This document shows positions 1 to 64,000 of a DNA stretch of 64,000 nt, piece after piece. The stretch is from Platerodrilus igneus (Eukaryota; Arthropoda; Insecta; Coleoptera; Lycidae): NCBI GenBank assembly GCA_036346225.1, contig JARFIW010000966.1:744001-808000 (forward strand). The letters are read 5' to 3'. The first letter of the stretch is position 1. Each line of letters starts with the position of its first letter. The notes below the pieces were generated by a model. It ran no database searches and was not told the origin of the DNA. It saw nothing but the letters and a program-made list of their open reading frames with translations. A program made the translations under genes and the position numbers.

Positions 1-2300
1 CGGACAACAATGTGAACCGTAGATTCAGTATAGAGATTGGGCCAACACCGTCTTAAAGTGCTTGAATCAAGACGCGCATGAGGAACACCATAAAAGTTTC
101 AACTCAAGCATGAAAATGGTTACTACGATTACTACATTCAAAAGGTATAAAGTCTGTTGGAAGCTGTCCTACAATCTCGAATTTTACTCAGTGAAGAATT
201 AGCTAGAAATGCAAATATGATACCCAGAATTTTTACGAATGACTGGGCAGCGTTTACTAAAAACAAAATAATCAATCTTCATAGCAAACGCATTTAGCCA
301 ACTCAAAATCTCTATGTAGTTACTGACACCTATGCCCAGAGCAGGTTAACTATCAACGCATGATCGAAAACCATTAGATGAGGATACTTCATAGTACAAA
401 CAAGCCTAAAAAGTAAGCTAAATCTCTTACTGTTGAAAGATGTATCTTTAAACGTAGGACGAAACATATGTTTGTCACAAGATCGAGCTCCCTAAATGGT
501 GGCTTACTTGTGACTCAGTATTTGAATGGGATATTTCCCAACAAATTCGTTCGAAAATATGATGTAACAAAAACTTTTGTTATATTAAAATCTTTAAAGA
601 AAAACATTTCTAGCCATTGTTATTCTACAGCATACGAAATTGTCATTTAGCGTGAAATCGTTAAATAGTTTAATTTACTATAAGGAAGAACACCTCTTTC
701 CTTTTTTACATTATCTTCACCTATATAAAGCATTTAATAGTGACTCCTACACTTTTGATATCTGCAAATATCCTGAACGTAACTTGTGTTGCATAAGCTA
801 CAGGTATTCTTAAGCCCACTTGTGCAATTGCTGGACAGACACAACGCCTGCGCGTAAAGTGACGCTATAGGTAAGGTGTTGGCTGGTTGACAGGAAGGCA
901 AAAGAGCTCTTGTAAAGCCGCCCCGGACAATGAAGAAGAGAATGTAACAACACGTGCTGGTGTGAAGTCCGTTAATGGTGCATTGTGTAATAAAACTACC
1001 TTATATAAAACTAATAGATACTTTAATTTCCTTAGCACATTTAAGTAGGCACATCTAAGTAAGCTCATCTAAAGAATTAAAATTTTTAAGAAAGCACGTT
1101 TGAGAATGGTAGAATTGAGAATTCAAGTGGTTTGTATGTCGAGCAGAATTCTATGTAATGTTATTGGAACGTAATTATGTATTGTGGAATCACTCGTTTT
1201 GAAGCTGTCTGTGGGGCTGTTCATGTAAGAATGCTGTATCTAGCAAATGCCAACTTCGTACCTTTTTAAAACTTCAATAAGATGGAGTATAATGTTGTTT
1301 TGGTTGGTCTAGAGCGTTTTGCAGCATCACCATTAAGCAGTTAAAACAAAACCATCCAGGTACTTATAAAACTATTTATTGAGTGAATTAATTTTACGTA
1401 TTAATTACGGTCAAAGCTTTGATTTAACGTTTTCCAAATTATAAGAAACTTTTGTTAGACGAACATTAGTGTTAAATTTTTTTTGCAAGATATGTTTATG
1501 CTTAAATCCCAAATAAAAATCAGTTAAAGAATTATATCCTAGTAACCTAATAGGCCAAATACCTTTTTGTTCAGAACTAAATTTTTTTGACATAAGAGGC
1601 ATTTTTAAACTTTTAGAATAATTAATTTAAGGTTGTTATTCAAATCACGTAAGTAATGCACATGTTATTTGAGAAAAATAAGTATAAAGTTCACTTTTGA
1701 TTGAAAGATGTTTAACTACAATATGCCATATGATGAGTAGAATATCAATGCTGCTTCTAACATATGACGAACTAACTTTCTTTAATTTCATATAATGTTT
1801 GAGCCATATGAACTTTTTGTATAATAAGTTCGTTAGAGAAATTTTGTAAGCCAGAACAGATCTGTTTTATGGATGTTTAAGAACCCGGCTGTACTAAAAA
1901 ATTAAAAAATGTTAAGATCTCTCTGTAGAGAAACAAATTCAGAGATTTTTGAAACTTATTTTATATTGATTATCAGATTTTTTATATATAATTTTTGCAA
2001 CAAAGAGAATTACATTTAGATTATACTTTGGTTTAAAACTTTCGTCTTTTTATTTCACTAATTGAAATTAATAATATCCAAATTAGATAAACAAAATCTT
2101 GAACGTGGAAACTAGAAAAAAGTTGATACAGCATTAGGTATTAGAAACAGAGTAAGTAATTTTCAGTAGAGTACATTTTCATAGGTAAGGTGTTGTTGAG
2201 ATTTTGAATTCAGGACAGTCGATCTATAAAGACCGAAATATTTTGTTGTCGTAAGACACGAACAGTGTCTTATATTTTATTTTTTTGTGTGACATTTACT
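1..2300. other. No recognisable gene (AT-rich)
   Basis: I see only short open frames in AT-rich sequence. The longest is a 63-codon minus frame at 1411-1602, which has no motif I recognise. Confidence 0.5.
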
Positions 2301-2305
2301 TGCAG

Positions 2306-2352
2306 GTCTGACATCGCAGAAGCTGAAGCAGAGGTCCAAGAGGTTTCCAGAG
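2306..2352 (+). other. Candidate 47-nt internal exon
   Basis: A T-rich tract ending in TTACTTGCAG precedes 47 nt of purine-rich, more GC-rich sequence, which ends at AG followed by GTATCG. Two reading frames are open across it. The splice signals look plausible, but no neighbouring exon was found on this strand, so this may be chance. Confidence 0.2.
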
Positions 2353-2699
2353 GTATCGCTTATTTTAATTTGTATGCTTTTTGATAGTCATTATATCCTA
2401 TAGGTTTCTGCGTCTTCCTGTAGGATACTTTAGTTTTATTTATTGTCCATATAGATGCAGTGGCGCTCATTTCCTTTTTTTTGTTCCCGTTGGTAGTCGA
2501 GCCCACCCTATATCCACGCCCAATCTCATTGCTCACCATTGGCGTAATTCCCAGACTAAGCCGCGAATATAGTAAAGCCCGTGGGTCCACCGAGGTTTTG
2601 TTCACTAATTGACTCACTACCCATTTAAAGAAATTTAATATGTCTCACTGATGCCCAACGTCAGGACATAATTAAATTAAATAAAGAAAAAATTTAGTT

Positions 2700-2870
2700 T
2701 CAATGAACCATTGCGTTGCCATTCACCCTCCGGGATTACCTAACCTAAACCGAATAGACTACTTCTTTTGTAGTAGCTTGAAATCAATTATCGTTGGAAG
2801 TAATAAACCAAATCCCAAGAAGAACCTATTCGTTATATCAATCAAGCATTTAAGGGAGGTGGTGGTGGTG
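2700..2870 (+). pseudogene. Mariner-like transposase C-terminal relic
   Basis: The frame beginning at 2703 carries PPGLPNLNRIDYFF followed by SSLKSIIVGS. This matches the third-acidic-residue region of Tc1/mariner-class DDE transposases (pattern P-x-SPDLNP-x-D-x-F-x-W-x-LK). The expected Ser before the Pro-Asp step is Gly, Asp is Asn, and the Trp after FF is replaced. No catalytic N-terminal half is visible upstream, so this is a short decayed fragment. Confidence 0.45.
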
Positions 2871-3371
2871 TTGGCAAAGGATATGAAAAACCATAATTGG
2901 CAAAGATATGCTTGTTTTCGTCGAATTACCTTAAAATACTTTTACCATCATATAGTGTAGGTTCTAGCTAGTAGGGCGTTAACTCACGTATAGCTAGACA
3001 AGGAATCGCTCTGCGACATATTACTAATCGTCAGGAATCATCCACTATAGTCAAATTGGCGATTGAATGTGAACAAAATGTCAACGTATTCACTTAAATT
3101 ATTCAAAACTTACAAAAATAAAATGAACCATACCTTATGGCAAAGATTTGCTCAAATGAAAAAAAATTTAGTATTTTAAATGTTTGACTTTAATTTTAAA
3201 AACTACTGATATTTTATAATCTAGAACAGTTTTAGGACTTAATTATGTTCTACGTCTGCTTGTTTTTTTATTAATTTTGTCAAGGCTCTCGCTTTCAATA
3301 ATTGTTATAATTATAAAAATTCTTTTAAATTTCTTTAAAAAATGTTACAAAAGTAGGAACCCATTGCGCTA

Positions 3372-4119
3372 TTAACCATCATATTTTAAAATACTTAGAT
3401 TAAATACATACCTATAGTTGCCGACTCCATTTCTGACGTCGTCAAGCAAATTAATCATTACAATACAGTGATTGTGGTTATACTGAAGATCATATGGATT
3501 AAATGTAACATTATTTCTTCTTCCAAAGTAAGTATTAATGTGTGCCACTGAAGAGTGCTCGTATTTGAAATGAAAATCAAATCCGCTTACAGCAATAGTT
3601 CTCTCACATCCTGGAAAAGGACAACGTATCGGTCTAAAACAAATATTTAAATGTCACAACTAACAGCTATTCTTCTTTTGACCTTCTAGATGTTAATACA
3701 GAACCATTTTCACCACGATAAAATGAACTGTAACTGCTTTTAAGAAGTGATTCACCGGATGCTTGGCGAGTAATCTTTTCTGGGGTAGGAAACATGCTCT
3801 TTATTGGAATATTTCCTCGACCACTTGACTTAATCCGTAACGATCTTTTATCCAATCTGCAGACCTGAGATTTACAGTTTTCATAAGGACACACTAGGTC
3901 GTTTCCTACAAACGTTCACTTTTGTATGTCAATATCTTATATTTATTCTGTACTAATACCTTCGTATAAGTTGGGGCTGTAACAGGTTTTGCAAAAGTAA
4001 TGGCCATTATCGCAGGAATAGACTAGCGTAGGATGATAATATATATCACGACAAATCTCGCAAATGTAACTATTTACGGAATTGGAAGGGTTACTTAAAT
4101 CTGCAGCTCTGCTTGTCAT
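3372..4119 (-). CDS. SIAH/SINA-like RING zinc-finger protein, three exons
   Basis: This is a probable RING-type E3 ubiquitin ligase of the SIAH/SINA kind. Exon 1 (4119-3960) starts with ATG, which follows an in-frame stop with no other Met between. It encodes YICEICRDIYYHPTLVYSC, then DNGHYFCKTC, the first half of a C3HC4 RING. Exon 2 (3905-3683) supplies the last Cys pair (VCPYENC) and a Ser-rich linker. Exon 3 (from 3633) carries CPFPGCERTIAVSGFDFHFK and a His/Cys-containing stretch resembling the SIAH zinc finger and the start of its substrate-binding domain. The two introns are only 54 and 49 bp, are GT-AG, and join in phase (1, then 2), which argues for a real gene. Reading on to the stop at 3374-3372 gives 214 residues. 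Alternatively a donor at 3411 (TATAG|GTATGT) leads to an unseen exon. It is shorter than typical SIAH (~280 residues), so it is a diverged or truncated member. The family assignment is by eye. Confidence 0.7.
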
Positions 4120-4129
4120 TCCGAATGTT

Positions 4130-5270
4130 GTCTTTATATAAATATGCTGGAAATTTTGAGTGTCACAATTATGTCAGCAGTATGAAAGCTGCCAGTTAGA
4201 TTTTATATTATAAATTCATAAAACTCTAGATGTATTTGTTGGATTTAGCTTTAAAATATCTTCAGAAACTGGAAACAAAAGTTATTTCAGACTTGAACCT
4301 AACGTTATTATTTTGTGTTGCGAATTAAAAATCTATAAAGAATACTCCAATTTCTTTCATAAAAAATTGATCAACAAAACTTTTTTATTCGTATTTTATA
4401 TACGAAGCTTTCTTCCTAATTAGACATCGTATGGGAGCTCCTGTTTATTCATACAATTAGTATGGCTCTCCTCTGGTTCACTAAGCGCATTTTTAGAAGA
4501 TATAGATTTGACAATTAAAATATCAATCGACGAAAAATTCGCATTTTATGAGATGAAGTGAAATTGGGACCCGGATATAAACGCATATTGGTCTTTCTTC
4601 TTATATTTTTTCGGTTCAAGGCGTATTGTTCCACGTCTTTACCACATTGTACTTAAAAGTTGACGCTTTTTACTCGGCATCTGTTATTTAGATAATTGCA
4701 GCTTGGAATGTTAAGACTGCTCGGTTTTCACGTCTATATGCTCACTTGCAGAAGTGGGACTAAGTAACATTTATGACATTATCGTAAAAAAACACGAAAT
4801 TGATGTAGGCCTTGACGAAATGAGAACACTTGAAAAAGATTGGTTCGTCTTTCTTGAACCAGAATGTAGGTATCTTAAGCTAAGATAATTTCTTTAGTAC
4901 CTTACAGCTGTCAATCTCGGAACAAAGTTCTGTCGCTCTTATATTGGCCAAGAGCACGCTTAGATAAAAGCGTTTAGTTGATACCGATCGGCACCAAAGA
5001 CCTCATATTAATAAGTGCCGGTCCACAGAAAGAATACAGTTTAACATACATAGCTACTTACGCCTGTCGCTTTACCAAAATTCTTAGCCAAAACGTTTGA
5101 CGTGAGATAGGTGCATTTTTTATAAAATAATCTCCGAACTCTTAATTGCCCTAGTATATAAAAACGAACAACAATACTGAATAGCCGAAAGTATTTTAAT
5201 AATAGCAAAAGTGTACTAGATATGTGCTAGCAGGAAATGAGCAAAAATGTGAATGTATGCGATAAGTTAA
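4130..5270. other. Upstream flank of the RING gene; nothing recognised
   Basis: AT-rich and without a supported coding region. A TATA-like run (TTTATATAAAG) lies about 10-20 bases before the RING-gene ATG. That is too close to be a conventional TATA box for the chosen start, so I do not call a promoter. Confidence 0.4.
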
Positions 5271-6155
5271 AACTGAAAGTCACTGTTTCAGATTCAGTAT
5301 CTGAAGTATGTGAAGGGAAGGAGGAGGTAGAGATGTTCAGACCTGACGGCAGAACAAATCCAGTTACTTTATTAATGAGTTGGAATTGTTAGTTTTAGGG
5401 AATTTGAAGAAATCGACGGCAGATTGGTGGGAGATTAAAACCTCATCATATATGAATTGCAGATTTTAAGCGGAAACCTTTAGATAGGTTTCCGGATGCT
5501 CACACCCAACGGAAGGCGTCCCAGGATTTTAAATATGGTAGATGTGAGAGACAGTCGTGCGCCGATTATTTTTTGAAGCGTTATAAGAAGGCAGCTTATT
5601 TAGAGGAGCCTCTAGATTAGGATGAAATTATTTACTGACTGGCTAATCACTTTGAGGCCGATATTTGTGGAGAAGTCATAAATTCGGGGGTGAAAGCAAT
5701 AGAGGAGGCGGAATGATTTTTACGTAGGATTGTTGAGGTCGATCCTAATTCGAGAATGGCGTATTACGGTAGTAATTCGAGAGGTGCTTTGCTGCAGGAC
5801 CGGCGTTATGAAGGGAGATCGAAAGGTTGATATTCTGACTATCCCTACCGAGCTTATAATAGACTGCTGGAACCGAGGATGGAGAGAAAGAATAGTCGAA
5901 ATTTGCTAGAGGGAGACCGAGAAAGAAACAGAGTAGTAGCTCTGCTTTTTAACCGCTGTAGGAACGATTTTGTAGAAGAGGAAGAGGTGACATATTCGGA
6001 TATTTTACTTCCGGTAATAAAGGCTAAGGTGCAATTACTGGAAACTAATCTTTTAATGGATTCAGGATCAATGATGGGCTGTGTTAATTATGAATTTTTT
6101 GAAAAGATTTTAGAAATGGATTTGAATATTCCGCGTTGCCTGCGTCATATGTAAC
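5270..6155 (+). mobile_element. LTR-retrotransposon gag-protease relic (gypsy-like)
   Basis: A stretch interrupted by stops reads like a retrotransposon gag (STADWWEIKTSS around 5415-5450, then acidic and Arg-rich segments to about 5880). It is followed by an open frame at 5879-6154. That frame contains PVIKAKVQLLETNLLMDSGS, the layout of a retropepsin: substrate-flap strand, then the catalytic D-S-G. Reverse transcriptase and LTRs were not found nearby. The protease motif is intact but the gag is broken, so the copy is dead. Assignment to Ty3/gypsy rather than another LTR class is a guess. Confidence 0.5.
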
Positions 6156-6579
6156 TGTATATAGTGGCCTGCTGGGTAAATTTGGTACATGCAAAAAATG
6201 TCCGAACAAACATAATACATTACTTCATATCGACCCGAATTTACAAGAAACAAATAATCTTCAAGGGGAAGTAGCGGCAACAAACAGTGTCGTTCTTTAA
6301 AATTACAATGGGGCAAATGTAACACATACGTTATTGTCAACTGTAGTTGTTCAAGTAGTAGGCAAACTTGGAAATGTACAAAACTGTAGAGCAATACTAG
6401 ATAGTGCTTCACAAATCAATTACATAACAGAACAACTATGTAATTTATTAGATGCGAACTTGCACCCTATTAACATTTCAATTCAGGGCATTGATCAAGT
6501 ATCGTCTCCCGTAATGCATCAATGCAATGTCAACATACGGGCAAAACATAACGGCATTAGGTTTATTCAATTAATCTAG
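6156..6579 (+). mobile_element. BEL/Pao-like gag zinc knuckle and aspartic protease relic
   Basis: In one frame around 6178-6230 the sequence gives GTCKKCPNKHNTLLH, the C-x2-C-x3-H-N-T-L-L-H knuckle at the end of BEL/Pao gag. After a stop at 6298-6300 the next frame gives LLSTVVVQVVGKLGNVQNC, then RAILDSASQINYITEQLCNL. This is the Pao-type aspartic peptidase (LLSTA...CRALLDSGSQ..FITE in relatives). The catalytic triplet is D-S-A rather than D-S-G. No reverse transcriptase follows. It sits directly against the gypsy-like protease upstream, so two different LTR-element relics are juxtaposed. Confidence 0.72.
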
Positions 6580-7120
6580 TAGATTTATGTAAATAGTTTT
6601 GCTCAACCCCCTTAATGAATTAATCTGTACAAATACAGTACTTAATCGATGTTACTAGAATATTCATGCAAATATTTGAGATTGAGACAAATAAGAATGT
6701 AATTTGCAAACGATTGCATTAGGTTTAATTTGTTAATCTAGCAGATTTATGTAAATACCGTCATAATTAGCGGGAAAAATTTGCGGATCCGGTGGTCCTG
6801 TGAAAGGAAACCGGAGGCCCGACGGTTCAGATTAGGGTGCCGAAAGCACGGTCCATGCCCTCCCCCTCGTAAGCCAAAAAATGTTTAGTTGAAGAAAACT
6901 ATTGTGCAAATTTAAGATGACAATGTTATTTAATACTTTTACCTGATGTGCGATTATTATTTGAATGTGTGGTGGTGGTGGTAGTGATGGTGGGGGTGGT
7001 GACGGTGCAGATCGGGGTGCCGAGAGCAAGATCCATGCCTGGAGCAAAAAAATGTTTAGTTGAAGAAAACTATTGTGCAGATTTAAGATGATAATGTTAT
7101 TTAATACTGTTACGAATATA
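6560..7120. repeat. Imperfect ~180-bp direct duplication
   Basis: Two stretches repeat in the same order. One is AATCTAGTAGATTTATGTAA (about 6572) with a near copy at about 6736. The other is AAAAATGTTTAGTTGAAGAA followed by ~60 matching bases, at about 6877 and again at about 7048. Between the second pair lies a (GGTG/GGTGGT)-rich tract near 6970-7010. No coding content was recognised. Confidence 0.55.
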
Positions 7121-7194
7121 GATCTGCGAATATTTGCTAAATAAGGTTAGATAGCGGTGGCGGTAATGACATATGTGACGTAAGGAAAAATGAT

Positions 7195-7660
7195 AACATC
7201 GTTAATGAGTTTTCCCATAAAAACGATTAGTGTTAATGAGTTTTCCAATTAAAAGACGATTAGTGCTAATGGTTTTTAATGAGAAAACCCATTAAAAACC
7301 GATTCGCGCTAATGGTTATAAATGAGAAAATCCATTACAAAGCTATTAGTGCTAATGGGTTTTTAATGAGAAAACCAACTAAAAAGCAATTAGTGCTAAT
7401 AGTTTTTTAATGAGAAGACCCATTAAAAAGCAATTAGTGCTATTGGGTTTTTAATGAGAAAACCAACTAAAAAGCAATTAGTGCTAATAGTTTTTAATGA
7501 GAAGACCCATTAAAAAGCAATTAGTGCTATTGGGTTATTAATGAGAAAATCAATTAAAAAGCAATCAGTGCTAATGGGTTTTAATTAGAAAACTCATTAA
7601 AAAGCAATTAGTGCTAATGGTTTTGTTAATGAGAAAACTCATTAAAAGGCAATTAGTGTA
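7195..7660. repeat. 44-bp minisatellite with internal inverted arms
   Basis: About eleven units spaced 43-45 bp apart share the core AAAAAGCAATTAGTGCTAAT. Each unit holds AAAACCCATTA and, further on, its complement TAATGGGTTTT, so single units can fold into hairpins. In the middle of the array, ACCAACTA-type and ACCCATTA-type units alternate, giving an 88-bp higher-order dimer. The first two units are shorter and diverged. Confidence 0.9.
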
Positions 7661-8011
7661 GGAAGGTCCAGGATGAACTTCTTGCTCTACTGCTGGTGTG
7701 CTTATGGGACGAAGCATTTTAATATCAGTTGGATTAGCACATTTGGTTAATGGTGTAACAACAGCGTGCTTCCACGGTGCAGGAAATACACCTTCCAACA
7801 AACATGTATTCACTATGCTGGTAATATAAGGAATGATGTACGGCAAAAACAATTTAATCACATCAATACTGATACCAACGCTCCCAATTGACTTAGAAGG
7901 TATTGATTTGATAATGTCACCGACTTTTGAGAAAAAAGTGAGACTGAAAATTGATTTTCGATTAGCGATTTGTTTGATAAAAATGTAGCATTTGAAGCAC
8001 ATCGATATCAT
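7661..8011 (-). pseudogene. Truncated non-LTR (LINE) reverse transcriptase fragment
   Basis: The minus frame gives GDIIKSIPSKSIGSVGIS, then LEGVFPAPWKHAVVTPLTK and LRPIS. This is the start of a LINE reverse transcriptase domain (S-x-G-x-D, then FP-x-x-W-K-x-A-x-V-x-P-L-x-K, then RPIS). The catalytic FADD box is absent because the copy stops where the minisatellite begins. The open frame continues by chance through the repeat array. The Asp expected after S-x-G-x is Ile here. Confidence 0.72.
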
Positions 8012-8279
8012 TACTGGCGTTATTACAACAAAATAATTCGTTAATTTTTCTCACATTTCTTAAAGAATAGCTGTGGCTCTTATCACATATCGGATGAAAT
8101 ATGCATATGGTTATAAAATTAAGATCCATAGAAACTAGCAATCATATTTAAAATATGCTCAATAGTAAAAATTCAAAGGTTAGTAACATTTATTATTAAT
8201 TTAAATAGTTCAATCTGCCATACTGTTAACAAGAAATCATTCTAAAAATATGTTTCAAAAGTCTGGAATCACATTTCTT

Positions 8280-8358
8280 ATGAGCGTCTCACAGCAGAAA
8301 TGACGCGGCTGCAATGACAGTTGTAGACAGATTGCGGTTACTTAATTTTTTTTGTTAA
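8280..8358 (+). repeat. Left TIR of the MULE-like element
   Basis: This is the inverse of 11184-11262 with only a handful of mismatches. The terminal heptamer is ATGAGCG instead of ACGAGCG. Confidence 0.88.
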
Positions 8359-8432
8359 ATATATTGAATGAGACCTATGAAAATTACCTATTAATTTTGT
8401 TTATCGTGTTATTTGTAAACGAGGAGTAAAAA

Positions 8433-10250
8433 ATGAATACTTGCCAAGATTGTGGTTTTGAGTTTACACAAAAGAAGAATTTGTTTGCCCATTTAAGAAA
8501 GATTCATGATTTTGAATATAGGAAACCAGTTACTTTAACTAGTAAATTTTTGTGTGATACATGTGGCAAATCCTTTACGAGTAAATCAACTTTAAGTCGT
8601 CATTGCAGAACTGTTCATAAAAGTATTCCAATAATTCTCAACTCGTCAAGAATCAAGTGCTTTTATGAAAATTGTACAACACATCTAAAGGGATATAAAA
8701 AACTTTGACAACATTTGGCAAATGAACATCAAATTGAAACTAAACCTGATTAGCTACATTTTAATTCACAATTAGGTTTGAAGATTATTATGCAAAGTGT
8801 TAATTATATACTAATTTTATTCTGTTTAACAGAGTTCAAAAACTGGAAAAACCAAGAACAGGAAAAATCTTTGGCAATGTATATACTTCACACTTCAGCT
8901 AAATTATTGTCTGATGGCACCAAAAAGGAGTACTATAATTGTCATCGATTGTACAACTACATTCCAAAAGGCAAGAGTTTTAGAAGCTTAAAAAGCACAG
9001 GCACTAATAAAATTGGAAGTGTCTGTCCTTCAAAAAAGGAAGCGACGATAAAGAACGATGGGTCTGTTGCAGTAGACTTCTGGACAACTCATGTTGGACA
9101 TACCAACGATATTGGTCGAGTTTTTCTAAGTAAAGAGAGTAAAACAGAAATTGCAGGTATTTTCGAACATAAAGTTTTAGTTTAAAATTTTACAGTTGAT
9201 GTGTTTCAGGAAAATTAAAGGAAGGTGTTACATTTCAACATATATTGGATGATGTTCGTGATTCTGCTTTAAAACAAGAAAATTTGCTGAAAATTTTCAT
9301 AATAATTATGCAAATCGTCCAACATCTTGGGCATATTGCTATCGTTTGGGTTTAGGAATAAACACTAACATGTATCTTGAATCGATGCACAAAGTTTTGA
9401 AGTATGTGTATTTGGAAGGTCGGAAAGTAAAACGTTTGGACAAAAGCATTAATGCAGTAATGAAAATTGCTCGAGATAGCATGTTTAAACGTATAATTAA
9501 ACTTGCAAAAAATACTTTCAAGGACAAAAATTATAGAATTAAACAAAGTCATAAAGCAAAGATAACAATTACATCAGATTTTATTAGACGTCTGGAAAAT
9601 GATAAGGGGTATTTTGTTACGTCGTCCACTTGTGCTATTTAACAGTATCAAGTTACCAGAGTAGATGAGGCTTGTGAAGGTTCATGCCTAAGTTGTACAA
9701 AGTGCAGCATATGTGTTCATACATTTCAATGCACCTGTATTGAACATGATAAAGCTTAACATTTGCAAACACGTACATGCTTGTGCGATACAGTTTTACA
9801 AATCGAATCTTGACATTGCTACACCTTTGCATATTAGTAACATTAAAGAAATTTGCAGCAGTAATATTTTACATGAAGCAAAATCTTTAAAAAATGATAT
9901 TATTAAAAAAAAGCCGAGCTAATATACACATAGGCCTATGTGAGAATACTTCGTTAACTGACGACGAACATCTGGATATAATGAGGCAATTTAATAAAAT
10001 CATTGACACATTAAATAAAGAAAAATCTATTGATCTAAAAACTACAAAGGAGATTAATATTAATAAAAAAGTGGAACATCAGGTGCGACTTTTTTCAACA
10101 AATAAGAAATCAACAAGGAATAATGATCTTAAAAAGCCTACCCTAACAGAAGAAATTTTTATTAGAGCTGGTTTGGTTAATAACTCAAACATTAATGTTA
10201 CTGTTCATACCAGATCTGATCATACATCACCTTATTTTATGTTAAGATAA
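8433..10250 (+). pseudogene. C2H2/MULE-like transposase, decayed and lacking the DDE core
   Basis: The ATG at 8433 opens a block with C2H2 fingers (CQDCGFEFTQKKNLFAHLRK; CDTCGKSFTSKSTLSRHCRT) and a third that runs through a TGA at 8706-8708. A probable intron ends with an AG at 8831-8832. The next block (to about 9154) has KKEYYNCHRLYNYIPKGKS, a Cys/His cluster of the FLYWCH/WRKY-GCM kind used by MULE transposases. A further GT-AG intron (about 9155-9210) leads to KLKEGVTFQHILDDVRDS. The sequence then passes almost directly to WAYCYRLGLGINTNMYLESM (about 9328-9390), the far end of the transposase domain, so the catalytic Asp residues are missing. A SWIM-like CxC/CKHVHA region follows, split by a frameshift near 9730-9750. 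A basic C-terminus (9894-10250) includes RLFSTNKKSTR. The element is non-autonomous. Family recognition rests on remembered insect and tick homologues. Confidence 0.75.
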
Positions 10251-11183
10251 GACAGTGTATTACCTCAGTAGAAAGTAGGTTTAATTAACGCTAAAGCTTA
10301 TAAGGTTGGATTTTGTTCTTCTTTCTCTTGTTTGGGAATAAAATCCGATGGGGAATCTACTGGCAGAAATACTTGTACAAATTACTGGAAATCATTACAA
10401 TTCCAGCGATTTTGATGGGAAACCTACAAGTACGTGACTAATCTAATTTAATCCTCAGTTCTCACTTTGTTTTATCACTGTTATAAGCGCTGGTAAGTTA
10501 TTGTAATTTCGTCAATTCTGTCCGTTTGAGTGTTCTTAAATTTACAGTGCAGTGTTTTAGTTTTACATTTAGTCGGAGTACCAAAATAATCTTAATTTTC
10601 TATTCTTTTTAACATATTTTAGTCGACTGACGGTGCAAACAAAATTCTCGACAAAATAAAATTAGTTTCTTTCTTAATTAATTTAGGTATTTATTAAGAA
10701 TGTACAACGTGTTCACTTTTTAAAAAATAAAAATACAATTTTTGAAACCTCAAGCCTCTATTACTATTATTAAACACATTTCACTCAAGTAATTAATAAT
10801 TTACAAATCAAATTAAAGAAATCCCAGCAAACTACCTTTAAACTGCATATTGACACAAGTTCGAAAGATACCTAGAACAGCGACAAGTTAGTACAAAATA
10901 CCAAGTTGTTTACATACAAGAGCTAACTTATATAGATAACATTCGTGTAAAGTTAATTTCCTTCATTGCACTGAATTTAACTTATTTTTTATCCATAGTT
11001 GGTTGCTTATAGAAACTGGTCTCTTATATTCAAATCATGAAATTTTCTTAAGTGGCCATACAAAGTTTTATTTTACGTAAATGCAGAACCACAATCTTGG
11101 CAAATATTCATTTTTTACTACTCCTATATAAATACGAGATAAACAATTAATTTAACATTAACACAGACTTCATCCAATTTATG

Positions 11184-11262
11184 TAAACAAAAAAAATTAA
11201 GTAACCTCAATCTGTCTACAACTGTCATTGCAGCCGCGTCATTACTGCCGCGAGACGCTCGT
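11184..11262 (-). repeat. Right TIR of the MULE-like element
   Basis: Reverse complement of the left TIR. Its outer end reads ACGAGCGTCTCGCGGCAGTA inward, identical to the end of the MITE at 62636-62911. Confidence 0.88.
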
Positions 11263-11270
11263 CATTTTTT

Positions 11271-12700
11271 TACTTTCAACCGTCATATTCTACCGATAGC
11301 GGTATTATACCCGCGTGTTAACAGTTTTTGGTAATGGCAACGTTACCACGATGTGACGTCACGTATATTGATGACGCAGGTTTATGTTGAATTTGCGAGG
11401 GCTATATAGTCAAAAGAACATTTCAAAGTTCAAAATTCAAGCTAATTGCAAAGGAATTAAAAATGTTTTTTATTTATTTTGATACATACCATAATTTGTG
11501 GCAAGATGCAATTTATGAAAGAAAGTTTTAATAGAAATTATTTCAAAAATATCGAAGTTCAATTTATTTTACTTATCAAATATTTGCCGCTGGTAAATTT
11601 ACTCGTATAAGTACAGGTTATGCACACAGAAACTACAGCAGGAGTAACACTAATTTTAAATATTCTATGTAGAAGTATAGGCCTATTATAAGTTACGACC
11701 GCGCCTGGGGTAAATGTCTTAGCAGTGCTATATAAAGATATTTCCAGTAATGAATTACACTGCAAACGAAAAATTTCTTAGTTTATAGTAATTTGATTTT
11801 GGTTTTATAGTTGAAACGATTTTTTTCCACATCTAAATTACTTTCTGATCAAACTTGTATAAGCCATAAAGAATTTAAATCGTACCGCGACAGCTACTGT
11901 TACTAATTTAAATTACTTTAATCAGTATCTCGAATAGCTTCAACATGTACTAATTACACCTAGTGTCATTCTAGTGTTTTGTGAAAATCAAACACAAGTA
12001 AAGTAAAAGTGACATCAAAATGATTATGAATTACAACGTTTTCTTTTAGCTTCTGTTTGATTCAGAGCTGAACACAACTAAAAATTGCAACCATAACGTA
12101 TATATTTTCTAAAACTTCAATAATGTCAGACGTACCTTTAGAGCGTTCATGCAAGAAATTTTTTACGGTGGTAGGATTGTTGCAATTTTTCAGTTTTAGA
12201 ATGGGTGAATGTATCCCTCCACATGAAAAGAAAGCATATATAACGCATCTGCAATTTCTCCTGTAGTATTATTCTAGTCTTGTGGTGAATGGTTTTGTGA
12301 ATTAACATCACTTCCGTTGACTTGCACTTAATTATGGATAACATATGGGTAAGAAACAACTGACGCTAACGTGATTTAAATAATTATTAGTTATTACTGT
12401 AAATGTTAATTGTAATACGCATAGATTCAATAGAAAATATTCCAAAACGGTTGTAATTACAAAATTCGTCAAATAATATGAAAATATATCGCTAAATTTT
12501 TATACTTTTATGCCAAATTTTAGTTTCAAATTTGAAACAATTTAGTTCATTCTTCTTGATCAAAAACACAAAATTTAGCAAAACCTTAGTTTTATTGCTA
12601 ATCACATGCCTTCTATACCCTGAAAATATTTTACAAAGGGTTTATCCGTATATTTTTACTGTACCTAGATTCTTCGATTATAGCGCTATCCTATCTAGCG
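11271..12700. other. No recognisable feature
   Basis: AT-rich sequence with no supported gene. A 70-codon minus frame at 12147-12359 lacks any motif I recognise. Confidence 0.4.
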
Positions 12701-12710
12701 CTCATTAACT

Positions 12711-13540
12711 GTCACGATTTCTTGGTTTCATTGACTTCACTTTAAGGTGTAAGTGCCGTTACCAGCGCTTTACATATTAAACAAATACTACATGGTAAAG
12801 TTTGCAAAAACTTATCGAATAGAAACCGCCTTTTTTTATCCGTTTTGTGCTTTGGCCAGATTTAAACTTCGTTTTAGTTTCCAGCATATTTAATAATTTG
12901 TGTTTGAAGAAATGGTGAAAAGGGGGGTTGAATTTTTAGTATTATTAGAATTTAAGACTTTTAGTTTCAAGGCAAGTAGTAGAACAATCAAAAATACAAT
13001 TTTTGATATACATTGGTCGTCACAATTTCTTGGTTTCATTGACGTTGCTTTAAGTTCTAAATGCCGTTACCAGCTATTTACATATTAAACAAATACTACT
13101 TGGTAAAGTTTGAAAAAACTTTTCGAATAGGAACCATAATTTCGTATCCGTCTTGTGCTTCGGTCAGATTTAAACTTCGTTTTGGTTTCCGGTATATTTA
13201 ATAGTTTGTGTTTGAAGAAATGGTGAAAAGGGGGTTGGATTTTTAGTATTACTAGAATTTAAGACTTTTAGTTTCAAGACAAATAACAGAACAATGAAAA
13301 ATAGAATTTTTGATATAAATTGATCGTCACAATTTCTTGGTTTCATTGACTTCACTTTAAGTTCTTAGTGCCGTTACCAGCTATTTACATATTAAACAAA
13401 TACTACTTGGTAAAGTTTGGAAAAACTAATCGAATAGGAACCACCTTTTTTATCAGTCTTTTAGTTTCCATGCAATTAGCAGAACACTGAAAAATAGAAT
13501 TTTTGATACAACTTGGCTTAATTCTTGAAATAGTTACGGA
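12711..13540. repeat. ~308-bp tandem satellite, about 2.7 copies
   Basis: The phrase TTTCTTGGTTTCATTGAC recurs at 12718, 13026 and 13333, giving periods of 308 and 307 bp. Each is followed by the same ~290 bp (including TTTACATATTAAACAAATAC). The third copy loses an internal ~100-bp block after about 13455 and ends near 13540. Apparent open frames inside are repeat-derived. Confidence 0.9.
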
Positions 13541-13549
13541 AAGTTAAGT

Positions 13550-14330
13550 TCTGGATAAAAACGTGTCTAAATAAAAATTACTGAAGTGTAGTATGCTGTA
13601 ATATAATAATAAATTCCTTCGCATTAAAATTGCTTTATAAATCAAAAACGCTCTGCTATTTATAATTAATTTTTGCCCGTGATTCTTTAGTTATTTTGCT
13701 TGTTGTACTAAGTTTTAATATCAAACCCGATTAAAAAAAAGTAAGTGTTTTATAAACACAGTTTAGGGTTTATTCAGGGTACTGACTGACGTAGATCGTA
13801 TATCCTTTATTCGTTTGTTAAGCTTATTTTACGATTAAATTAAAACCTCCACTTTTCTACATTATTCATGCACGTAGATTCCGTTTCAATCCTACAACAA
13901 CATCATGTATATTTTACCGGTTAACAATAAGTACGCTTGCTACTAATTTTCATTTTAAACTTATTTATTTCGAAACGTAAAGTTTATGCTAAAATTAAAT
14001 AGTCAATACCTTGTTTTAGGTATCCGTTAATTTGTTATACATTACGACCGCGTATAATTGATTGTTATGTGATTTCCTTCTAAAAACTCGTTGAAATGAG
14101 GTATTGAACTATCCGATAAAACTGTGTTTTCAAGTTTTATAATCTCGTTTGATAACACCAATATTACTGTAAACTCTAGTTATTAGTTAAACGAATTAAT
14201 TTTTTTTTTCTGAATTTTCAAAAAGCACTCGTCGTGATTGTCAGATTCTTCGTTACCGTTTTTATGGAATTTTGTGAACGCAATACTGCGTGATAAGTAA
14301 TTGTGGTTTTACAAACACGTACGTTTCGGC
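13550..14330. other. No recognisable feature
   Basis: AT-rich non-coding sequence. No repeat or gene recognised. Confidence 0.4.
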
Positions 14331-14334
14331 GGCA

Positions 14335-14600
14335 CTAAATTAATTTACCTAGAACTATTCTAGCTTCCTCCGGTGGGCCAACGATCAGTTCGAACCATTG
14401 CTCCTGTTGGCACAAGAAAACACGCACACGACGTGATTCCGCACACAGCTGGTGTACTCCGTCCTTAGGGACGGAAGCCAGCGTACAACTTGGACGAGGG
14501 TGAGTCTTTAGCCCGATTTCTTTTTTTTTCTTTGTTGGCACTGCTCCTGGGAAAGGGTCATATCCACATGTGTATCGGGTTCGACTCGAAGCCACACTTG
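14335..14600. other. GC-enriched island with an open minus frame and a strong plus-strand donor
   Basis: This ~260-bp island is clearly richer in GC than its surroundings. On the minus strand an 86-codon frame is open (HQLCAESRRVRVFLCQQEQW within it) but has no domain I recognise. On the plus strand the island contains ACGAGGGTGAGTCT, a near-consensus splice donor at about 14500, so it could instead be a 5' non-coding exon of an unseen gene, or a fragment of a repeat. I cannot decide between these. Confidence 0.3.
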
Positions 14601-14609
14601 GTAGTTGTG

Positions 14610-15050
14610 AACATGAGCATCGTTAGGTAAGATGGTACTTATCATTAATATTGTATGTACTGCGACCAACATACATCCGTAATGGTATATATACGGTGGT
14701 AATGTCTACAACAATGGGAAGGTTTCAACTTTTTTGTGCTTACAAATTTTCGATATTAATTATCAATTTAACACCCAAACTACTTAATGTCTACAGGGGG
14801 GTGGGGGGCGTTTCTATGTTTTTTTGTTGCATTTCTTTTTGGGTTGGAAAATTTTGTTAATTTAGGCAGTGTAGCGCTAATGATTTTCATATGCTTAATT
14901 ATTGTATTTAAGATAATGATTTAGAGCTGTTGTTTTTAGGGTCGTAATTTCTTGTTCTTTTTTTTGTAATTTTTGGGGGAACCTAAAAACGGCAGCGCCA
15001 TTTTAAGTATTGATTCTTTTAGATTACGTCCATTTTTGGCACTACTGTTC
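14610..15050. other. No recognisable feature
   Basis: Low-complexity T/G-rich sequence with a G-run near 14798-14808. No gene recognised. Confidence 0.4.
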
Positions 15051-15053
15051 TAC

Positions 15054-15055
15054 TA

Positions 15056-15137
<82 letters not shown>
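15054..15137. repeat. (TA)n microsatellite with short interruptions
   Basis: Alternating TA for about 84 bp, broken by ATACAT and ATTATGT. It directly abuts the first hammerhead repeat unit. Confidence 0.95.
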
Positions 15138-15138
<1 letters not shown>

Positions 15139-15140
<2 letters not shown>

Positions 15141-15228
15141 TTCATAGGGTTCTTTGAGACTATTTCACTCTGAGGAGGCTTAATAAAGCCGAAACCGTCG
15201 GTCAGTGGATGTTTCCTCCCTATGAAGT
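15139..15228 (+). ncRNA. Type I hammerhead ribozyme motif, copy 1
   Basis: Read 5' to 3', the parts are: outer stem I arm ACTTCATAGGG (15139-15149); inner stem I arm CACT (15166-15169); core CTGAGGA (15170-15176); stem II GGCT/AGCC with a six-base loop (15177-15190); GAAA (15191-15194); minimal stem III ACC/GGT closing on GTC; cleavage-site C at 15203 in GGTC; then AGTG (15204-15207), complementary to CACT; and CCCTATGAAGT (15218-15228), the perfect complement of the outer arm. The only core departure is G for U at position 7, which hammerheads tolerate. The short stem III is typical of Penelope and retrozyme hammerheads. Confidence 0.8.
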
Positions 15229-15657
15229 AATAAGCTAATGTTTTGTTAATGGCTATATAACTACCAGCCCGATTTGTATTCGTCAATAGACTCTATTATT
15301 TTCATAGAGTTTGTTTACAGATACATCTTATTTTATATATTGTTCTACACAATTTCTTATTGCGGACTGCAAATAACCTGTCTTTATTATTTGATTTGCC
15401 TTGGGGCATGAACCCGGGTGTCGCCGCGAGAAGGTTTGTTACGTTTGCAAATAAATTTTGCAGTAACATTCCGCAAATCTCAAATGGCCACACGTACTTG
15501 TATAGCCATCTATAGGATTTACTGTGTAGTTTCGGTTCAATTCAGTACTTCCACACTTTAGTAGTGTTGGTGTTTTATCACCTGATGGCGGTTTTATTTA
15601 CTTTTGCCATAGTACAGAGATTGTTTCGAAAAAAAAAACAGTATAATAGCTTCGATT

Positions 15658-15748
15658 ACTTCATAGGGTTCTTGGAGACTATTTCACTCTGAGGAGGCTT
15701 AATAAAGCCGAAACCGTCGGTCAGTGGATGTTTCCTCCCCTATGAAGT
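15658..15748 (+). ncRNA. Type I hammerhead ribozyme motif, copy 2
   Basis: Same architecture as copy 1, 519 bp downstream: outer arm at 15658-15668, CACT at 15685-15688, core CTGAGGA at 15689-15695, stem II GGCT/AGCC, GAAAC, cleavage site GGTC, AGTG at 15723-15726, complementary outer arm at 15738-15748. All paired positions of copy 1 are preserved. Confidence 0.8.
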
Positions 15749-15862
15749 AATAAGCTAATGTTTTGTTAATGGCTATATAACTACCAGCCCGATTTGTATT
15801 CGTCAATAGACTCTATTATTTTCATAGAGTTTGTTTACAGATACATCTTATTTTATATATTG

Positions 15863-15864
<2 letters not shown>

Positions 15865-15902
<38 letters not shown>
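15865..15902. repeat. (TA)n microsatellite
   Basis: Pure TA tract at the 3' end of the second hammerhead unit. Confidence 0.95.
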
Positions 15903-15905
<3 letters not shown>

Positions 15906-15906
<1 letters not shown>

Positions 15907-16620
15907 TAAAATCCGTCTTCTTTTGTTTTCCGTTGCCATGGCAACTATCTCTACGCACACTATGCAATTTCTAATTATTAATAATTGATTAATAATACAG
16001 TTCTTTTCTCTAGATACATTCATTTTCTAGATGGTTTGTAATCCAGTGATTTATGTATATTGAACTTTTTACAATATTGAAAATAGCTAACAAACTTTGA
16101 TGGTTCAGCTTTTAAATTGTACGCAACAGACATTTATGTCTTATTCGGTAAACGTCCTGTCATTACATAACCAATCTTTAATTGTTAAAACATATTCAAA
16201 CTGAAATTGATTTACAAATTTTACGGGAGTATCACTTAACTCCTTAAAATTTTAAAAGCGTGCAGTATACCAAGCAATTTTGATATTTGTTTTTACATTC
16301 AAATGGTTCTGAAAACGCTAACTCCAAATTAAATTTCATATACGTGCAACCATAACAATTAAAATACGTATACAATGCAAACTTATAACTAGCTTAGCCT
16401 GGTCTATGGCCGGTATATGTTGTTGAATGCAATGCAGTTTCAAAAGCTTTATAAATTTATAAACGTGGAATAGTTGTTGTTAATTTATAAACCAAAAATA
16501 CCTGAAAGAAAATACTCAAACAAAACCAAATATACCCCCATTCTAGCAAAGTCGTTTCGAAGCCCTATTTAAAATTTTATAAGCCCACCCCCTTCTTGAC
16601 AGTATAATATATATATAAAC
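15906..16620. other. No recognisable feature
   Basis: AT-rich non-coding sequence between the hammerhead repeat and the Penelope-like cluster. Confidence 0.4.
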
Positions 16621-16624
16621 AATA

Positions 16625-19325
16625 TTTTAATTTCTTGACCATCTGTATTAGATATAACGTTGTAATTTCTTGGACGTTGGTCAATGTATACCTATAGTTA
16701 TTTCAAAAAGTAGTTAGAATAACTATAACAATTTGTAATTGCGTTTATTATTTTTATTTTTAAGACGCGTTTCGGTCATCAGGACCATTATCAATTATGT
16801 TCTACAAAACATTACCTATAGAATATGAAAAATATTTTTAATAACTACATACCTAAAACTGAATTGTAGATTGTGTATCTAAGCTAAAGTAAAACATTTA
16901 AACATTTGTCACGAATATAAAATTTGCTAAAAATTGTCACTTAATAAAAATAAAATGATGTTTTACATTTAAAAATACAAGAACGAGAACACTTAAAGTA
17001 TACAAATGTAATAACATTAATTATTTAGTATAAACTGTTAAATAATATAAATTGTAGTGTGTGGTGATAAGTAAACTTGTTTAATAGTGGTGGTATATAT
17101 ATATGAAATATGTGCAATAGGATATTTATAACAAAGTGCACTTAGACTATTAAATTTTGGTAAAAATGTGTGAAATTGTCTTGATCGTTTTTGAATTTAT
17201 TGCTTGTGAGTTTCTTTGATTTGTATAGTTTTTAAAATCCTCTTTAATATCTTTCATTTCAGTACCTAAAATTTCTACATTATTGAAATCAAATTTGTGT
17301 AAATGTTCTAAGGCATGGGTTGCTAGAGCGGTGCATTTTTGTTGTTAGTTTTTATTGAATATTTATGTTCGTATATTCGTTTATGGAGGTATTGTTTGGA
17401 ATTTCCTATATACACGCCGGGACAATCGCTGCAATTTATTTTGTATATGGTGTGTGTTTTGTATTTTGCTCTATTTCTGGTTTTAATTTTGTAAAAGGTT
17501 TTTGTAAAATTGTTTGGTTTGTGTACAACTTGAATATTATGACTCTGTAAACATTTTTTAGTTTTCAGATAGTCCCGGGTGTAGTCGATACTAATCCTGT
17601 TGTCTATTACGTTTGATTTTTTATTATCATAGTTGTTAAATATATTGTGTATTTTTGTTTTTATAACTGGCTCGAAGAAGCTTTTGGATAGTCGTTATTC
17701 TTTAAAATATTTTTAACTTTTTTAAGATTTTTTGGCTTATGTTTATTATGTGAAAAATGCATTGCTCGGTCGACAAGGTTGTTAATCATATTTTTCTTAT
17801 ACATCATAGGGGTGTTAGATTTGTAATTAAGATATCTACCACTCCAGGTTGTTTTGTTGAACCAGTTGGTAGTGGTTTCTCCTTTATCATTGTAAGTAAT
17901 TAGTAAATCAAGGAAGGATATGGTGTTGTTAACTTCTTTCTCTATTGTGAATTGTAAACGGGGGTGGTAGGAATTAAATTTGTTTAGCGTTTCGTCGATT
18001 TTGTTATCTGGAAGGCACATTATACAGTCATCAACATACCTCTTAAAAAATACGGGTTTGTAGCTAAGCTGTTTTATAATTTCTTCTTCTAGATCCTCCA
18101 GTACTAGGTTAGCTATGGTAGAAGATATTGGAGAGCCCATTGCTATGCCAAAATTTGACTGTATATTTTGTTCTCGAACTTAAAATAAGTAGCATTTAAA
18201 CACATTTTGGTAGCCTGTAAGAATTCATTAAAGGTAAATTAGTGAAATGTGCTATTAAAGGCCATTTTTTGTGATTGTTTTAGTGCTAGGTCAATAGGTA
18301 TATTAGTAAAAGTGATTTAGCATCTAATGAAATTATTACATGGTTTTGGAATATTTTGCTTTATAATAAATTTATGGAAGCTCCAACTATCTTTGACAAA
18401 ATATTCGTTTTGTCCAGTTATATTTTTTAAAACCTCTACTAAAAATTTTGATAGTTTATAAGTTGGTGAATTTATATTGCTAACTATGGGTCTTAGTGGA
18501 ACGTTCGGTTTATGGACTTTTGGTAAGCCATACAAATAAGGAGCGTGCCCGTTATGGCAAATTAATTGGTTTTTTATCAGTTGATTAATATATCCTTTTT
18601 TATTCCATGAATTGATTAGAGAATTTAAGGCATTTTGTATTTGTAGTGTTGGATCGATTTTTTAACAATGTAGGTCGTTTTATCCATTAACATTTCATTC
18701 ATTTTATTTAGATATTCATTTTTATACATTATTACGGTAGTCTTACATTTGTCAGCTTGTAGAACGTATAAATCCTTATTCTTTTTCAGAAAATTTTTTG
18801 TTAATTTTATGTGTTTATTGAAAATGTTGTTATCTTTTTTAGGAGTGTTTGTATTTTTATATTTATGGTTAGTAAGAATATTACAAATTTTATTTCGATT
18901 TCAATTTTTCGTTAATTGGTTTTGTTTTTATAGCACTTTCAATATTGGCTATAACCTGTTCATATTTTATGCTTTTTAATTTCAAAGAAAATTTGTTGCC
19001 TAAACTTAATAAATAATTTACTTGCGGAGGAATTATAGTTTTAGTGAGGTTTACAAGCCATTTTGTATTGTTTATTTTGTTTAGATTTTTGTGTATATTT
19101 TGTTGCTTTATACATAAGTGGTTGATTTTTTTTATATGTCTTTGTTTAATTTTTTGAAAAACTTCGTTATATCTATCGTTTTGAACCTTGAAAAAATTTT
19201 GGTATACCTCCTTGTTTTGCTGCCGAATTATATTTGATTTAGTTTGTATTAATTTAAAATTAATTTTGTGTAAGTTTGTGTAACATTGTGCTATGCAAAT
19301 ATTGATGCATTGCAAGTAAAAAATA
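16625..19325 (-). mobile_element. Penelope-like retroelement, inverted copy A (5'-truncated)
   Basis: Read on the minus strand, an N-terminal Lys-rich segment (19320-18890) is followed by [19 protein letters not shown] (18535-18480), the Penelope reverse transcriptase signature. Then comes a core with FGIAMGSPISSTIANLVLED and FFKRYVDDCIM (catalytic YVDD), and a C-terminal GIY-YIG endonuclease segment around 17520-17200. Frameshifts and stops interrupt the frame. The 3' end lies at ~16625 and carries AGAAATTAAAATATTGTTT, the same bases that begin the 5' end of copy B. It lacks ~180 bp of the N-terminal coding present in copy B. Penelope-like elements copy themselves by target-primed reverse transcription. 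Confidence 0.88.
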
Positions 19326-19331
19326 TATATA

Positions 19332-20205
19332 TAATTTTTTACAAAATTAAAACCAGAAATAGAGCAAAATACAAAACACACACCATATACAAAATAAATT
19401 GCAGCGATTGTCCTGGCGTGTATATAGGAAATTCCAAACAATACCTCCATAAACGAATATACGAACATAAATATTCAATAAAACTAACAACAAAAATGCA
19501 CCGCTCTAGCAACCCATGCCTTAGAACATTTACACAAATTTGATTTCAATAATGTAGAAATTTTAGGTACTGAAATGAAAGATATTAAAAGAGGATTTTA
19601 GAAACTATACAAATCCAAAGAAACTCACAAGCAATAAATTCAAAAACGATCAAGACAATTTCACACATTTTACCAAAATTTAATAGCCTAAGTGCACTTT
19701 GTTATAAATATCCTATTGCACATATTTCATATATATACCACCACTATTAAACAAGTTTACTTATCACCACACACTACAATTTATATTATTTAACAGTTTA
19801 TACTAAATAATTAATGTTATTACATTCGTAAACTTTAAGTGTTCTCGTTCTTGTATTTTTAAATGTAAAACATCATTTTATTTTTATTAAGTGACAATTT
19901 TAGCAAATTTTATATTCGTGACAAATGTTTAAATGTTTTACTTTAGCTTAGATACACAATCTACAATTCAGTTTTAGGTATGTAGTTATTAAAATATTTT
20001 CATATTCTATAGGTAATGTTTTGTAGAACATAATTGATAATGGTCCTGATGACCGAAACGCGTCTTAAAAATAAAAATAATAAACGCAATTACAAATTGT
20101 TATAGTTATTCTACCTACTTTTTGAAATAACTATAGGTATACATTGACCAACGTCCAAGAAATTACAACGTTATATCTAATACAGATGGTCAAGAAATTA
20201 AAATA
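19332..20205 (+). mobile_element. Penelope-like 3' fragment (copy C, pLTR-like)
   Basis: This contains only the end of the element: GIY-YIG coding (INCSDCPGVYIGNSKQYLHK, about 19400-19460) with several frameshifts, then the 3' untranslated part, nearly identical to 22326-23170. It joins directly to copy B in the same direction. A C-B pair sharing the same 3' block corresponds to the 'pseudo-LTR' arrangement typical of Penelope elements. Confidence 0.85.
20044..20064 (+). ncRNA. Degenerate hammerhead core in a Penelope-like element
   Basis: CTGATGA (20046-20052) is followed after only CC by GAAAC and GCGTC, i.e. the two hammerhead core boxes and a GTC cleavage-like triplet with stem II collapsed. 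The same string occurs in copy B at 23043 and, inverted, in copy A at 16764-16782. Penelope elements are known to carry hammerheads in their pLTRs. This version lacks a usable stem II and is probably inactive. Confidence 0.45.
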
Positions 20206-23166
20206 TTGTTTAATTACTTTTAAATGGATTATCTACTGAGGAATATTACCTAATGCTAATGAAACAGGTGATAAAGTGTATTATTAGTTTTATTGTGATA
20301 TTTTTATTAACGACTTAATATTTAACTATCCTAATCAATGTTAGAATGTCATTATTTAGAGAATACATTTCACTAACCAATAAACTTGCCAGGGAAAAAA
20401 ACAAAAGGATATTTCTATTAAGGTGTAAAGATCTAAATATTACCCCTACATTTTTAAGAATAAAACCAAAAACAAAAATCTTTGATAAGAAATATAAATA
20501 TCAGTACCTAAGGTATCTCAATATTTTTTACTTGCAATGCATCAATATTTGCATAGCACAATGTTACACAAACTTACACAAAATTAATTTTATATTAATA
20601 CAAACTAAATCAAATATAATTCGGCAGCAAAAGAAGGAGGTATGCCAAAATTTTTTCAAGGTACAAAACGATAGATATAACGAAGTTTTTCAAAAAATTA
20701 AACAAAGACATAAAAAAAATCAACCACTGATGTATAAAGCAACAAAATATACAAAAAAATCTAAACAAAATAAACAACACAAAATGGCTTGTAAACCTCA
20801 CTAAAACTATAATTTCTCCACAAGTAAATTATTTATTAAGTTTAGGCAACAAATTTTCTTTGAAATTAAAAGCATAAAATATGAACAGGTTATAGCCAAT
20901 ATTGAAAGTGCTATAAAACAAAACCAATTAACGAAAAATTGAAATCCGAAATAAAATTTGTAATATTCCTACTAACCATAAATATAAAATACAAACACCC
21001 TTAAAAAGATAACAACATTTTCAATAAACACATATAATTAACAAAAATTTTCTGAAAAGAATAAGGATTTATACGTTCTACAAGCTGACAAATGTAAGAC
21101 TACCGTAATAATGTATAAAATGAATATCTAAATAAAATGAATGAAATGTTAATGGATAAAACGACCTACATTGTTAAAAAATCGATCCAACACTACAAAT
21201 ACAAAATGCCTTAAATTCTCTAATCAATTCATGGAATAAAAAGGTATATTAATCAACTGATAAAAACCAATTAATTTGCCATAACGGCACGCTCCTTATT
21301 TGTATGGTACAAAAGTCCATAAACCGAACGTTCCAGTAAGACCCATAGTTAGCAATATAAATTCACCAACTTATAAACTATCAAAATTTTTAGTAGAGGT
21401 TTTAAAAATATAACTGGACAAAACGAATATTTTGTCAAAGATAGTTGAGCTTCCATAAATTTATTATAAAGCAAAATATTCCAAAACCATGTAATAATTT
21501 CATTAGATGCTAAATCACTTTTACTAATATACCTATTGACCTAGCACTAAAACAATCACAAAAATGGCCTTTAATAGCACATTTTACTAATTTACCTTTA
21601 ATGAATTCTTACAGGCTACCAAAATGTGTTTAAATGCTACTTATTTTAAGTTCGAGAACAAAATATACAGTCAAATTTGGCATAGCAATGGGCTCTCCAA
21701 TATCTTCTACCATAGCTAACCTAGTACTGGAGGATCTAGAAGAAGAAATTATAAAACAGCTTAGCTACAAACCCGTATTTTTTAAGAGGTATGTTGATGA
21801 CTGTATAATGTGCCTTCCAGATAACAAAATCGACGAAACGCTAAACAAATTTAATTCCTACCACCCCCGTTTACAATTCACAATAGAGAAAGAAGTTAAC
21901 AACACCATATCCTTCCTTGATTTACTAATTACTTACAATGATAAAGGAGAAACCACTACCAACTGGTTCAACAAAACAACCTGGAGTGGTAGATATCTTA
22001 ATTACAAATCTAGCACCCCTATGATGTATAAGAAAAATATGATTAACAACCTTGTCGACCGAGCAATGCATTTTCACATAATAAACATAAGCCAAAAATC
22101 TTAAAAAGTTAAAAATATTTTAAAGAATAACGACTATCCAAAAGATTCTTCGAGCCAGTTATAAAAACAAAAATACACAATATATTTAACAACTATGATA
22201 ATAAAAATCAAACGTAATAGACAACAGGATTAGTATCGACTACACCCGGGACTATCTGAAAACTAAAAAATGTTTACAGAGTCATAATATTCAAGTTGTA
22301 CACAAACCAAACAATTTTACAAAACCTTTTTACAAAATTAAAACCAGAAATAGAGCAAAAATACAAAACACACACCATATACAAAATAAATTGCAGCGAT
22401 TGTCCCGGCGTGTATATAGGAAATTCCAAACAATACCTCCATAAACGAATATACGAACATAAATATTCAATAAAAACTAACAACAAAAAATGCACCGCTC
22501 TAGCAACCCATGCCTTAGAACATTTACACAAATTTGATTTCAATAATGTAGAAATTTTAGGTACTGAAATGAAAGATATTAAAGAGGATTTTAGAAACTA
22601 TACAAATCCAAAGAAACTCACAAGCAATAAATTCAAAAAACGATCAAGACAATTTCACACATTTTTACCAAAATTTAATAGCCTAAGTGCACTTTGTTAT
22701 AAATATCCTATTGCACATATTTCATATATATATACCACCACTATTAAACAAGTTTACTTATCACCACACACTACAATTTATATTATTTAACAGTTTATAC
22801 TAAATAATTAATGTTATTACATTTGTATACTTTAAGTGTTCTCGTTCTTGTATTTTAAATGTAAAACATCATTTTATTTTTATTAAGTGACAATTTTAGC
22901 AAATTTTATATTCGTGACAAATGTTTAAATGTTTTACTTTAGCTTAGATACACAATCTACAATTCAGTTTTAGGTATGTAGTTATTAAAATATTTTTCAT
23001 ATTCTATAGGTAATGTTTTGTAGAACATAATTGATAATGGTCCTGATGACCGAAACGCGTCTTAAAAATAAAAATAATAAACGCAATTACAAATTGTTAT
23101 AGTTATTCTACCTACTTTTGAAATAACTATAGGTATACATTGACCAACGTCCAAGAAATTACAACG

Positions 23167-23170
<4 letters not shown>
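20206..23170 (+). mobile_element. Penelope-like retroelement, copy B (near full length)
   Basis: Domains in order: N-terminal segment from the ATG at 20346; [18 protein letters not shown] at about 21310-21360; reverse transcriptase core 21634-22104 with GIAMGSPISSTIANLVLEDL and YVDD at 21790-21801; GIY-YIG endonuclease at about 22296-22700 with the preceding CSDC pair. At least four frameshifts or stops break the frame (for example after 20804, near 20870, near 21300 and after 22104), so it is inactive as written. The 3' end runs into (TA)n at 23168. Copy B is the most complete of the three and serves as reference for A and C. Confidence 0.88.

Positions 23171-23203
<33 letters not shown>
23168..23203. 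repeat. (TA)n microsatellite
   Basis: TA tract abutting the 3' end of Penelope-like copy B. Confidence 0.95.
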
Positions 23204-23204
<1 letters not shown>

Positions 23205-23206
<2 letters not shown>

Positions 23207-23957
23207 GGTAGTTAGGTAGTTTTATGAGTGTGTTATTTTTTTTTATTTCAGGCCTTTCTTTAATTTTTGTATGTATTATACCCCGCCTACTTACATAATG
23301 AGCCCGGTCAATTTCTTTTTTCCTTCTTTGGCTTTTAGGCTACGTAAATGTACGTAGCACGTTGAATAGGATAAACCTGTGGTATCCAAAAAACGAATTA
23401 CAGCTTTATTAAAAATTTATTTATAGCAAAGGTTAACAATTAGATACTAAATAGTAAATTAAAAGATGGTGTATGGCGGCAGAACTCGTACTACAGAAGA
23501 AAAGTGTATACTTCGTACACTAACGCAATGCTTTACTTGATAATTAGTTGGAACTTAGAATCTTCTGTGAATATAGCTGTGAAGCTTACTTAAAGTGTAC
23601 AAAAATTATAATGTTCCGTATGTGTAACAGCGTTGTATGTCCGGACAGTACTGTTAGGTTTTTTCAATTCTGCTGCATATACGTGTTGAGGACTATTTGA
23701 ACGCACTGAAAATTAGTGAAGAAGTTTGTGCTAGGTGAAGCCTTTACGACTCGTTCTGTGGCCATTCGATGAGTAAATTCTTCCACAACTTAACATTATC
23801 GGAGATTCTTGATGAAATGGTAGCCTAGATGATTTTAGAGGACTTCATTGCTGTAGTAGGCATATATTGTGTTACATGTGCGTTGGTATTGATGTAACTA
23901 TACTGAAAATACAGTTATCTGTAGACGAGATCTATTTTTGTGCGCAGGTCCCCGATA
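23205..23957. other. No recognisable feature
   Basis: Non-coding sequence with a short palindrome near 23339-23359 (GCTACGTAAATGTACGTAGC). No gene recognised. Confidence 0.4.
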
Positions 23958-24489
23958 CTCTAGAGCAGGGGTTCTCAAACATGGTACATATACCACTGGT
24001 GTTACATTTGATAGATTTTGATGGTACAATTTTTGATACATAGAAAAAGCATAACAATAAATTTTTTTGTGTGATTTTATAAGAATTTTGAATAGCATGA
24101 ATAATTCCATTTGTGTTGTGTTGTGACATTAACTTTTTCGCGTTTCCTGACACAAAATACTTGTCAGTTAACGTTATTTGTTATAAAAGTATGAAAAAGC
24201 AACATTTAGGCAGTTTACAGAAGAGGTAAAGGTTGACGCCAGTAGACGTTCTGCCAGATTTCAAATGTATTTTACAGTAAATAACGATACGACGCTGTTA
24301 GACGTCCACAATTCTAAATAGAACAGCGCTTATAACTTTATCAATGATAATTGAAACAGTGTGACATCAAAGCATTTATTTTGAAAACAAAGATTATTTA
24401 TGCTATAGAAACCTAAAACTAATTATTTGTAAATGAGTACAAATACATACAAATACGCAGCTATTGCAAACAGGTCCATATTTGGTGAG

Positions 24490-26260
24490 GATTTCAAAAT
24501 TCGCCTATTGACTGATGCCACTCTTCAAAACAGCTAGGACAGAGAAGTGGTTTTGTTACACAGCCTTTGCAGCGAAAACTTGTTTCTCTGCGTAGATTTT
24601 TTTCGTGCCCTGCCTACATCTCAAAAATAAGGATTTCTTATGCGAAGCAGCTCCAGGAATACCTGGAATTTTTTGGAGCCAATGGCCTGTTCCAACTGAC
24701 ATACTTGGCACACTGATGGATTGCGGTGGTACTGTACGCCTGCAGTGATTCCTTTTAGCTCACACTAAATCCTTTCCTTGTAAATTAAAAGAAATTTGGT
24801 TAAAGATTTAATTAGCACATCTCTAAACTGAATGAAGCGATAATTGGGAGAATCCCTTTTGTAATATTTTCGATAGAGGTAAAAGGCATTCTATGTGGTG
24901 ATATCAAGCAGATACAACTTAACTTTTTACACCACCTTATGGTTTTACGTGGTGTTACGTAAGACGAAATCATCTGATCACATCTATCAACTCCAGACAT
25001 ATGATTATAAACAGCTACCTATTCAGGCTTTATTTTTTCATTTTCAAATCTATTTTTTACTGAAATCATGAGGGATTATTCAGAGTTGTTACCATTAGAA
25101 CATCTCTCTGTCTCTCCATATAGAAACGTATACCTTTTTTTGTCGAACCCAATAATGTTCTTTGAACGAGAAACTTTAGACTACCTCTTTTATTTCATGT
25201 TAGGTTCCACTTTTATGAGTTTTATACTTTGGAAGCTTTTCAGATAGTTGTATGCTATTATAGTAGTTGTCCATATTATAGGTCGTGGCCTTTCATTAGG
25301 TAAGGTTCCATCAACCTAAGTACTAATGCTAAGGTTTTAGTGCTTTCTGAAGCGGGTGCAGATCCACTGTACATCTCCATATTTAGCAAATAGTCGTCAG
25401 ATGTAGTCAATTCAAAAAAATTTATTCGGTATAGGTTTTTTTAAATTTTTAATGTAAACTCGAAATGCAAGTCTACCACGATAATGCTGTTTTATTGGCA
25501 AGTAGGTTTCTTTATATTGTTTTGTAAACATATCTATATATGGTTGATGTTTTTTTTTTTACTTTTCGCATTTGACGGAGAACAGCAGAGAACTCGAAGT
25601 ATAGTTTCAAACCTCCTGGCTGATATGATATATGGAAATATCGGATTATAGTATAGTAAACCAGAATATAAAAAATATGGACGCATATTTGTTGTTGAAA
25701 TTTGACCTTGGAGTAGACACAACCCAAAAAAAGGCTTTCATTTCTTCGGTTGTTATAGAACATAAACTAGCAGATCTACTGTTCCTTGTTCTTGGTCTAT
25801 TTGTTCCACAGAAAGTTTGACCATATTTGTTTGAACACTCAACTATATATTCAAGTATAGAAGGCGTATATAAACATTCAAATACTTCTAATGGTGTGGC
25901 ATCAGGGCTAATACTTATTTTGAGTCTTGCACTGGTGTTGTCAAATGCAAAATCGGACACTGGTGTAGTTGTAGTTTTCAACGAATTTTCGGAATTGTAT
26001 AGCGATATATTTGAACTTTTAGGTAGTCCATCTTCATCCGACTAATTAGATTTTGAAGATATTACATTGGAATTACTGTCACCTGTTTCGGAACTACTAG
26101 ATTCGTCAGGTTCGTAATTTTTGTCAGACCCATATTCACCACCACTGTCATTGTATGGATCTTTTTCACCGTCGCTGTCGTCAGAAAAAACTTCCTCAAA
26201 AACTATACGTTACTGTCCCTGTTCCCGTCCGTAAGGGTAGTTTGAGTTGTAGTCACTCAT
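24490..26260 (-). pseudogene. piggyBac transposase, decayed near-full-length copy
   Basis: The minus-strand ATG at 26260 opens an acidic, Ser/Asp-rich N-terminus with a stop about 18 codons in. Next come LKISISPDATPLEVFECLYT and EEMKAFFWVV (the start of the DDE_Tnp_1_7 domain), then badly broken sequence. MSGVDRCDQMISSYVTPRK (about 25000-24945) follows, matching the piggyBac M-G-G-V-D-x-x-D-Q box. Near 24590-24490 is a Cys-rich end (FRCKGCVTKPLLCPSCFEEW), the zinc-binding C-terminal domain. piggyBac moves by cut-and-paste at TTAA. Exact element ends were not resolved. Nested in the hAT element. Confidence 0.8.
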
Positions 26261-26269
26261 CTGAAACCA

Positions 26270-27490
26270 ACGAAACCACATTATTTGTAAGAACACGAAA
26301 CCATTATCAGACAAAGAAATGTTGTTGATACAACAACGCTATATTACTAGAAAATAAATACTTACTTAGTCTAACAAAAAACACATTATTTTAGAGGAAA
26401 ACAGGCTAAACAAAAGTTTTGGCGCGAAGTTACAACCAATATGACACATCAGATAGACTGAATGAAATCAAATGGCACTGAAGACGCTGCTCAGCGTTCT
26501 GTTGTAATTGAGAAGGGTGCGGCTCTAGACCAATAGTAGAGAAGATTTAAATTGGTTACGCAGTTAAGGGATTGCACTGGGCAAATATTTTCCGAGCCGA
26601 ATGTGACAATTATAACCGAGTATAAATATTCTATATGCATAGTTGAACGCCGATCAACGTTCCACCAGTTTTAGAAAAAGTTATAGAAGACGCCGTATGC
26701 CGTTGTGTCACAAACTGATCGGCTTCAAAGACGCCGTAGAACGTCAATATCCTTCAACGTGTTAACATTACAAAAAGATCCGGTGCTGATTGTGAGTAAT
26801 ATATAAACCGCCAACGCCTGTCGGCTCGAAAGGTACAAACAACAACGCACAATGTTGTTGCGATCGGCGCGACGCAATGCAACTTTGCCTAAATGCTTAT
26901 AACCATTCACAGAAAAATGCGTAGATTGATTCGAGCAGTTTATATATGTCTATGTTCGCGTGTGTTAGAACTTATAAGGAATTTTAAATAAATTGGTAAA
27001 TATACAAATTTATTCTCTTTTCTACCTTAAGAAATGTAGTTGTAGCTAGTGTTGTTTATATGCGTATTTTTATAACTACTGGTAATATTATATTATTATT
27101 ATTATAAACTATTTAAAAATAAATGAATTAAAACGAGACAGAACATAAAAATTTAATTTTGTTGCACGTATTTTACATTTAGTATTATTAATTATTATAT
27201 TATTTTTAAATATCTTCAATTACTATTCAAGTTATTAATATAAATATAATTACTCTACTGTTACAAATATATTATACTTAAAAAAATATGGATAACATAT
27301 AAACTGTGTATCTCTTTTTTTTAAGGAAACCAGCATTGCCTCTTACTACCGTGGTCTAAAAATTTTTAATATTAATATAGTTCGGGAAATTAGCAAGACA
27401 AACAAAAGCGAGGAGTACGATTCAAATATTTAATTTGTTTTATATTATAAATAAAAATTATTATTATTTAAAAAAATAGATTCCATTTTC
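26270..27490. other. Non-coding spacer between divergent piggyBac and hAT genes
   Basis: AT-rich sequence separating the piggyBac start (minus) from the hAT start (plus). It is conserved in the second copy (30045-31290), which shows that the pair was duplicated as one block. A CGCCGATCAACG-type GC-richer patch lies near 26648-26780. Confidence 0.6.
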
Positions 27491-27496
27491 ACTGTA

Positions 27497-28815
27497 ATGG
27501 AGAAATGGTTAGCGCTAGGGATTGAAAAATCAAAGAGAAAACTGTCTGAAGATGATTCTACTGCAGCGAGCGCTTCTAGTTGTAATCCTGATTCTTACCA
27601 AGTATCCAAAAAACAAAATACTGAAACCGTAAGAAAATATATTGAAAATTATTTACAATACGGATTGTTTTGGAACGAGGATGAAAATAATCTCAAACCT
27701 CTGTGCGTTGTTTGCAACGTACAATTTTCGATTCACTCCATAAAACCATCTCTTCTGCAACGACATTTTCAAAACAAACATGCCAACTTGAAAGATAAAC
27801 CTGTGGAATTTTTCCAAAGAAAACGGACAGAAATGAAAAGTAATAAAGGCTCACTTCATTCTTTTACTACAATAAACAAAAAAGCTGTCGAAGTTTCATA
27901 TTTGGTCAGTTTGAGAATTGCTCAAAATTCAAAGTCACATACTATAGGAGACCTTAATATTATCTGCAGCTAAAGACATAGTGACATGTATGCTAGGACC
28001 TGCAGCAGCAACTAAGTTGAATGTTGTTTCCTTGCCAAATGACATTGTTTCGCGATGAATTAATGAAATGGCAGTTCAGTTGAAAGAAATACTGATCGAA
28101 AATATAAAGAAGAGCAAATATTTTGCTATACAATTTGATGAAAGTACAGACGTTACAAACTTTGCGCAGTTAATGGCGTTCATTCGATATGAAAAAAGCC
28201 AAACTATAGAAGAATTCTTATTTTGCGAAGCAGTTCCGCATCATACAACGGCAGATGAAATTTTCCAAAACAAATATTGAGCTTGTAATATGTAACTAAT
28301 AATAATATGGATTGGAAAAAATGTGGATTATGTGCTGAGTGCTGACGGAGCACGTGCAATAACTGGGTATCGTGGTGGTGTTTTTACAAAAATTAAAAAT
28401 GTTGCCCCAGATGCAAAATTCACGCATTGCAGCATACATCGTGAGGCACTAGTAACCAAAGCAATGCCAACAGAATTAAAAACTGTTTTAGATGAAACTG
28501 TGAAAATAGTTAATTTTATTAAATGTAGTGCTCTAAATTCACGGTTGTTTACAATTTTGTGCAATGAAATGGGCAGTAATCACAAAAAGCTCTTGTTACA
28601 CACTGAAGTGCGTTGGTTATCAAGGGGAAAAGTTTTAAAGTGACTCTCCGATTTACGAAACGTAGTTTAAATATTTCTGTCACATACTAACTTCGATCTC
28701 CGCGATTGTTTTAGTGACCAACTCTAGCTTTCACATTTTGTCTATTTAGCAGATATTTTTGAAACATTGAACATATTAAATTCTAATCTACATGGTTCCA
28801 ATCTTTCTGCTTTTA
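27497..28815 (+). pseudogene. hAT transposase (ZBED5/FAM200-like), copy 1, 3'-truncated
   Basis: From the ATG at 27497: a Lys/Ser-rich start, then a BED-type zinc finger (CVVCNVQFSIHSIKPSLLQR followed by HFQNKH), then the RNase-H-like catalytic region in several pieces. KYFAIQFDESTDVTNFAQLM carries the first catalytic Asp. SADGARAITGYRGGVFTKIK and HCSIHREALVTKAMP follow, then LHTEVRWLSRGKVLK, the hAT signature. Stops and frameshifts occur near 27970, 28056, 28279 and 28642. The copy ends near 28815 before the hATC dimerisation domain, where a mariner-like terminus (ACAGTGTGTCCCAAATTGG) begins. Confidence 0.85.
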
Positions 28816-29440
28816 CTGTACAGTGTGTCCCAAATTGGATGTATTAAATGGGTAACTTAGTTGTTATTAAAGATACAATAAAACTGTGTGCGCAGTCGTG
28901 TGCCAACTTTTTGAGATCAATTCAATGGTGAAATCACAAATGAGCGATCTTCTTTAGTTTTCGAGTTATAGCCAAAAATTGATATTTTTTACAATTCTAT
29001 TAATTCTTATAACTCGTTTGTTTGCAAAAATATCCAAAAATACTGTAGAAGTCTTTTATTCGGTTTTTTACGTAGAATACAGTGGCGTGCGCAAATATTT
29101 AATATTTATAATACTTTTGAGGTTATAATATAAACTTGCATTTTTTTAAATGGAAACCACAATTGGTTGTCGCTTTATTTAAAAGCTCTTTTGACAGCTT
29201 TTCAAAAATATATAGTTTAGTATAATTATTTTTTCAAATGGCCGATTTATTCCATGTTTTTGGTATAATAAAATAATTTATTGTATTGGTAATTTATAGT
29301 TGGCCGCGAAACAAAAGGTAAACACAAAACAAGAGTTTATTATTGTACCACACCACTCTAAACAACAAAGTTTGAAAGCTAGAAGAATACAATATCATAA
29401 CTACATATATTACAAAAATTAATATAGTTACATCTTAAAT
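28816..29440. other. Probable mariner-like non-coding insertion
   Basis: This segment separates the two duplicated blocks. It begins ACAGTGTGTCCCAAATTGG, resembling mariner-like ends seen elsewhere in the window (ACACTGTGTCCAATATAAGG at about 38799). No coding sequence was recognised in it. Confidence 0.35.
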
Positions 29441-29444
29441 TATA

Positions 29445-32400
29445 GTAAATCAGGATATGAAAATATCCACGCATATTTGCTGTTGAAATTTGACACAACC
29501 CAAAAAAGGCTTTCATTTCTTTGGTTGTTATAGAACATAAACTAGCAGACCTACTGTTCCTTGTTCTTGGTCTATTTGTTCCACAGAAAGTTTGACCATA
29601 TTTGTTTGAACACTCAACTATATATTCAAGTATAGAAGGCGTATATAAACATTCAAATACTTCTAATGGTGTGGCATCCGGGCTAGTACTTATTTTGAGT
29701 CTTGCACTGGTGTTGTCAAATGAAAAATCGGACACTGGTGTAGTTGTAGTTTTCAACGAATTTTCGGAATTGTACAGCGCAATATTTAAACTGTTAGGTA
29801 GTCCATCTTCATCCGACTAATTAGATTTTAAAGATATTACAGTGGAATTACTGTCACCTGTTTAGGAACTACTAGATTCGTCAGGTTCGTAACTTTTGTC
29901 AGACCCATATTCACCACCACTGTCATTGTATGGATCTTTTTCACCGTCGCTGTCGTCAGAAAAAACTTCCTCAAAAACTATACGTTACTGTCCCAGTTCC
30001 CGTTCATAAGGGTAGTTTGTGTTGTAGTCACTCATCTGAAACCAACGAAACCACATTATTTGTAAGAACACAAAACCATTATCCGACAAAGAAATGTTGT
30101 TGATACAACAGCGCTATATTACTAGAAAATAAATACTTACTTAGTCTAACAAAAAACACATTATTTTAGAGGAAAACAGGCTAAACAAAATTTTGGCGCG
30201 AAGTTACAACCAATATGACACATCAGATAGACTGAATGAAATCAAATGGCACTGAAGACGCTGCTCAGCGTTCTGTTGTAATTGGAAAGGGTGCGGCTCT
30301 AGACCAATAGTAGAGGGGATTTAAATTGGTTGCGCAGTTAAGGGATTGCACTGGGTAAATATTTTCCGAGCCGAATGTGACAGTTATAACCGAGTATAAA
30401 TATTCTATATGCATGGTTGAACGCCGATCAACGTTCCACCAGTTTTAGAAAAATGATCACAAAATGATCGGCTTCAAAGACGCCGTAGAACGTCAATATC
30501 CTTCAACGTCTTAACATTACAAAAAGATCCGGTGCTGATTGTGAGTGTATATAAACCGCCAACGCTTGTCGGCTCAAAAGTACAAACAACAACGCACAAT
30601 GTTGTTGCGATCGGCGCGACGCAACGCAACTTTGCCTAAATGCTTATAACCATTCACAGAAAAATGCGTAGTGCACTTTCTCCCACTCCCCAGTCTAGTT
30701 AATCCACCCGAACTAGTACATTGATTCGAGCAGTTTATATATGTCTATGTTTGCGTGTGTTAGAACTTATAAGGAATTTTAAATAAATTGGTAAATATAC
30801 AAATTTATTCTCTTTTCTACCTTAAAAAATGTAGTTGTAGCTAGTGTTGTTTATATGCGTATCTTTATAACTACTGGTAATATTATAATATTATTATTAT
30901 TATAAACTATTTAAAAATAAATGAATTAAAACAAGACACAACATAAAAATTTAATTTTGTTACACGTATTTTACATTTAGTATTATTAATTATTATATTA
31001 TTTTTAAATATCTTCAATTACTATTCAAGTTATTAATATAAATATAATTACTCTACTGTTACAAATATATTATACTTATAAAAATATGGATAACATATAA
31101 ACTGTGTATCTCTTTTTTAAGGAAACCAGCATTGCCTCTTACTACCGTGGTCTAATAATCTTTAATCTTAATTTAGTTCGGGAAATCAGCAAGACAGACA
31201 AAGGTGAGGAGTACGATTCAAATATTAAATTTGTTTTTATATCATAAATATAAATTATTATTATTTAATAAAATAGATTCCAATTTCACTGTAATGAAGA
31301 AATGGTTAGCGCTAGGGATTGAAAAATCAAACAGAAAACTGTCTGAAGATGATTCTACTGCAGCGAGCGCTTCTAGTTCTAATTCTAATTCTTACGAAGT
31401 ATCCAAAAAACGAAATACTGCAACTGTAAGAAAATATAATGAAAATTATTTACAATACGGATTCTTTTAGAACGAGTATGCAAATAATAATAAACCTCTG
31501 TGCGTTGTTTGCAACGAACAATTTTCGATTCACTCAATGAAACCATCTCTTCTGCAACGACATTTTCTAAACAAACATGCCAACTTGAAAGATAAACCGC
31601 TAGAATTTTTCCTAAGAAAACGGACAGAAATGAAAAGTAATAAACGCTCACTTCATTCTTTTACTACAGTAGACGAAAAAGTTGTCGAAGTTTCATAGTT
31701 TGAGAATTGCTCATTCCGCATAGTGTTGAAGAAACCTTAATATTACCTGCATCTAAAGACATAGTGACATGTATGCTAGGACCTGCAGCAGCAACTAAGT
31801 TGAATGTTGTTTCTTTGTCAAATGACACTGTTTCGCGACAAATTAATGAAATGGCGGTTCAGTTGAAAGAAATACTGATCGAAAATATAAAGAAGAGTAA
31901 ATATTTTGCTATACAATTCGATGAAACTTTACAAACGTTACAAACTTTGCGCAGTTAATGGCGTTCATTCGATACGAAAAAAGCCAAACTATAGAAGAAT
32001 TCTTATTTTGTGAAGCAGTTCCACATCATACAACGGCAGATAAAATTTTCAAAAAAAATTATTGAGCTTGTAACATGTAACTAATAATAATATAGATTGG
32101 AAAAAATGTGGATTATGTGCTGACGGAGCACGTGCAATAACTGGGTATCGTGGTGATGTTTTTACAAAAATTAAAAATGTTGCCCCAGATGCAAAATTCA
32201 CTCATTGCAGCATACATCGTGAAGCACTAGCAACCAAAGCAATGCCAACAGAATTAAAAACTGTTTTAGATGAAACTGTAAAAATAGTTAATTTTATAAA
32301 ATGTCGTGCTCTAAATTCACGGTTGTTTACAATTATGTGCAATGAAATGGGCAGCAATCACAAAAAGCTTTTGCTACACACTGAAGTGCGTTGGATATTA

Positions 32401-32570
32401 AGGTGAAAAGTTTTAACGCGACTCTTCGATTTACGTAACGTAGTTCAAATATTTTTGTGTCAGATCTCCGCGTTTGTTTTAGTTTCAAACTCTGCCTTTC
32501 ACGTTTAGCAGATATTTTTGGAACATTAAACAAATTGAATTCTAATCTACAAGGTTCCAATGTATCTGTT
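29445..32570. repeat. Duplicated segment, copy 2
   Basis: Same order and orientation as 25640-28815. The two copies differ by scattered substitutions, small indels and a ~49-bp insert at about 30671-30720. Confidence 0.85.
29455..30034 (-). pseudogene. piggyBac transposase, copy 2, 3'-truncated
   Basis: The minus-strand ATG at 30034 aligns with the one at 26260. The N-terminal acidic part and LKISTSPDATPLEVFECLYT to EEMKAFFGL (as TKEMKAFFGL) are retained. Coding stops about where the duplication starts, so the catalytic and Cys-rich parts are absent. This copy keeps Gly in AFFGL, where copy 1 has Trp. Confidence 0.8.
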
Positions 32571-33131
32571 TTGTACACGACAAAATAAATGCAACTGTGA
32601 AAAAATTAGAATACAGAATTAAGGACCTAAAAAGTAAGAAAATTGCTGGATTTCCAATACTAGAACAGTATCTTCAAGAAAACGAACCGAATAAACAACT
32701 GATTAAAGATATGGAGAAACATTGTATGGAATTTGTCGGTCACTTTCATACCTACTTTCTTGAAAATTTAGAAAACAAAAGTTGAATAAGAGAGCCATTT
32801 TCTATTTCGAATACTGCCTTACAAAATGTTTCAATGTTAGAAAGAGATCAACTCATTGAAATTTCATGAACAGGAACCTATTGAATGAATTCAAAAAGAA
32901 AACTTATGTAATTTTTGGATACAAAAGCGAGGTGAATACAAAGACATTGCGGAAAAAGCAGTAAAAATTTTAATGCTTTTCAGTATTTCGTATTTTCGTA
33001 CCTTTGTGAAACTGGGTTTTCATCAATGTTAATAATTACAAATAAATATAGAACACGTTTGCAACTTGAACTTGATTTAAGGTTAAAATTAATGAAAGTT
33101 AAACCTGATATATCTTAATTAGTAAGAAAAA
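31294..33131 (+). pseudogene. hAT transposase, copy 2, with C-terminal hATC domain
   Basis: The ATG at 31294 matches copy 1 (KKWLALGIEKSNRKLSEDDS). The BED finger, the FDE(S)TD region and LHTEVRW are present with more stops. Unlike copy 1 it continues. LKSKKIAGFPILEQYLQENE (32630-32690) and, after further breaks, SYLCETGFSSMLIITNKYRT and RLQLELDLRLKLMKVKPDIS match the hATC dimerisation domain. It ends near 33131, about 240 bp before the right hAT terminus. Together with the TIRs this defines the element as hAT. Confidence 0.85.
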
Positions 33132-33377
33132 AACAGGCTCATCCATCGCATTAACAAAGTTACAAATGAATTCATACAATAGTATAATTTTTCAGGTACC
33201 TTCTAATAATTTCGTGCTCGCTTACGTATTAATATAAATAAATAAAACAAGTTCAAATTATTTTATCCTCAAATTATTTTAATCAAAAAATCCTTTTGTT
33301 GATAATGGTATATAAAATTTTTATTTTTAATTTATGTGGTACGAAATTTAGAAAGTTTGAAAACTCCTGCTCTAGAG

Positions 33378-36075
33378 CATGAGCGCTGAGCGACTTTACA
33401 GGATAGCACAACTAAGAGAGTATACGCTACTAACGCATGGAGGACTTCTGACGCTACCTATTTAACTACAAATTTCTCGTTATGGTCCTTGGACGAGTTT
33501 GTAAAGGAATAGTTAATGTATTTCTTTACGCTACTGCTTATATCGGAATTATAGGTAATTTTAAGATTCTTACTATAAAGCTTATCAACTAGAAGTGTTG
33601 CTGAACAGAATTCAGTCATATTTTTTTGATTTGCCTTAACAAATATGTGTGTTTGTATACTTTTTGCTTTGTACGTATGCAAATAGATTTGTAAATATAT
33701 TACAATTCGTCTTCCGTTGCAAATGTACTGCATAAATAATTTACTCAGTTCTTTAATGAAATGGTGTTGACGCCAGTGCGTTACTTAAGCAGACATTAAA
33801 ATGTTGAAAAGAATTTATAAATTTCAATTAGCCAAATGAGCTTTTAGCACGAAAGCAACTTATAAAATGTAAAAGATTTGGTAGTTTATATTTACTAACG
33901 TTGCTATTAATTAAGATGAAAAATAAAAATGTAAAGCACCCAGTTTATTAAATACAAACAATATAAATATTGGGAGTGTACGTCTCTTCGTAATAAATTC
34001 AGGAAATAGCAGATTTACACTCGCGAAATAAACGACATATTAAAGTTATTTGTATAAACTCACCCTAGTTAAAAAAAGTCGTAACCATGGAAACACCCGA
34101 ATAACTATATAATTGTAAAATACAGCCATACAATTAATATGTTGCAGACGACGAATGACGCAGCTTATGATTTTAAATATACAAACGTGGGAATAAAATA
34201 ACGGTTCATATGGACAGAAATTGCCCTCGAAATTAAAATAGTTTAGACATTCATGTGTGAGAATAAACTTTATAGAAAAGACAATGTTATCTAACGACTA
34301 AGTTCGAATAAGTTGGAAGTTAAGATATGAATGGTAGTTATATAACGGAGTAGCTTGTAGACGGTGGACCGTAGGTTCTGTGCTGTAGGTAGCCGGCGAC
34401 GAATTGCTTTGAATTTTGTTAGATAATTAGAGCAGAAAGTTCAAGCACGTATGTATCGTAAAAGGTTGGGCGTCACACAGTGAAATTATTCGATAAACTA
34501 ACAATAATCAGACTTCACTCTTTGAGGAAAGTTGGACTTCAAATAGATGGAATGCAGTGACCTACACGTCGATTAAGAAAAAAGATGAATAATTGGCGTT
34601 CCTGTCAATCCTTAATTCTAAAAACTAAGTGGAAACTAACTGTGAGTACAGTTAGACTTCTTTTTATTTATAAATATGTATGTGTGGAATTGTAAGTAAA
34701 AGCTCTAAATGGTTCGTAACTATTTTGTAGAAAACTAAGATTTCGTTAAATAATTATCTTGTTTGGGTATGAAATAGCGACGGAACTAATTTTGCTTAAA
34801 CGTAAGTATATTATTATCGGCAAAGAAAGCTTGAACATTTTAGAAGATTAAAAAATATGTAAGTGTAAGTTTATTTGTGGGATTATTGCTAGTTAGACAG
34901 TGAAAAATTAGTATTGTAATGGACGCTGGAACGGTGAAAGAAAAATTGATATTGTGCTACGTTCAACCCAAACTGATCGTTTAACGAAATAAGTAAACTT
35001 TCCCGTTCGATTCATTTTCTACTATATGAATACCAACCAATTTACATTTAAAATGTCCTCTTTTCACTCTCGGATATCACGACATTATATCCACATTCCC
35101 CTCCCGCGTGTGTGAATATACTCTGCACCTGCCAGCGTATTACACTTTGACGTCGCTTATCGCATATTTTGGTTGCCGGAATCTAATCAAATTTTTCTTC
35201 TTGAAGCTGTGCTTCGGTCACTTTTAACTTTCCGCCCAATCGTCGGGGCCTACCGCTGTAATACGCGCTTGAACTAATACATCGTGACCAGTTCTTATTA
35301 CCAACTCGCTAATAATTAATTTGTTTTCCGTTATTGGGAATACTTGTGGTATTATTTAATTTATTTAGGTTAACGTTCTTGTTTTCATCTCTCGTCGGCA
35401 ATATTAATTGAATACGTTGAAACATTATATTTTACAATGATGTTTGGTTTGTAATCTAAATCTGATTTCACTAACTCATCGGCTCTTTTTTTGTATCTAA
35501 CAATGTTGTGATAACTCTATTATTATCTAGAATGTATATACTGTAAACTGGGTCTGTAATTATTTCTGTGTACTATTAAGTAGAATTATTTTTAATGACC
35601 AATGTCCGAAATCTTTCTTAATTATATGCGAAAAATGCTTAGCATAGAAATTTGTTTTTTTTATATGTTGTTTTTTAAATAATTTATTAATCTAAGCTCC
35701 GTCTTAATATGTATTTAATCATAAATAACTTTTTGATTTCGGGGTTTGAGCTTATTGCATGACGCCCTGCATTTATAACATATTTTTTACATTGTGTAAT
35801 TTTATGGCATTTGTTATTTCAGCGGATTTTATTGTTGCGGTGTTTATTCTGTTGAGTGACTCATGCGTTATTTTGATATTGTGTTAAATTGTAATAATTT
35901 ATTTTAAGAAAATTCAACTTTTTATTGATTTAATTATACTAACTGCCCTACTTGAAAAGTGTTTAAAGATTTTGTTCGATAGTGCTTGGAAAACTATCAA
36001 GTGGAAAAATATTCTACCCTCGGCGAAATGTTACACTTATTTAGAGGACGGTGTAAACTCAGGCAAATATTGCAA
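33378..36075. other. No gene recognised
   Basis: AT-rich. A GC-richer patch at 35090-35350 is a diverged relative of 43900-44070. No coding region with recognisable motifs. The missing first exon of the cuticular gene could lie here but I cannot identify it. Confidence 0.4.
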
Positions 36076-36079
36076 ATAA

Positions 36080-37075
36080 GCCGTCAAAATACGGAGTTAA
36101 AGTGTTCTCCCTAGTAGATTCTCAAAACTTCTATACTGCAAACATGGAGATTTATTCAGGCAAGCAACCCAAAAGGCATTACAACTTGAAAGTAAAGCCG
36201 TTGGTGTTGTAAAAGGACTCGTTTCTTCCATTTTGAACATTAAAGCAAAATGTCGCTATGGACAATTACTTTACGATATGAGACTAAACTTTGATTTGCT
36301 AGCACAGAAGACAAAATTGTAGGCACAATACAAAAAAATAAACAAGAACTGTCTGATATATTTATAAATACGGGAAACATACCCCAATTTAGTGCCATAT
36401 TTAAATTTATGGATACTGCCACTTTAGTCAGCATATATTCCTAGGAAGAATAAGAAGGCTATGCTACTATCTTTCCATTAAATTGCAATGATTCTATGCG
36501 CAAGGATATAGGCGACTCCAATGAACCAGAAATTGCCACGTTTCACAGTAGAATAAAATGTGCAGTCGATGTAGTGGATGAACTAATTCGCAACTATTTA
36601 CTTTCCAGGATCAGCTGTCGTTGGCTGTTGGCCATATATTTTTGTCTAATAAATATTAAATAGACAAATGACCTGTTACCTACCTAGCATTGGCGGACCT
36701 TCTAAGAAGATACTGCATCCAGTGCTAAACGAGGAAGTTGGTCGACGGAAACTAATCCGTTTCCAATTAAATATTAATGAATAATTTTGCCTGGCATGGA
36801 GAAAGTAATTAGAGCATAGGAAACGAAATCAATATATAAATTGTTGGTTATTTTACAAAAAGCAAAGCCCGTTACCGGTATCACTGTTCTTGCAAATCAT
36901 CAGACGAACGCATTTCTTTTTGCAAAACAACCAACTAAGTTCTAAAATAGTACACAAATTAAAGTGCATTTATAGGGAAAATGTTTCTCATGCGCCCTCT
37001 ATACTCGAGAATAAGCAACTAACTATCGAAGACTGTTTTCAGTCTCCGACGTGTTAGTGTAGATGGCATTGCCAC
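36080..37075 (+). pseudogene. Second, different piggyBac-type transposase relic
   Basis: With frameshifts, the plus strand gives NMEIYSGKQPK, then KPLVL plus VKGLVSSILN. VGTIQKNKQELSDIFINTGN and CNDSMRKDIGDSNEPEIATF follow, and then KCAVDVVDELIRNY with SRISCRWLLAIYFCLINIK. These match the piggyBac DDE domain from the second Asp region (usually D-x-W-[FY]-T-S) to the V-D-x-x-D-x-L box. The copy lacks its N-terminus. A 178-bp repeat interrupts it at 36663-36840 and a Cys-containing tail may follow to ~37075. It is not closely similar to the piggyBac inside the hAT element. Confidence 0.65.
36663..36840. repeat. 178-bp direct repeat, copy 1
   Basis: CAAATGACCTGTTACCTACC through GAAATCAATATATAAA is repeated at 37122-37298 with about 10 differences. 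It sits within or beside the piggyBac relic. Confidence 0.9.
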
Positions 37076-37121
37076 ACAAAATTGAAATAGCTAGTCAAAA
37101 GACAAGATGAAAATTAAATAG

Positions 37122-37298
37122 TAAATGACCTGTTACCTACCTAGCACTGGCGGACCTTCTAAGTAGATACTGCACCCAGTGCTAAACGAGGAAGTTGGTC
37201 GACCGAAACCAATCCGTTTCCAATTAAATATTAATGAATAATTTAGCCTGGCATGGAGAAAGTAATTCGAGTATAGGGAACGAAATCAATATATAAAC
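37122..37298. repeat. 178-bp direct repeat, copy 2
   Basis: Second copy, 459 bp downstream of the first in the same orientation. Confidence 0.9.
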
Positions 37299-37299
37299 A

Positions 37300-38280
37300 G
37301 GTTGGTTTCGGTGATAGCGCTGGAGAAATGTATGGTGGCCGTTCGCTGTGTTTTGTGATGGTCGGTCAGCATCTTGGAAACCCATCATTTCGGGAAACGA
37401 ATCACTCAACACAAATTGTAAATTTGTCGAATCGCTTGATTCACTCGCTAAATAAGATTTTGGTTGGTTGACACTTGCTTCCTTCTCTCTCCGTCTTCTT
37501 CATGAGCGTCTGTACCTGCTGTTTCAAAGTTTCTGCACTATTGTCGCACTTTGCTGTCACTCGTGAAAAGTCTTACCGAACACATTACTTATCCGTCGAT
37601 GAATATAAATCGCATTGCATTCCTCAGTATAATCGAATGACACGACATATCTCACACTTGTCGGAAGACAAGACTTTGTTGTTTCAGGCATGTTTACGTA
37701 CTTACTACGCGCTCAGAACTGACAATTGCAATGTGACGCGATAAAAAGGCATACTAGAGAAACTGGGCAACACATCTGCGCACAGCGTCATTAGATTTTT
37801 ACTATGATTTTAATATAGAAACCGATCGGACCTACTCGCGTAAAATTTAAGCTCGTAACCTAAAATTCTCCTCAAAACATTATCTTTATTAAAGTTTATA
37901 ATTTTTTGACAATTCACATCAACAGAAATGTATAAAAAGTCTACTGATTTATTTTGTTATAGTTTGAAAAATGACGTGGCAATGAAATAATATTTTGTTG
38001 CATTTAGGATATTAGGATCTTTAGGACCTTTCAAAAATGAATGTGTGAAAGATTTGGCGAGCACCTTTGGAGCCGCGCTGGCGATCCTGGTCTTCCAATC
38101 TACCTCCCACGAAAATAGTTATTTAAAACTCTTGAATACCAATTGTGAAGGGCGGAAAATGCTTCATACTGCTTAAGCCAGATTTTTCCCATTCGGTGAA
38201 TTATGATTATTGGAGTTCGCAAACAAATTCATTTCTCAAAATTCTAGATAGCACCAATGTCAAACTTTTTTGGAACAAGA
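37300..38280. other. No gene recognised
   Basis: An 89-codon plus frame at 37475-37744 has no motif I know. The rest is AT-rich. Confidence 0.4.
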
Positions 38281-38284
38281 CTGC

Positions 38285-38830
38285 CTCATTGTCATTAATT
38301 ATTGTGCCCAAGTGCTTTCTTCCTGGAGATAAAGCGTATGTCCTTCAATGGTCCATTTTGGTTTCTCTTGATTCCAGTATTTGCAATTATGACAATTTAC
38401 TGTATTATGCAGGGAAAATGCAGTTTCATCGGAAAAAGAAATTGATAACGAAACGCGAATTGGGGTTACATAATTTTTGCATAATATTGGAAAGGTACAT
38501 TCCGCGATTAGGATCATCTTCATAAACTTCCAGATGTTGTTGGATCTTATAGGGACGATAATTTTCTGTTTTCAGAACACGTAACATCGATCGTTGAACA
38601 ACTACACTGTCTACAGTAATTTATGCCGAAGTTGTACGAGAATTATTCCTTACACTTAACATATTGATCAATTTTAGAACGCATAACATTTGTATTACGT
38701 CTAACATGCTCAATTTTCTTAATTTAGCCTTTGTTTTTACCGACTGTTGAACGTCTGATAGGTCAAAATCAAATTTCTTCAACTAGGAGTGCAATATACA
38801 CTGTGTCCAATATAAGGATGTCATTAGAAT
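38285..38830 (-). pseudogene. Mariner-like transposase relic 1 (helix-turn-helix plus first catalytic box)
   Basis: On the minus strand a helix-turn-helix-like part (DLSDVQQSVKTKAKLRKLSM, then RSMLRVLKTENYRPYKIQQH) precedes ISFSDETAFSLHNTVNCHNC and KYWNQEKPKWTIEGHT. This is the SDE-x-x-F-x-L-N-G-x-V-N-x-x-N-x-R-Y-W block of the insect mariner-like (DUF4817-associated) transposases. The C-terminal catalytic half is missing here. A possible terminus lies at about 38799-38820. Confidence 0.68.
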
Positions 38831-38979
38831 CTCGGAAATCGTAATAAATGAAACAACACTGACTCAAAATTAATAACCTCCTTAATACCGACGCTTACAA
38901 AAAGTAAACAAAATAAGTACTACTCTCTAATGCATAAAAATTGTTCGAACAAATGTCAATTATTTTCTAAACATAAATA

Positions 38980-39560
38980 ATATCATTTAACTGTAGAATA
39001 TAAAATTTTACGCAACATATCTGGAGTAATTGTTTGGAAAGCTTCAAAAACTAGCATGCGTAGGTCTTCTTCAGTTTCAAAAATATGACCGTAGACATAA
39101 CTCTTGCTGTACCCCAGAAAGAAAAATTTAAAGATGTGATGTCCGGCGAACAAGGTGGCCAAGGAAATGTTGAATGGGTACCTATCCATTTTTCAGAAAA
39201 TCTATTTGAAAGATACTACCGCATGACTCTGGCGTTTTGCGCAGGCGCACAATTTTGTTGCAACCAACAGTTTTGGTAGTCTGCAAGTGGAATTGTTTCC
39301 ACAACTGCTTTCAAATCGCGCCCAAGTAAGTTGCAGTAACGTCCTGACGTAAGCGAGCGGTGATTAAAAAAATGTGTGTCGAAAATTCCAACCCACATGT
39401 TAAATCCAAAATGGTGTTAGTGTCTAGCCATTCGAAACTGACTGGGGTTGTTTCTTGACTAGTAGTGGGAATTTTATCGGTAAAAAATACTATTATTAGT
39501 TACTATGTTTTCGTCCGATCAGATAATTTTATGAAGAAAATGTTCATCCTCTTGACACTT
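38980..39560 (-). pseudogene. Mariner-like transposase relic 2 (C-terminal half)
   Basis: On the minus strand a broken SDE region is followed by MWVGIFDTHFFNHRSLTSGR, then LQQNCAPAQNARVMR (QQDGAPAH in intact relatives, so the catalytic Asp is Asn). LFAGHHIFKFFFLGYSKSYV and EDLRMLVFEAFQTITPDMLR follow to a stop near 38983. These are the second and third catalytic regions of the same transposase class as relic 1. Key acidic residues are lost. Confidence 0.75.
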
Positions 39561-39569
39561 TCATTACAA

Positions 39570-39925
39570 AACTTTCTATGTTTGAGTCCTTGGTAAATTT
39601 TTAATTTCTAAGGGTGCAATTTCTGTTTTCTTAGATAAAATGAACAATAGATTAGGTGTTTCAAAGCCTACTATTTTTAATATAAATTTAATTTAAATTC
39701 AAAAATGGTCGTATTTACAAAATTAAAGAAAAACTTCGAAGATTAATGTTATTGAGGCTGAGTATGTGTTATTCATGTTTTGAAAATAATGTACATTTAT
39801 ATGAAGAATTTATAATTGAAATATGTGTCTAGTAGTACTTTTTTTCTGTATACTTTTATAAGCACCGGTATTGAATAGGTTATTAATTTTGTGTCACGTG
39901 TTTCATATATATTGTGAAATAAGAT
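39570..39925. other. No recognisable feature
   Basis: AT-rich non-coding sequence. Confidence 0.4.
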
Positions 39926-40322
39926 GTATCTGTAAATAAACTCTTATGAAAATAACAAAAGCGTATTTACCTATACAAATGGAGCTGATAGTTGTATGGC
40001 TATTAACAAAACAATAACTTTATTGCTTCACAAGAGGAAGGAACATCCAATGGCCGGTTTCGGCCTCTTTGGTCCTCATCAGAGTAGAGTAGTTTCTAAC
40101 AACCCAATATTGGGTTGTGCTTGTGAAGCTATAAAGTTATTGTTTGGTTAGTGGCTATATAATTATCACCTCTATTTGCATAGGTAAATAGGCTTTTATT
40201 ATTTTCATAATAGTTTATTTATAGATACGTCTTATTTCGCTTTTGTTGTATTATTTTGCTTTTGCTGTACACAAATTCAGATTGCAGATTGCAAATAACT
40301 TATTTTTTATATGTATTTGTTA

Positions 40323-40367
<45 letters not shown>
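39926..40367. repeat. Hammerhead-repeat foldback copy ending in (TA)n, beside the cuticular exon
   Basis: Two arms of a diverged hammerhead repeat face each other. 39926-40038 reads as the complement of 40125-40235 (shared TATAAAGTTATTGTTTGGTT-type sequence). Between them, on the minus strand, is the core CTCTGATGA, a stem II with a bulged A (GGACC/GGCC), then GAAACCGGCC. The cleavage region is altered (GCC where GTC is expected). The plus arm ends in (TA)n at 40325-40367, ~50 bp before the splice acceptor of the cuticular exon. Confidence 0.6.
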
Positions 40368-40372
<5 letters not shown>

Positions 40373-40418
40373 TGCCAATTTTAATAAAATTGATAATTGC
40401 TTCGTTTTGCTATTATAG

Positions 40419-40610
40419 GTTTTCGGAATACTATGCGCTGTATTTGGAATTGCACTATCATATCCTGGAATGTATCAAATCCATAATGGAGGTGAAATTG
40501 GAGGACTTCATCAGTACGCTGCCCACACCCTTCCTGTGCACCATGTTGAAGAGCCGTCACAGGAAGGAGGAAAAGCCGATGAAGAAGAGGATCACCATAT
40601 TGATTATTAT
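40419..40610 (+). CDS. RR-2 cuticular protein, signal-peptide-core exon
   Basis: This 192-nt exon (64 codons, phase 0 at both ends) follows TTTTGCTATTATAG and ends before GTAAGA. It encodes VFGILCAVFGIALSYPGMYQ, a hydrophobic signal-peptide core with a likely cleavage after the Ser. A Gly/His-rich stretch (HQYAAHTLPVHHVEEPSQ) and an acidic, His-rich end (DEEEDHHIDYY) follow. The last residues join in frame to [13 protein letters not shown] at 63258, giving [14 protein letters not shown], the normal run-in to an RR-2 domain. The initiator Met must lie in an upstream exon, as is usual for insect cuticular genes; I could not find it. An in-frame Met at 40467-40469 would skip the signal peptide, so I do not favour it. 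The protein would be secreted into cuticle. Confidence 0.85.
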
Positions 40611-40959
40611 GTAAGACAGCATCCGTTTTTGGTTTTATTAAAAGTAAAATAACCTATTTTTGTAAGGTATGTAGTTTTCATTTTAGTTAATCCTTTCATA
40701 AAAGTTTATTTGTTACTAAATATTGTTCAGTGTAGTTGAGCTGCATGTACTATTCATGTAGGTGCTCTTGGAATTTGTTATTAATTCAATAATAGGTTTC
40801 ATTTTTAATCATTTGAATGACTTCTAAAAGATTTTTTCAGATGGACGTTCCTTCAAATTTTCAAATATTTTAAAACATGTATCACATACTGTACATTTTT
40901 TAAAGTGTGACCATAATTCCATTTCGAATTTTGTATTTATATCAGTTATTCTTGTATCA

Positions 40960-41345
40960 TGCCCATATTAGCTTTTGGATTTTCTTTTCTTGGGTTAAAA
41001 TGCCTACCTCTATTCTTTCTTTTATTTTATTTATTACTTGCTCCATGTGCAATTCGAGTACGATTTGCGATAGAGCACGATCTTGTCTACGCTACTACCC
41101 AACTTTGTTTGTTACCGCAATATCAACCATTCGTTTTCCATATAAACTATAAATTTTCCGCCTACTTTTGCAATCTATTACTGGTTCCTTCAATACTCTA
41201 ATTAATATATTCCAATCTATAGCGTCAAAAGGTCTAACAATATCTATAAAACCTATTACTGTAATTTTTTCTGACTCCTATATTTCCTTTAGAACTAATT
41301 TTAGTATTGGAATTGCTTTCACAGTACCACTGTACTTTCTAAATC
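40960..41345 (-). pseudogene. LINE reverse transcriptase fragment
   Basis: On the minus strand: GFIDIVRPFDAIDWNILIRV, then CKSRRKIYSLYGKRMVDIAV, and after a break LSQIVLELHMEQVINKIKER. This matches the F-x-D-x-x-x-A-F-D box (first catalytic Asp), the I-x-x-L-Y strand and the L-S-P-x-L-F-N-x-Y-x-E segment of RTE/CR1-like LINEs. The FADD box is not seen. Same class as the element at 53.9-55.6 kb. Confidence 0.65.
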
Positions 41346-41377
41346 TAAGCAGAATTTCTGCGGTCTCTGTTTTATAC

Positions 41378-41640
41378 CGGCGGTCCGTGACTCAGTTGGT
41401 ATGCTTGTGACTTCCGAGTTCAAGGTCCCGGGTTCGAATCCCGACACAGTCCGTTTGAAAATTATTAGGCGAGCATTTTTCACAAGAATACGCCCTCGTT
41501 CGGATAAGAGTTAAAATGTAGGTCCCGTCTTGTGTGTGTGTTCTCACCACATTAAAAGTCCCTAGATGGCTTGGAATAACAACGGTTCGACAAAATTCAA
41601 AATCTCTAGGTTAAAAATCACTTGCTGTTCAATGTAGTAC
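41378..41640 (+). mobile_element. tRNA-derived SINE, copy 1
   Basis: A tRNA-like head carries an A-box-like GTGACTCAGTTGGTATGC and a consensus B box GGTTCGAATCC (about 41432). It is followed by a ~190-bp body with TCGTTCGGATAAGAGTTAAA and CCTAGATGGCTTGG. Two further copies are in the window. SINEs are transcribed by RNA polymerase III from these boxes and moved by LINEs. Confidence 0.82.
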
Positions 41641-41669
41641 CTTCCTATGGAGCATTGGAAAATCACATG

Positions 41670-41965
41670 TAGTGTTTCTGTTTTATACTGGCGGCTCCAT
41701 GACCACTAAGTCCAAGTATCCGGGTTCGATTCACAACATGGAGACTAACCGAACCGCTTGAAAAATATCATACGCGTATTCTTCAAAAAAAAATACGCTC
41801 CCGTTTGGATGAAAAGTAAAATGTATGTCCCATGTGTGAGTGTTGTTACGCGCGTTAAAGATCCCTGCCTTGCTTGGCAAAATTCAAAATTTCCAGGTAT
41901 AAAGACTCACTCCTGAACAATGTAGTACCTCCGGCCGAAGTATTGGAGAAATATTGAAATGTCTC
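41670..41965 (+). mobile_element. tRNA-derived SINE, copy 2 (diverged)
   Basis: Same body as copy 1. The B box reads GGTTCGATTCA, and the A-box region is shortened (CATGACCACTAAGTCC). Placed directly behind copy 1 in the same orientation. Confidence 0.72.
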
Positions 41966-41969
41966 TGTT

Positions 41970-44470
41970 TTATACTGTACTCGGGCATATAATATTTTAA
42001 TTATTTGTATTTAATAATGGCTCAGTTTTTTTCCTTAGTGCATTTTGAAATTTTGTTCTCCGTATTTTACATCCTGCTTCACCTAAATCATCACATTAGT
42101 TAATTTCCTTTCAGTAGCATAATAGGGTTCTCTAAACCTTTTTCCACCTACTTTTTTCACTTTTACTAATATTGCGCCTGTTTTATCATTTGCCCTATTT
42201 TTGTAACTATCTGGAAGAAGTTTCAATTTTCTTGATGGATATGTCTGGTCTATTATTATTTATTGGTGATTGCGCTTTATCACAATTATTCTACTACCCA
42301 TTGCTATTTAGTTTGCTTTCATAATCATTTTATGCTATTCTTTAGCTCGCTATATTTTGCCTACCGTCCGCAATTGCAATACATTTATTAAACATACTAT
42401 TTCCTGCGTCGTCCATTTCTTTCTAGGCCATAATAGAAAATGTGCTAGTTTTAATAGTACATCTTTAAAGTTCGGCAAATTTTCCACCATGCTCTTGGCT
42501 AAGTCATTATCAACTGCGTTTTTATATTGATTTCCTATTTTTTTTGTCGTTTAATGAATTTATATTTTATTTGGACAACCGTTTTTTTTTTAATTTTACA
42601 TATCCTTAAATCACATATTTATCTACTAAATTGTAGTTTGTTACGGGTAGAGCATGTTAAGTTATAAATATTTATTTGCCCGGAAGTGGCGGGGGTCCCG
42701 TAACAATTTAAGGGTGCTTTGGCTAACTATAGTGGTACAATAGTGGGTTACTATGGAATAATAATAAAAATAGTAATAGAATTCAATATAAAAAATAATA
42801 AAGAAATAAATAAAATGGCTGACATACAAACAATCAACGTTACACTAATCACTTACCCTGAACAACTTTTTTTCTTGTCGTAATCGGGAGACGCCGAACC
42901 GTTTAGTATTAGCAATCCCTTTGATTAATATTTCAACTCGGAAGACGGTTCCGCACTGGTCTTCTTTGCTTTTGTTTCTAAAATTTTACCGAATTATACG
43001 TTACCTGTTTTTAAAATACAGTAAAAGTACTCAAATTCTCGTCAAATTGTAAAAATTATCGGAATCAAACACTTTTTCAAATATGACTTCATCACTGAGC
43101 TAGCTGAATAGCCTGTTACAAAGGTATTTGCTTACCTAAAGCCTAAATAAATACAAATACATTTGAACATATTTTTATGCTCTATTCACAACAAATAGTT
43201 ATGATAATAATACATTTATATAAAAAAAATAACATAGTTTTTAACTTCTGGCCAGGTATTAAGAAAAGAAATTCTAAAAACACATTTAACTAAATTTATC
43301 AGTAATGATATCACTACAAATTTACCTGTTTCCTATATTAAATTACCTGACATTATAAATCCCAATTTCTGGATGTGTTGTTAAAAACAAACACAGAAAA
43401 CGATTAAATATCATTTTATTGTCCATTCCAAAACACTAAATTTTTGCAATTTTACCAACAATAACTTTACTAATAAAACTTAATTTTAAAATCAATATAC
43501 ACTAATTTGTCGTCAATTTAGTCCAACAAAATATTTACTTTTACTTTGACTAATTTTCTATTACATAAGTACACACTTAGTTTATATTTTTAATCCAGAG
43601 GTTCATAATTATTAAACCTATACCTAAAGGCTCATCATACTCATTAACTTTCGAATGTTCAACAACATCAGCTCTTACGACAGTTTGTTGGGTGTTCCAA
43701 CTAACACAACTACCTTAATACGTAATACAAAATTCAAAATTATTGAGGAGTAAACTTTCCAGGTTTGTAACTTCTTTAACCGGTCGTAACGACATTGCTT
43801 CCACAAGCCATGAACTGCAATCTACCTTGCCTGTGCAAGAATACTCCAACAATTAATTCACAGGCCGCGTATTTTTTCCTTGCGGGAATCCACAATATCT
43901 GCTTAAAAGTGTGTCTCCTTTTTACTGTTACTCTTTCCTCATACTAATCAGCAACGGCGCGGGTCTACCGTTTTATTACTCGCCCGAATGAATACATATT
44001 GTCTTTTTTAACTCCTTGCTCACGAATAATTAATTGGTTAATTCTTCCGTCGGAAGTAACTACTGTTATTTACTTGCTCTTTCTTACGTTTTGAAGACGA
44101 TGTCATTGTTTGGTTATTCTATCAATCCAACGTGAACTCCCATGTTTTACTTGAACTAGCGACATGTGTTAATGTATTCGCCAATATAAATAGATATATT
44201 GTATTGTATGAAATGATTAATTATATTCAACTTCTTATTCGTAAATTTTACTAACAAAGCGTCTAAAATAATTACTACATTGTATGAATATACTTCCAAT
44301 ATGGTCTGGAGTTTACTTAGCACTGCAACTAAAATTTGTGAAAGTATCTCTATATTTGGAATAATTATGATATGGTGCATGTTTATTAATATTTTCACAG
44401 TTACTTATTTTTCTATTTTAAAAACTTCCTTAAAATGACTTGACCTCACTATAAAAATTTATTGGTATAA
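41970..44470. other. No gene recognised
   Basis: Long AT-rich intronic stretch. 43900-44070 resembles 35220-35350 at about 70% by eye. No coding motif found. Confidence 0.4.
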
Positions 44471-44499
44471 ATATTTTGTTTCCATTTTTTGTGGTTTAA

Positions 44500-44745
44500 A
44501 GTAACTTATGAACCTGAGTTCCGTTCCAAAATGTATTTAAAAAAAAAAGCGGTGCTTTAGTAGCTTTTAAGTTTATGATTTTAATAGAACTAAAAAATTG
44601 TTGAAAGGTTCTGCTTGTTGAACAATACTATTCATGAAATCAGAATTATAAAGAGTGCATCAATATTAATTTTGTTCGCTTAAGATTAGTTTTCTTTTTT
44701 TTGCATTTGCTTCTATTTAATGTAACGCCGAGGCGTTACAGGTTA
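44500..44745. repeat. Dispersed repeat shared with 50760-50930
   Basis: CCTGAGTTCCGTTCCAAAAT through GTTTTAATAGAACTAAAAAATTG-type sequence to TTTAATGTAACG has a near match at 50773-50930 in the same orientation. It ends with GTAACGCCGAGGCGTTAC, a short palindrome. In the second location it lies between two mariner-like relics, so it is probably that element's non-coding flank. Confidence 0.6.
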
Positions 44746-44833
44746 CCCTCTGTATCTGCACCAGTGTTATTTTACCAGTTGAGCATCCAATTTTTTAATT
44801 TATCCGTAGCTACACATGGTCTCTATAACACCA

Positions 44834-44858
44834 ATATATATATATATATATATATATA
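44834..44858. repeat. (TA)n microsatellite
   Basis: TA tract at the outer end of the minus-oriented hammerhead unit. Confidence 0.95.
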
Positions 44859-45455
44859 AAATAAGATGTATCTGTAAACAAACTCTTATGAAAATAATAA
44901 AAACTTATTGACGAATACAAATCGGGCTAGTAGTTATATAGCCATTAACAAAACATTAGCTTTATTACTTTACAGGGGAGGAAACATTAACTGACCGACG
45001 GTTTCAGCTTTGTTAAGTTTCATCAGAGCAGATTAGTTTCCAACCCTGTGAAATAGTCGAAGCTATTATACTGATATAATTTCAAAACAATCTCTGTACT
45101 ATAGCAAAAATAAATAAAACCGCCATCAGGTGATAAAACACCAACACCACTAAGTGTGGAAGTACAGAATTGAATCGAAATTACATAGTAGATTCTATAG
45201 ATGGCTATAAAAGTACATCTGGCTTTTGAGATTTGCGGAATGTTACAGCAAAATTTACAAACGTACCAACCTTCTCGTGGCGACACCCGGGTTCATGCCC
45301 CAAAGGCAATTCAAATAATAAAAGACAAGTTGTTTGCAGTCCGCAATAAGAAATTGTGTAGAACATTATATAAAATAAGATGTATCTGTAAACAAACTCT
45401 TATAAAAATAATAAAAGCTGATTGACGAATACAAATCGGACTAGTAGTTATATAC
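44859..45455 (-). mobile_element. Hammerhead repeat unit, more than one period, minus strand
   Basis: On the minus strand the sequence starts with the post-ribozyme segment (TATAACTACTAGTCCGATTT), passes through the ~330-bp body and reaches a hammerhead core at 45026-45020. It then repeats the post-ribozyme segment before (TA)n. This exceeds one 519-bp unit, so it derives from a circular or tandem template. Confidence 0.7.
44989..45029 (-). ncRNA. Hammerhead ribozyme motif (minus strand)
   Basis: Minus-strand order: GCT, core CTGATGA (canonical U7), stem II AACT/AGCT weakened by one mismatch, GAAA, ACC/GGT stem III around GTC, cleavage-site C, then AGT complementary (with one wobble pair) to GCT. 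Outer arms TTTCACAGGG/CCCTGTAAAG pair nearly perfectly. Confidence 0.68.
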
Positions 45456-45806
45456 TTCCACACTTAGTAGTGTTGGTGTTTTATCACCTGATGGCGGTTT
45501 TATTTGCTTTTGCCATAGTACAGAAATTGTTTAGAAATTATATCAGTATAATAGCTTCGATTACTTCATAGAATTATAAACTAATTCGATCTGATGAGGC
45601 TTAGCAAAGCCAAAACCGTCGGTTAGTGGATGTTTCCTCCTCTGTGAAGTAATAAAGCTATTGTTTTGTTAATGGCTCTATAACTACTAGCCCGATTTGT
45701 ATTCGTTAATAAGTTTTTATTATTTTCATAAGAGTTTGTTTACAGATACATCTTATTTTATGTATTGTTCTACAGAATTTCTTATTGCGGACTGTAAATA
45801 ACTTGT

Positions 45807-45850
<44 letters not shown>
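45448..45850 (+). mobile_element. Hammerhead repeat unit, plus strand, ending in (TA)n
   Basis: This begins at ACTTCCACACTTAGTAGTGT, the body segment. It runs through a ribozyme core and the post-ribozyme segment to GACTGTAAATAACTTGTC and (TA)n at 45810-45850. Head-to-head with the minus unit at 44859-45455. Confidence 0.7.
45587..45628 (+). ncRNA. Hammerhead ribozyme motif, sense to the cuticular gene
   Basis: Core CTGATGA (45591-45597), stem II GGCT/AGCC with a six-base loop, then CAAAAC where CGAAAC is expected (G12 lost), stem III ACC/GGT, cleavage position T (GGTT). Stem I is weakened. Loss of G12 should abolish cleavage. Confidence 0.55.
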
Positions 45851-45852
<2 letters not shown>

Positions 45853-45864
45853 CCGTGGGTTTGT

Positions 45865-47890
45865 CTGGAATCTCAGTAGATTCGAAAATTAATTTATTTT
45901 AATTTTTACAAAATCGAAAATTGAACACAGTAAAAAAATTTAATAAAAAAATTAATCTCTTACCCAGATTCAACTCTTCATCACCTTAATTCTTCTTTAG
46001 TTCCCAGGCTAGCTCAGTTGGGTCTCCTCTTGGATACCTAGATTCACTATTATACTCTGTATCGTTCACGCACACTCTCAATAAAACCACAAAATAATAC
46101 AACCAACATACAATATTTATTTAACACTATTTACAAATAAAATTCAAGATTATTTACATTTCAGAGATCAAGTTACACCTCAATAAATCCTATTTTTGTA
46201 CTGTCTTGGATTTTAATTTAAAATATCAAACACATTGAATATACCCAGAGTAAATGGGCCCTGAATGATACCTTATTTTTCATTCTTTATTTATAATTTA
46301 TTTTAAATTTGTATACTCTGGAGTATGGTGAACTCATGATAACCCAGTTAATTATGAATAATGTATGCCTTTGTACTTCGCATACTCTTTCAACAAACAA
46401 AAAAAACAAACCCATGTACTCGTCACAATAAAAATTTTAAATTCCTGATGGAACGTTAATAAGCTTTATATACCTTTCGATTTCTATTTAAATACCCTAA
46501 TAAAGTTAGTCATACGTATTATTTTCAATACGCAAAATAATGCACAATACCTTCAAAATTCACTCTCGCACGTCACACAATTTTCATAGTTTCATAGTTT
46601 ATAACAACAACAATTTTAAAGCGTTACCTGGAATTCCTTGAAGATCTCCACTCCGTTGACGATGCGGTAAAGTAGTTTCTCCCTCTGCTCTGCTGGCCGC
46701 CTCTAGCTATTTGTAGAAGAACCCCATTTAAGTTGTGCTGCCTTCACGGTGCATCCAATTCCAAATCCAAATTAATTATACTTCTTTTATAATCGCGTAC
46801 TTTAGTTACATTTAATTTAAATTTACGTTACTTTACGTCACTTCACGAGCTTGTTTAAGATAAATGTCGCACCTCAAATTAAAATTTAGACTCGCCACTA
46901 TTCACGTATCAAATTATGAGCCAACACTGTACTATTTAATTTAAAATAATTTTATATACTTACAAGCTCGTTCGTAGTCTGAAGCAATGAAAGTACTAAG
47001 AGAACGAAGTTAAAAAAGAGCGATGCTAAATCTTTTAGAGTATTTATATAATTCCAATGTAACCTCTCCATACCTTCCTAACGCAAAATCCTTCATTTAG
47101 AATAATACTTCTTAAAATTTTGGTTCAACCGTTTTCGAAATCTCCGAAATTTAGCGCGTCGTTACGATATTTTCCAATAAACCCGACTTCAAACATTCTT
47201 GTGCTTGTCTGTTCTAGAACTAACTATATCGACCAATAGTATATGCATTGACGTCTTAAAAATCCCGCCTATATTAACGCTGTCCCTTTTTTATGCATAT
47301 TATATGTTTCCTTCTAACCTTGTTTGAGTGGTAGAGAATCGATATTACTGTTCGCGTTTCAACTTTACTCCATGTGGACTTGTATAAACTATTTGAAATG
47401 GACTGTCAGTATGCCTGTCTTATTCCGACGTATTTCATTGACCCTCTATCCTTTCTGCACTTTAAGGAAACTTTTAGTTAACATTTGCGCAAACCCTCCA
47501 ACCGTTTAACCAATATTCTTTAAAACTTGTTTGCTATCTATAAAAATAAGGGGAACCTGACATTTAGAAAACCTGCAGGTGTTTAATTAACCGACGTTTC
47601 AACACAACATTTCTAGGAGCTTTTTTTCATGGTATTTCAACCTAACCGATATATTTGTTTGTTACAACGAACGCTATTCGCCTTGGATTTATTGATTTTT
47701 CATGTTTTTATGCATATTAGACGTAATTAAACTTCATTAAATTAATAAATAAATTGCATTGGCTTTTAAAATTTATTTTCTTTACGAACCTAACTAAATT
47801 TTATTTATTAATTGTAAATTTTTGTTAATACTTGTTACATTAAACTGAACTAAATGAAATAAATTTCGCACGTAAATTCTGGTTGTTTCC
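45865..47890. other. No gene recognised
   Basis: AT-rich intronic sequence. A mariner-like terminus (CAGGGTGTTTGAAATTAC) appears at 47897, just beyond. Confidence 0.4.
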
Positions 47891-47999
47891 TCTATACAGG
47901 GTGTTTGAAATTACTTTGTTTATGCGTAGATTTAGCTCTTTAAAACCACTACAATAATATATAATATATTATATGGATAAACATAACGATGGTATCGGT

Positions 48000-48298
48000 G
48001 TTATAACAAACTCTATGAAAATAATCAAGAACCCTATTGACGAATACAAATCGGGCTGGTAGTTATATAGCCATTTAAACAAAACATTGCTTTTTGCAAG
48101 AAAACAAACCGCCTACGGTAATATCAACCTCTAAGCGTGGAAGTAAAAATTGAATCAAAACTACATAGTAAATCCTATAGATGGCTATACAAGTCGTTGA
48201 CATTTGAGATTTGCGGAATATGCAAGCAAAATTTAAATTGCAAACGTAAAAAACCTTCTCGCGGCACACCCGGGTTCAGCCCAAGGCAAAGCAAATAA
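48000..48298 (-). mobile_element. Hammerhead repeat body, minus arm of a foldback
   Basis: Matches the unit body in inverse orientation, with an internal deletion that removes the ribozyme core. It meets the plus copy at 48299, so about 190 bp on either side are complementary. Confidence 0.65.
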
Positions 48299-48810
48299 CC
48301 TGTCTTTAATTATTTGATTTGCTTAGGGCGCTAACCCGGTGTCGCCGCGAGAAGGTTTGTTACGTTTGCAAAAATAGCTGTAACATTCCGCAAACCTCAA
48401 ATGGCCACACGTACTGTATAGCCATCTATAGGATTTACTATGTAGTTTCGATTCAATTGTGTACTTCCACGCTTAGTAGTGTTGATATTTATCACCTGAT
48501 GGCGGTTTTATTTACTTTGCCATAGTACAGAGATTGTTTCGAAATTATACCAGTATAATAGCTTCGATTACTTCATAGGGTTCTTGGAGACTATTTCACT
48601 CTGAGGAGGCTTAATAAAGCCGAAACCGTCAGTCAGTGGATGTTTCCTCCCATGAAGTAATAAGCTAATGTTTTGTTAATGGCTATATAACTACCAGCCC
48701 GATTTGTATTCGTCAATAGGCTCTATTATTTTCATAGAGTTTGTTTACAAATACATCTTATTTTATATATTGTTCTACACAATTTCTTATTGCGGATTGC
48801 AAATAACCTG

Positions 48811-48852
<42 letters not shown>
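48299..48852 (+). mobile_element. Hammerhead repeat unit, plus strand, ending in (TA)n
   Basis: Full order: body from TTTGATTTGCTTAGGGCGCT, ribozyme at 48597, post-ribozyme segment, then (TA)n at 48815-48852. It is about 550 bp long and close in sequence to the 15.1-15.9 kb dimer. Confidence 0.75.
48597..48638 (+). ncRNA. Hammerhead ribozyme motif, sense to the cuticular gene
   Basis: CACT, core CTGAGGA (48601-48607), stem II GGCT/AGCC, GAAA, then ACC-GTC-AGT: one G-to-A change opens a C-A mismatch in the 3-bp stem III. The cleavage triplet GTC and AGTG (48635-48638) are intact. Outer arms ACTTCATAGG/CATGAAGT are slightly shortened. Confidence 0.68.
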
Positions 48853-48855
<3 letters not shown>

Positions 48856-49140
48856 AGGTAGTTATTTTACAAAGGTAAGTTGATAAATACTAACGTATTG
48901 CAATTTAAGATGAAATGATCATTTGTACTTTGAATAAAATCGAGCTAGTAATTGAAAGAAGGAAAATATAAGGTCTTGGACAGGATTTGTACCTGTATCT
49001 CAGTTTTGCCGGAACTGTGCGTTTACCAATTACGCCACCGAGACCGATGACTATAATTGGGAAATTTACAAATCTAAATCGTGTACAGAACAATATATAA
49101 ACCTAACTTTCAATTACGTTTAGCAATTTTGTCAATCATA
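48853..49140. repeat. Direct repeat containing a tRNA-like head, copy 1
   Basis: TTTAGGTAGTTATTTTACAA through CGTTTAGCAATTTTGTC recurs at 49236-49538 with few changes. Copy 2 carries a ~35-bp extra segment near 49301-49335. Confidence 0.88.
48972..49045 (-). tRNA. tRNA-like sequence (SINE head or decayed tRNA), copy 1
   Basis: The minus strand folds as a cloverleaf. The acceptor arms GGTCTCG and CAAGACC pair at 6 of 7 positions. An A-box-like GGCGTAATTGGTAAACGC forms the D arm. The anticodon stem CAGTT/AACTG encloses the loop CCGGCAA, with GGC at the anticodon position but C instead of U at position 33. The T stem ACAGG/CCTGT is perfect, with loop TACAAAT instead of TTCAAAT. These departures make a functional tRNA unlikely. 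Confidence 0.5.
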
Positions 49141-49235
49141 TCTGAAATTGTCAAGTTTTTTACCTATGTCAGATATAGACAAGAAGCAACGCTCAAAATT
49201 ACGGCTATAAGCCAAATATTAAATATATAAATATT

Positions 49236-49538
49236 TTAGGTAGTTTTTTTTACAAAGGTAAGTTGATAAATACTAACGTATTGCAATTTAAGATGAAATA
49301 ATAACTTAGACTTTTATTCAAAGTCCAAATGATCATTTCAAATCCAGCTAGTAATTGAAAGAAGGAAAATATAAGGTCATGGCCAGGATTTGTACCTGTA
49401 TCTCAGTTTTGCCGGAACTGTGCGTTTACCAATTACGCCACCGAGACCGATGACTATAATTGAGAAATTTACAAATCTAAATCGTGTACAGAACAATATA
49501 TAAACCCAACTGTCAATTACGTTTAGCAATTTTGTCCT
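49236..49538. repeat. Direct repeat containing a tRNA-like head, copy 2
   Basis: Second copy of 48853-49140 in the same orientation. Confidence 0.88.
49375..49448 (-). tRNA. tRNA-like sequence, copy 2
   Basis: Same fold as copy 1. One extra acceptor mismatch (GGTCAT replaces GGTCTT on the plus strand). T arm and anticodon arm unchanged. Confidence 0.45.
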
Positions 49539-49559
49539 GTGCACCAGTAAAACTTGAAC

Positions 49560-50600
49560 TTACGATTTTTTAAACATAGCATTTCTTGCAAAAATTCCAA
49601 TATTGTTTTTAAACTCGTCAACGGCATCGCAAATTAGATTCCAAAGCTCATCGCGTGCTTTTATGGGTCGCGATTAAACAATTGATTTTAAGCATCCCCA
49701 CACACAGAAATCGCAAAGATTTAAATATGGAAACATAACCGACCAAGCAACTGGACCGCCCCTTCCGATCCATCGCTGTCGCTATTTATTGCCTAAAGCA
49801 TCAGGAACACTCGTGTTAAAGTGAGCTGGACAACCATTGTATTGAGACTACAAGCTCTGACCAAGATGTAAATTAATACAATCCAATAAATTGTGTAACA
49901 TATTTTGTAAAAAGGCTAGATAATCCTCTCCATTTAAACGATTGGACAATTCTACGGGTCTACGGAGATTATCTTCAAGAACGGTTATCCATACATTTAT
50001 GTTAACCCTTTCTTGATGTTTAGTTTCTTTTATAACATGTACAATATAATGAACGTAGGAGTAATAATCCGCATTATGCATATACAAAATTCCCTCCCCA
50101 GTAAAAGTAGTTTCGTCACAAAACAAAAAATTTGAGAAAACGTTTTATCTTTTGATTTTCGTTATTTTGCAACCAATTAGAAAAACCAGCACGAACAGAA
50201 AAATCACCGTAGCACATGACTGGATTTTTCTAAAATGAAGAACATACAAGTTTCGGTTATGGATAATATTCCACACAAGATTATTTAGAAATGGGATATA
50301 TTGCAACCAATCTTCTAATACTAATTTCGGGATTTTCTTCTACTTCTATTAAAATGACATTTTCATATTCTTCTCTTACGTCAACCTAGCTTCTGGTTCA
50401 ATGTTTTAGGAATTACCGATCCAGTTTCTCTAATTCTTAACGAAGAACTGCAAATGTTTTCGAGGCAGGATATCTTGTATTTGGAAATTTATTTGCATAC
50501 CCATATGCCGCTGCCCAAGCGTTGCATACATTAAATGCATTTCAGGAATATTTTTGTTACTAAACCAAATCATTATAATAATCTTAACTTTTTGATATTT
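49560..50600 (-). pseudogene. Mariner-like transposase relic 3 (nearly full length)
   Basis: The minus strand from ~50550 gives MHLMYATLGQRHMG (helix-turn-helix start; MHL-x-YGE in relatives) and a broken middle. FCDETTFTGEGILYMHNADY (first catalytic region) follows, then NVWITVLEDNLRRPVELSNR, LNGEDYLAFLQNML, GCPAHFNTSV (second region; the residue before Gly is not Asp) and WIGRGGPVAWSVMFPYLNLC with FCVWGCLKSIV (third region). At least five stops or frameshifts. The order and spacing fit one decayed element. Confidence 0.8.
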
Positions 50601-50929
50601 GGAAATTAAAATTTATATATCACGAAATAACAAATAACTCTTTACTTAAAACTAGTTTACAACTAACATTGAAATATCAGTTCATTGACAATAATACAAT
50701 TCTTTACCCGTATTTATCTTTTGTCGTCAAAAATATTTTCTTTACCCTTCTGTGGTATAAAATAATGTATTAACCTAAGTTCCGTTCTAACATATATTCA
50801 AGAGAAATATAACAATGCTTTTGTAGTTTTCAAGTTTGTGATTTTAATAGAACTAAAAAATTGTTAAAATATTCTGCTGATTGAACAACACTAATACTAA
50901 TTTCCGTTTAATGTAACGTCAAGGTATTT

Positions 50930-51430
50930 TAAAAAGTCTAGATAGTCCACGCCATTTAAACGATTGGACAATTCTCCAGACTCAAGCAGATTATCTTCAA
51001 GAACGCCTATCCATACATTTATCTTAAACCTTTCCCGATGTTTAATTTCTTCTATAACATGAGGATTATCACCGACGTATCTGCGTCAGAAAACAAAATA
51101 TTTGAGAAAAAGTTCTGATTTTGATTTTCGTTATTTTGCAACCAATCAGAAACATCTACACGAACAGAAAAATCACCGTCTTACACGACCTGGACTTTTC
51201 TAAAATGAAAAATATGCAAGTTTTCATTATGGATAATATTTCATACAGAAGATTTAGAAATGAGATTCATTGTCACCAATTTTCTAACGCTAATTTTGGG
51301 AGCAGGGTGTTTTCTATTTGGAAATTTATTCGCATATCTATGCGCCGCTGCCAGTGCGTTGTATTGCATTTCACCAAATGCAAATCGGCATAAACATCGT
51401 TACTAAACCAAACCATTAGAATAATCTTAA
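50930..51430 (-). pseudogene. Mariner-like transposase relic 4
   Basis: Closely similar to 49900-50560 (same orientation) but with deletions that remove most of the catalytic region. The N-terminal helix-turn-helix piece and the SDE-adjacent piece remain. Relics 3 and 4 are a tandem pair of the same family, separated by the repeat at 50760-50930. Confidence 0.72.
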
Positions 51431-51439
51431 TCTCTTGGT

Positions 51440-51930
51440 ATTTGGAGATTAAAATTAACGTAGTACTAAATAATAAATAACTCTTTCCTTGTAACTAGTT
51501 TACACTTAACAATATTGAAATATCAGTCATTTGACAGTAATATAATTCTTTACACGTATTTATTTTTGCTCTAGTAAAGCCAAATTATTAGTTGGAAACA
51601 GTTTATGACATACGAACAGTTTGATATTCATATAATTATTATTATGTTTATTTTCTATAGCCATCTTTCATAATTTAGAAATGCATTTGTTGATAAATGG
51701 GAACGTATGCATTGATGCATGAAAAGTTCAAATCGATTTTTTCTGATAAAAAAATTTGTTAAATACCATACCAAATGGCGAACATTGAGCACCAGAAAAG
51801 ATGAATAACAAGTTGAAAATGCAAGGCATTGTCGCAACGAACTTCCAAATGTAGACTTACTTTAAAACAATTTAAAGAAATTAAAATTATTATGTTGTAA
51901 TAATTATAGGTATTCAGATAAAATAAAAAT
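51440..51930. other. No recognisable feature
   Basis: AT-rich intronic sequence. Confidence 0.4.
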
Positions 51931-51934
51931 TATT

Positions 51935-52250
51935 TCCCCGGGGGGGGGGGTGTCGGGTATCCGTGGTCAGATTTTGTGGGGGGTACCATATTTCGACTCA
52001 GCTATGTTAGGGGAGTCCAAATATGTATCGCACATTAATTTTGGACCTATTTGAAATTTTAATTTTCCCGACAGAATATCGCGGGGGCACGGCGTCCCGT
52101 GGCCCGATTTCAACCGACATCAAAACTTAAGCTCAGGACACCGAGCTGAATCGATTGATGAATCACACATTGATGTCCGACCGTTAGAAAGGCCTCGGAC
52201 GGACAGACGGACGACAAATCGATTTCATAAACGAACGAAGTTCGTTGAAA
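51935..52250. repeat. GC-rich block beginning with a G10 run
   Basis: A CCCC-G10 tract (51937-51950) leads into ~300 bp of much higher GC than the surroundings. It includes GGACGGACAGACGGACGAC near 52197 and the palindrome ACGAACGAAGTTCGTT. Probably an unclassified dispersed repeat. No coding seen. Confidence 0.5.
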
Positions 52251-52254
52251 ATGT

Positions 52255-53850
52255 CCAATACCCATCCCAAACGAGAGGCTTATGACTGCAATTAAAAAAT
52301 CGTTTCCACGTCATGCTATTGGATATATTTCACAAATTAAATGCAGAAAATGTTATCACTTATGAGTATACCGTTTCGAAGATATTTGAATTAAACCGAT
52401 CTTCCGGTGCCATATTTATAAAGCTTCTAACTCCCTTAGCAAGAGTATTTGGATAACGAGATTTACGTTAAATCGACATGAAATGAATTCTAGAATTTGC
52501 AGGATTTTTTGTGAAGAGCGTTTCTGGACTCCTTGTATAGAAAGTATTCTGTTATATAACCGAATAGTGTGAGCAAATATATTTTCATACACAACTGTGT
52601 CATTACATTTATCTTTAGCTAATTGCTGCATTTAGAGGAGTCGCTATGTTTTGGATTGTTGATGTTAACAATTCCATAACTAGTTCCCGCTTTGACTGTT
52701 ACTGCTAGTTTTTCATTTACTGCAGACTTTAGTCAACCTTTGTGCTTGATGTGATTGATAAATTCTTCAACGTGTATGCACTCCTGGAAATATTCGTATT
52801 TGTAAGTTATTAGAAATTGTTCAGTAATTTGTTACAACTAAATCCAAAATGTAAAATGTTTGTAAAGGCAACATTTGGAACATGCTCCACCATATATTCC
52901 CTTGATATTTTATTAAGAACGTCTATTTCGTCACTTTTTATAATGTTAAATGTTGTAATTTCTGATTTATTTTTTTTTTCACTTTCTCCAGTAATCTTAG
53001 GTAAACTTTCCCATGGCTTTTAACAGTAAGCTGAATGGCAGTACAACGACGTTTGACCGAACACGCAAGTTAAATACGCATGCTGTACTTCAGAATATAG
53101 AATCTAAGTACAGTTATGTAATTCCAACACTAATGTTTTATGCTTTCACACGTTGTTTTCACATTTGAATTTCACCAATTAAGTTTTAATGATGTGCGTA
53201 CAAGTAGAATAGAAATTTAGTTTAAATAGAAAATACCATGCATGTCGCGAACATATGTTACTCTTCGTTTCATTCCAAGTAACATTAATTTCAGTTCAAT
53301 GAAGCATTTTATTTTTTATTATCCATTAAGCAATGTTAATTATAACAACATACGGCGGTGTGTGTGTGTGTATATATTACAATCTAATTACAAATCAAAG
53401 CACGAAAGTTTGAAATAGTATATGGTTTTATGGGAAAATAGTTATCTTGCAAACACGAGGGATACAATAAATCAAATCTAAATAACATGCATGTGGAAAA
53501 GTGATAGTAGCTCCTACAGATTCTAAACTTAAATTTTGATTTGTATAATATTTTATTAATGCAAACAGTACAAAATGATAGCGATTGCTATTAATTAACA
53601 TGAAATCTTAAGTTAATAGCAAAATATAATTTCTCGTTTGGAAATGTTTGACATATAGAAAACTGATGTATTTTTTCTATAGCATAAAGTTAAATTACTA
53701 TAAATAAGTTAGTGCAAAATTCAATTTAAGTTTCATTGACCTCAATGTGCAATAAAACGCCGTTTTACTACTAAAATTTATATTTATATTTATCTGACAG
53801 ATAATGCAGGAAAGCTAAAAAACAATAGATTGATGAAAAGTGCAAAGAGG
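52255..53850. other. No gene recognised
   Basis: AT-rich. A possible mariner-like terminus (ACTCCTTGTATAGAA, minus) near 52529. A (TG)n/(TA)n tract at 53358-53376. Confidence 0.4.
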
Positions 53851-53859
53851 TACAAACTA

Positions 53860-55600
53860 AGATGGTAATGGCAAGACAGATGAAGCATATAAACTAATTA
53901 GAATCAATTTTAGGGATATAAAATCATATAGCAAAAATATAAGGGACGCAGGGGGAAACGTCAATATAGAAAATGTAGAGAAAGTAGGTAGATAGCAAGA
54001 ATATATAAGGAATTTATATGCAGGAGAGGAACTAACAGCATTAGATCACGAATCAGACATTGAAAATGATGACTTGGGAAATCCTATACCTAGAGATGAT
54101 TTTAAATTAGCATTAAAGGGTCTGGAAAATGGAAAGGCGCCGGATACAGATAAGGTACAAGCCGAAACTCTAAAAGCCGCTGGACAAGCAGTAACAGAAC
54201 GTCCCTTCCAACTTGTAAGCTATATGTATGGAATAGGCGAGATACCCAAAGGTTTCAAAACGTAACATCTTGGTAACTATATAAAAAAGAAAGGCGCAGA
54301 TAGAAGTAAATTTTCGAACAATAAGTTTGACAGCACACGTGTCAAAAATATTAACTAGAATTTCACAAAAACGAATGGAAAAACGAGCTGAAGAAATACT
54401 AAAAGAAGATCGATTTGGGTTTAGGCGAAACATGGGAACACGGGAGACTATTTTAGCTCTGAGAGTGATAATGGAAAAAACAATAGAAAAAGGGGAAAGA
54501 GTGTAATAGGATTTGTGGATCTGGAAAAAGCATTCGACAATGTAAAATAGAAAAAAATGTTCGAAATACTCAAAAAGATTAGCATGAGTTATAGGGCTAG
54601 ACGAATAGTACATAGCTTATACAAAGAGCAAACAGCAGAAATAGAATTAAAACAGGAACGTAGAGAAGTTAACATTAGGAAAGGGATGAGAAAGGAATGT
54701 GCCCTATTCCAATTAATTTTTAACTTGTATATTGAAGAGGCAATGAATACTGTCAAATGCAGGAAGACATTTGGAATTACCATGCAGGGACAAAAAAATT
54801 GATATGCTTTGATTTAAAAATGATATAGCGGTATTAGCGTCTAGCAAGAAAGATTTAGAAGCTGCTCTTAATGAAATGGAAAGGTTCTAACAGAGAAATA
54901 CGAGATACGGTATGAAAATTAACAAAAATAAAACTAAAATACTAGTATGCAAAGAGAGAAAATAAATGAAAAACAAGAATACAAATAGGTAACAAGAACT
55001 TACAAGATGTTAAGGATTTCTGCTACCAAGGAAGCTAAATAACGCAAGATGGGAAAAGCGCAAAAGATATAAAACAAAGATTAGCACAAGGTCGTGCTAC
55101 ATTTAACAAGAGAAAGCAATTACTGTGTTCAAAAGTAACAAACATAGAAACAAGGAAAAGATTACTTAAAGCATATGTGTGGAGCATAGCACTGTACGGC
55201 TGGGAAGCCTGGACAGTAGGAGAAGCAGATAAGAAAAAGGTAGAAGTCTTTGAAATGTGGTGCTACAGACGTATTATGAAAAAATCATGAACAGACAAAG
55301 CTATGAACGAAGAGGTACTAAAAATAATAAGAGAAGTCAGAAATATGGGGAAAACGGTAAAAAAATAGGAGAGATAGGATGATAGGCCACATACTACGGC
55401 ATGAGGGAATAGTGCGGAATATATTAAAAGTAGAGATAGGAAAGATGGGAAGTAGGTGTAGAACTTGGTTAGACTACTGCACACAGACAGTGAAAGACAT
55501 AGGCTGTAGGAATTTCAGGGAAATGTGTAGGCTAGCTCAGAATAGAAATCAATGGAGGTACACATCCAACTAGTCCCAAGATGGATAAACTATTGACGAA
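53860..55600 (+). pseudogene. LINE (RTE/CR1-like) reverse transcriptase, decayed
   Basis: A linker region is followed by PRDDFKLALKGLENGKAPDT (54080-54140), the segment before the catalytic domain. Then come VIGFVDLEKAFDNVK (first Asp box), RRIVHSLYKEQTAEIELKQE, KGMRKECALFQLIFNLYIEE (R-Q-G-C-P-L-S-P in intact relatives), a broken FADD region near 54810-54840, and KRLLKAYVWSIALYGWEAWT. The end is GCRNFREMCRLAQNRNQWRY, the usual C-terminus of this class. Many stops and frameshifts make it inactive. Confidence 0.85.
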
Positions 55601-55829
55601 AATATAACTGTACTTAAACATGGTGATTGTTATAAGCAACACAGGTATTGGTTGTGCAATATTTTGGAATAGTGTTAATTGTGTGAAAGTATTTATTGGA
55701 AAACTTTTCTTTTGGCAAATGTTTAAGAGCTGGGGGATTCTTGGCAGCCACAGGCTGCTTAACCCCCTTCACATACCACTGAATCTCGGTGAAATAGGGA
55801 ATATAATTAGAAAACAATAGAAGGGGAAC

Positions 55830-55990
55830 CGAGCTGTATATAGGCTGTGTGGGAATTTTGGGGAACTATGTACTCTAGCTCAAAATATAAATAAGTGGAA
55901 GTACGTGTCCAACCAGGTTTGAGACGGAAAACCTAATGACGAAAAAATAAGCGCAGATAAATCTGATGTATATTATAAAGAACTACAGGT
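55830..55990 (+). pseudogene. LINE 3'-end fragment
   Basis: A second copy of the C-terminal coding (LAQNINKWKYVSNQV-like in frame pieces) with downstream sequence, matching 55500-55660 with substitutions. Confidence 0.6.
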
Positions 55991-56039
55991 GTTGGTTGTA
56001 AAATATCTGCAACTAATGTTGACTGTGTGAAAAGATATG

Positions 56040-56525
56040 AAAAAATACAAGAAAGTACAGCGCCTATGGTCAAAGATAACAAACATAGAAACAAGAAAAA
56101 AATTGTTGAAAGTATATGTGTGGAGCACAGCATAGTATGCCTATGAAATACGGGCAGTAGGAGAAACAGACAGAAAAAGGTAGCAACCTTTTCGAACGTT
56201 GTGCTTCAAATGTATGAGAACGATAACGTGGACAGACAAAGTAAATAACAAATAGGTTATAGAAAGAGTAGAGAATAAAGATATCTGTGCAAGGAAAATA
56301 GAGAAATAGAAGGGCAAAATACGTTTTAAGTTATTTTTCAGAATAGTATGGGATATATTACAAGCAGAGATAGGAAAAGGAGGTAGATCTAGATCTAGAT
56401 CAGATAGTGATAGTTGCAGCCTGTGCAAATTTCAAGGAAATGCGTAGGTTAATTCAGAATAGGAAACAATGAGAATGCATCTAATCAGTTTCAGGACTGA
56501 AGGTATAATGATGATGATGATCTGA
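56040..56525 (+). pseudogene. LINE 3'-end fragment with (GAT)n tail
   Basis: Matches 55130-55600 of the LINE (the TNIETR, YVWS and FKEMRRLIQNRKQ segments) and ends in ATGATGATGATG, the simple-repeat tail expected for this LINE class. It is a separate 5'-truncated insertion or internal duplication. Confidence 0.72.
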
Positions 56526-56529
56526 CAGA

Positions 56530-57360
56530 TGTGCGATTGCTATTGTTCGTAAAGATAATACAATGTATAAAAGAAATTCAGTGATATCTGTTAATAAAAG
56601 AGACGGAAGAAAATTCATTTAATAACGCTCTGAAAACACTTATCCAGAAAATATACAACTATTACAAATATTCATCACAAAATGAAAAAATGAGGATACG
56701 CACTTAAGAGCCGCTTCTTATTTTCAAATTAATTCTCTACTTTCTAGAATGATATACTTCCTGCTAAAATATATCAACAAACTAATCTCACACATCTTCC
56801 TCAAGCAGCAGAAACCCCAACAACCTGAATTGTTTAACCAAATGACTGCCACTGCTGGAGGTGTTGACTCTGGTTCTGCTATTGACCTCGCGATAATTGA
56901 CGAATACTTAACATCAAAATATCCAAAAATTTGAAAATAATAAAGAAAGGTAAAGAAAACCAACGCAATTTTTTTTCGAATGGGAAACAGATGCTACGTA
57001 TAACCTTAAGGGTTATCCTCAAAGTTAAATGACCATTTGAATAATGTTCAATATAGACCTGCAAAAGTTTGAGTCACTAGCAATATTTGTAGATATCTCA
57101 CTTTCTAAACAAGACTTAAAACATCATACCATGTCACCCACTTTTTCAAATAAAAATCCTCTTGTATTACAAGGCAAAACTTTCATCAACTTATTACGTA
57201 CAGTTTTGGACCCCAACAACCTAGCTAGTAATCCATAGAAAATTTCGCCGAAGCACTCCACTACATTTATTTTCTAATGATTCACCCGAAAGTACTAAAT
57301 TGGCCAGGAAGCAAGTATTTTTCGGAAATTAATAATTTTGCCGAACTCTTGGTGTTCCAA
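56530..57360. other. No gene recognised
   Basis: Two modest plus frames (56749-56934, 57044-57238) carry no motif I know. One includes TATAGGVDSGSAIDLAIIDE. Confidence 0.35.
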
Positions 57361-57364
57361 GCAA

Positions 57365-57565
57365 GCTAGGGATCTTTAACGTGCGTGACAACACTCACAC
57401 ACGAGACGGGACATACATTTTACCTCTTATCCGAACGAGGGCGTATATGAAAAATGCTCGCCTAACATTTTTCAAGCGGTCACTATCGGGATTCAAACCC
57501 GGGACTTTGGGCTTAGTAGTAACACGCATACCAACTAAGCCACAAAGCCGCCCATTGTCTTCCCC
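57365..57565 (-). mobile_element. tRNA-derived SINE, copy 3 (minus strand)
   Basis: Inverse of the 41.4-kb SINE: B box GGGTTTGAATCCC and A-box-like CTTAGTTGGTATGCG on the minus strand. The body includes CGTTCGGATAAGAGGTAAA and ends near CCTAGCTTGCTTGG. Confidence 0.8.
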
Positions 57566-57653
57566 ACAGCAGATCATTGTTTGTTGCTCGTTGAGAAGTC
57601 TGTAGGTTCTTTTAAAACGTAGTACGATCTTCTCGGCATACATAGGCATTGGG

Positions 57654-57926
57654 CTACACGATGGCAGTAGAAAGAAATTTTCCTCTACTAATGTCGACTA
57701 GATTGTTTGTTTGATATGCCATAAAAACATCTCTGTACATAAACTGTAGCACTAAATTTAGGAATGTTCTCTCCGAATACATTCCTAGGATTACTTCTTT
57801 TAAAATACAGGCTATCAGCACCGCATAATCAAATGCCTTCTTGTCTACGCTATTTGTAACTGCAGTATTCCCATTTATAGTAATCTGCACATCAGAGGAA
57901 GTTTGAGGACGTATTGGTTTCGGCAC
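57654..57926 (-). other. Unrecognised 90-codon open frame
   Basis: The frame reads SSDVQITINGNTAVTNSVDK, then KAFDYAVLIACILKEVILGM and RTFLNLVLQFMYRDVFMAYQ. It looks more protein-like than chance AT-rich frames and may be a fragment of a repeat or gene unknown to me. No splice context was resolved. Confidence 0.25.
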
Positions 57927-57959
57927 TATTGATCAACTATTTCGTTGCTCGAGTGTCCA

Positions 57960-60900
57960 TTTACAGGCAAATCACTTTTACGTTTACTTTTTCGTCAGTG
58001 CGTTTACATCCAACAATGATGGTTATCGAAGCATGATCTTACAAACATTACGTTTAACATCGATCAACCATTTTTGAAATCTCTGATTGATATCGCCTTG
58101 CCGTTTTAACTTTTTTTTAAATGTAGCTCTTCTCACTTATTTTAAGATTTCTGGTTGTACATGGAGGTTCATTTCTTATTCTGCGGTTTCATTGTGTATA
58201 ATGTCTTTTGTCAACTACGAGAAGAAGTAAGGTAGGGTGAACTCTGGAAGCTTAATGATTAACAACTAGATACTAATAATGTAGCGATTTCATTTGGTAT
58301 TTAATTCAAGCAAGATAAGTAAGTGGCTTAAGTAAGTTTGATGTGTTTGGCTAACATACTAAATCCTAATCAAAAACAGATATATAATAAAACTGCAATG
58401 TACTAAATACAAGGACACGAAGGAAACAACTATATTGAGTCAAGAACTAAAATGAACCTTGGCGCTGTGAGAGAAGATTCACAAATCTAAAAGAAAAGTC
58501 GTAAGCGTAGCTCAAAGGCAAGGTCTATGTAAGGATTTCACAAAACAGATGTTCGAAAACTACCGAAAGTAATTTTGCTAGGCGGAACACATCTGCAACA
58601 TTATACACAAACCAAGGCGTTAGGACACATTTTTATTATTCGAGATAATACCATAGTTGTAGTTTGTTCGTATCAACAACCAGTTAATTACTATACCATG
58701 GAAAGTCAGTGTTACTTTTGTAATTGACTAAATATCACAAATTTACCATCAGTAGGCATAAAAATGTGGCACAAGGACACGTATCAAAATAATAAAAAAT
58801 TATCAACTCTATTCAATTATTGTCAAAATATACAGTATAATTTGATAGCTTATTACGAACCATATGAATCGGATGGGCTGGGTTTCAAAAGGTACATTCT
58901 TATTAGTTCAAAAACAGCTTTCTAACAGTAAAAACCTTATTCTGATAAGAAAATTTGTTACGTGCTGAATTGACATTCTGTGCGAGTTAATTTTACTCTA
59001 GAAAACTAAGTGACATAACAGTAAATAGTGCACCGACTAACTGCCAATGGTGCAGGGTGTATTCTATAAAAGCAGTTGCAAATCTTATAGAGTTATATAG
59101 ATTGCAACACTTTTACTAAACACCTACCTTGAGAGGTCTTTGAACGCTCTGTTTTATAAAGCCCTTGAGCGTCAACCCACCTGGATATTGCCTGCCCAAA
59201 AGATATATGTACCGGTAGATGGTTTGCGGATTTCACTGCTGTTCGAGGTTATTAGAGCTGTGTGCACGCGTTTCTGACCTCCTACTAATTTAAAATAAAC
59301 ACAAATACTCTAAGTCCTGTTCACCTAACCTGTATTATCAAATATGAATATCAAAGTAGATAATAAAAAAACTAATGTCAATCTTTAACTGGTCTTGTAT
59401 GCCTGTCTCTAAAAGAAAAAACAACTTAACTTAATCGATTATAGGCATTCATCAAATTAAGTGGTACATATATATCATGTGGATACAATTGAGGTGCTTT
59501 TCCATATAATGCGCTTTAATTAAGAGTGCATCAACGTAGAAAGTCCTCTTAATTATAAGCTTTATTCATTTGTATTTTTACAACAAATCAGAATTATTAA
59601 ATAAACAACAGCATGAAGTATGTAGCAGGTGGAAAGCAAATATTCAATAAATTATAAATTTTATTGGTCCTTTTACAAAGATCCAAACAACCCTTTTAAT
59701 GCAAGATTCGTTTGGTAATCTTATACTCCAACTTAACGTTAAATAAAAGCTTCAAACATCAGGGCATCTTCACCTGTAACGGTACTTTCAATCCTGCGTT
59801 TTATTCGCGTTTGAGAACCTGAATCTCACAATCCACGAGTGTAATACCGTATTTGAGTTACCCGTTTAATCAACCTTTATCCCGTACAACGATGGTTGTG
59901 TTAATTAAATTTGAAGCTCTATAACTGAAGATAAAAGATTAGACGAATCCCTCTATTATTATCCGTTTGTTTTATAAGTTTATCGACTCAAGGCCATCGC
60001 AAATTATATTTGTACAACTAGTTGATGTACCAAGATCGAAGTTAATGTAATCCACTTCGGTTACCCAATTATTTGTTCTCACACTTTTGAAAGCGACGGC
60101 GTTTGCTTACATTAGCAACGCATGAGGTTATTACTATGGGGAGTAATATACCAGGACTTTCGTTTCTCTAAACTCGTGTGAATGTGTACAAATAAGCTTC
60201 CCCACGACGGTTGCTTACCCAGATCTACCTATTTTTCTAATTTAATACAAATAGTGTAAAGTCCTGATCTTTATTACTGGTTGTATACAAATTAACTAGT
60301 TGCTGTACCATTTTAATTCATTATCCTAATTTAAAATCATTTTAGAACAACTACGTTATAAAAGTAAACTAGCAAAGCTTCTATAAATATTCATGCTAAA
60401 AGTTCATTTAACTAAATAAATTTGTAAATTTTTTGTATTATATGTTGTTTGTTTAAATAACGTCCTAGAGCTACAAACCTAATAATTTATTTAAAATAAC
60501 GTTCTAATATTTTTAGAAACTCAAAAAGGATCAAGAATAGTTTATAGCTAAAAATCTCAAACCAATAGCAAGTGGTATAGATACTCGTTTTATGCATGCT
60601 ATTTAATTTTTTTTCAAGACGATTGACTTAAAATATTTTTGAAACTGAAACAAATATATCTAGAAGCACATCAAATTTTTTGTAAAAAGAGGCATTTATT
60701 GATCTATAAATTACTCTTTTGGCATCCGTAAACATTTAGAGAGGGTATTAGCAAAAACATGTTTATACTATATTGCATTACTAATTTGGAAAGTTCCCCC
60801 ATTTCACGGGAGTGAGAATGTTGTCAAACGAGGTGCCAAGCGAGTGCTACAATTACACGAGTGTAAAATGGCACTTTCCACATGAATACTATACACTATT

Positions 60901-62627
60901 TCAACCACCATTTCTGTATTTATAAAATCTGTAAGTCAGATTTTTCAAGCGTATGTCTAGAAACAAGAGAAGCAGGGTTTTAGCTACAATATATCCTCAA
61001 TTTTTCATTGTGGAGTTAATTTAAATTATACATTAATACGAGTAATTATATCTTTAAGCAAAATAAAGATTGTTAATAGCAATTTAACTCTGAGTGTTTA
61101 TTCGTCACATCACTTTAAGTTAAAAGTGTTTTAATACTACAGTCATATGTAGCTTTGCACTCTAGAATGATTCAAATCATAGTTTAAATAACTAAGTAGT
61201 GTGCAATCTCCTGTTTTATCTGTGATCATCGGAAAATCATTTTATTATTCTTAAAATAACAACCAAAACTTAAAAACAATTTTGCAAATTGTTACGCGCT
61301 AAATTGACCTTAGTTACGTTAATTAAATTTACTCTACAAGAAGACAAAAGGTAAATACTGCACCTTGCACCATTTAGTTTTTAGAGGTGAGGGGTGAGTT
61401 CTATAAAACTATTGCTAATCTTTTATGGGTATACAAACTTCATCACTTTCACTCATAATTGCCTGGCTATTTCGTTATAATATTAAAATAGGCCATAAAT
61501 ATTAAAGTACCTAGTTTATTTTTTACAACTAGCAATAAAGACCGGAACTTCACATTAAGCAGATTAAATTAGAAAACTATTCAGCAAATAACCAGTCAAG
61601 AAAGTGTATTCGTATACATTTACATGAATTGGAAAAAACCGAAATCATCGAAAAACTACTCCAATAGATAGAAACCCATAAAACAGAATAAAACCTAAAG
61701 CTTAGTAACCAACATATGACGCAGCTGTAGGTATTAAATGGAAAGTATGGGAATACATATATAACCGTTCTCACCCACTAAATATCCTTGACCTCGGCTT
61801 TAAGACAATTTAAGTCGTACAAACCATGCGAACAAGAAAAATTGGGTAACCTCTGGAACTATATTGTATATAAATTCCCATGGATCATAATAGAGGGAAG
61901 AACTGATTTATTCAAGCCTTTTATCTTCAGTTAGTTGATTAACAAGCAGCCATCGTAATGTGGATAAAAAAGTATTGCGTGGCGTCGTTTTTAGAACTCT
62001 GGTTTGTTAGTGAAATGAGCTTCTAAACGCGAACGTAAATCGTTACATGTGAAAGTAGTACATGCACCGCATGCTATTTTCAACCTGCAATCCCATATAT
62101 GTCTTGCACAACAAGGTCTCTTGAGCTTATACAAACTCCACAAGTTGTAAATGAATTAAATTTTTGTTATGATGACGAATATATTATAATTAGTTATCAA
62201 AAAATTATTTGTGTTAAGAAGACTTGTACGTTAGCACACGCTTAGTTAAAAGTGTATTGTAAAGAGGAAATTCTAATACAGAAAGAACCACATTTGTATG
62301 TGTATAAATTTATATGTACCAGTTAATTTAGATGGATACGTAAAATTGGATAAATTTAAGATGTATTATTTCTTTTAGATACACGCATAATTAGTAACGA
62401 AAAAATAATACATAAATATCACATTTTTGATTTAAATAAAATTAAAATTTTCTAGAAGGATTTATTTTAAAACTTTGATATTTAAATGGAATATTTTCAT
62501 ATTTAGTTTAAGTCAAAACTATTTTCCACTTTTTACTTTACTTTTCGCGGACACTCATACGCCGTGCTCGTACTGCCAAAATAATGCAATTCTCTACCGG
62601 TTCCTTAACCGTTAAACCGTAACCCCA
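57960..62627. other. No gene recognised
   Basis: Intronic AT-rich sequence. 58940-59160 and 61280-61480 share a diverged repeat (GGTGCAGGGTGTATTCTATAAAAG versus GAGGGGTGAGTTCTATAAAA context). No coding motif. Confidence 0.4.
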
Positions 62628-62635
62628 TTCAGAAT

Positions 62636-62911
62636 ACGAGCGCCTCGCGGCAGTAATGACATGCCTGCAATGATAGGTTAGGTTACTGTTAGAAATGGAT
62701 ATTATTATTAAAAAACACCAATCAGCTTAACACGCATATCAGAACAGTTGTTCTAAAACTATTGCAAACTGTTCTGATATGCGTGTTAAGTGATTTGTGT
62801 TGTGTGTTTTTTAATAATAATATCCAATTTGTGTTTTTTAATAAATATCTATTTCTTACAGTAACCTAAACTGTCATTGCAAACATGTCATTACTGCCGC
62901 GAGACGCTCGT
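62636..62911. mobile_element. Palindromic MITE with MULE-like TIRs
   Basis: A 276-bp element begins ACGAGCGCCTCGCGGCAGTA and ends with its complement. It is flanked by near-identical 8-bp duplications TTCAGAAT (62628-62635) and TTCAGAAG (62912-62919). The interior is a second long inverted repeat (TTAACACGCATATCAGAACAG against CTGTTCTGATATGCGTGTTAA). It has no coding. The outer ends match those of the 8280-11262 transposon. Confidence 0.9.
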
Positions 62912-63257
62912 TTCAGAAGCCCGCAGGAACTGTTTTGTGGACCTATCCTTCAATGCAAGTAACTAAAGTTAAAATACAAATAGACAAATATTTGCACTTA
63001 TTTTGTGCTTATTATTGCTTCAGACAAACAAGTGTCACAGACACCTACAGAATTTTCTCCTTATTTTGGAATGTCTTAACTTTCGTAGTATCAAAGTATT
63101 TAGGAAATACCTTCTTCTCAGCATTTCTGGTTGCACAAAATAACAGTTATTTAAGCAAGTATATGTATACGCGACATGTATACATAATATTTGATTCAGA
63201 AAATGTATATCATTAGTGACATTATCTATAAACTGTAATATTTTTTCCCTGTTTCAG

Positions 63258-63509
63258 GCTTATCCCAAGTACAGTTTCAAGTATGGTGTAAATGATTATC
63301 ACACAGGAGATGTCAAAAGTCAACATGAAACGCGAGATGGAGATTCAGTTAAAGGCCAATATTCTCTTGTTGAACCTGATGGATCTGTAAGAACAGTTGA
63401 CTATACAGCTGACAAACACAGTGGATTCAACGCCATTGTACATAAAACAGCTCCCGCAGTTGCGCATTCACATCAGGAAGAAGGATTAGCAGAAGCTCAT
63501 CTGTACTGA
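63258..63509 (+). CDS. RR-2 cuticular protein, chitin-binding terminal exon
   Basis: This is the last exon (83 codons plus TGA) of the gene whose earlier exon is at 40419-40610. After CCCTGTTTCAG it encodes [40 protein letters not shown] and [20 protein letters not shown]. This is the complete extended Rebers-Riddiford consensus of the RR-2 type (Y-x-F-x-Y-x-V-x-D, G-D-x-K, E-x-x-D-G-D-x-V-x-G-x-Y, P-D-G-S-x-R-x-V-x-Y-T-A-D, G-F-N-A). It ends with a short His/Glu-rich tail ([14 protein letters not shown]). The domain binds chitin in the procuticle, and RR-2 proteins are usually linked to hard cuticle. The frame upstream of 63258 belongs to intron sequence. The mature protein is about 130 residues. 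Confidence 0.93.
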
Positions 63510-64000
63510 AGCATTTTGTTACATCTTTCCAAGATTCTGATAGTTAACTAGTCCTATAAATGTAGAATATACACTATCTATATGTCGCGGTTTCGGCAAG
63601 TAACCGAAACATTTGTTAATTTCAAGGAAAGTCCTTTCTTTGTGCTACATTAAAATTTATATCTAACTGTATTTTAAACGTAAATATGAGCGACAAAGAT
63701 TAATTAATGTATTATATTTTAAATCTAAGACTACAGAGGTACCGACGAAACCCACAAGGAAACTGCATGAATTGAGTATAAATTTAATATAACTACACAT
63801 ATATTAGAAAAGGTGGTAAAATTCTACAATAATAACACAATATTTTCTTCAGTTTTCATAAAACCATAGATCTGATGTATTAATATGTTTAAAAAAGTAA
63901 ACATAAATTTAAAAACAGACGTTTGATATTTTTAATTTTTTGAGTTCGCTACTATGGGCTCCCATTTCTTTTCTCAATTTTAGTTATATTTCCTTCTGAG
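63510..64000 (+). other. 3' untranslated region and downstream flank of the cuticular gene
   Basis: A 7-bp perfect hairpin, GTTTCGG/CCGAAAC (63590-63610), lies 80 bp past the stop. No AATAAA is present. ATTAAA at 63649-63654 is the best poly(A) signal candidate. Confidence 0.45.

Follow-up and report, generated by a model that had tools for sequence, protein, structure and literature searches.

Retrozyme copies in a beetle genome end like a neighbouring Penelope-like element, suggesting a source for their copying machinery

Locus A carries a partial tandem repeat with two hammerhead motifs

The stretch of DNA analysed here (the window, 64,000 nucleotides from the lycid beetle Platerodrilus igneus) contains at 15136..15867, on the plus strand, a retrozyme insertion, locus A, that comprises 1.41 units of 519 nt and runs from unit position 518 to position 210 of the next unit. 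The reference unit for all comparisons was taken from locus A itself, and in a Smith-Waterman alignment to the tripled unit the locus is 99.7% identical over 731 aligned positions. The first-pass annotation had described a tandem dimer at 15138..15905; a partial tandem with two hammerheads is indeed present, but at 1.41 units it is not a full dimer, and a (TA)n array follows it as far as 15902. Arrays of this kind, as delimited by TRF, lie at the 5' end (15054..15137) and at the 3' end (15866..15902) of the insertion. The word TGTTCTA stands in the left flank (15046..15052, plus strand) and again at the right junction (15861-15867); at that junction TGTTCTA is also the sequence of the unit, and the two strands of the window together contain the word 25 times, so that the pair is ambiguous between a target-site duplication, a priming microhomology and chance.

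Every named part of the two type I hammerhead motifs claimed in the annotation, 519 bp apart, was found in the sequence. Copy 1 occupies 15139..15228 and copy 2 occupies 15658..15748, both on the plus strand, and their cores start at 15170 and 15689, which gives the spacing of 519 bp. The outer stem I, ACTTCATAGGG/CCCTATGAAGT, is formed by 15139-15149/15218-15228 in copy 1 and by 15658-15668/15738-15748 in copy 2. Both copies have the inner stem I CACT/AGTG, a stem II of GGCT/AGCC with the loop TAATAA, then GAA-A, and a 3-bp stem III, ACC/GGT, with the loop GTC; the GTC triplets end at 15203 and 15722, the positions after which cleavage is predicted.

A descriptor scan of the whole window on both strands matched the locus A pair only, and on Markov controls (40 × 64 kb, one strand) the descriptor gave 0 matches. 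The comparison with Rfam proposed in the annotation returned nothing at gathering level and a sub-threshold match to RF02275 (Hammerhead_HH9, gathering score 52) at each site, at 15154-15226 in copy 1 (24.4 bits, E 0.0017) and at 15671-15744 in copy 2 (24.9 bits, E 0.00015, a value from a narrower search; the wider one, which gave the value for copy 1, covered both sites and listed copy 1 alone). As no match reaches the gathering level, the case is carried by the descriptor scan together with the evidence from the family. When the hammerhead copies are folded in isolation, the minimum-energy structures retain outer stem I and lack the catalytic core fold, and in the circular fold of the 519-nt RNA the core is likewise paired otherwise than as a catalytic core. 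The missing gathering-level match and the absence of the core from the minimum-energy folds are what one would expect if a hammerhead-like motif had arisen in a repeat by chance, an explanation to which we give next to no credence in view of the empty Markov controls and the E values of the two sub-threshold matches. Stem III plus its loop, ACCGTCGGT, is self-complementary at 8 of 9 positions, so that two hammerheads could pair as a dimer, a possibility that excerpts of PMC3088659 note for repeat-type hammerheads.

Cuts at the two predicted sites would excise a 519-nt RNA (15204..15722, plus strand), circular after ligation. Its circular fold has a predicted energy of -153.9 kcal/mol, as against -109.6 +/- 6.4 for 100 shuffles (z -6.9), with 67% of the nucleotides paired. 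The longest ATG-initiated reading frames on the circle are 35 aa in sense and 55 aa in antisense orientation, in agreement with the earlier description of this DNA as non-coding, and the G+C content of the unit is 36.8%, that of the window 32%. The type I hammerheads, the partial tandem, the lack of coding capacity, the low G+C content and the highly paired predicted circle bear out the label "retrozyme-like element" and, by the features examined, support the identification of a metazoan retrozyme, with self-cleavage predicted from the sequence.

Three further loci are inverted pairs

A blastn search of the window with the unit revealed three more loci, beyond the one in the annotation: B (39905-40319), C (44852-45812) and D (48005-48815). 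All three, that is, three of the four loci, are head-to-head inverted pairs in which the 5' ends meet centrally and the 3' ends face outward. Locus B consists of a minus arm at 39905..40108 (unit 7 to 203; 81.9% of 193 aligned positions, 76.9% by blastn with gaps) and a plus arm at 40124..40319 (unit 86 to 261; 82.8% of 174, 70.6% by blastn with gaps), the latter followed by a (TA)n array at 40326-40372. In locus C the minus arm (44852..45454) holds 1.17 units, from unit 117 to 203, at 90.9% of 595 aligned positions, and the plus arm (45453..45812) runs from unit 409 to 250 at 91.0% of 356; (TA)n arrays lie at the outer ends of both, at 44834-44858 and 45810-45850. The minus arm of locus D (48005..48298) covers unit 250-421, continues from 92 to about 178-187 and lacks the hammerhead stretch, and its plus arm (48291..48815) holds 1.03 units, from unit 232 to 248, at 95.4% of 524 aligned positions, with a (TA)n array following at 48816-48852; all these arrays are again those reported by TRF.

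Within each pair the arms differ in sequence (87.0% identity over 115 aligned positions in B, 90.4% over 313 in C, 91.2% over 193 in D) and are thus not assembly duplicates. At their junctions the arms overlap by 2 bp in C and by 8 bp in D. The two arms of D, 90.9% (minus) and 95.4% (plus) identical to locus A, differ in age or source, and D may therefore represent two events. A palindrome, CAACCCAATATTGGGTTG, is found at 40100-40117, where the arms of locus B join; palindromes have been described at the inverted junctions of Penelope-like elements in excerpts of PMC3846280. Two other repeats border these loci. An inverted repeat (38844-38980 / 39769-39910, 76% alike) reaches the left edge of locus B with its second copy, and a direct repeat of 322 bp (48833-49133 / 49216-49536), each copy of which contains a tRNA-Ala(GGC)-like match, begins within the right TA array of locus D.

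The hammerheads of loci B to D are damaged: the plus arm of D has a mismatch in stem III, the plus arm of C lacks G12, and the minus arm of D has no ribozyme. Core position 7, a position at which the hammerhead tolerates change, is G in the copies of A and D and T in those of B and C. Five of the six aligned hammerhead copies (A1, A2, D+, C+ and C-) were used to count stem changes. In 3 pairs both sides have changed and compensate each other, in 4 a one-sided change preserves the pairing, 6 pairs are broken, and there is 1 gap. Copy B was left out because the sequence of its 5' strand is that of the opposite arm in reverse complement, and the perfect covariation of outer stem I in that copy was rejected as an artefact of this derivation. 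Mixed changes of this kind are as expected of decaying copies, and selection on the stems is neither supported nor refuted by them. The annotation had regarded a protein-coding element with non-compensated stem changes as evidence against its reading; no coding element was found, and the stem changes are mixed.

The copies end in two zones next to a predicted stem-loop

With unit position 1 set at 15138, cleavage is predicted after position 66. The 3' ends fall at unit position 210 in A, 203 in B-, 203 in C-, 261 in B+, 250 in C+, 248 in D+ and, after the internal deletion, about 178-187 in D-, and they form two zones some 45 nt apart, at about 203-210 and about 248-261. B, C and D each have one arm that reaches the first zone, or in the case of D- (178-187) falls short of it, and another that terminates in the second. 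The statistics draw on four loci in one window, where ends within one locus are not independent. All seven ends, with D- set at 178 (its second match), span 83 of 519 nt, and 57 of 400000 random draws were as tight; the ends without D- span 58 nt (46 of 400000); a single end per locus (n = 4) gives a span of 45 nt (1086 of 400000); and with the first match of D- (unit 421) taken as its end, the clustering is weaker (7774 of 200000). The 5' ends, for which 285267 of 400000 random draws were as tight, are scattered. None of the seven pieces starts at the predicted cleavage site (unit 67) and five of them read across it, so that those five were copied from a circular or an uncleaved template and not from a linear monomer released by cleavage. 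The pieces range from 0.3 to 1.4 units, those of A, C- and D+ being longer than a unit.

A stem-loop of 51 nt is predicted immediately upstream of the 3' stops, at 15795..15845 on the plus strand (15275-15325 in copy 1), in a region (15774-15868) whose fold has a z of -4.1. Although the arms of the hairpin have changed, it is predicted in 8 of 9 copies, the exception being D-, and its apical loop reads UAUUUUC, but UAUUUUU in C-a. On the strength of these folds we regard it as a candidate RNA element for recognition by a protein of a Penelope-like element.

The same observations bear on whether the repeat could be an ordinary hammerhead-bearing satellite, its tandems and inverted pairs having come about by DNA recombination, duplication and inversion without any retrotransposition. 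Units of 463-505 bp that carry a hammerhead are described for cave-cricket pDo500 in excerpts of PMC2808323, and a 1.4-unit tandem could be produced by unequal exchange. However, the four loci are in different registers, with scattered 5' and clustered 3' ends, and the arms are merely 87.0-91.2% alike, which argues against a recent inversion or an artefact of assembly. We therefore consider a satellite origin unlikely.

A Penelope-like element lies beside locus A

A larger element, at 16616-23170, lies 0.75 kb from locus A. We designate it a Penelope-like element (PLE) on the basis of reverse transcriptase (RT) and GIY-YIG letters read by eye and of its structure. Its reading frame is broken into pieces of at most 194 aa. 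An RT fragment at 17661-18179 has a match to PF00078 (E 3.9e-5) that falls short of Pfam's curated cut-off, and it has 40 homologues; by pattern it matched two stretches in a collection of viral contigs, neither confirmed as a relative. The GIY-YIG-like letters, VYIG/R/EH, are recognised by eye only: for this domain there was no Pfam match and no PDB sequence match, and a single-sequence model was unusable (pLDDT 40).

The element is composed of two arms that meet head to head and are 99.2% alike over 2645 aligned positions. The minus arm (16616..19326) carries a tail and terminates in an 11-bp TA tract, at a position equivalent to 20212. The plus arm (19336..23170) has no tail; it repeats a 2997-bp unit as a partial tandem, terminates at a position equivalent to 20173-20179 and is followed by a (TA)n array (23168-23203, TRF). 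There are accordingly two 3' stops, 33-39 nt apart, each of which runs into TA repeats, long in the plus arm and of 11 bp in the minus arm. All three pseudo-LTR copies contain CTGATGACCGAAACGCGTC (16764-16782 on the minus strand, 20046-20064 and 23043-23061 on the plus strand), a sequence with the halves of a hammerhead core; we rejected it as the hammerhead of the PLE because it lacks a stem II, and it possibly represents a decayed one. No hammerhead was matched at 23000-23165 of the PLE; a minimal hammerhead in the pseudo-LTR is frequent in such elements and is not required.

The retrozyme and this PLE share no similarity beyond chance, their longest common word being 11 nt as compared with 9-14 in 30 shuffles, and any common recognition would therefore be structural. 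What they share is the manner in which their copies end, which suggests that the larger element supplies the copying machinery of the smaller one.

Clustered 3' ends combined with variable 5' ends are general in target-primed reverse transcription, so that another non-LTR enzyme, of the LINE or RTE type, that makes or prefers (TA)n tails might mobilise the retrozyme instead. A/T-rich microsatellites near the 3' ends of some LINEs, reported in excerpts of PMC8969392, would agree with such an enzyme. Against it stands the PLE, with its matching pattern, at a distance of 0.75 kb from locus A. We also know of no LINE insertions in the form of head-to-head pairs with two alternating 3' stops, and we judge a LINE or RTE source improbable. 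An open reading frame at 7571-8050 looks RT-like by eye, yet has no Pfam match at E 0.001.

Altogether, 46 repeat pairs of at least 100 bp were found in the window, 17 of them outside the retrozyme and PLE families, including the two that border loci B and D. A direct repeat of 3.2 kb (25646-28813 / 29435-32572) is 90.7% alike between its copies, the first of which contains an open reading frame (25646-26041) with a weak match, below cut-off, to PF13843 (DDE_Tnp_1_7), a family that we take to be piggyBac-type. Tandem repeats are present at 12711-13444 (307-bp unit, 2.4 copies) and at 7248-7658 (44/87-bp, about 9 copies of the 44-bp unit).

(TA)n arrays mark the ends of both families

TRF reports seven TA arrays in the window, and each of them adjoins an end of the retrozyme or of the PLE, that of locus B lying within 7 bp, a distribution that also speaks against the satellite origin considered above. 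Seven of nine uninterrupted TA tracts of at least 20 bp are within 12 bp of an end, the other two being parts of the left array of locus A; when ten ends were placed at random (20000 draws), 0.08 tracts were touched on average and never more than 3. With the threshold lowered to 10 bp, all 13 uninterrupted tracts belong to an end array, sit where the two PLE arms join or lie within the PLE. B- and D- lack a long TA array, and the minus end of the PLE has the 11-bp tract only.

The arrays need not have been the target. They may have been made by the insertion itself, through repeated copying of TA at the junction and later slippage, a possibility to which we assign a chance a little short of even. 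The location of all 13 tracts of at least 10 bp counts in its favour, as pre-existing targets would leave some empty ones, whereas the array at the 5' end of locus A is what a target, or a duplicated target, would show. An origin of the (TA)n arrays as by-products does not conflict with the PLE as the source of the copying enzyme.

Since most outer ends touch TA-rich DNA, and since the arm junctions overlap by the few base pairs given above for C and D, easily broken (TA)n runs might alternatively have been patched with retrozyme cDNA or RNA by end joining, with no dedicated enzyme. Patches of this kind should have random ends, yet the 3' ends are clustered (the 57 of 400000 draws), and the alternation between two sites matches the PLE; we regard capture of this kind as very unlikely.

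A proposed route of copying and insertion

Two 3' zones, inverted arms, partial tandems and A/T-rich contacts are all features of PLEs, and we take their joint presence in the retrozyme copies to mean that a PLE enzyme copies the retrozyme. Our main reading, to which we give a probability of roughly 70%, is that the window holds four insertions of a non-autonomous retrozyme family with a unit of about 519 nt that is copied and inserted by the RT/endonuclease of a PLE. It is also fairly likely that these loci amount to direct genomic evidence of PLE enzymes copying and inserting metazoan retrozymes, with a start at an internal stem-loop of the circular RNA, a tail signature and the use of both ends of a TA-rich break, whereby a small ribozyme circle would become partial tandems and inverted pairs.

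Retrozyme transcripts would cleave themselves at the type I hammerheads, and a host ligase, as published metazoan retrozymes lead us to presume, would close the 519-nt monomers. A Penelope-like RT/endonuclease might then open A/T-rich DNA, probably at runs of TA dinucleotides, and reverse transcription would be primed inside the RNA, just past the stem-loop, at either of two sites some 45 nt apart. The enzyme would copy 0.3 to 1.4 units, either around the circular RNA or on a multimer that had not been cleaved, and both DNA ends would often be extended, so that two cDNAs join head to head.

The proposal bears on the question of who moves animal retrozymes. If it is true, the PLE-type pattern of tail, inverted arms and A/T-rich target would answer this question for one family, and the alternation of retrozyme 3' ends between two internal sites would make it testable in any sequenced animal. 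It would also provide a concrete RNA substrate for an in vitro assay of PLE enzymes and would bear on the spread of an abundant class of RNA circles.

Comparison with known systems

The metazoan non-LTR retrozymes of coral, mussel and axolotl, as they appear in excerpts of PMC7229834 and PMC7761336, resemble the element described here in having a type I hammerhead with a short stem III in a partial tandem, in being non-coding and low in G+C, in forming a highly paired predicted circle, and in being present in several copies. At 519 nt the unit is longer than the circles (about 170-400 nt) and the repeats (150-450 bp) reported in these excerpts, although circles of 150 to more than 1000 nt, a range that includes 519 nt, are also mentioned (PMC7229834). 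Unlike the direct tandems described there, three of the four loci here are head-to-head inverted pairs, with ends that touch (TA)n arrays and two alternating 3' stops; among the literature matches listed, none describes retrozymes with such a tail or with inverted arms. In viral and genome contig collections, the hammerhead region had no match by exact pattern.

The likeness to pDo500 of Dolichopoda cave crickets (excerpts of PMC2808323 and PMC2837043) is one of description: its 463-505 bp are near 519, and its hammerhead is proposed to act also as a dimer, whereas it is reported as a tandem satellite and the copies here are dispersed inserts of 0.3-1.4 units. Plant LTR retrozymes (PMC4918200) are likewise non-autonomous, with a hammerhead in repeated ends and a circular RNA intermediate, but they differ in their type III ribozyme, their LTR, PBS and PPT and their probable mobilisation by Gypsy-type elements (excerpts of PMC7761336).

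PLEs have been proposed as carriers of retrozymes, without a supporting motif in the excerpts of PMC7229834 and PMC7761336, and the idea is repeated in those of PMC8969392. The retrozyme differs from PLEs in encoding no protein and in having no sequence in common with the PLE of the window beyond chance. Its insertions share several features with Penelope/Poseidon elements as described in excerpts of PMC11167929 and PMC3846280, namely inverted head-to-head arms, partial tandems, an optional tail on one arm and, probably, A/T-rich targets. An inverted pLTR and an optional tail of 30-40 bp on one arm are characteristic of PLEs (PMC3846280), and the excerpted literature describes the two-site tail as unique to them and attributes it to reverse transcription that begins internally, a start that PLEs are stated to use (PMC11167929, PMC3846280) and that the retrozyme probably shares.
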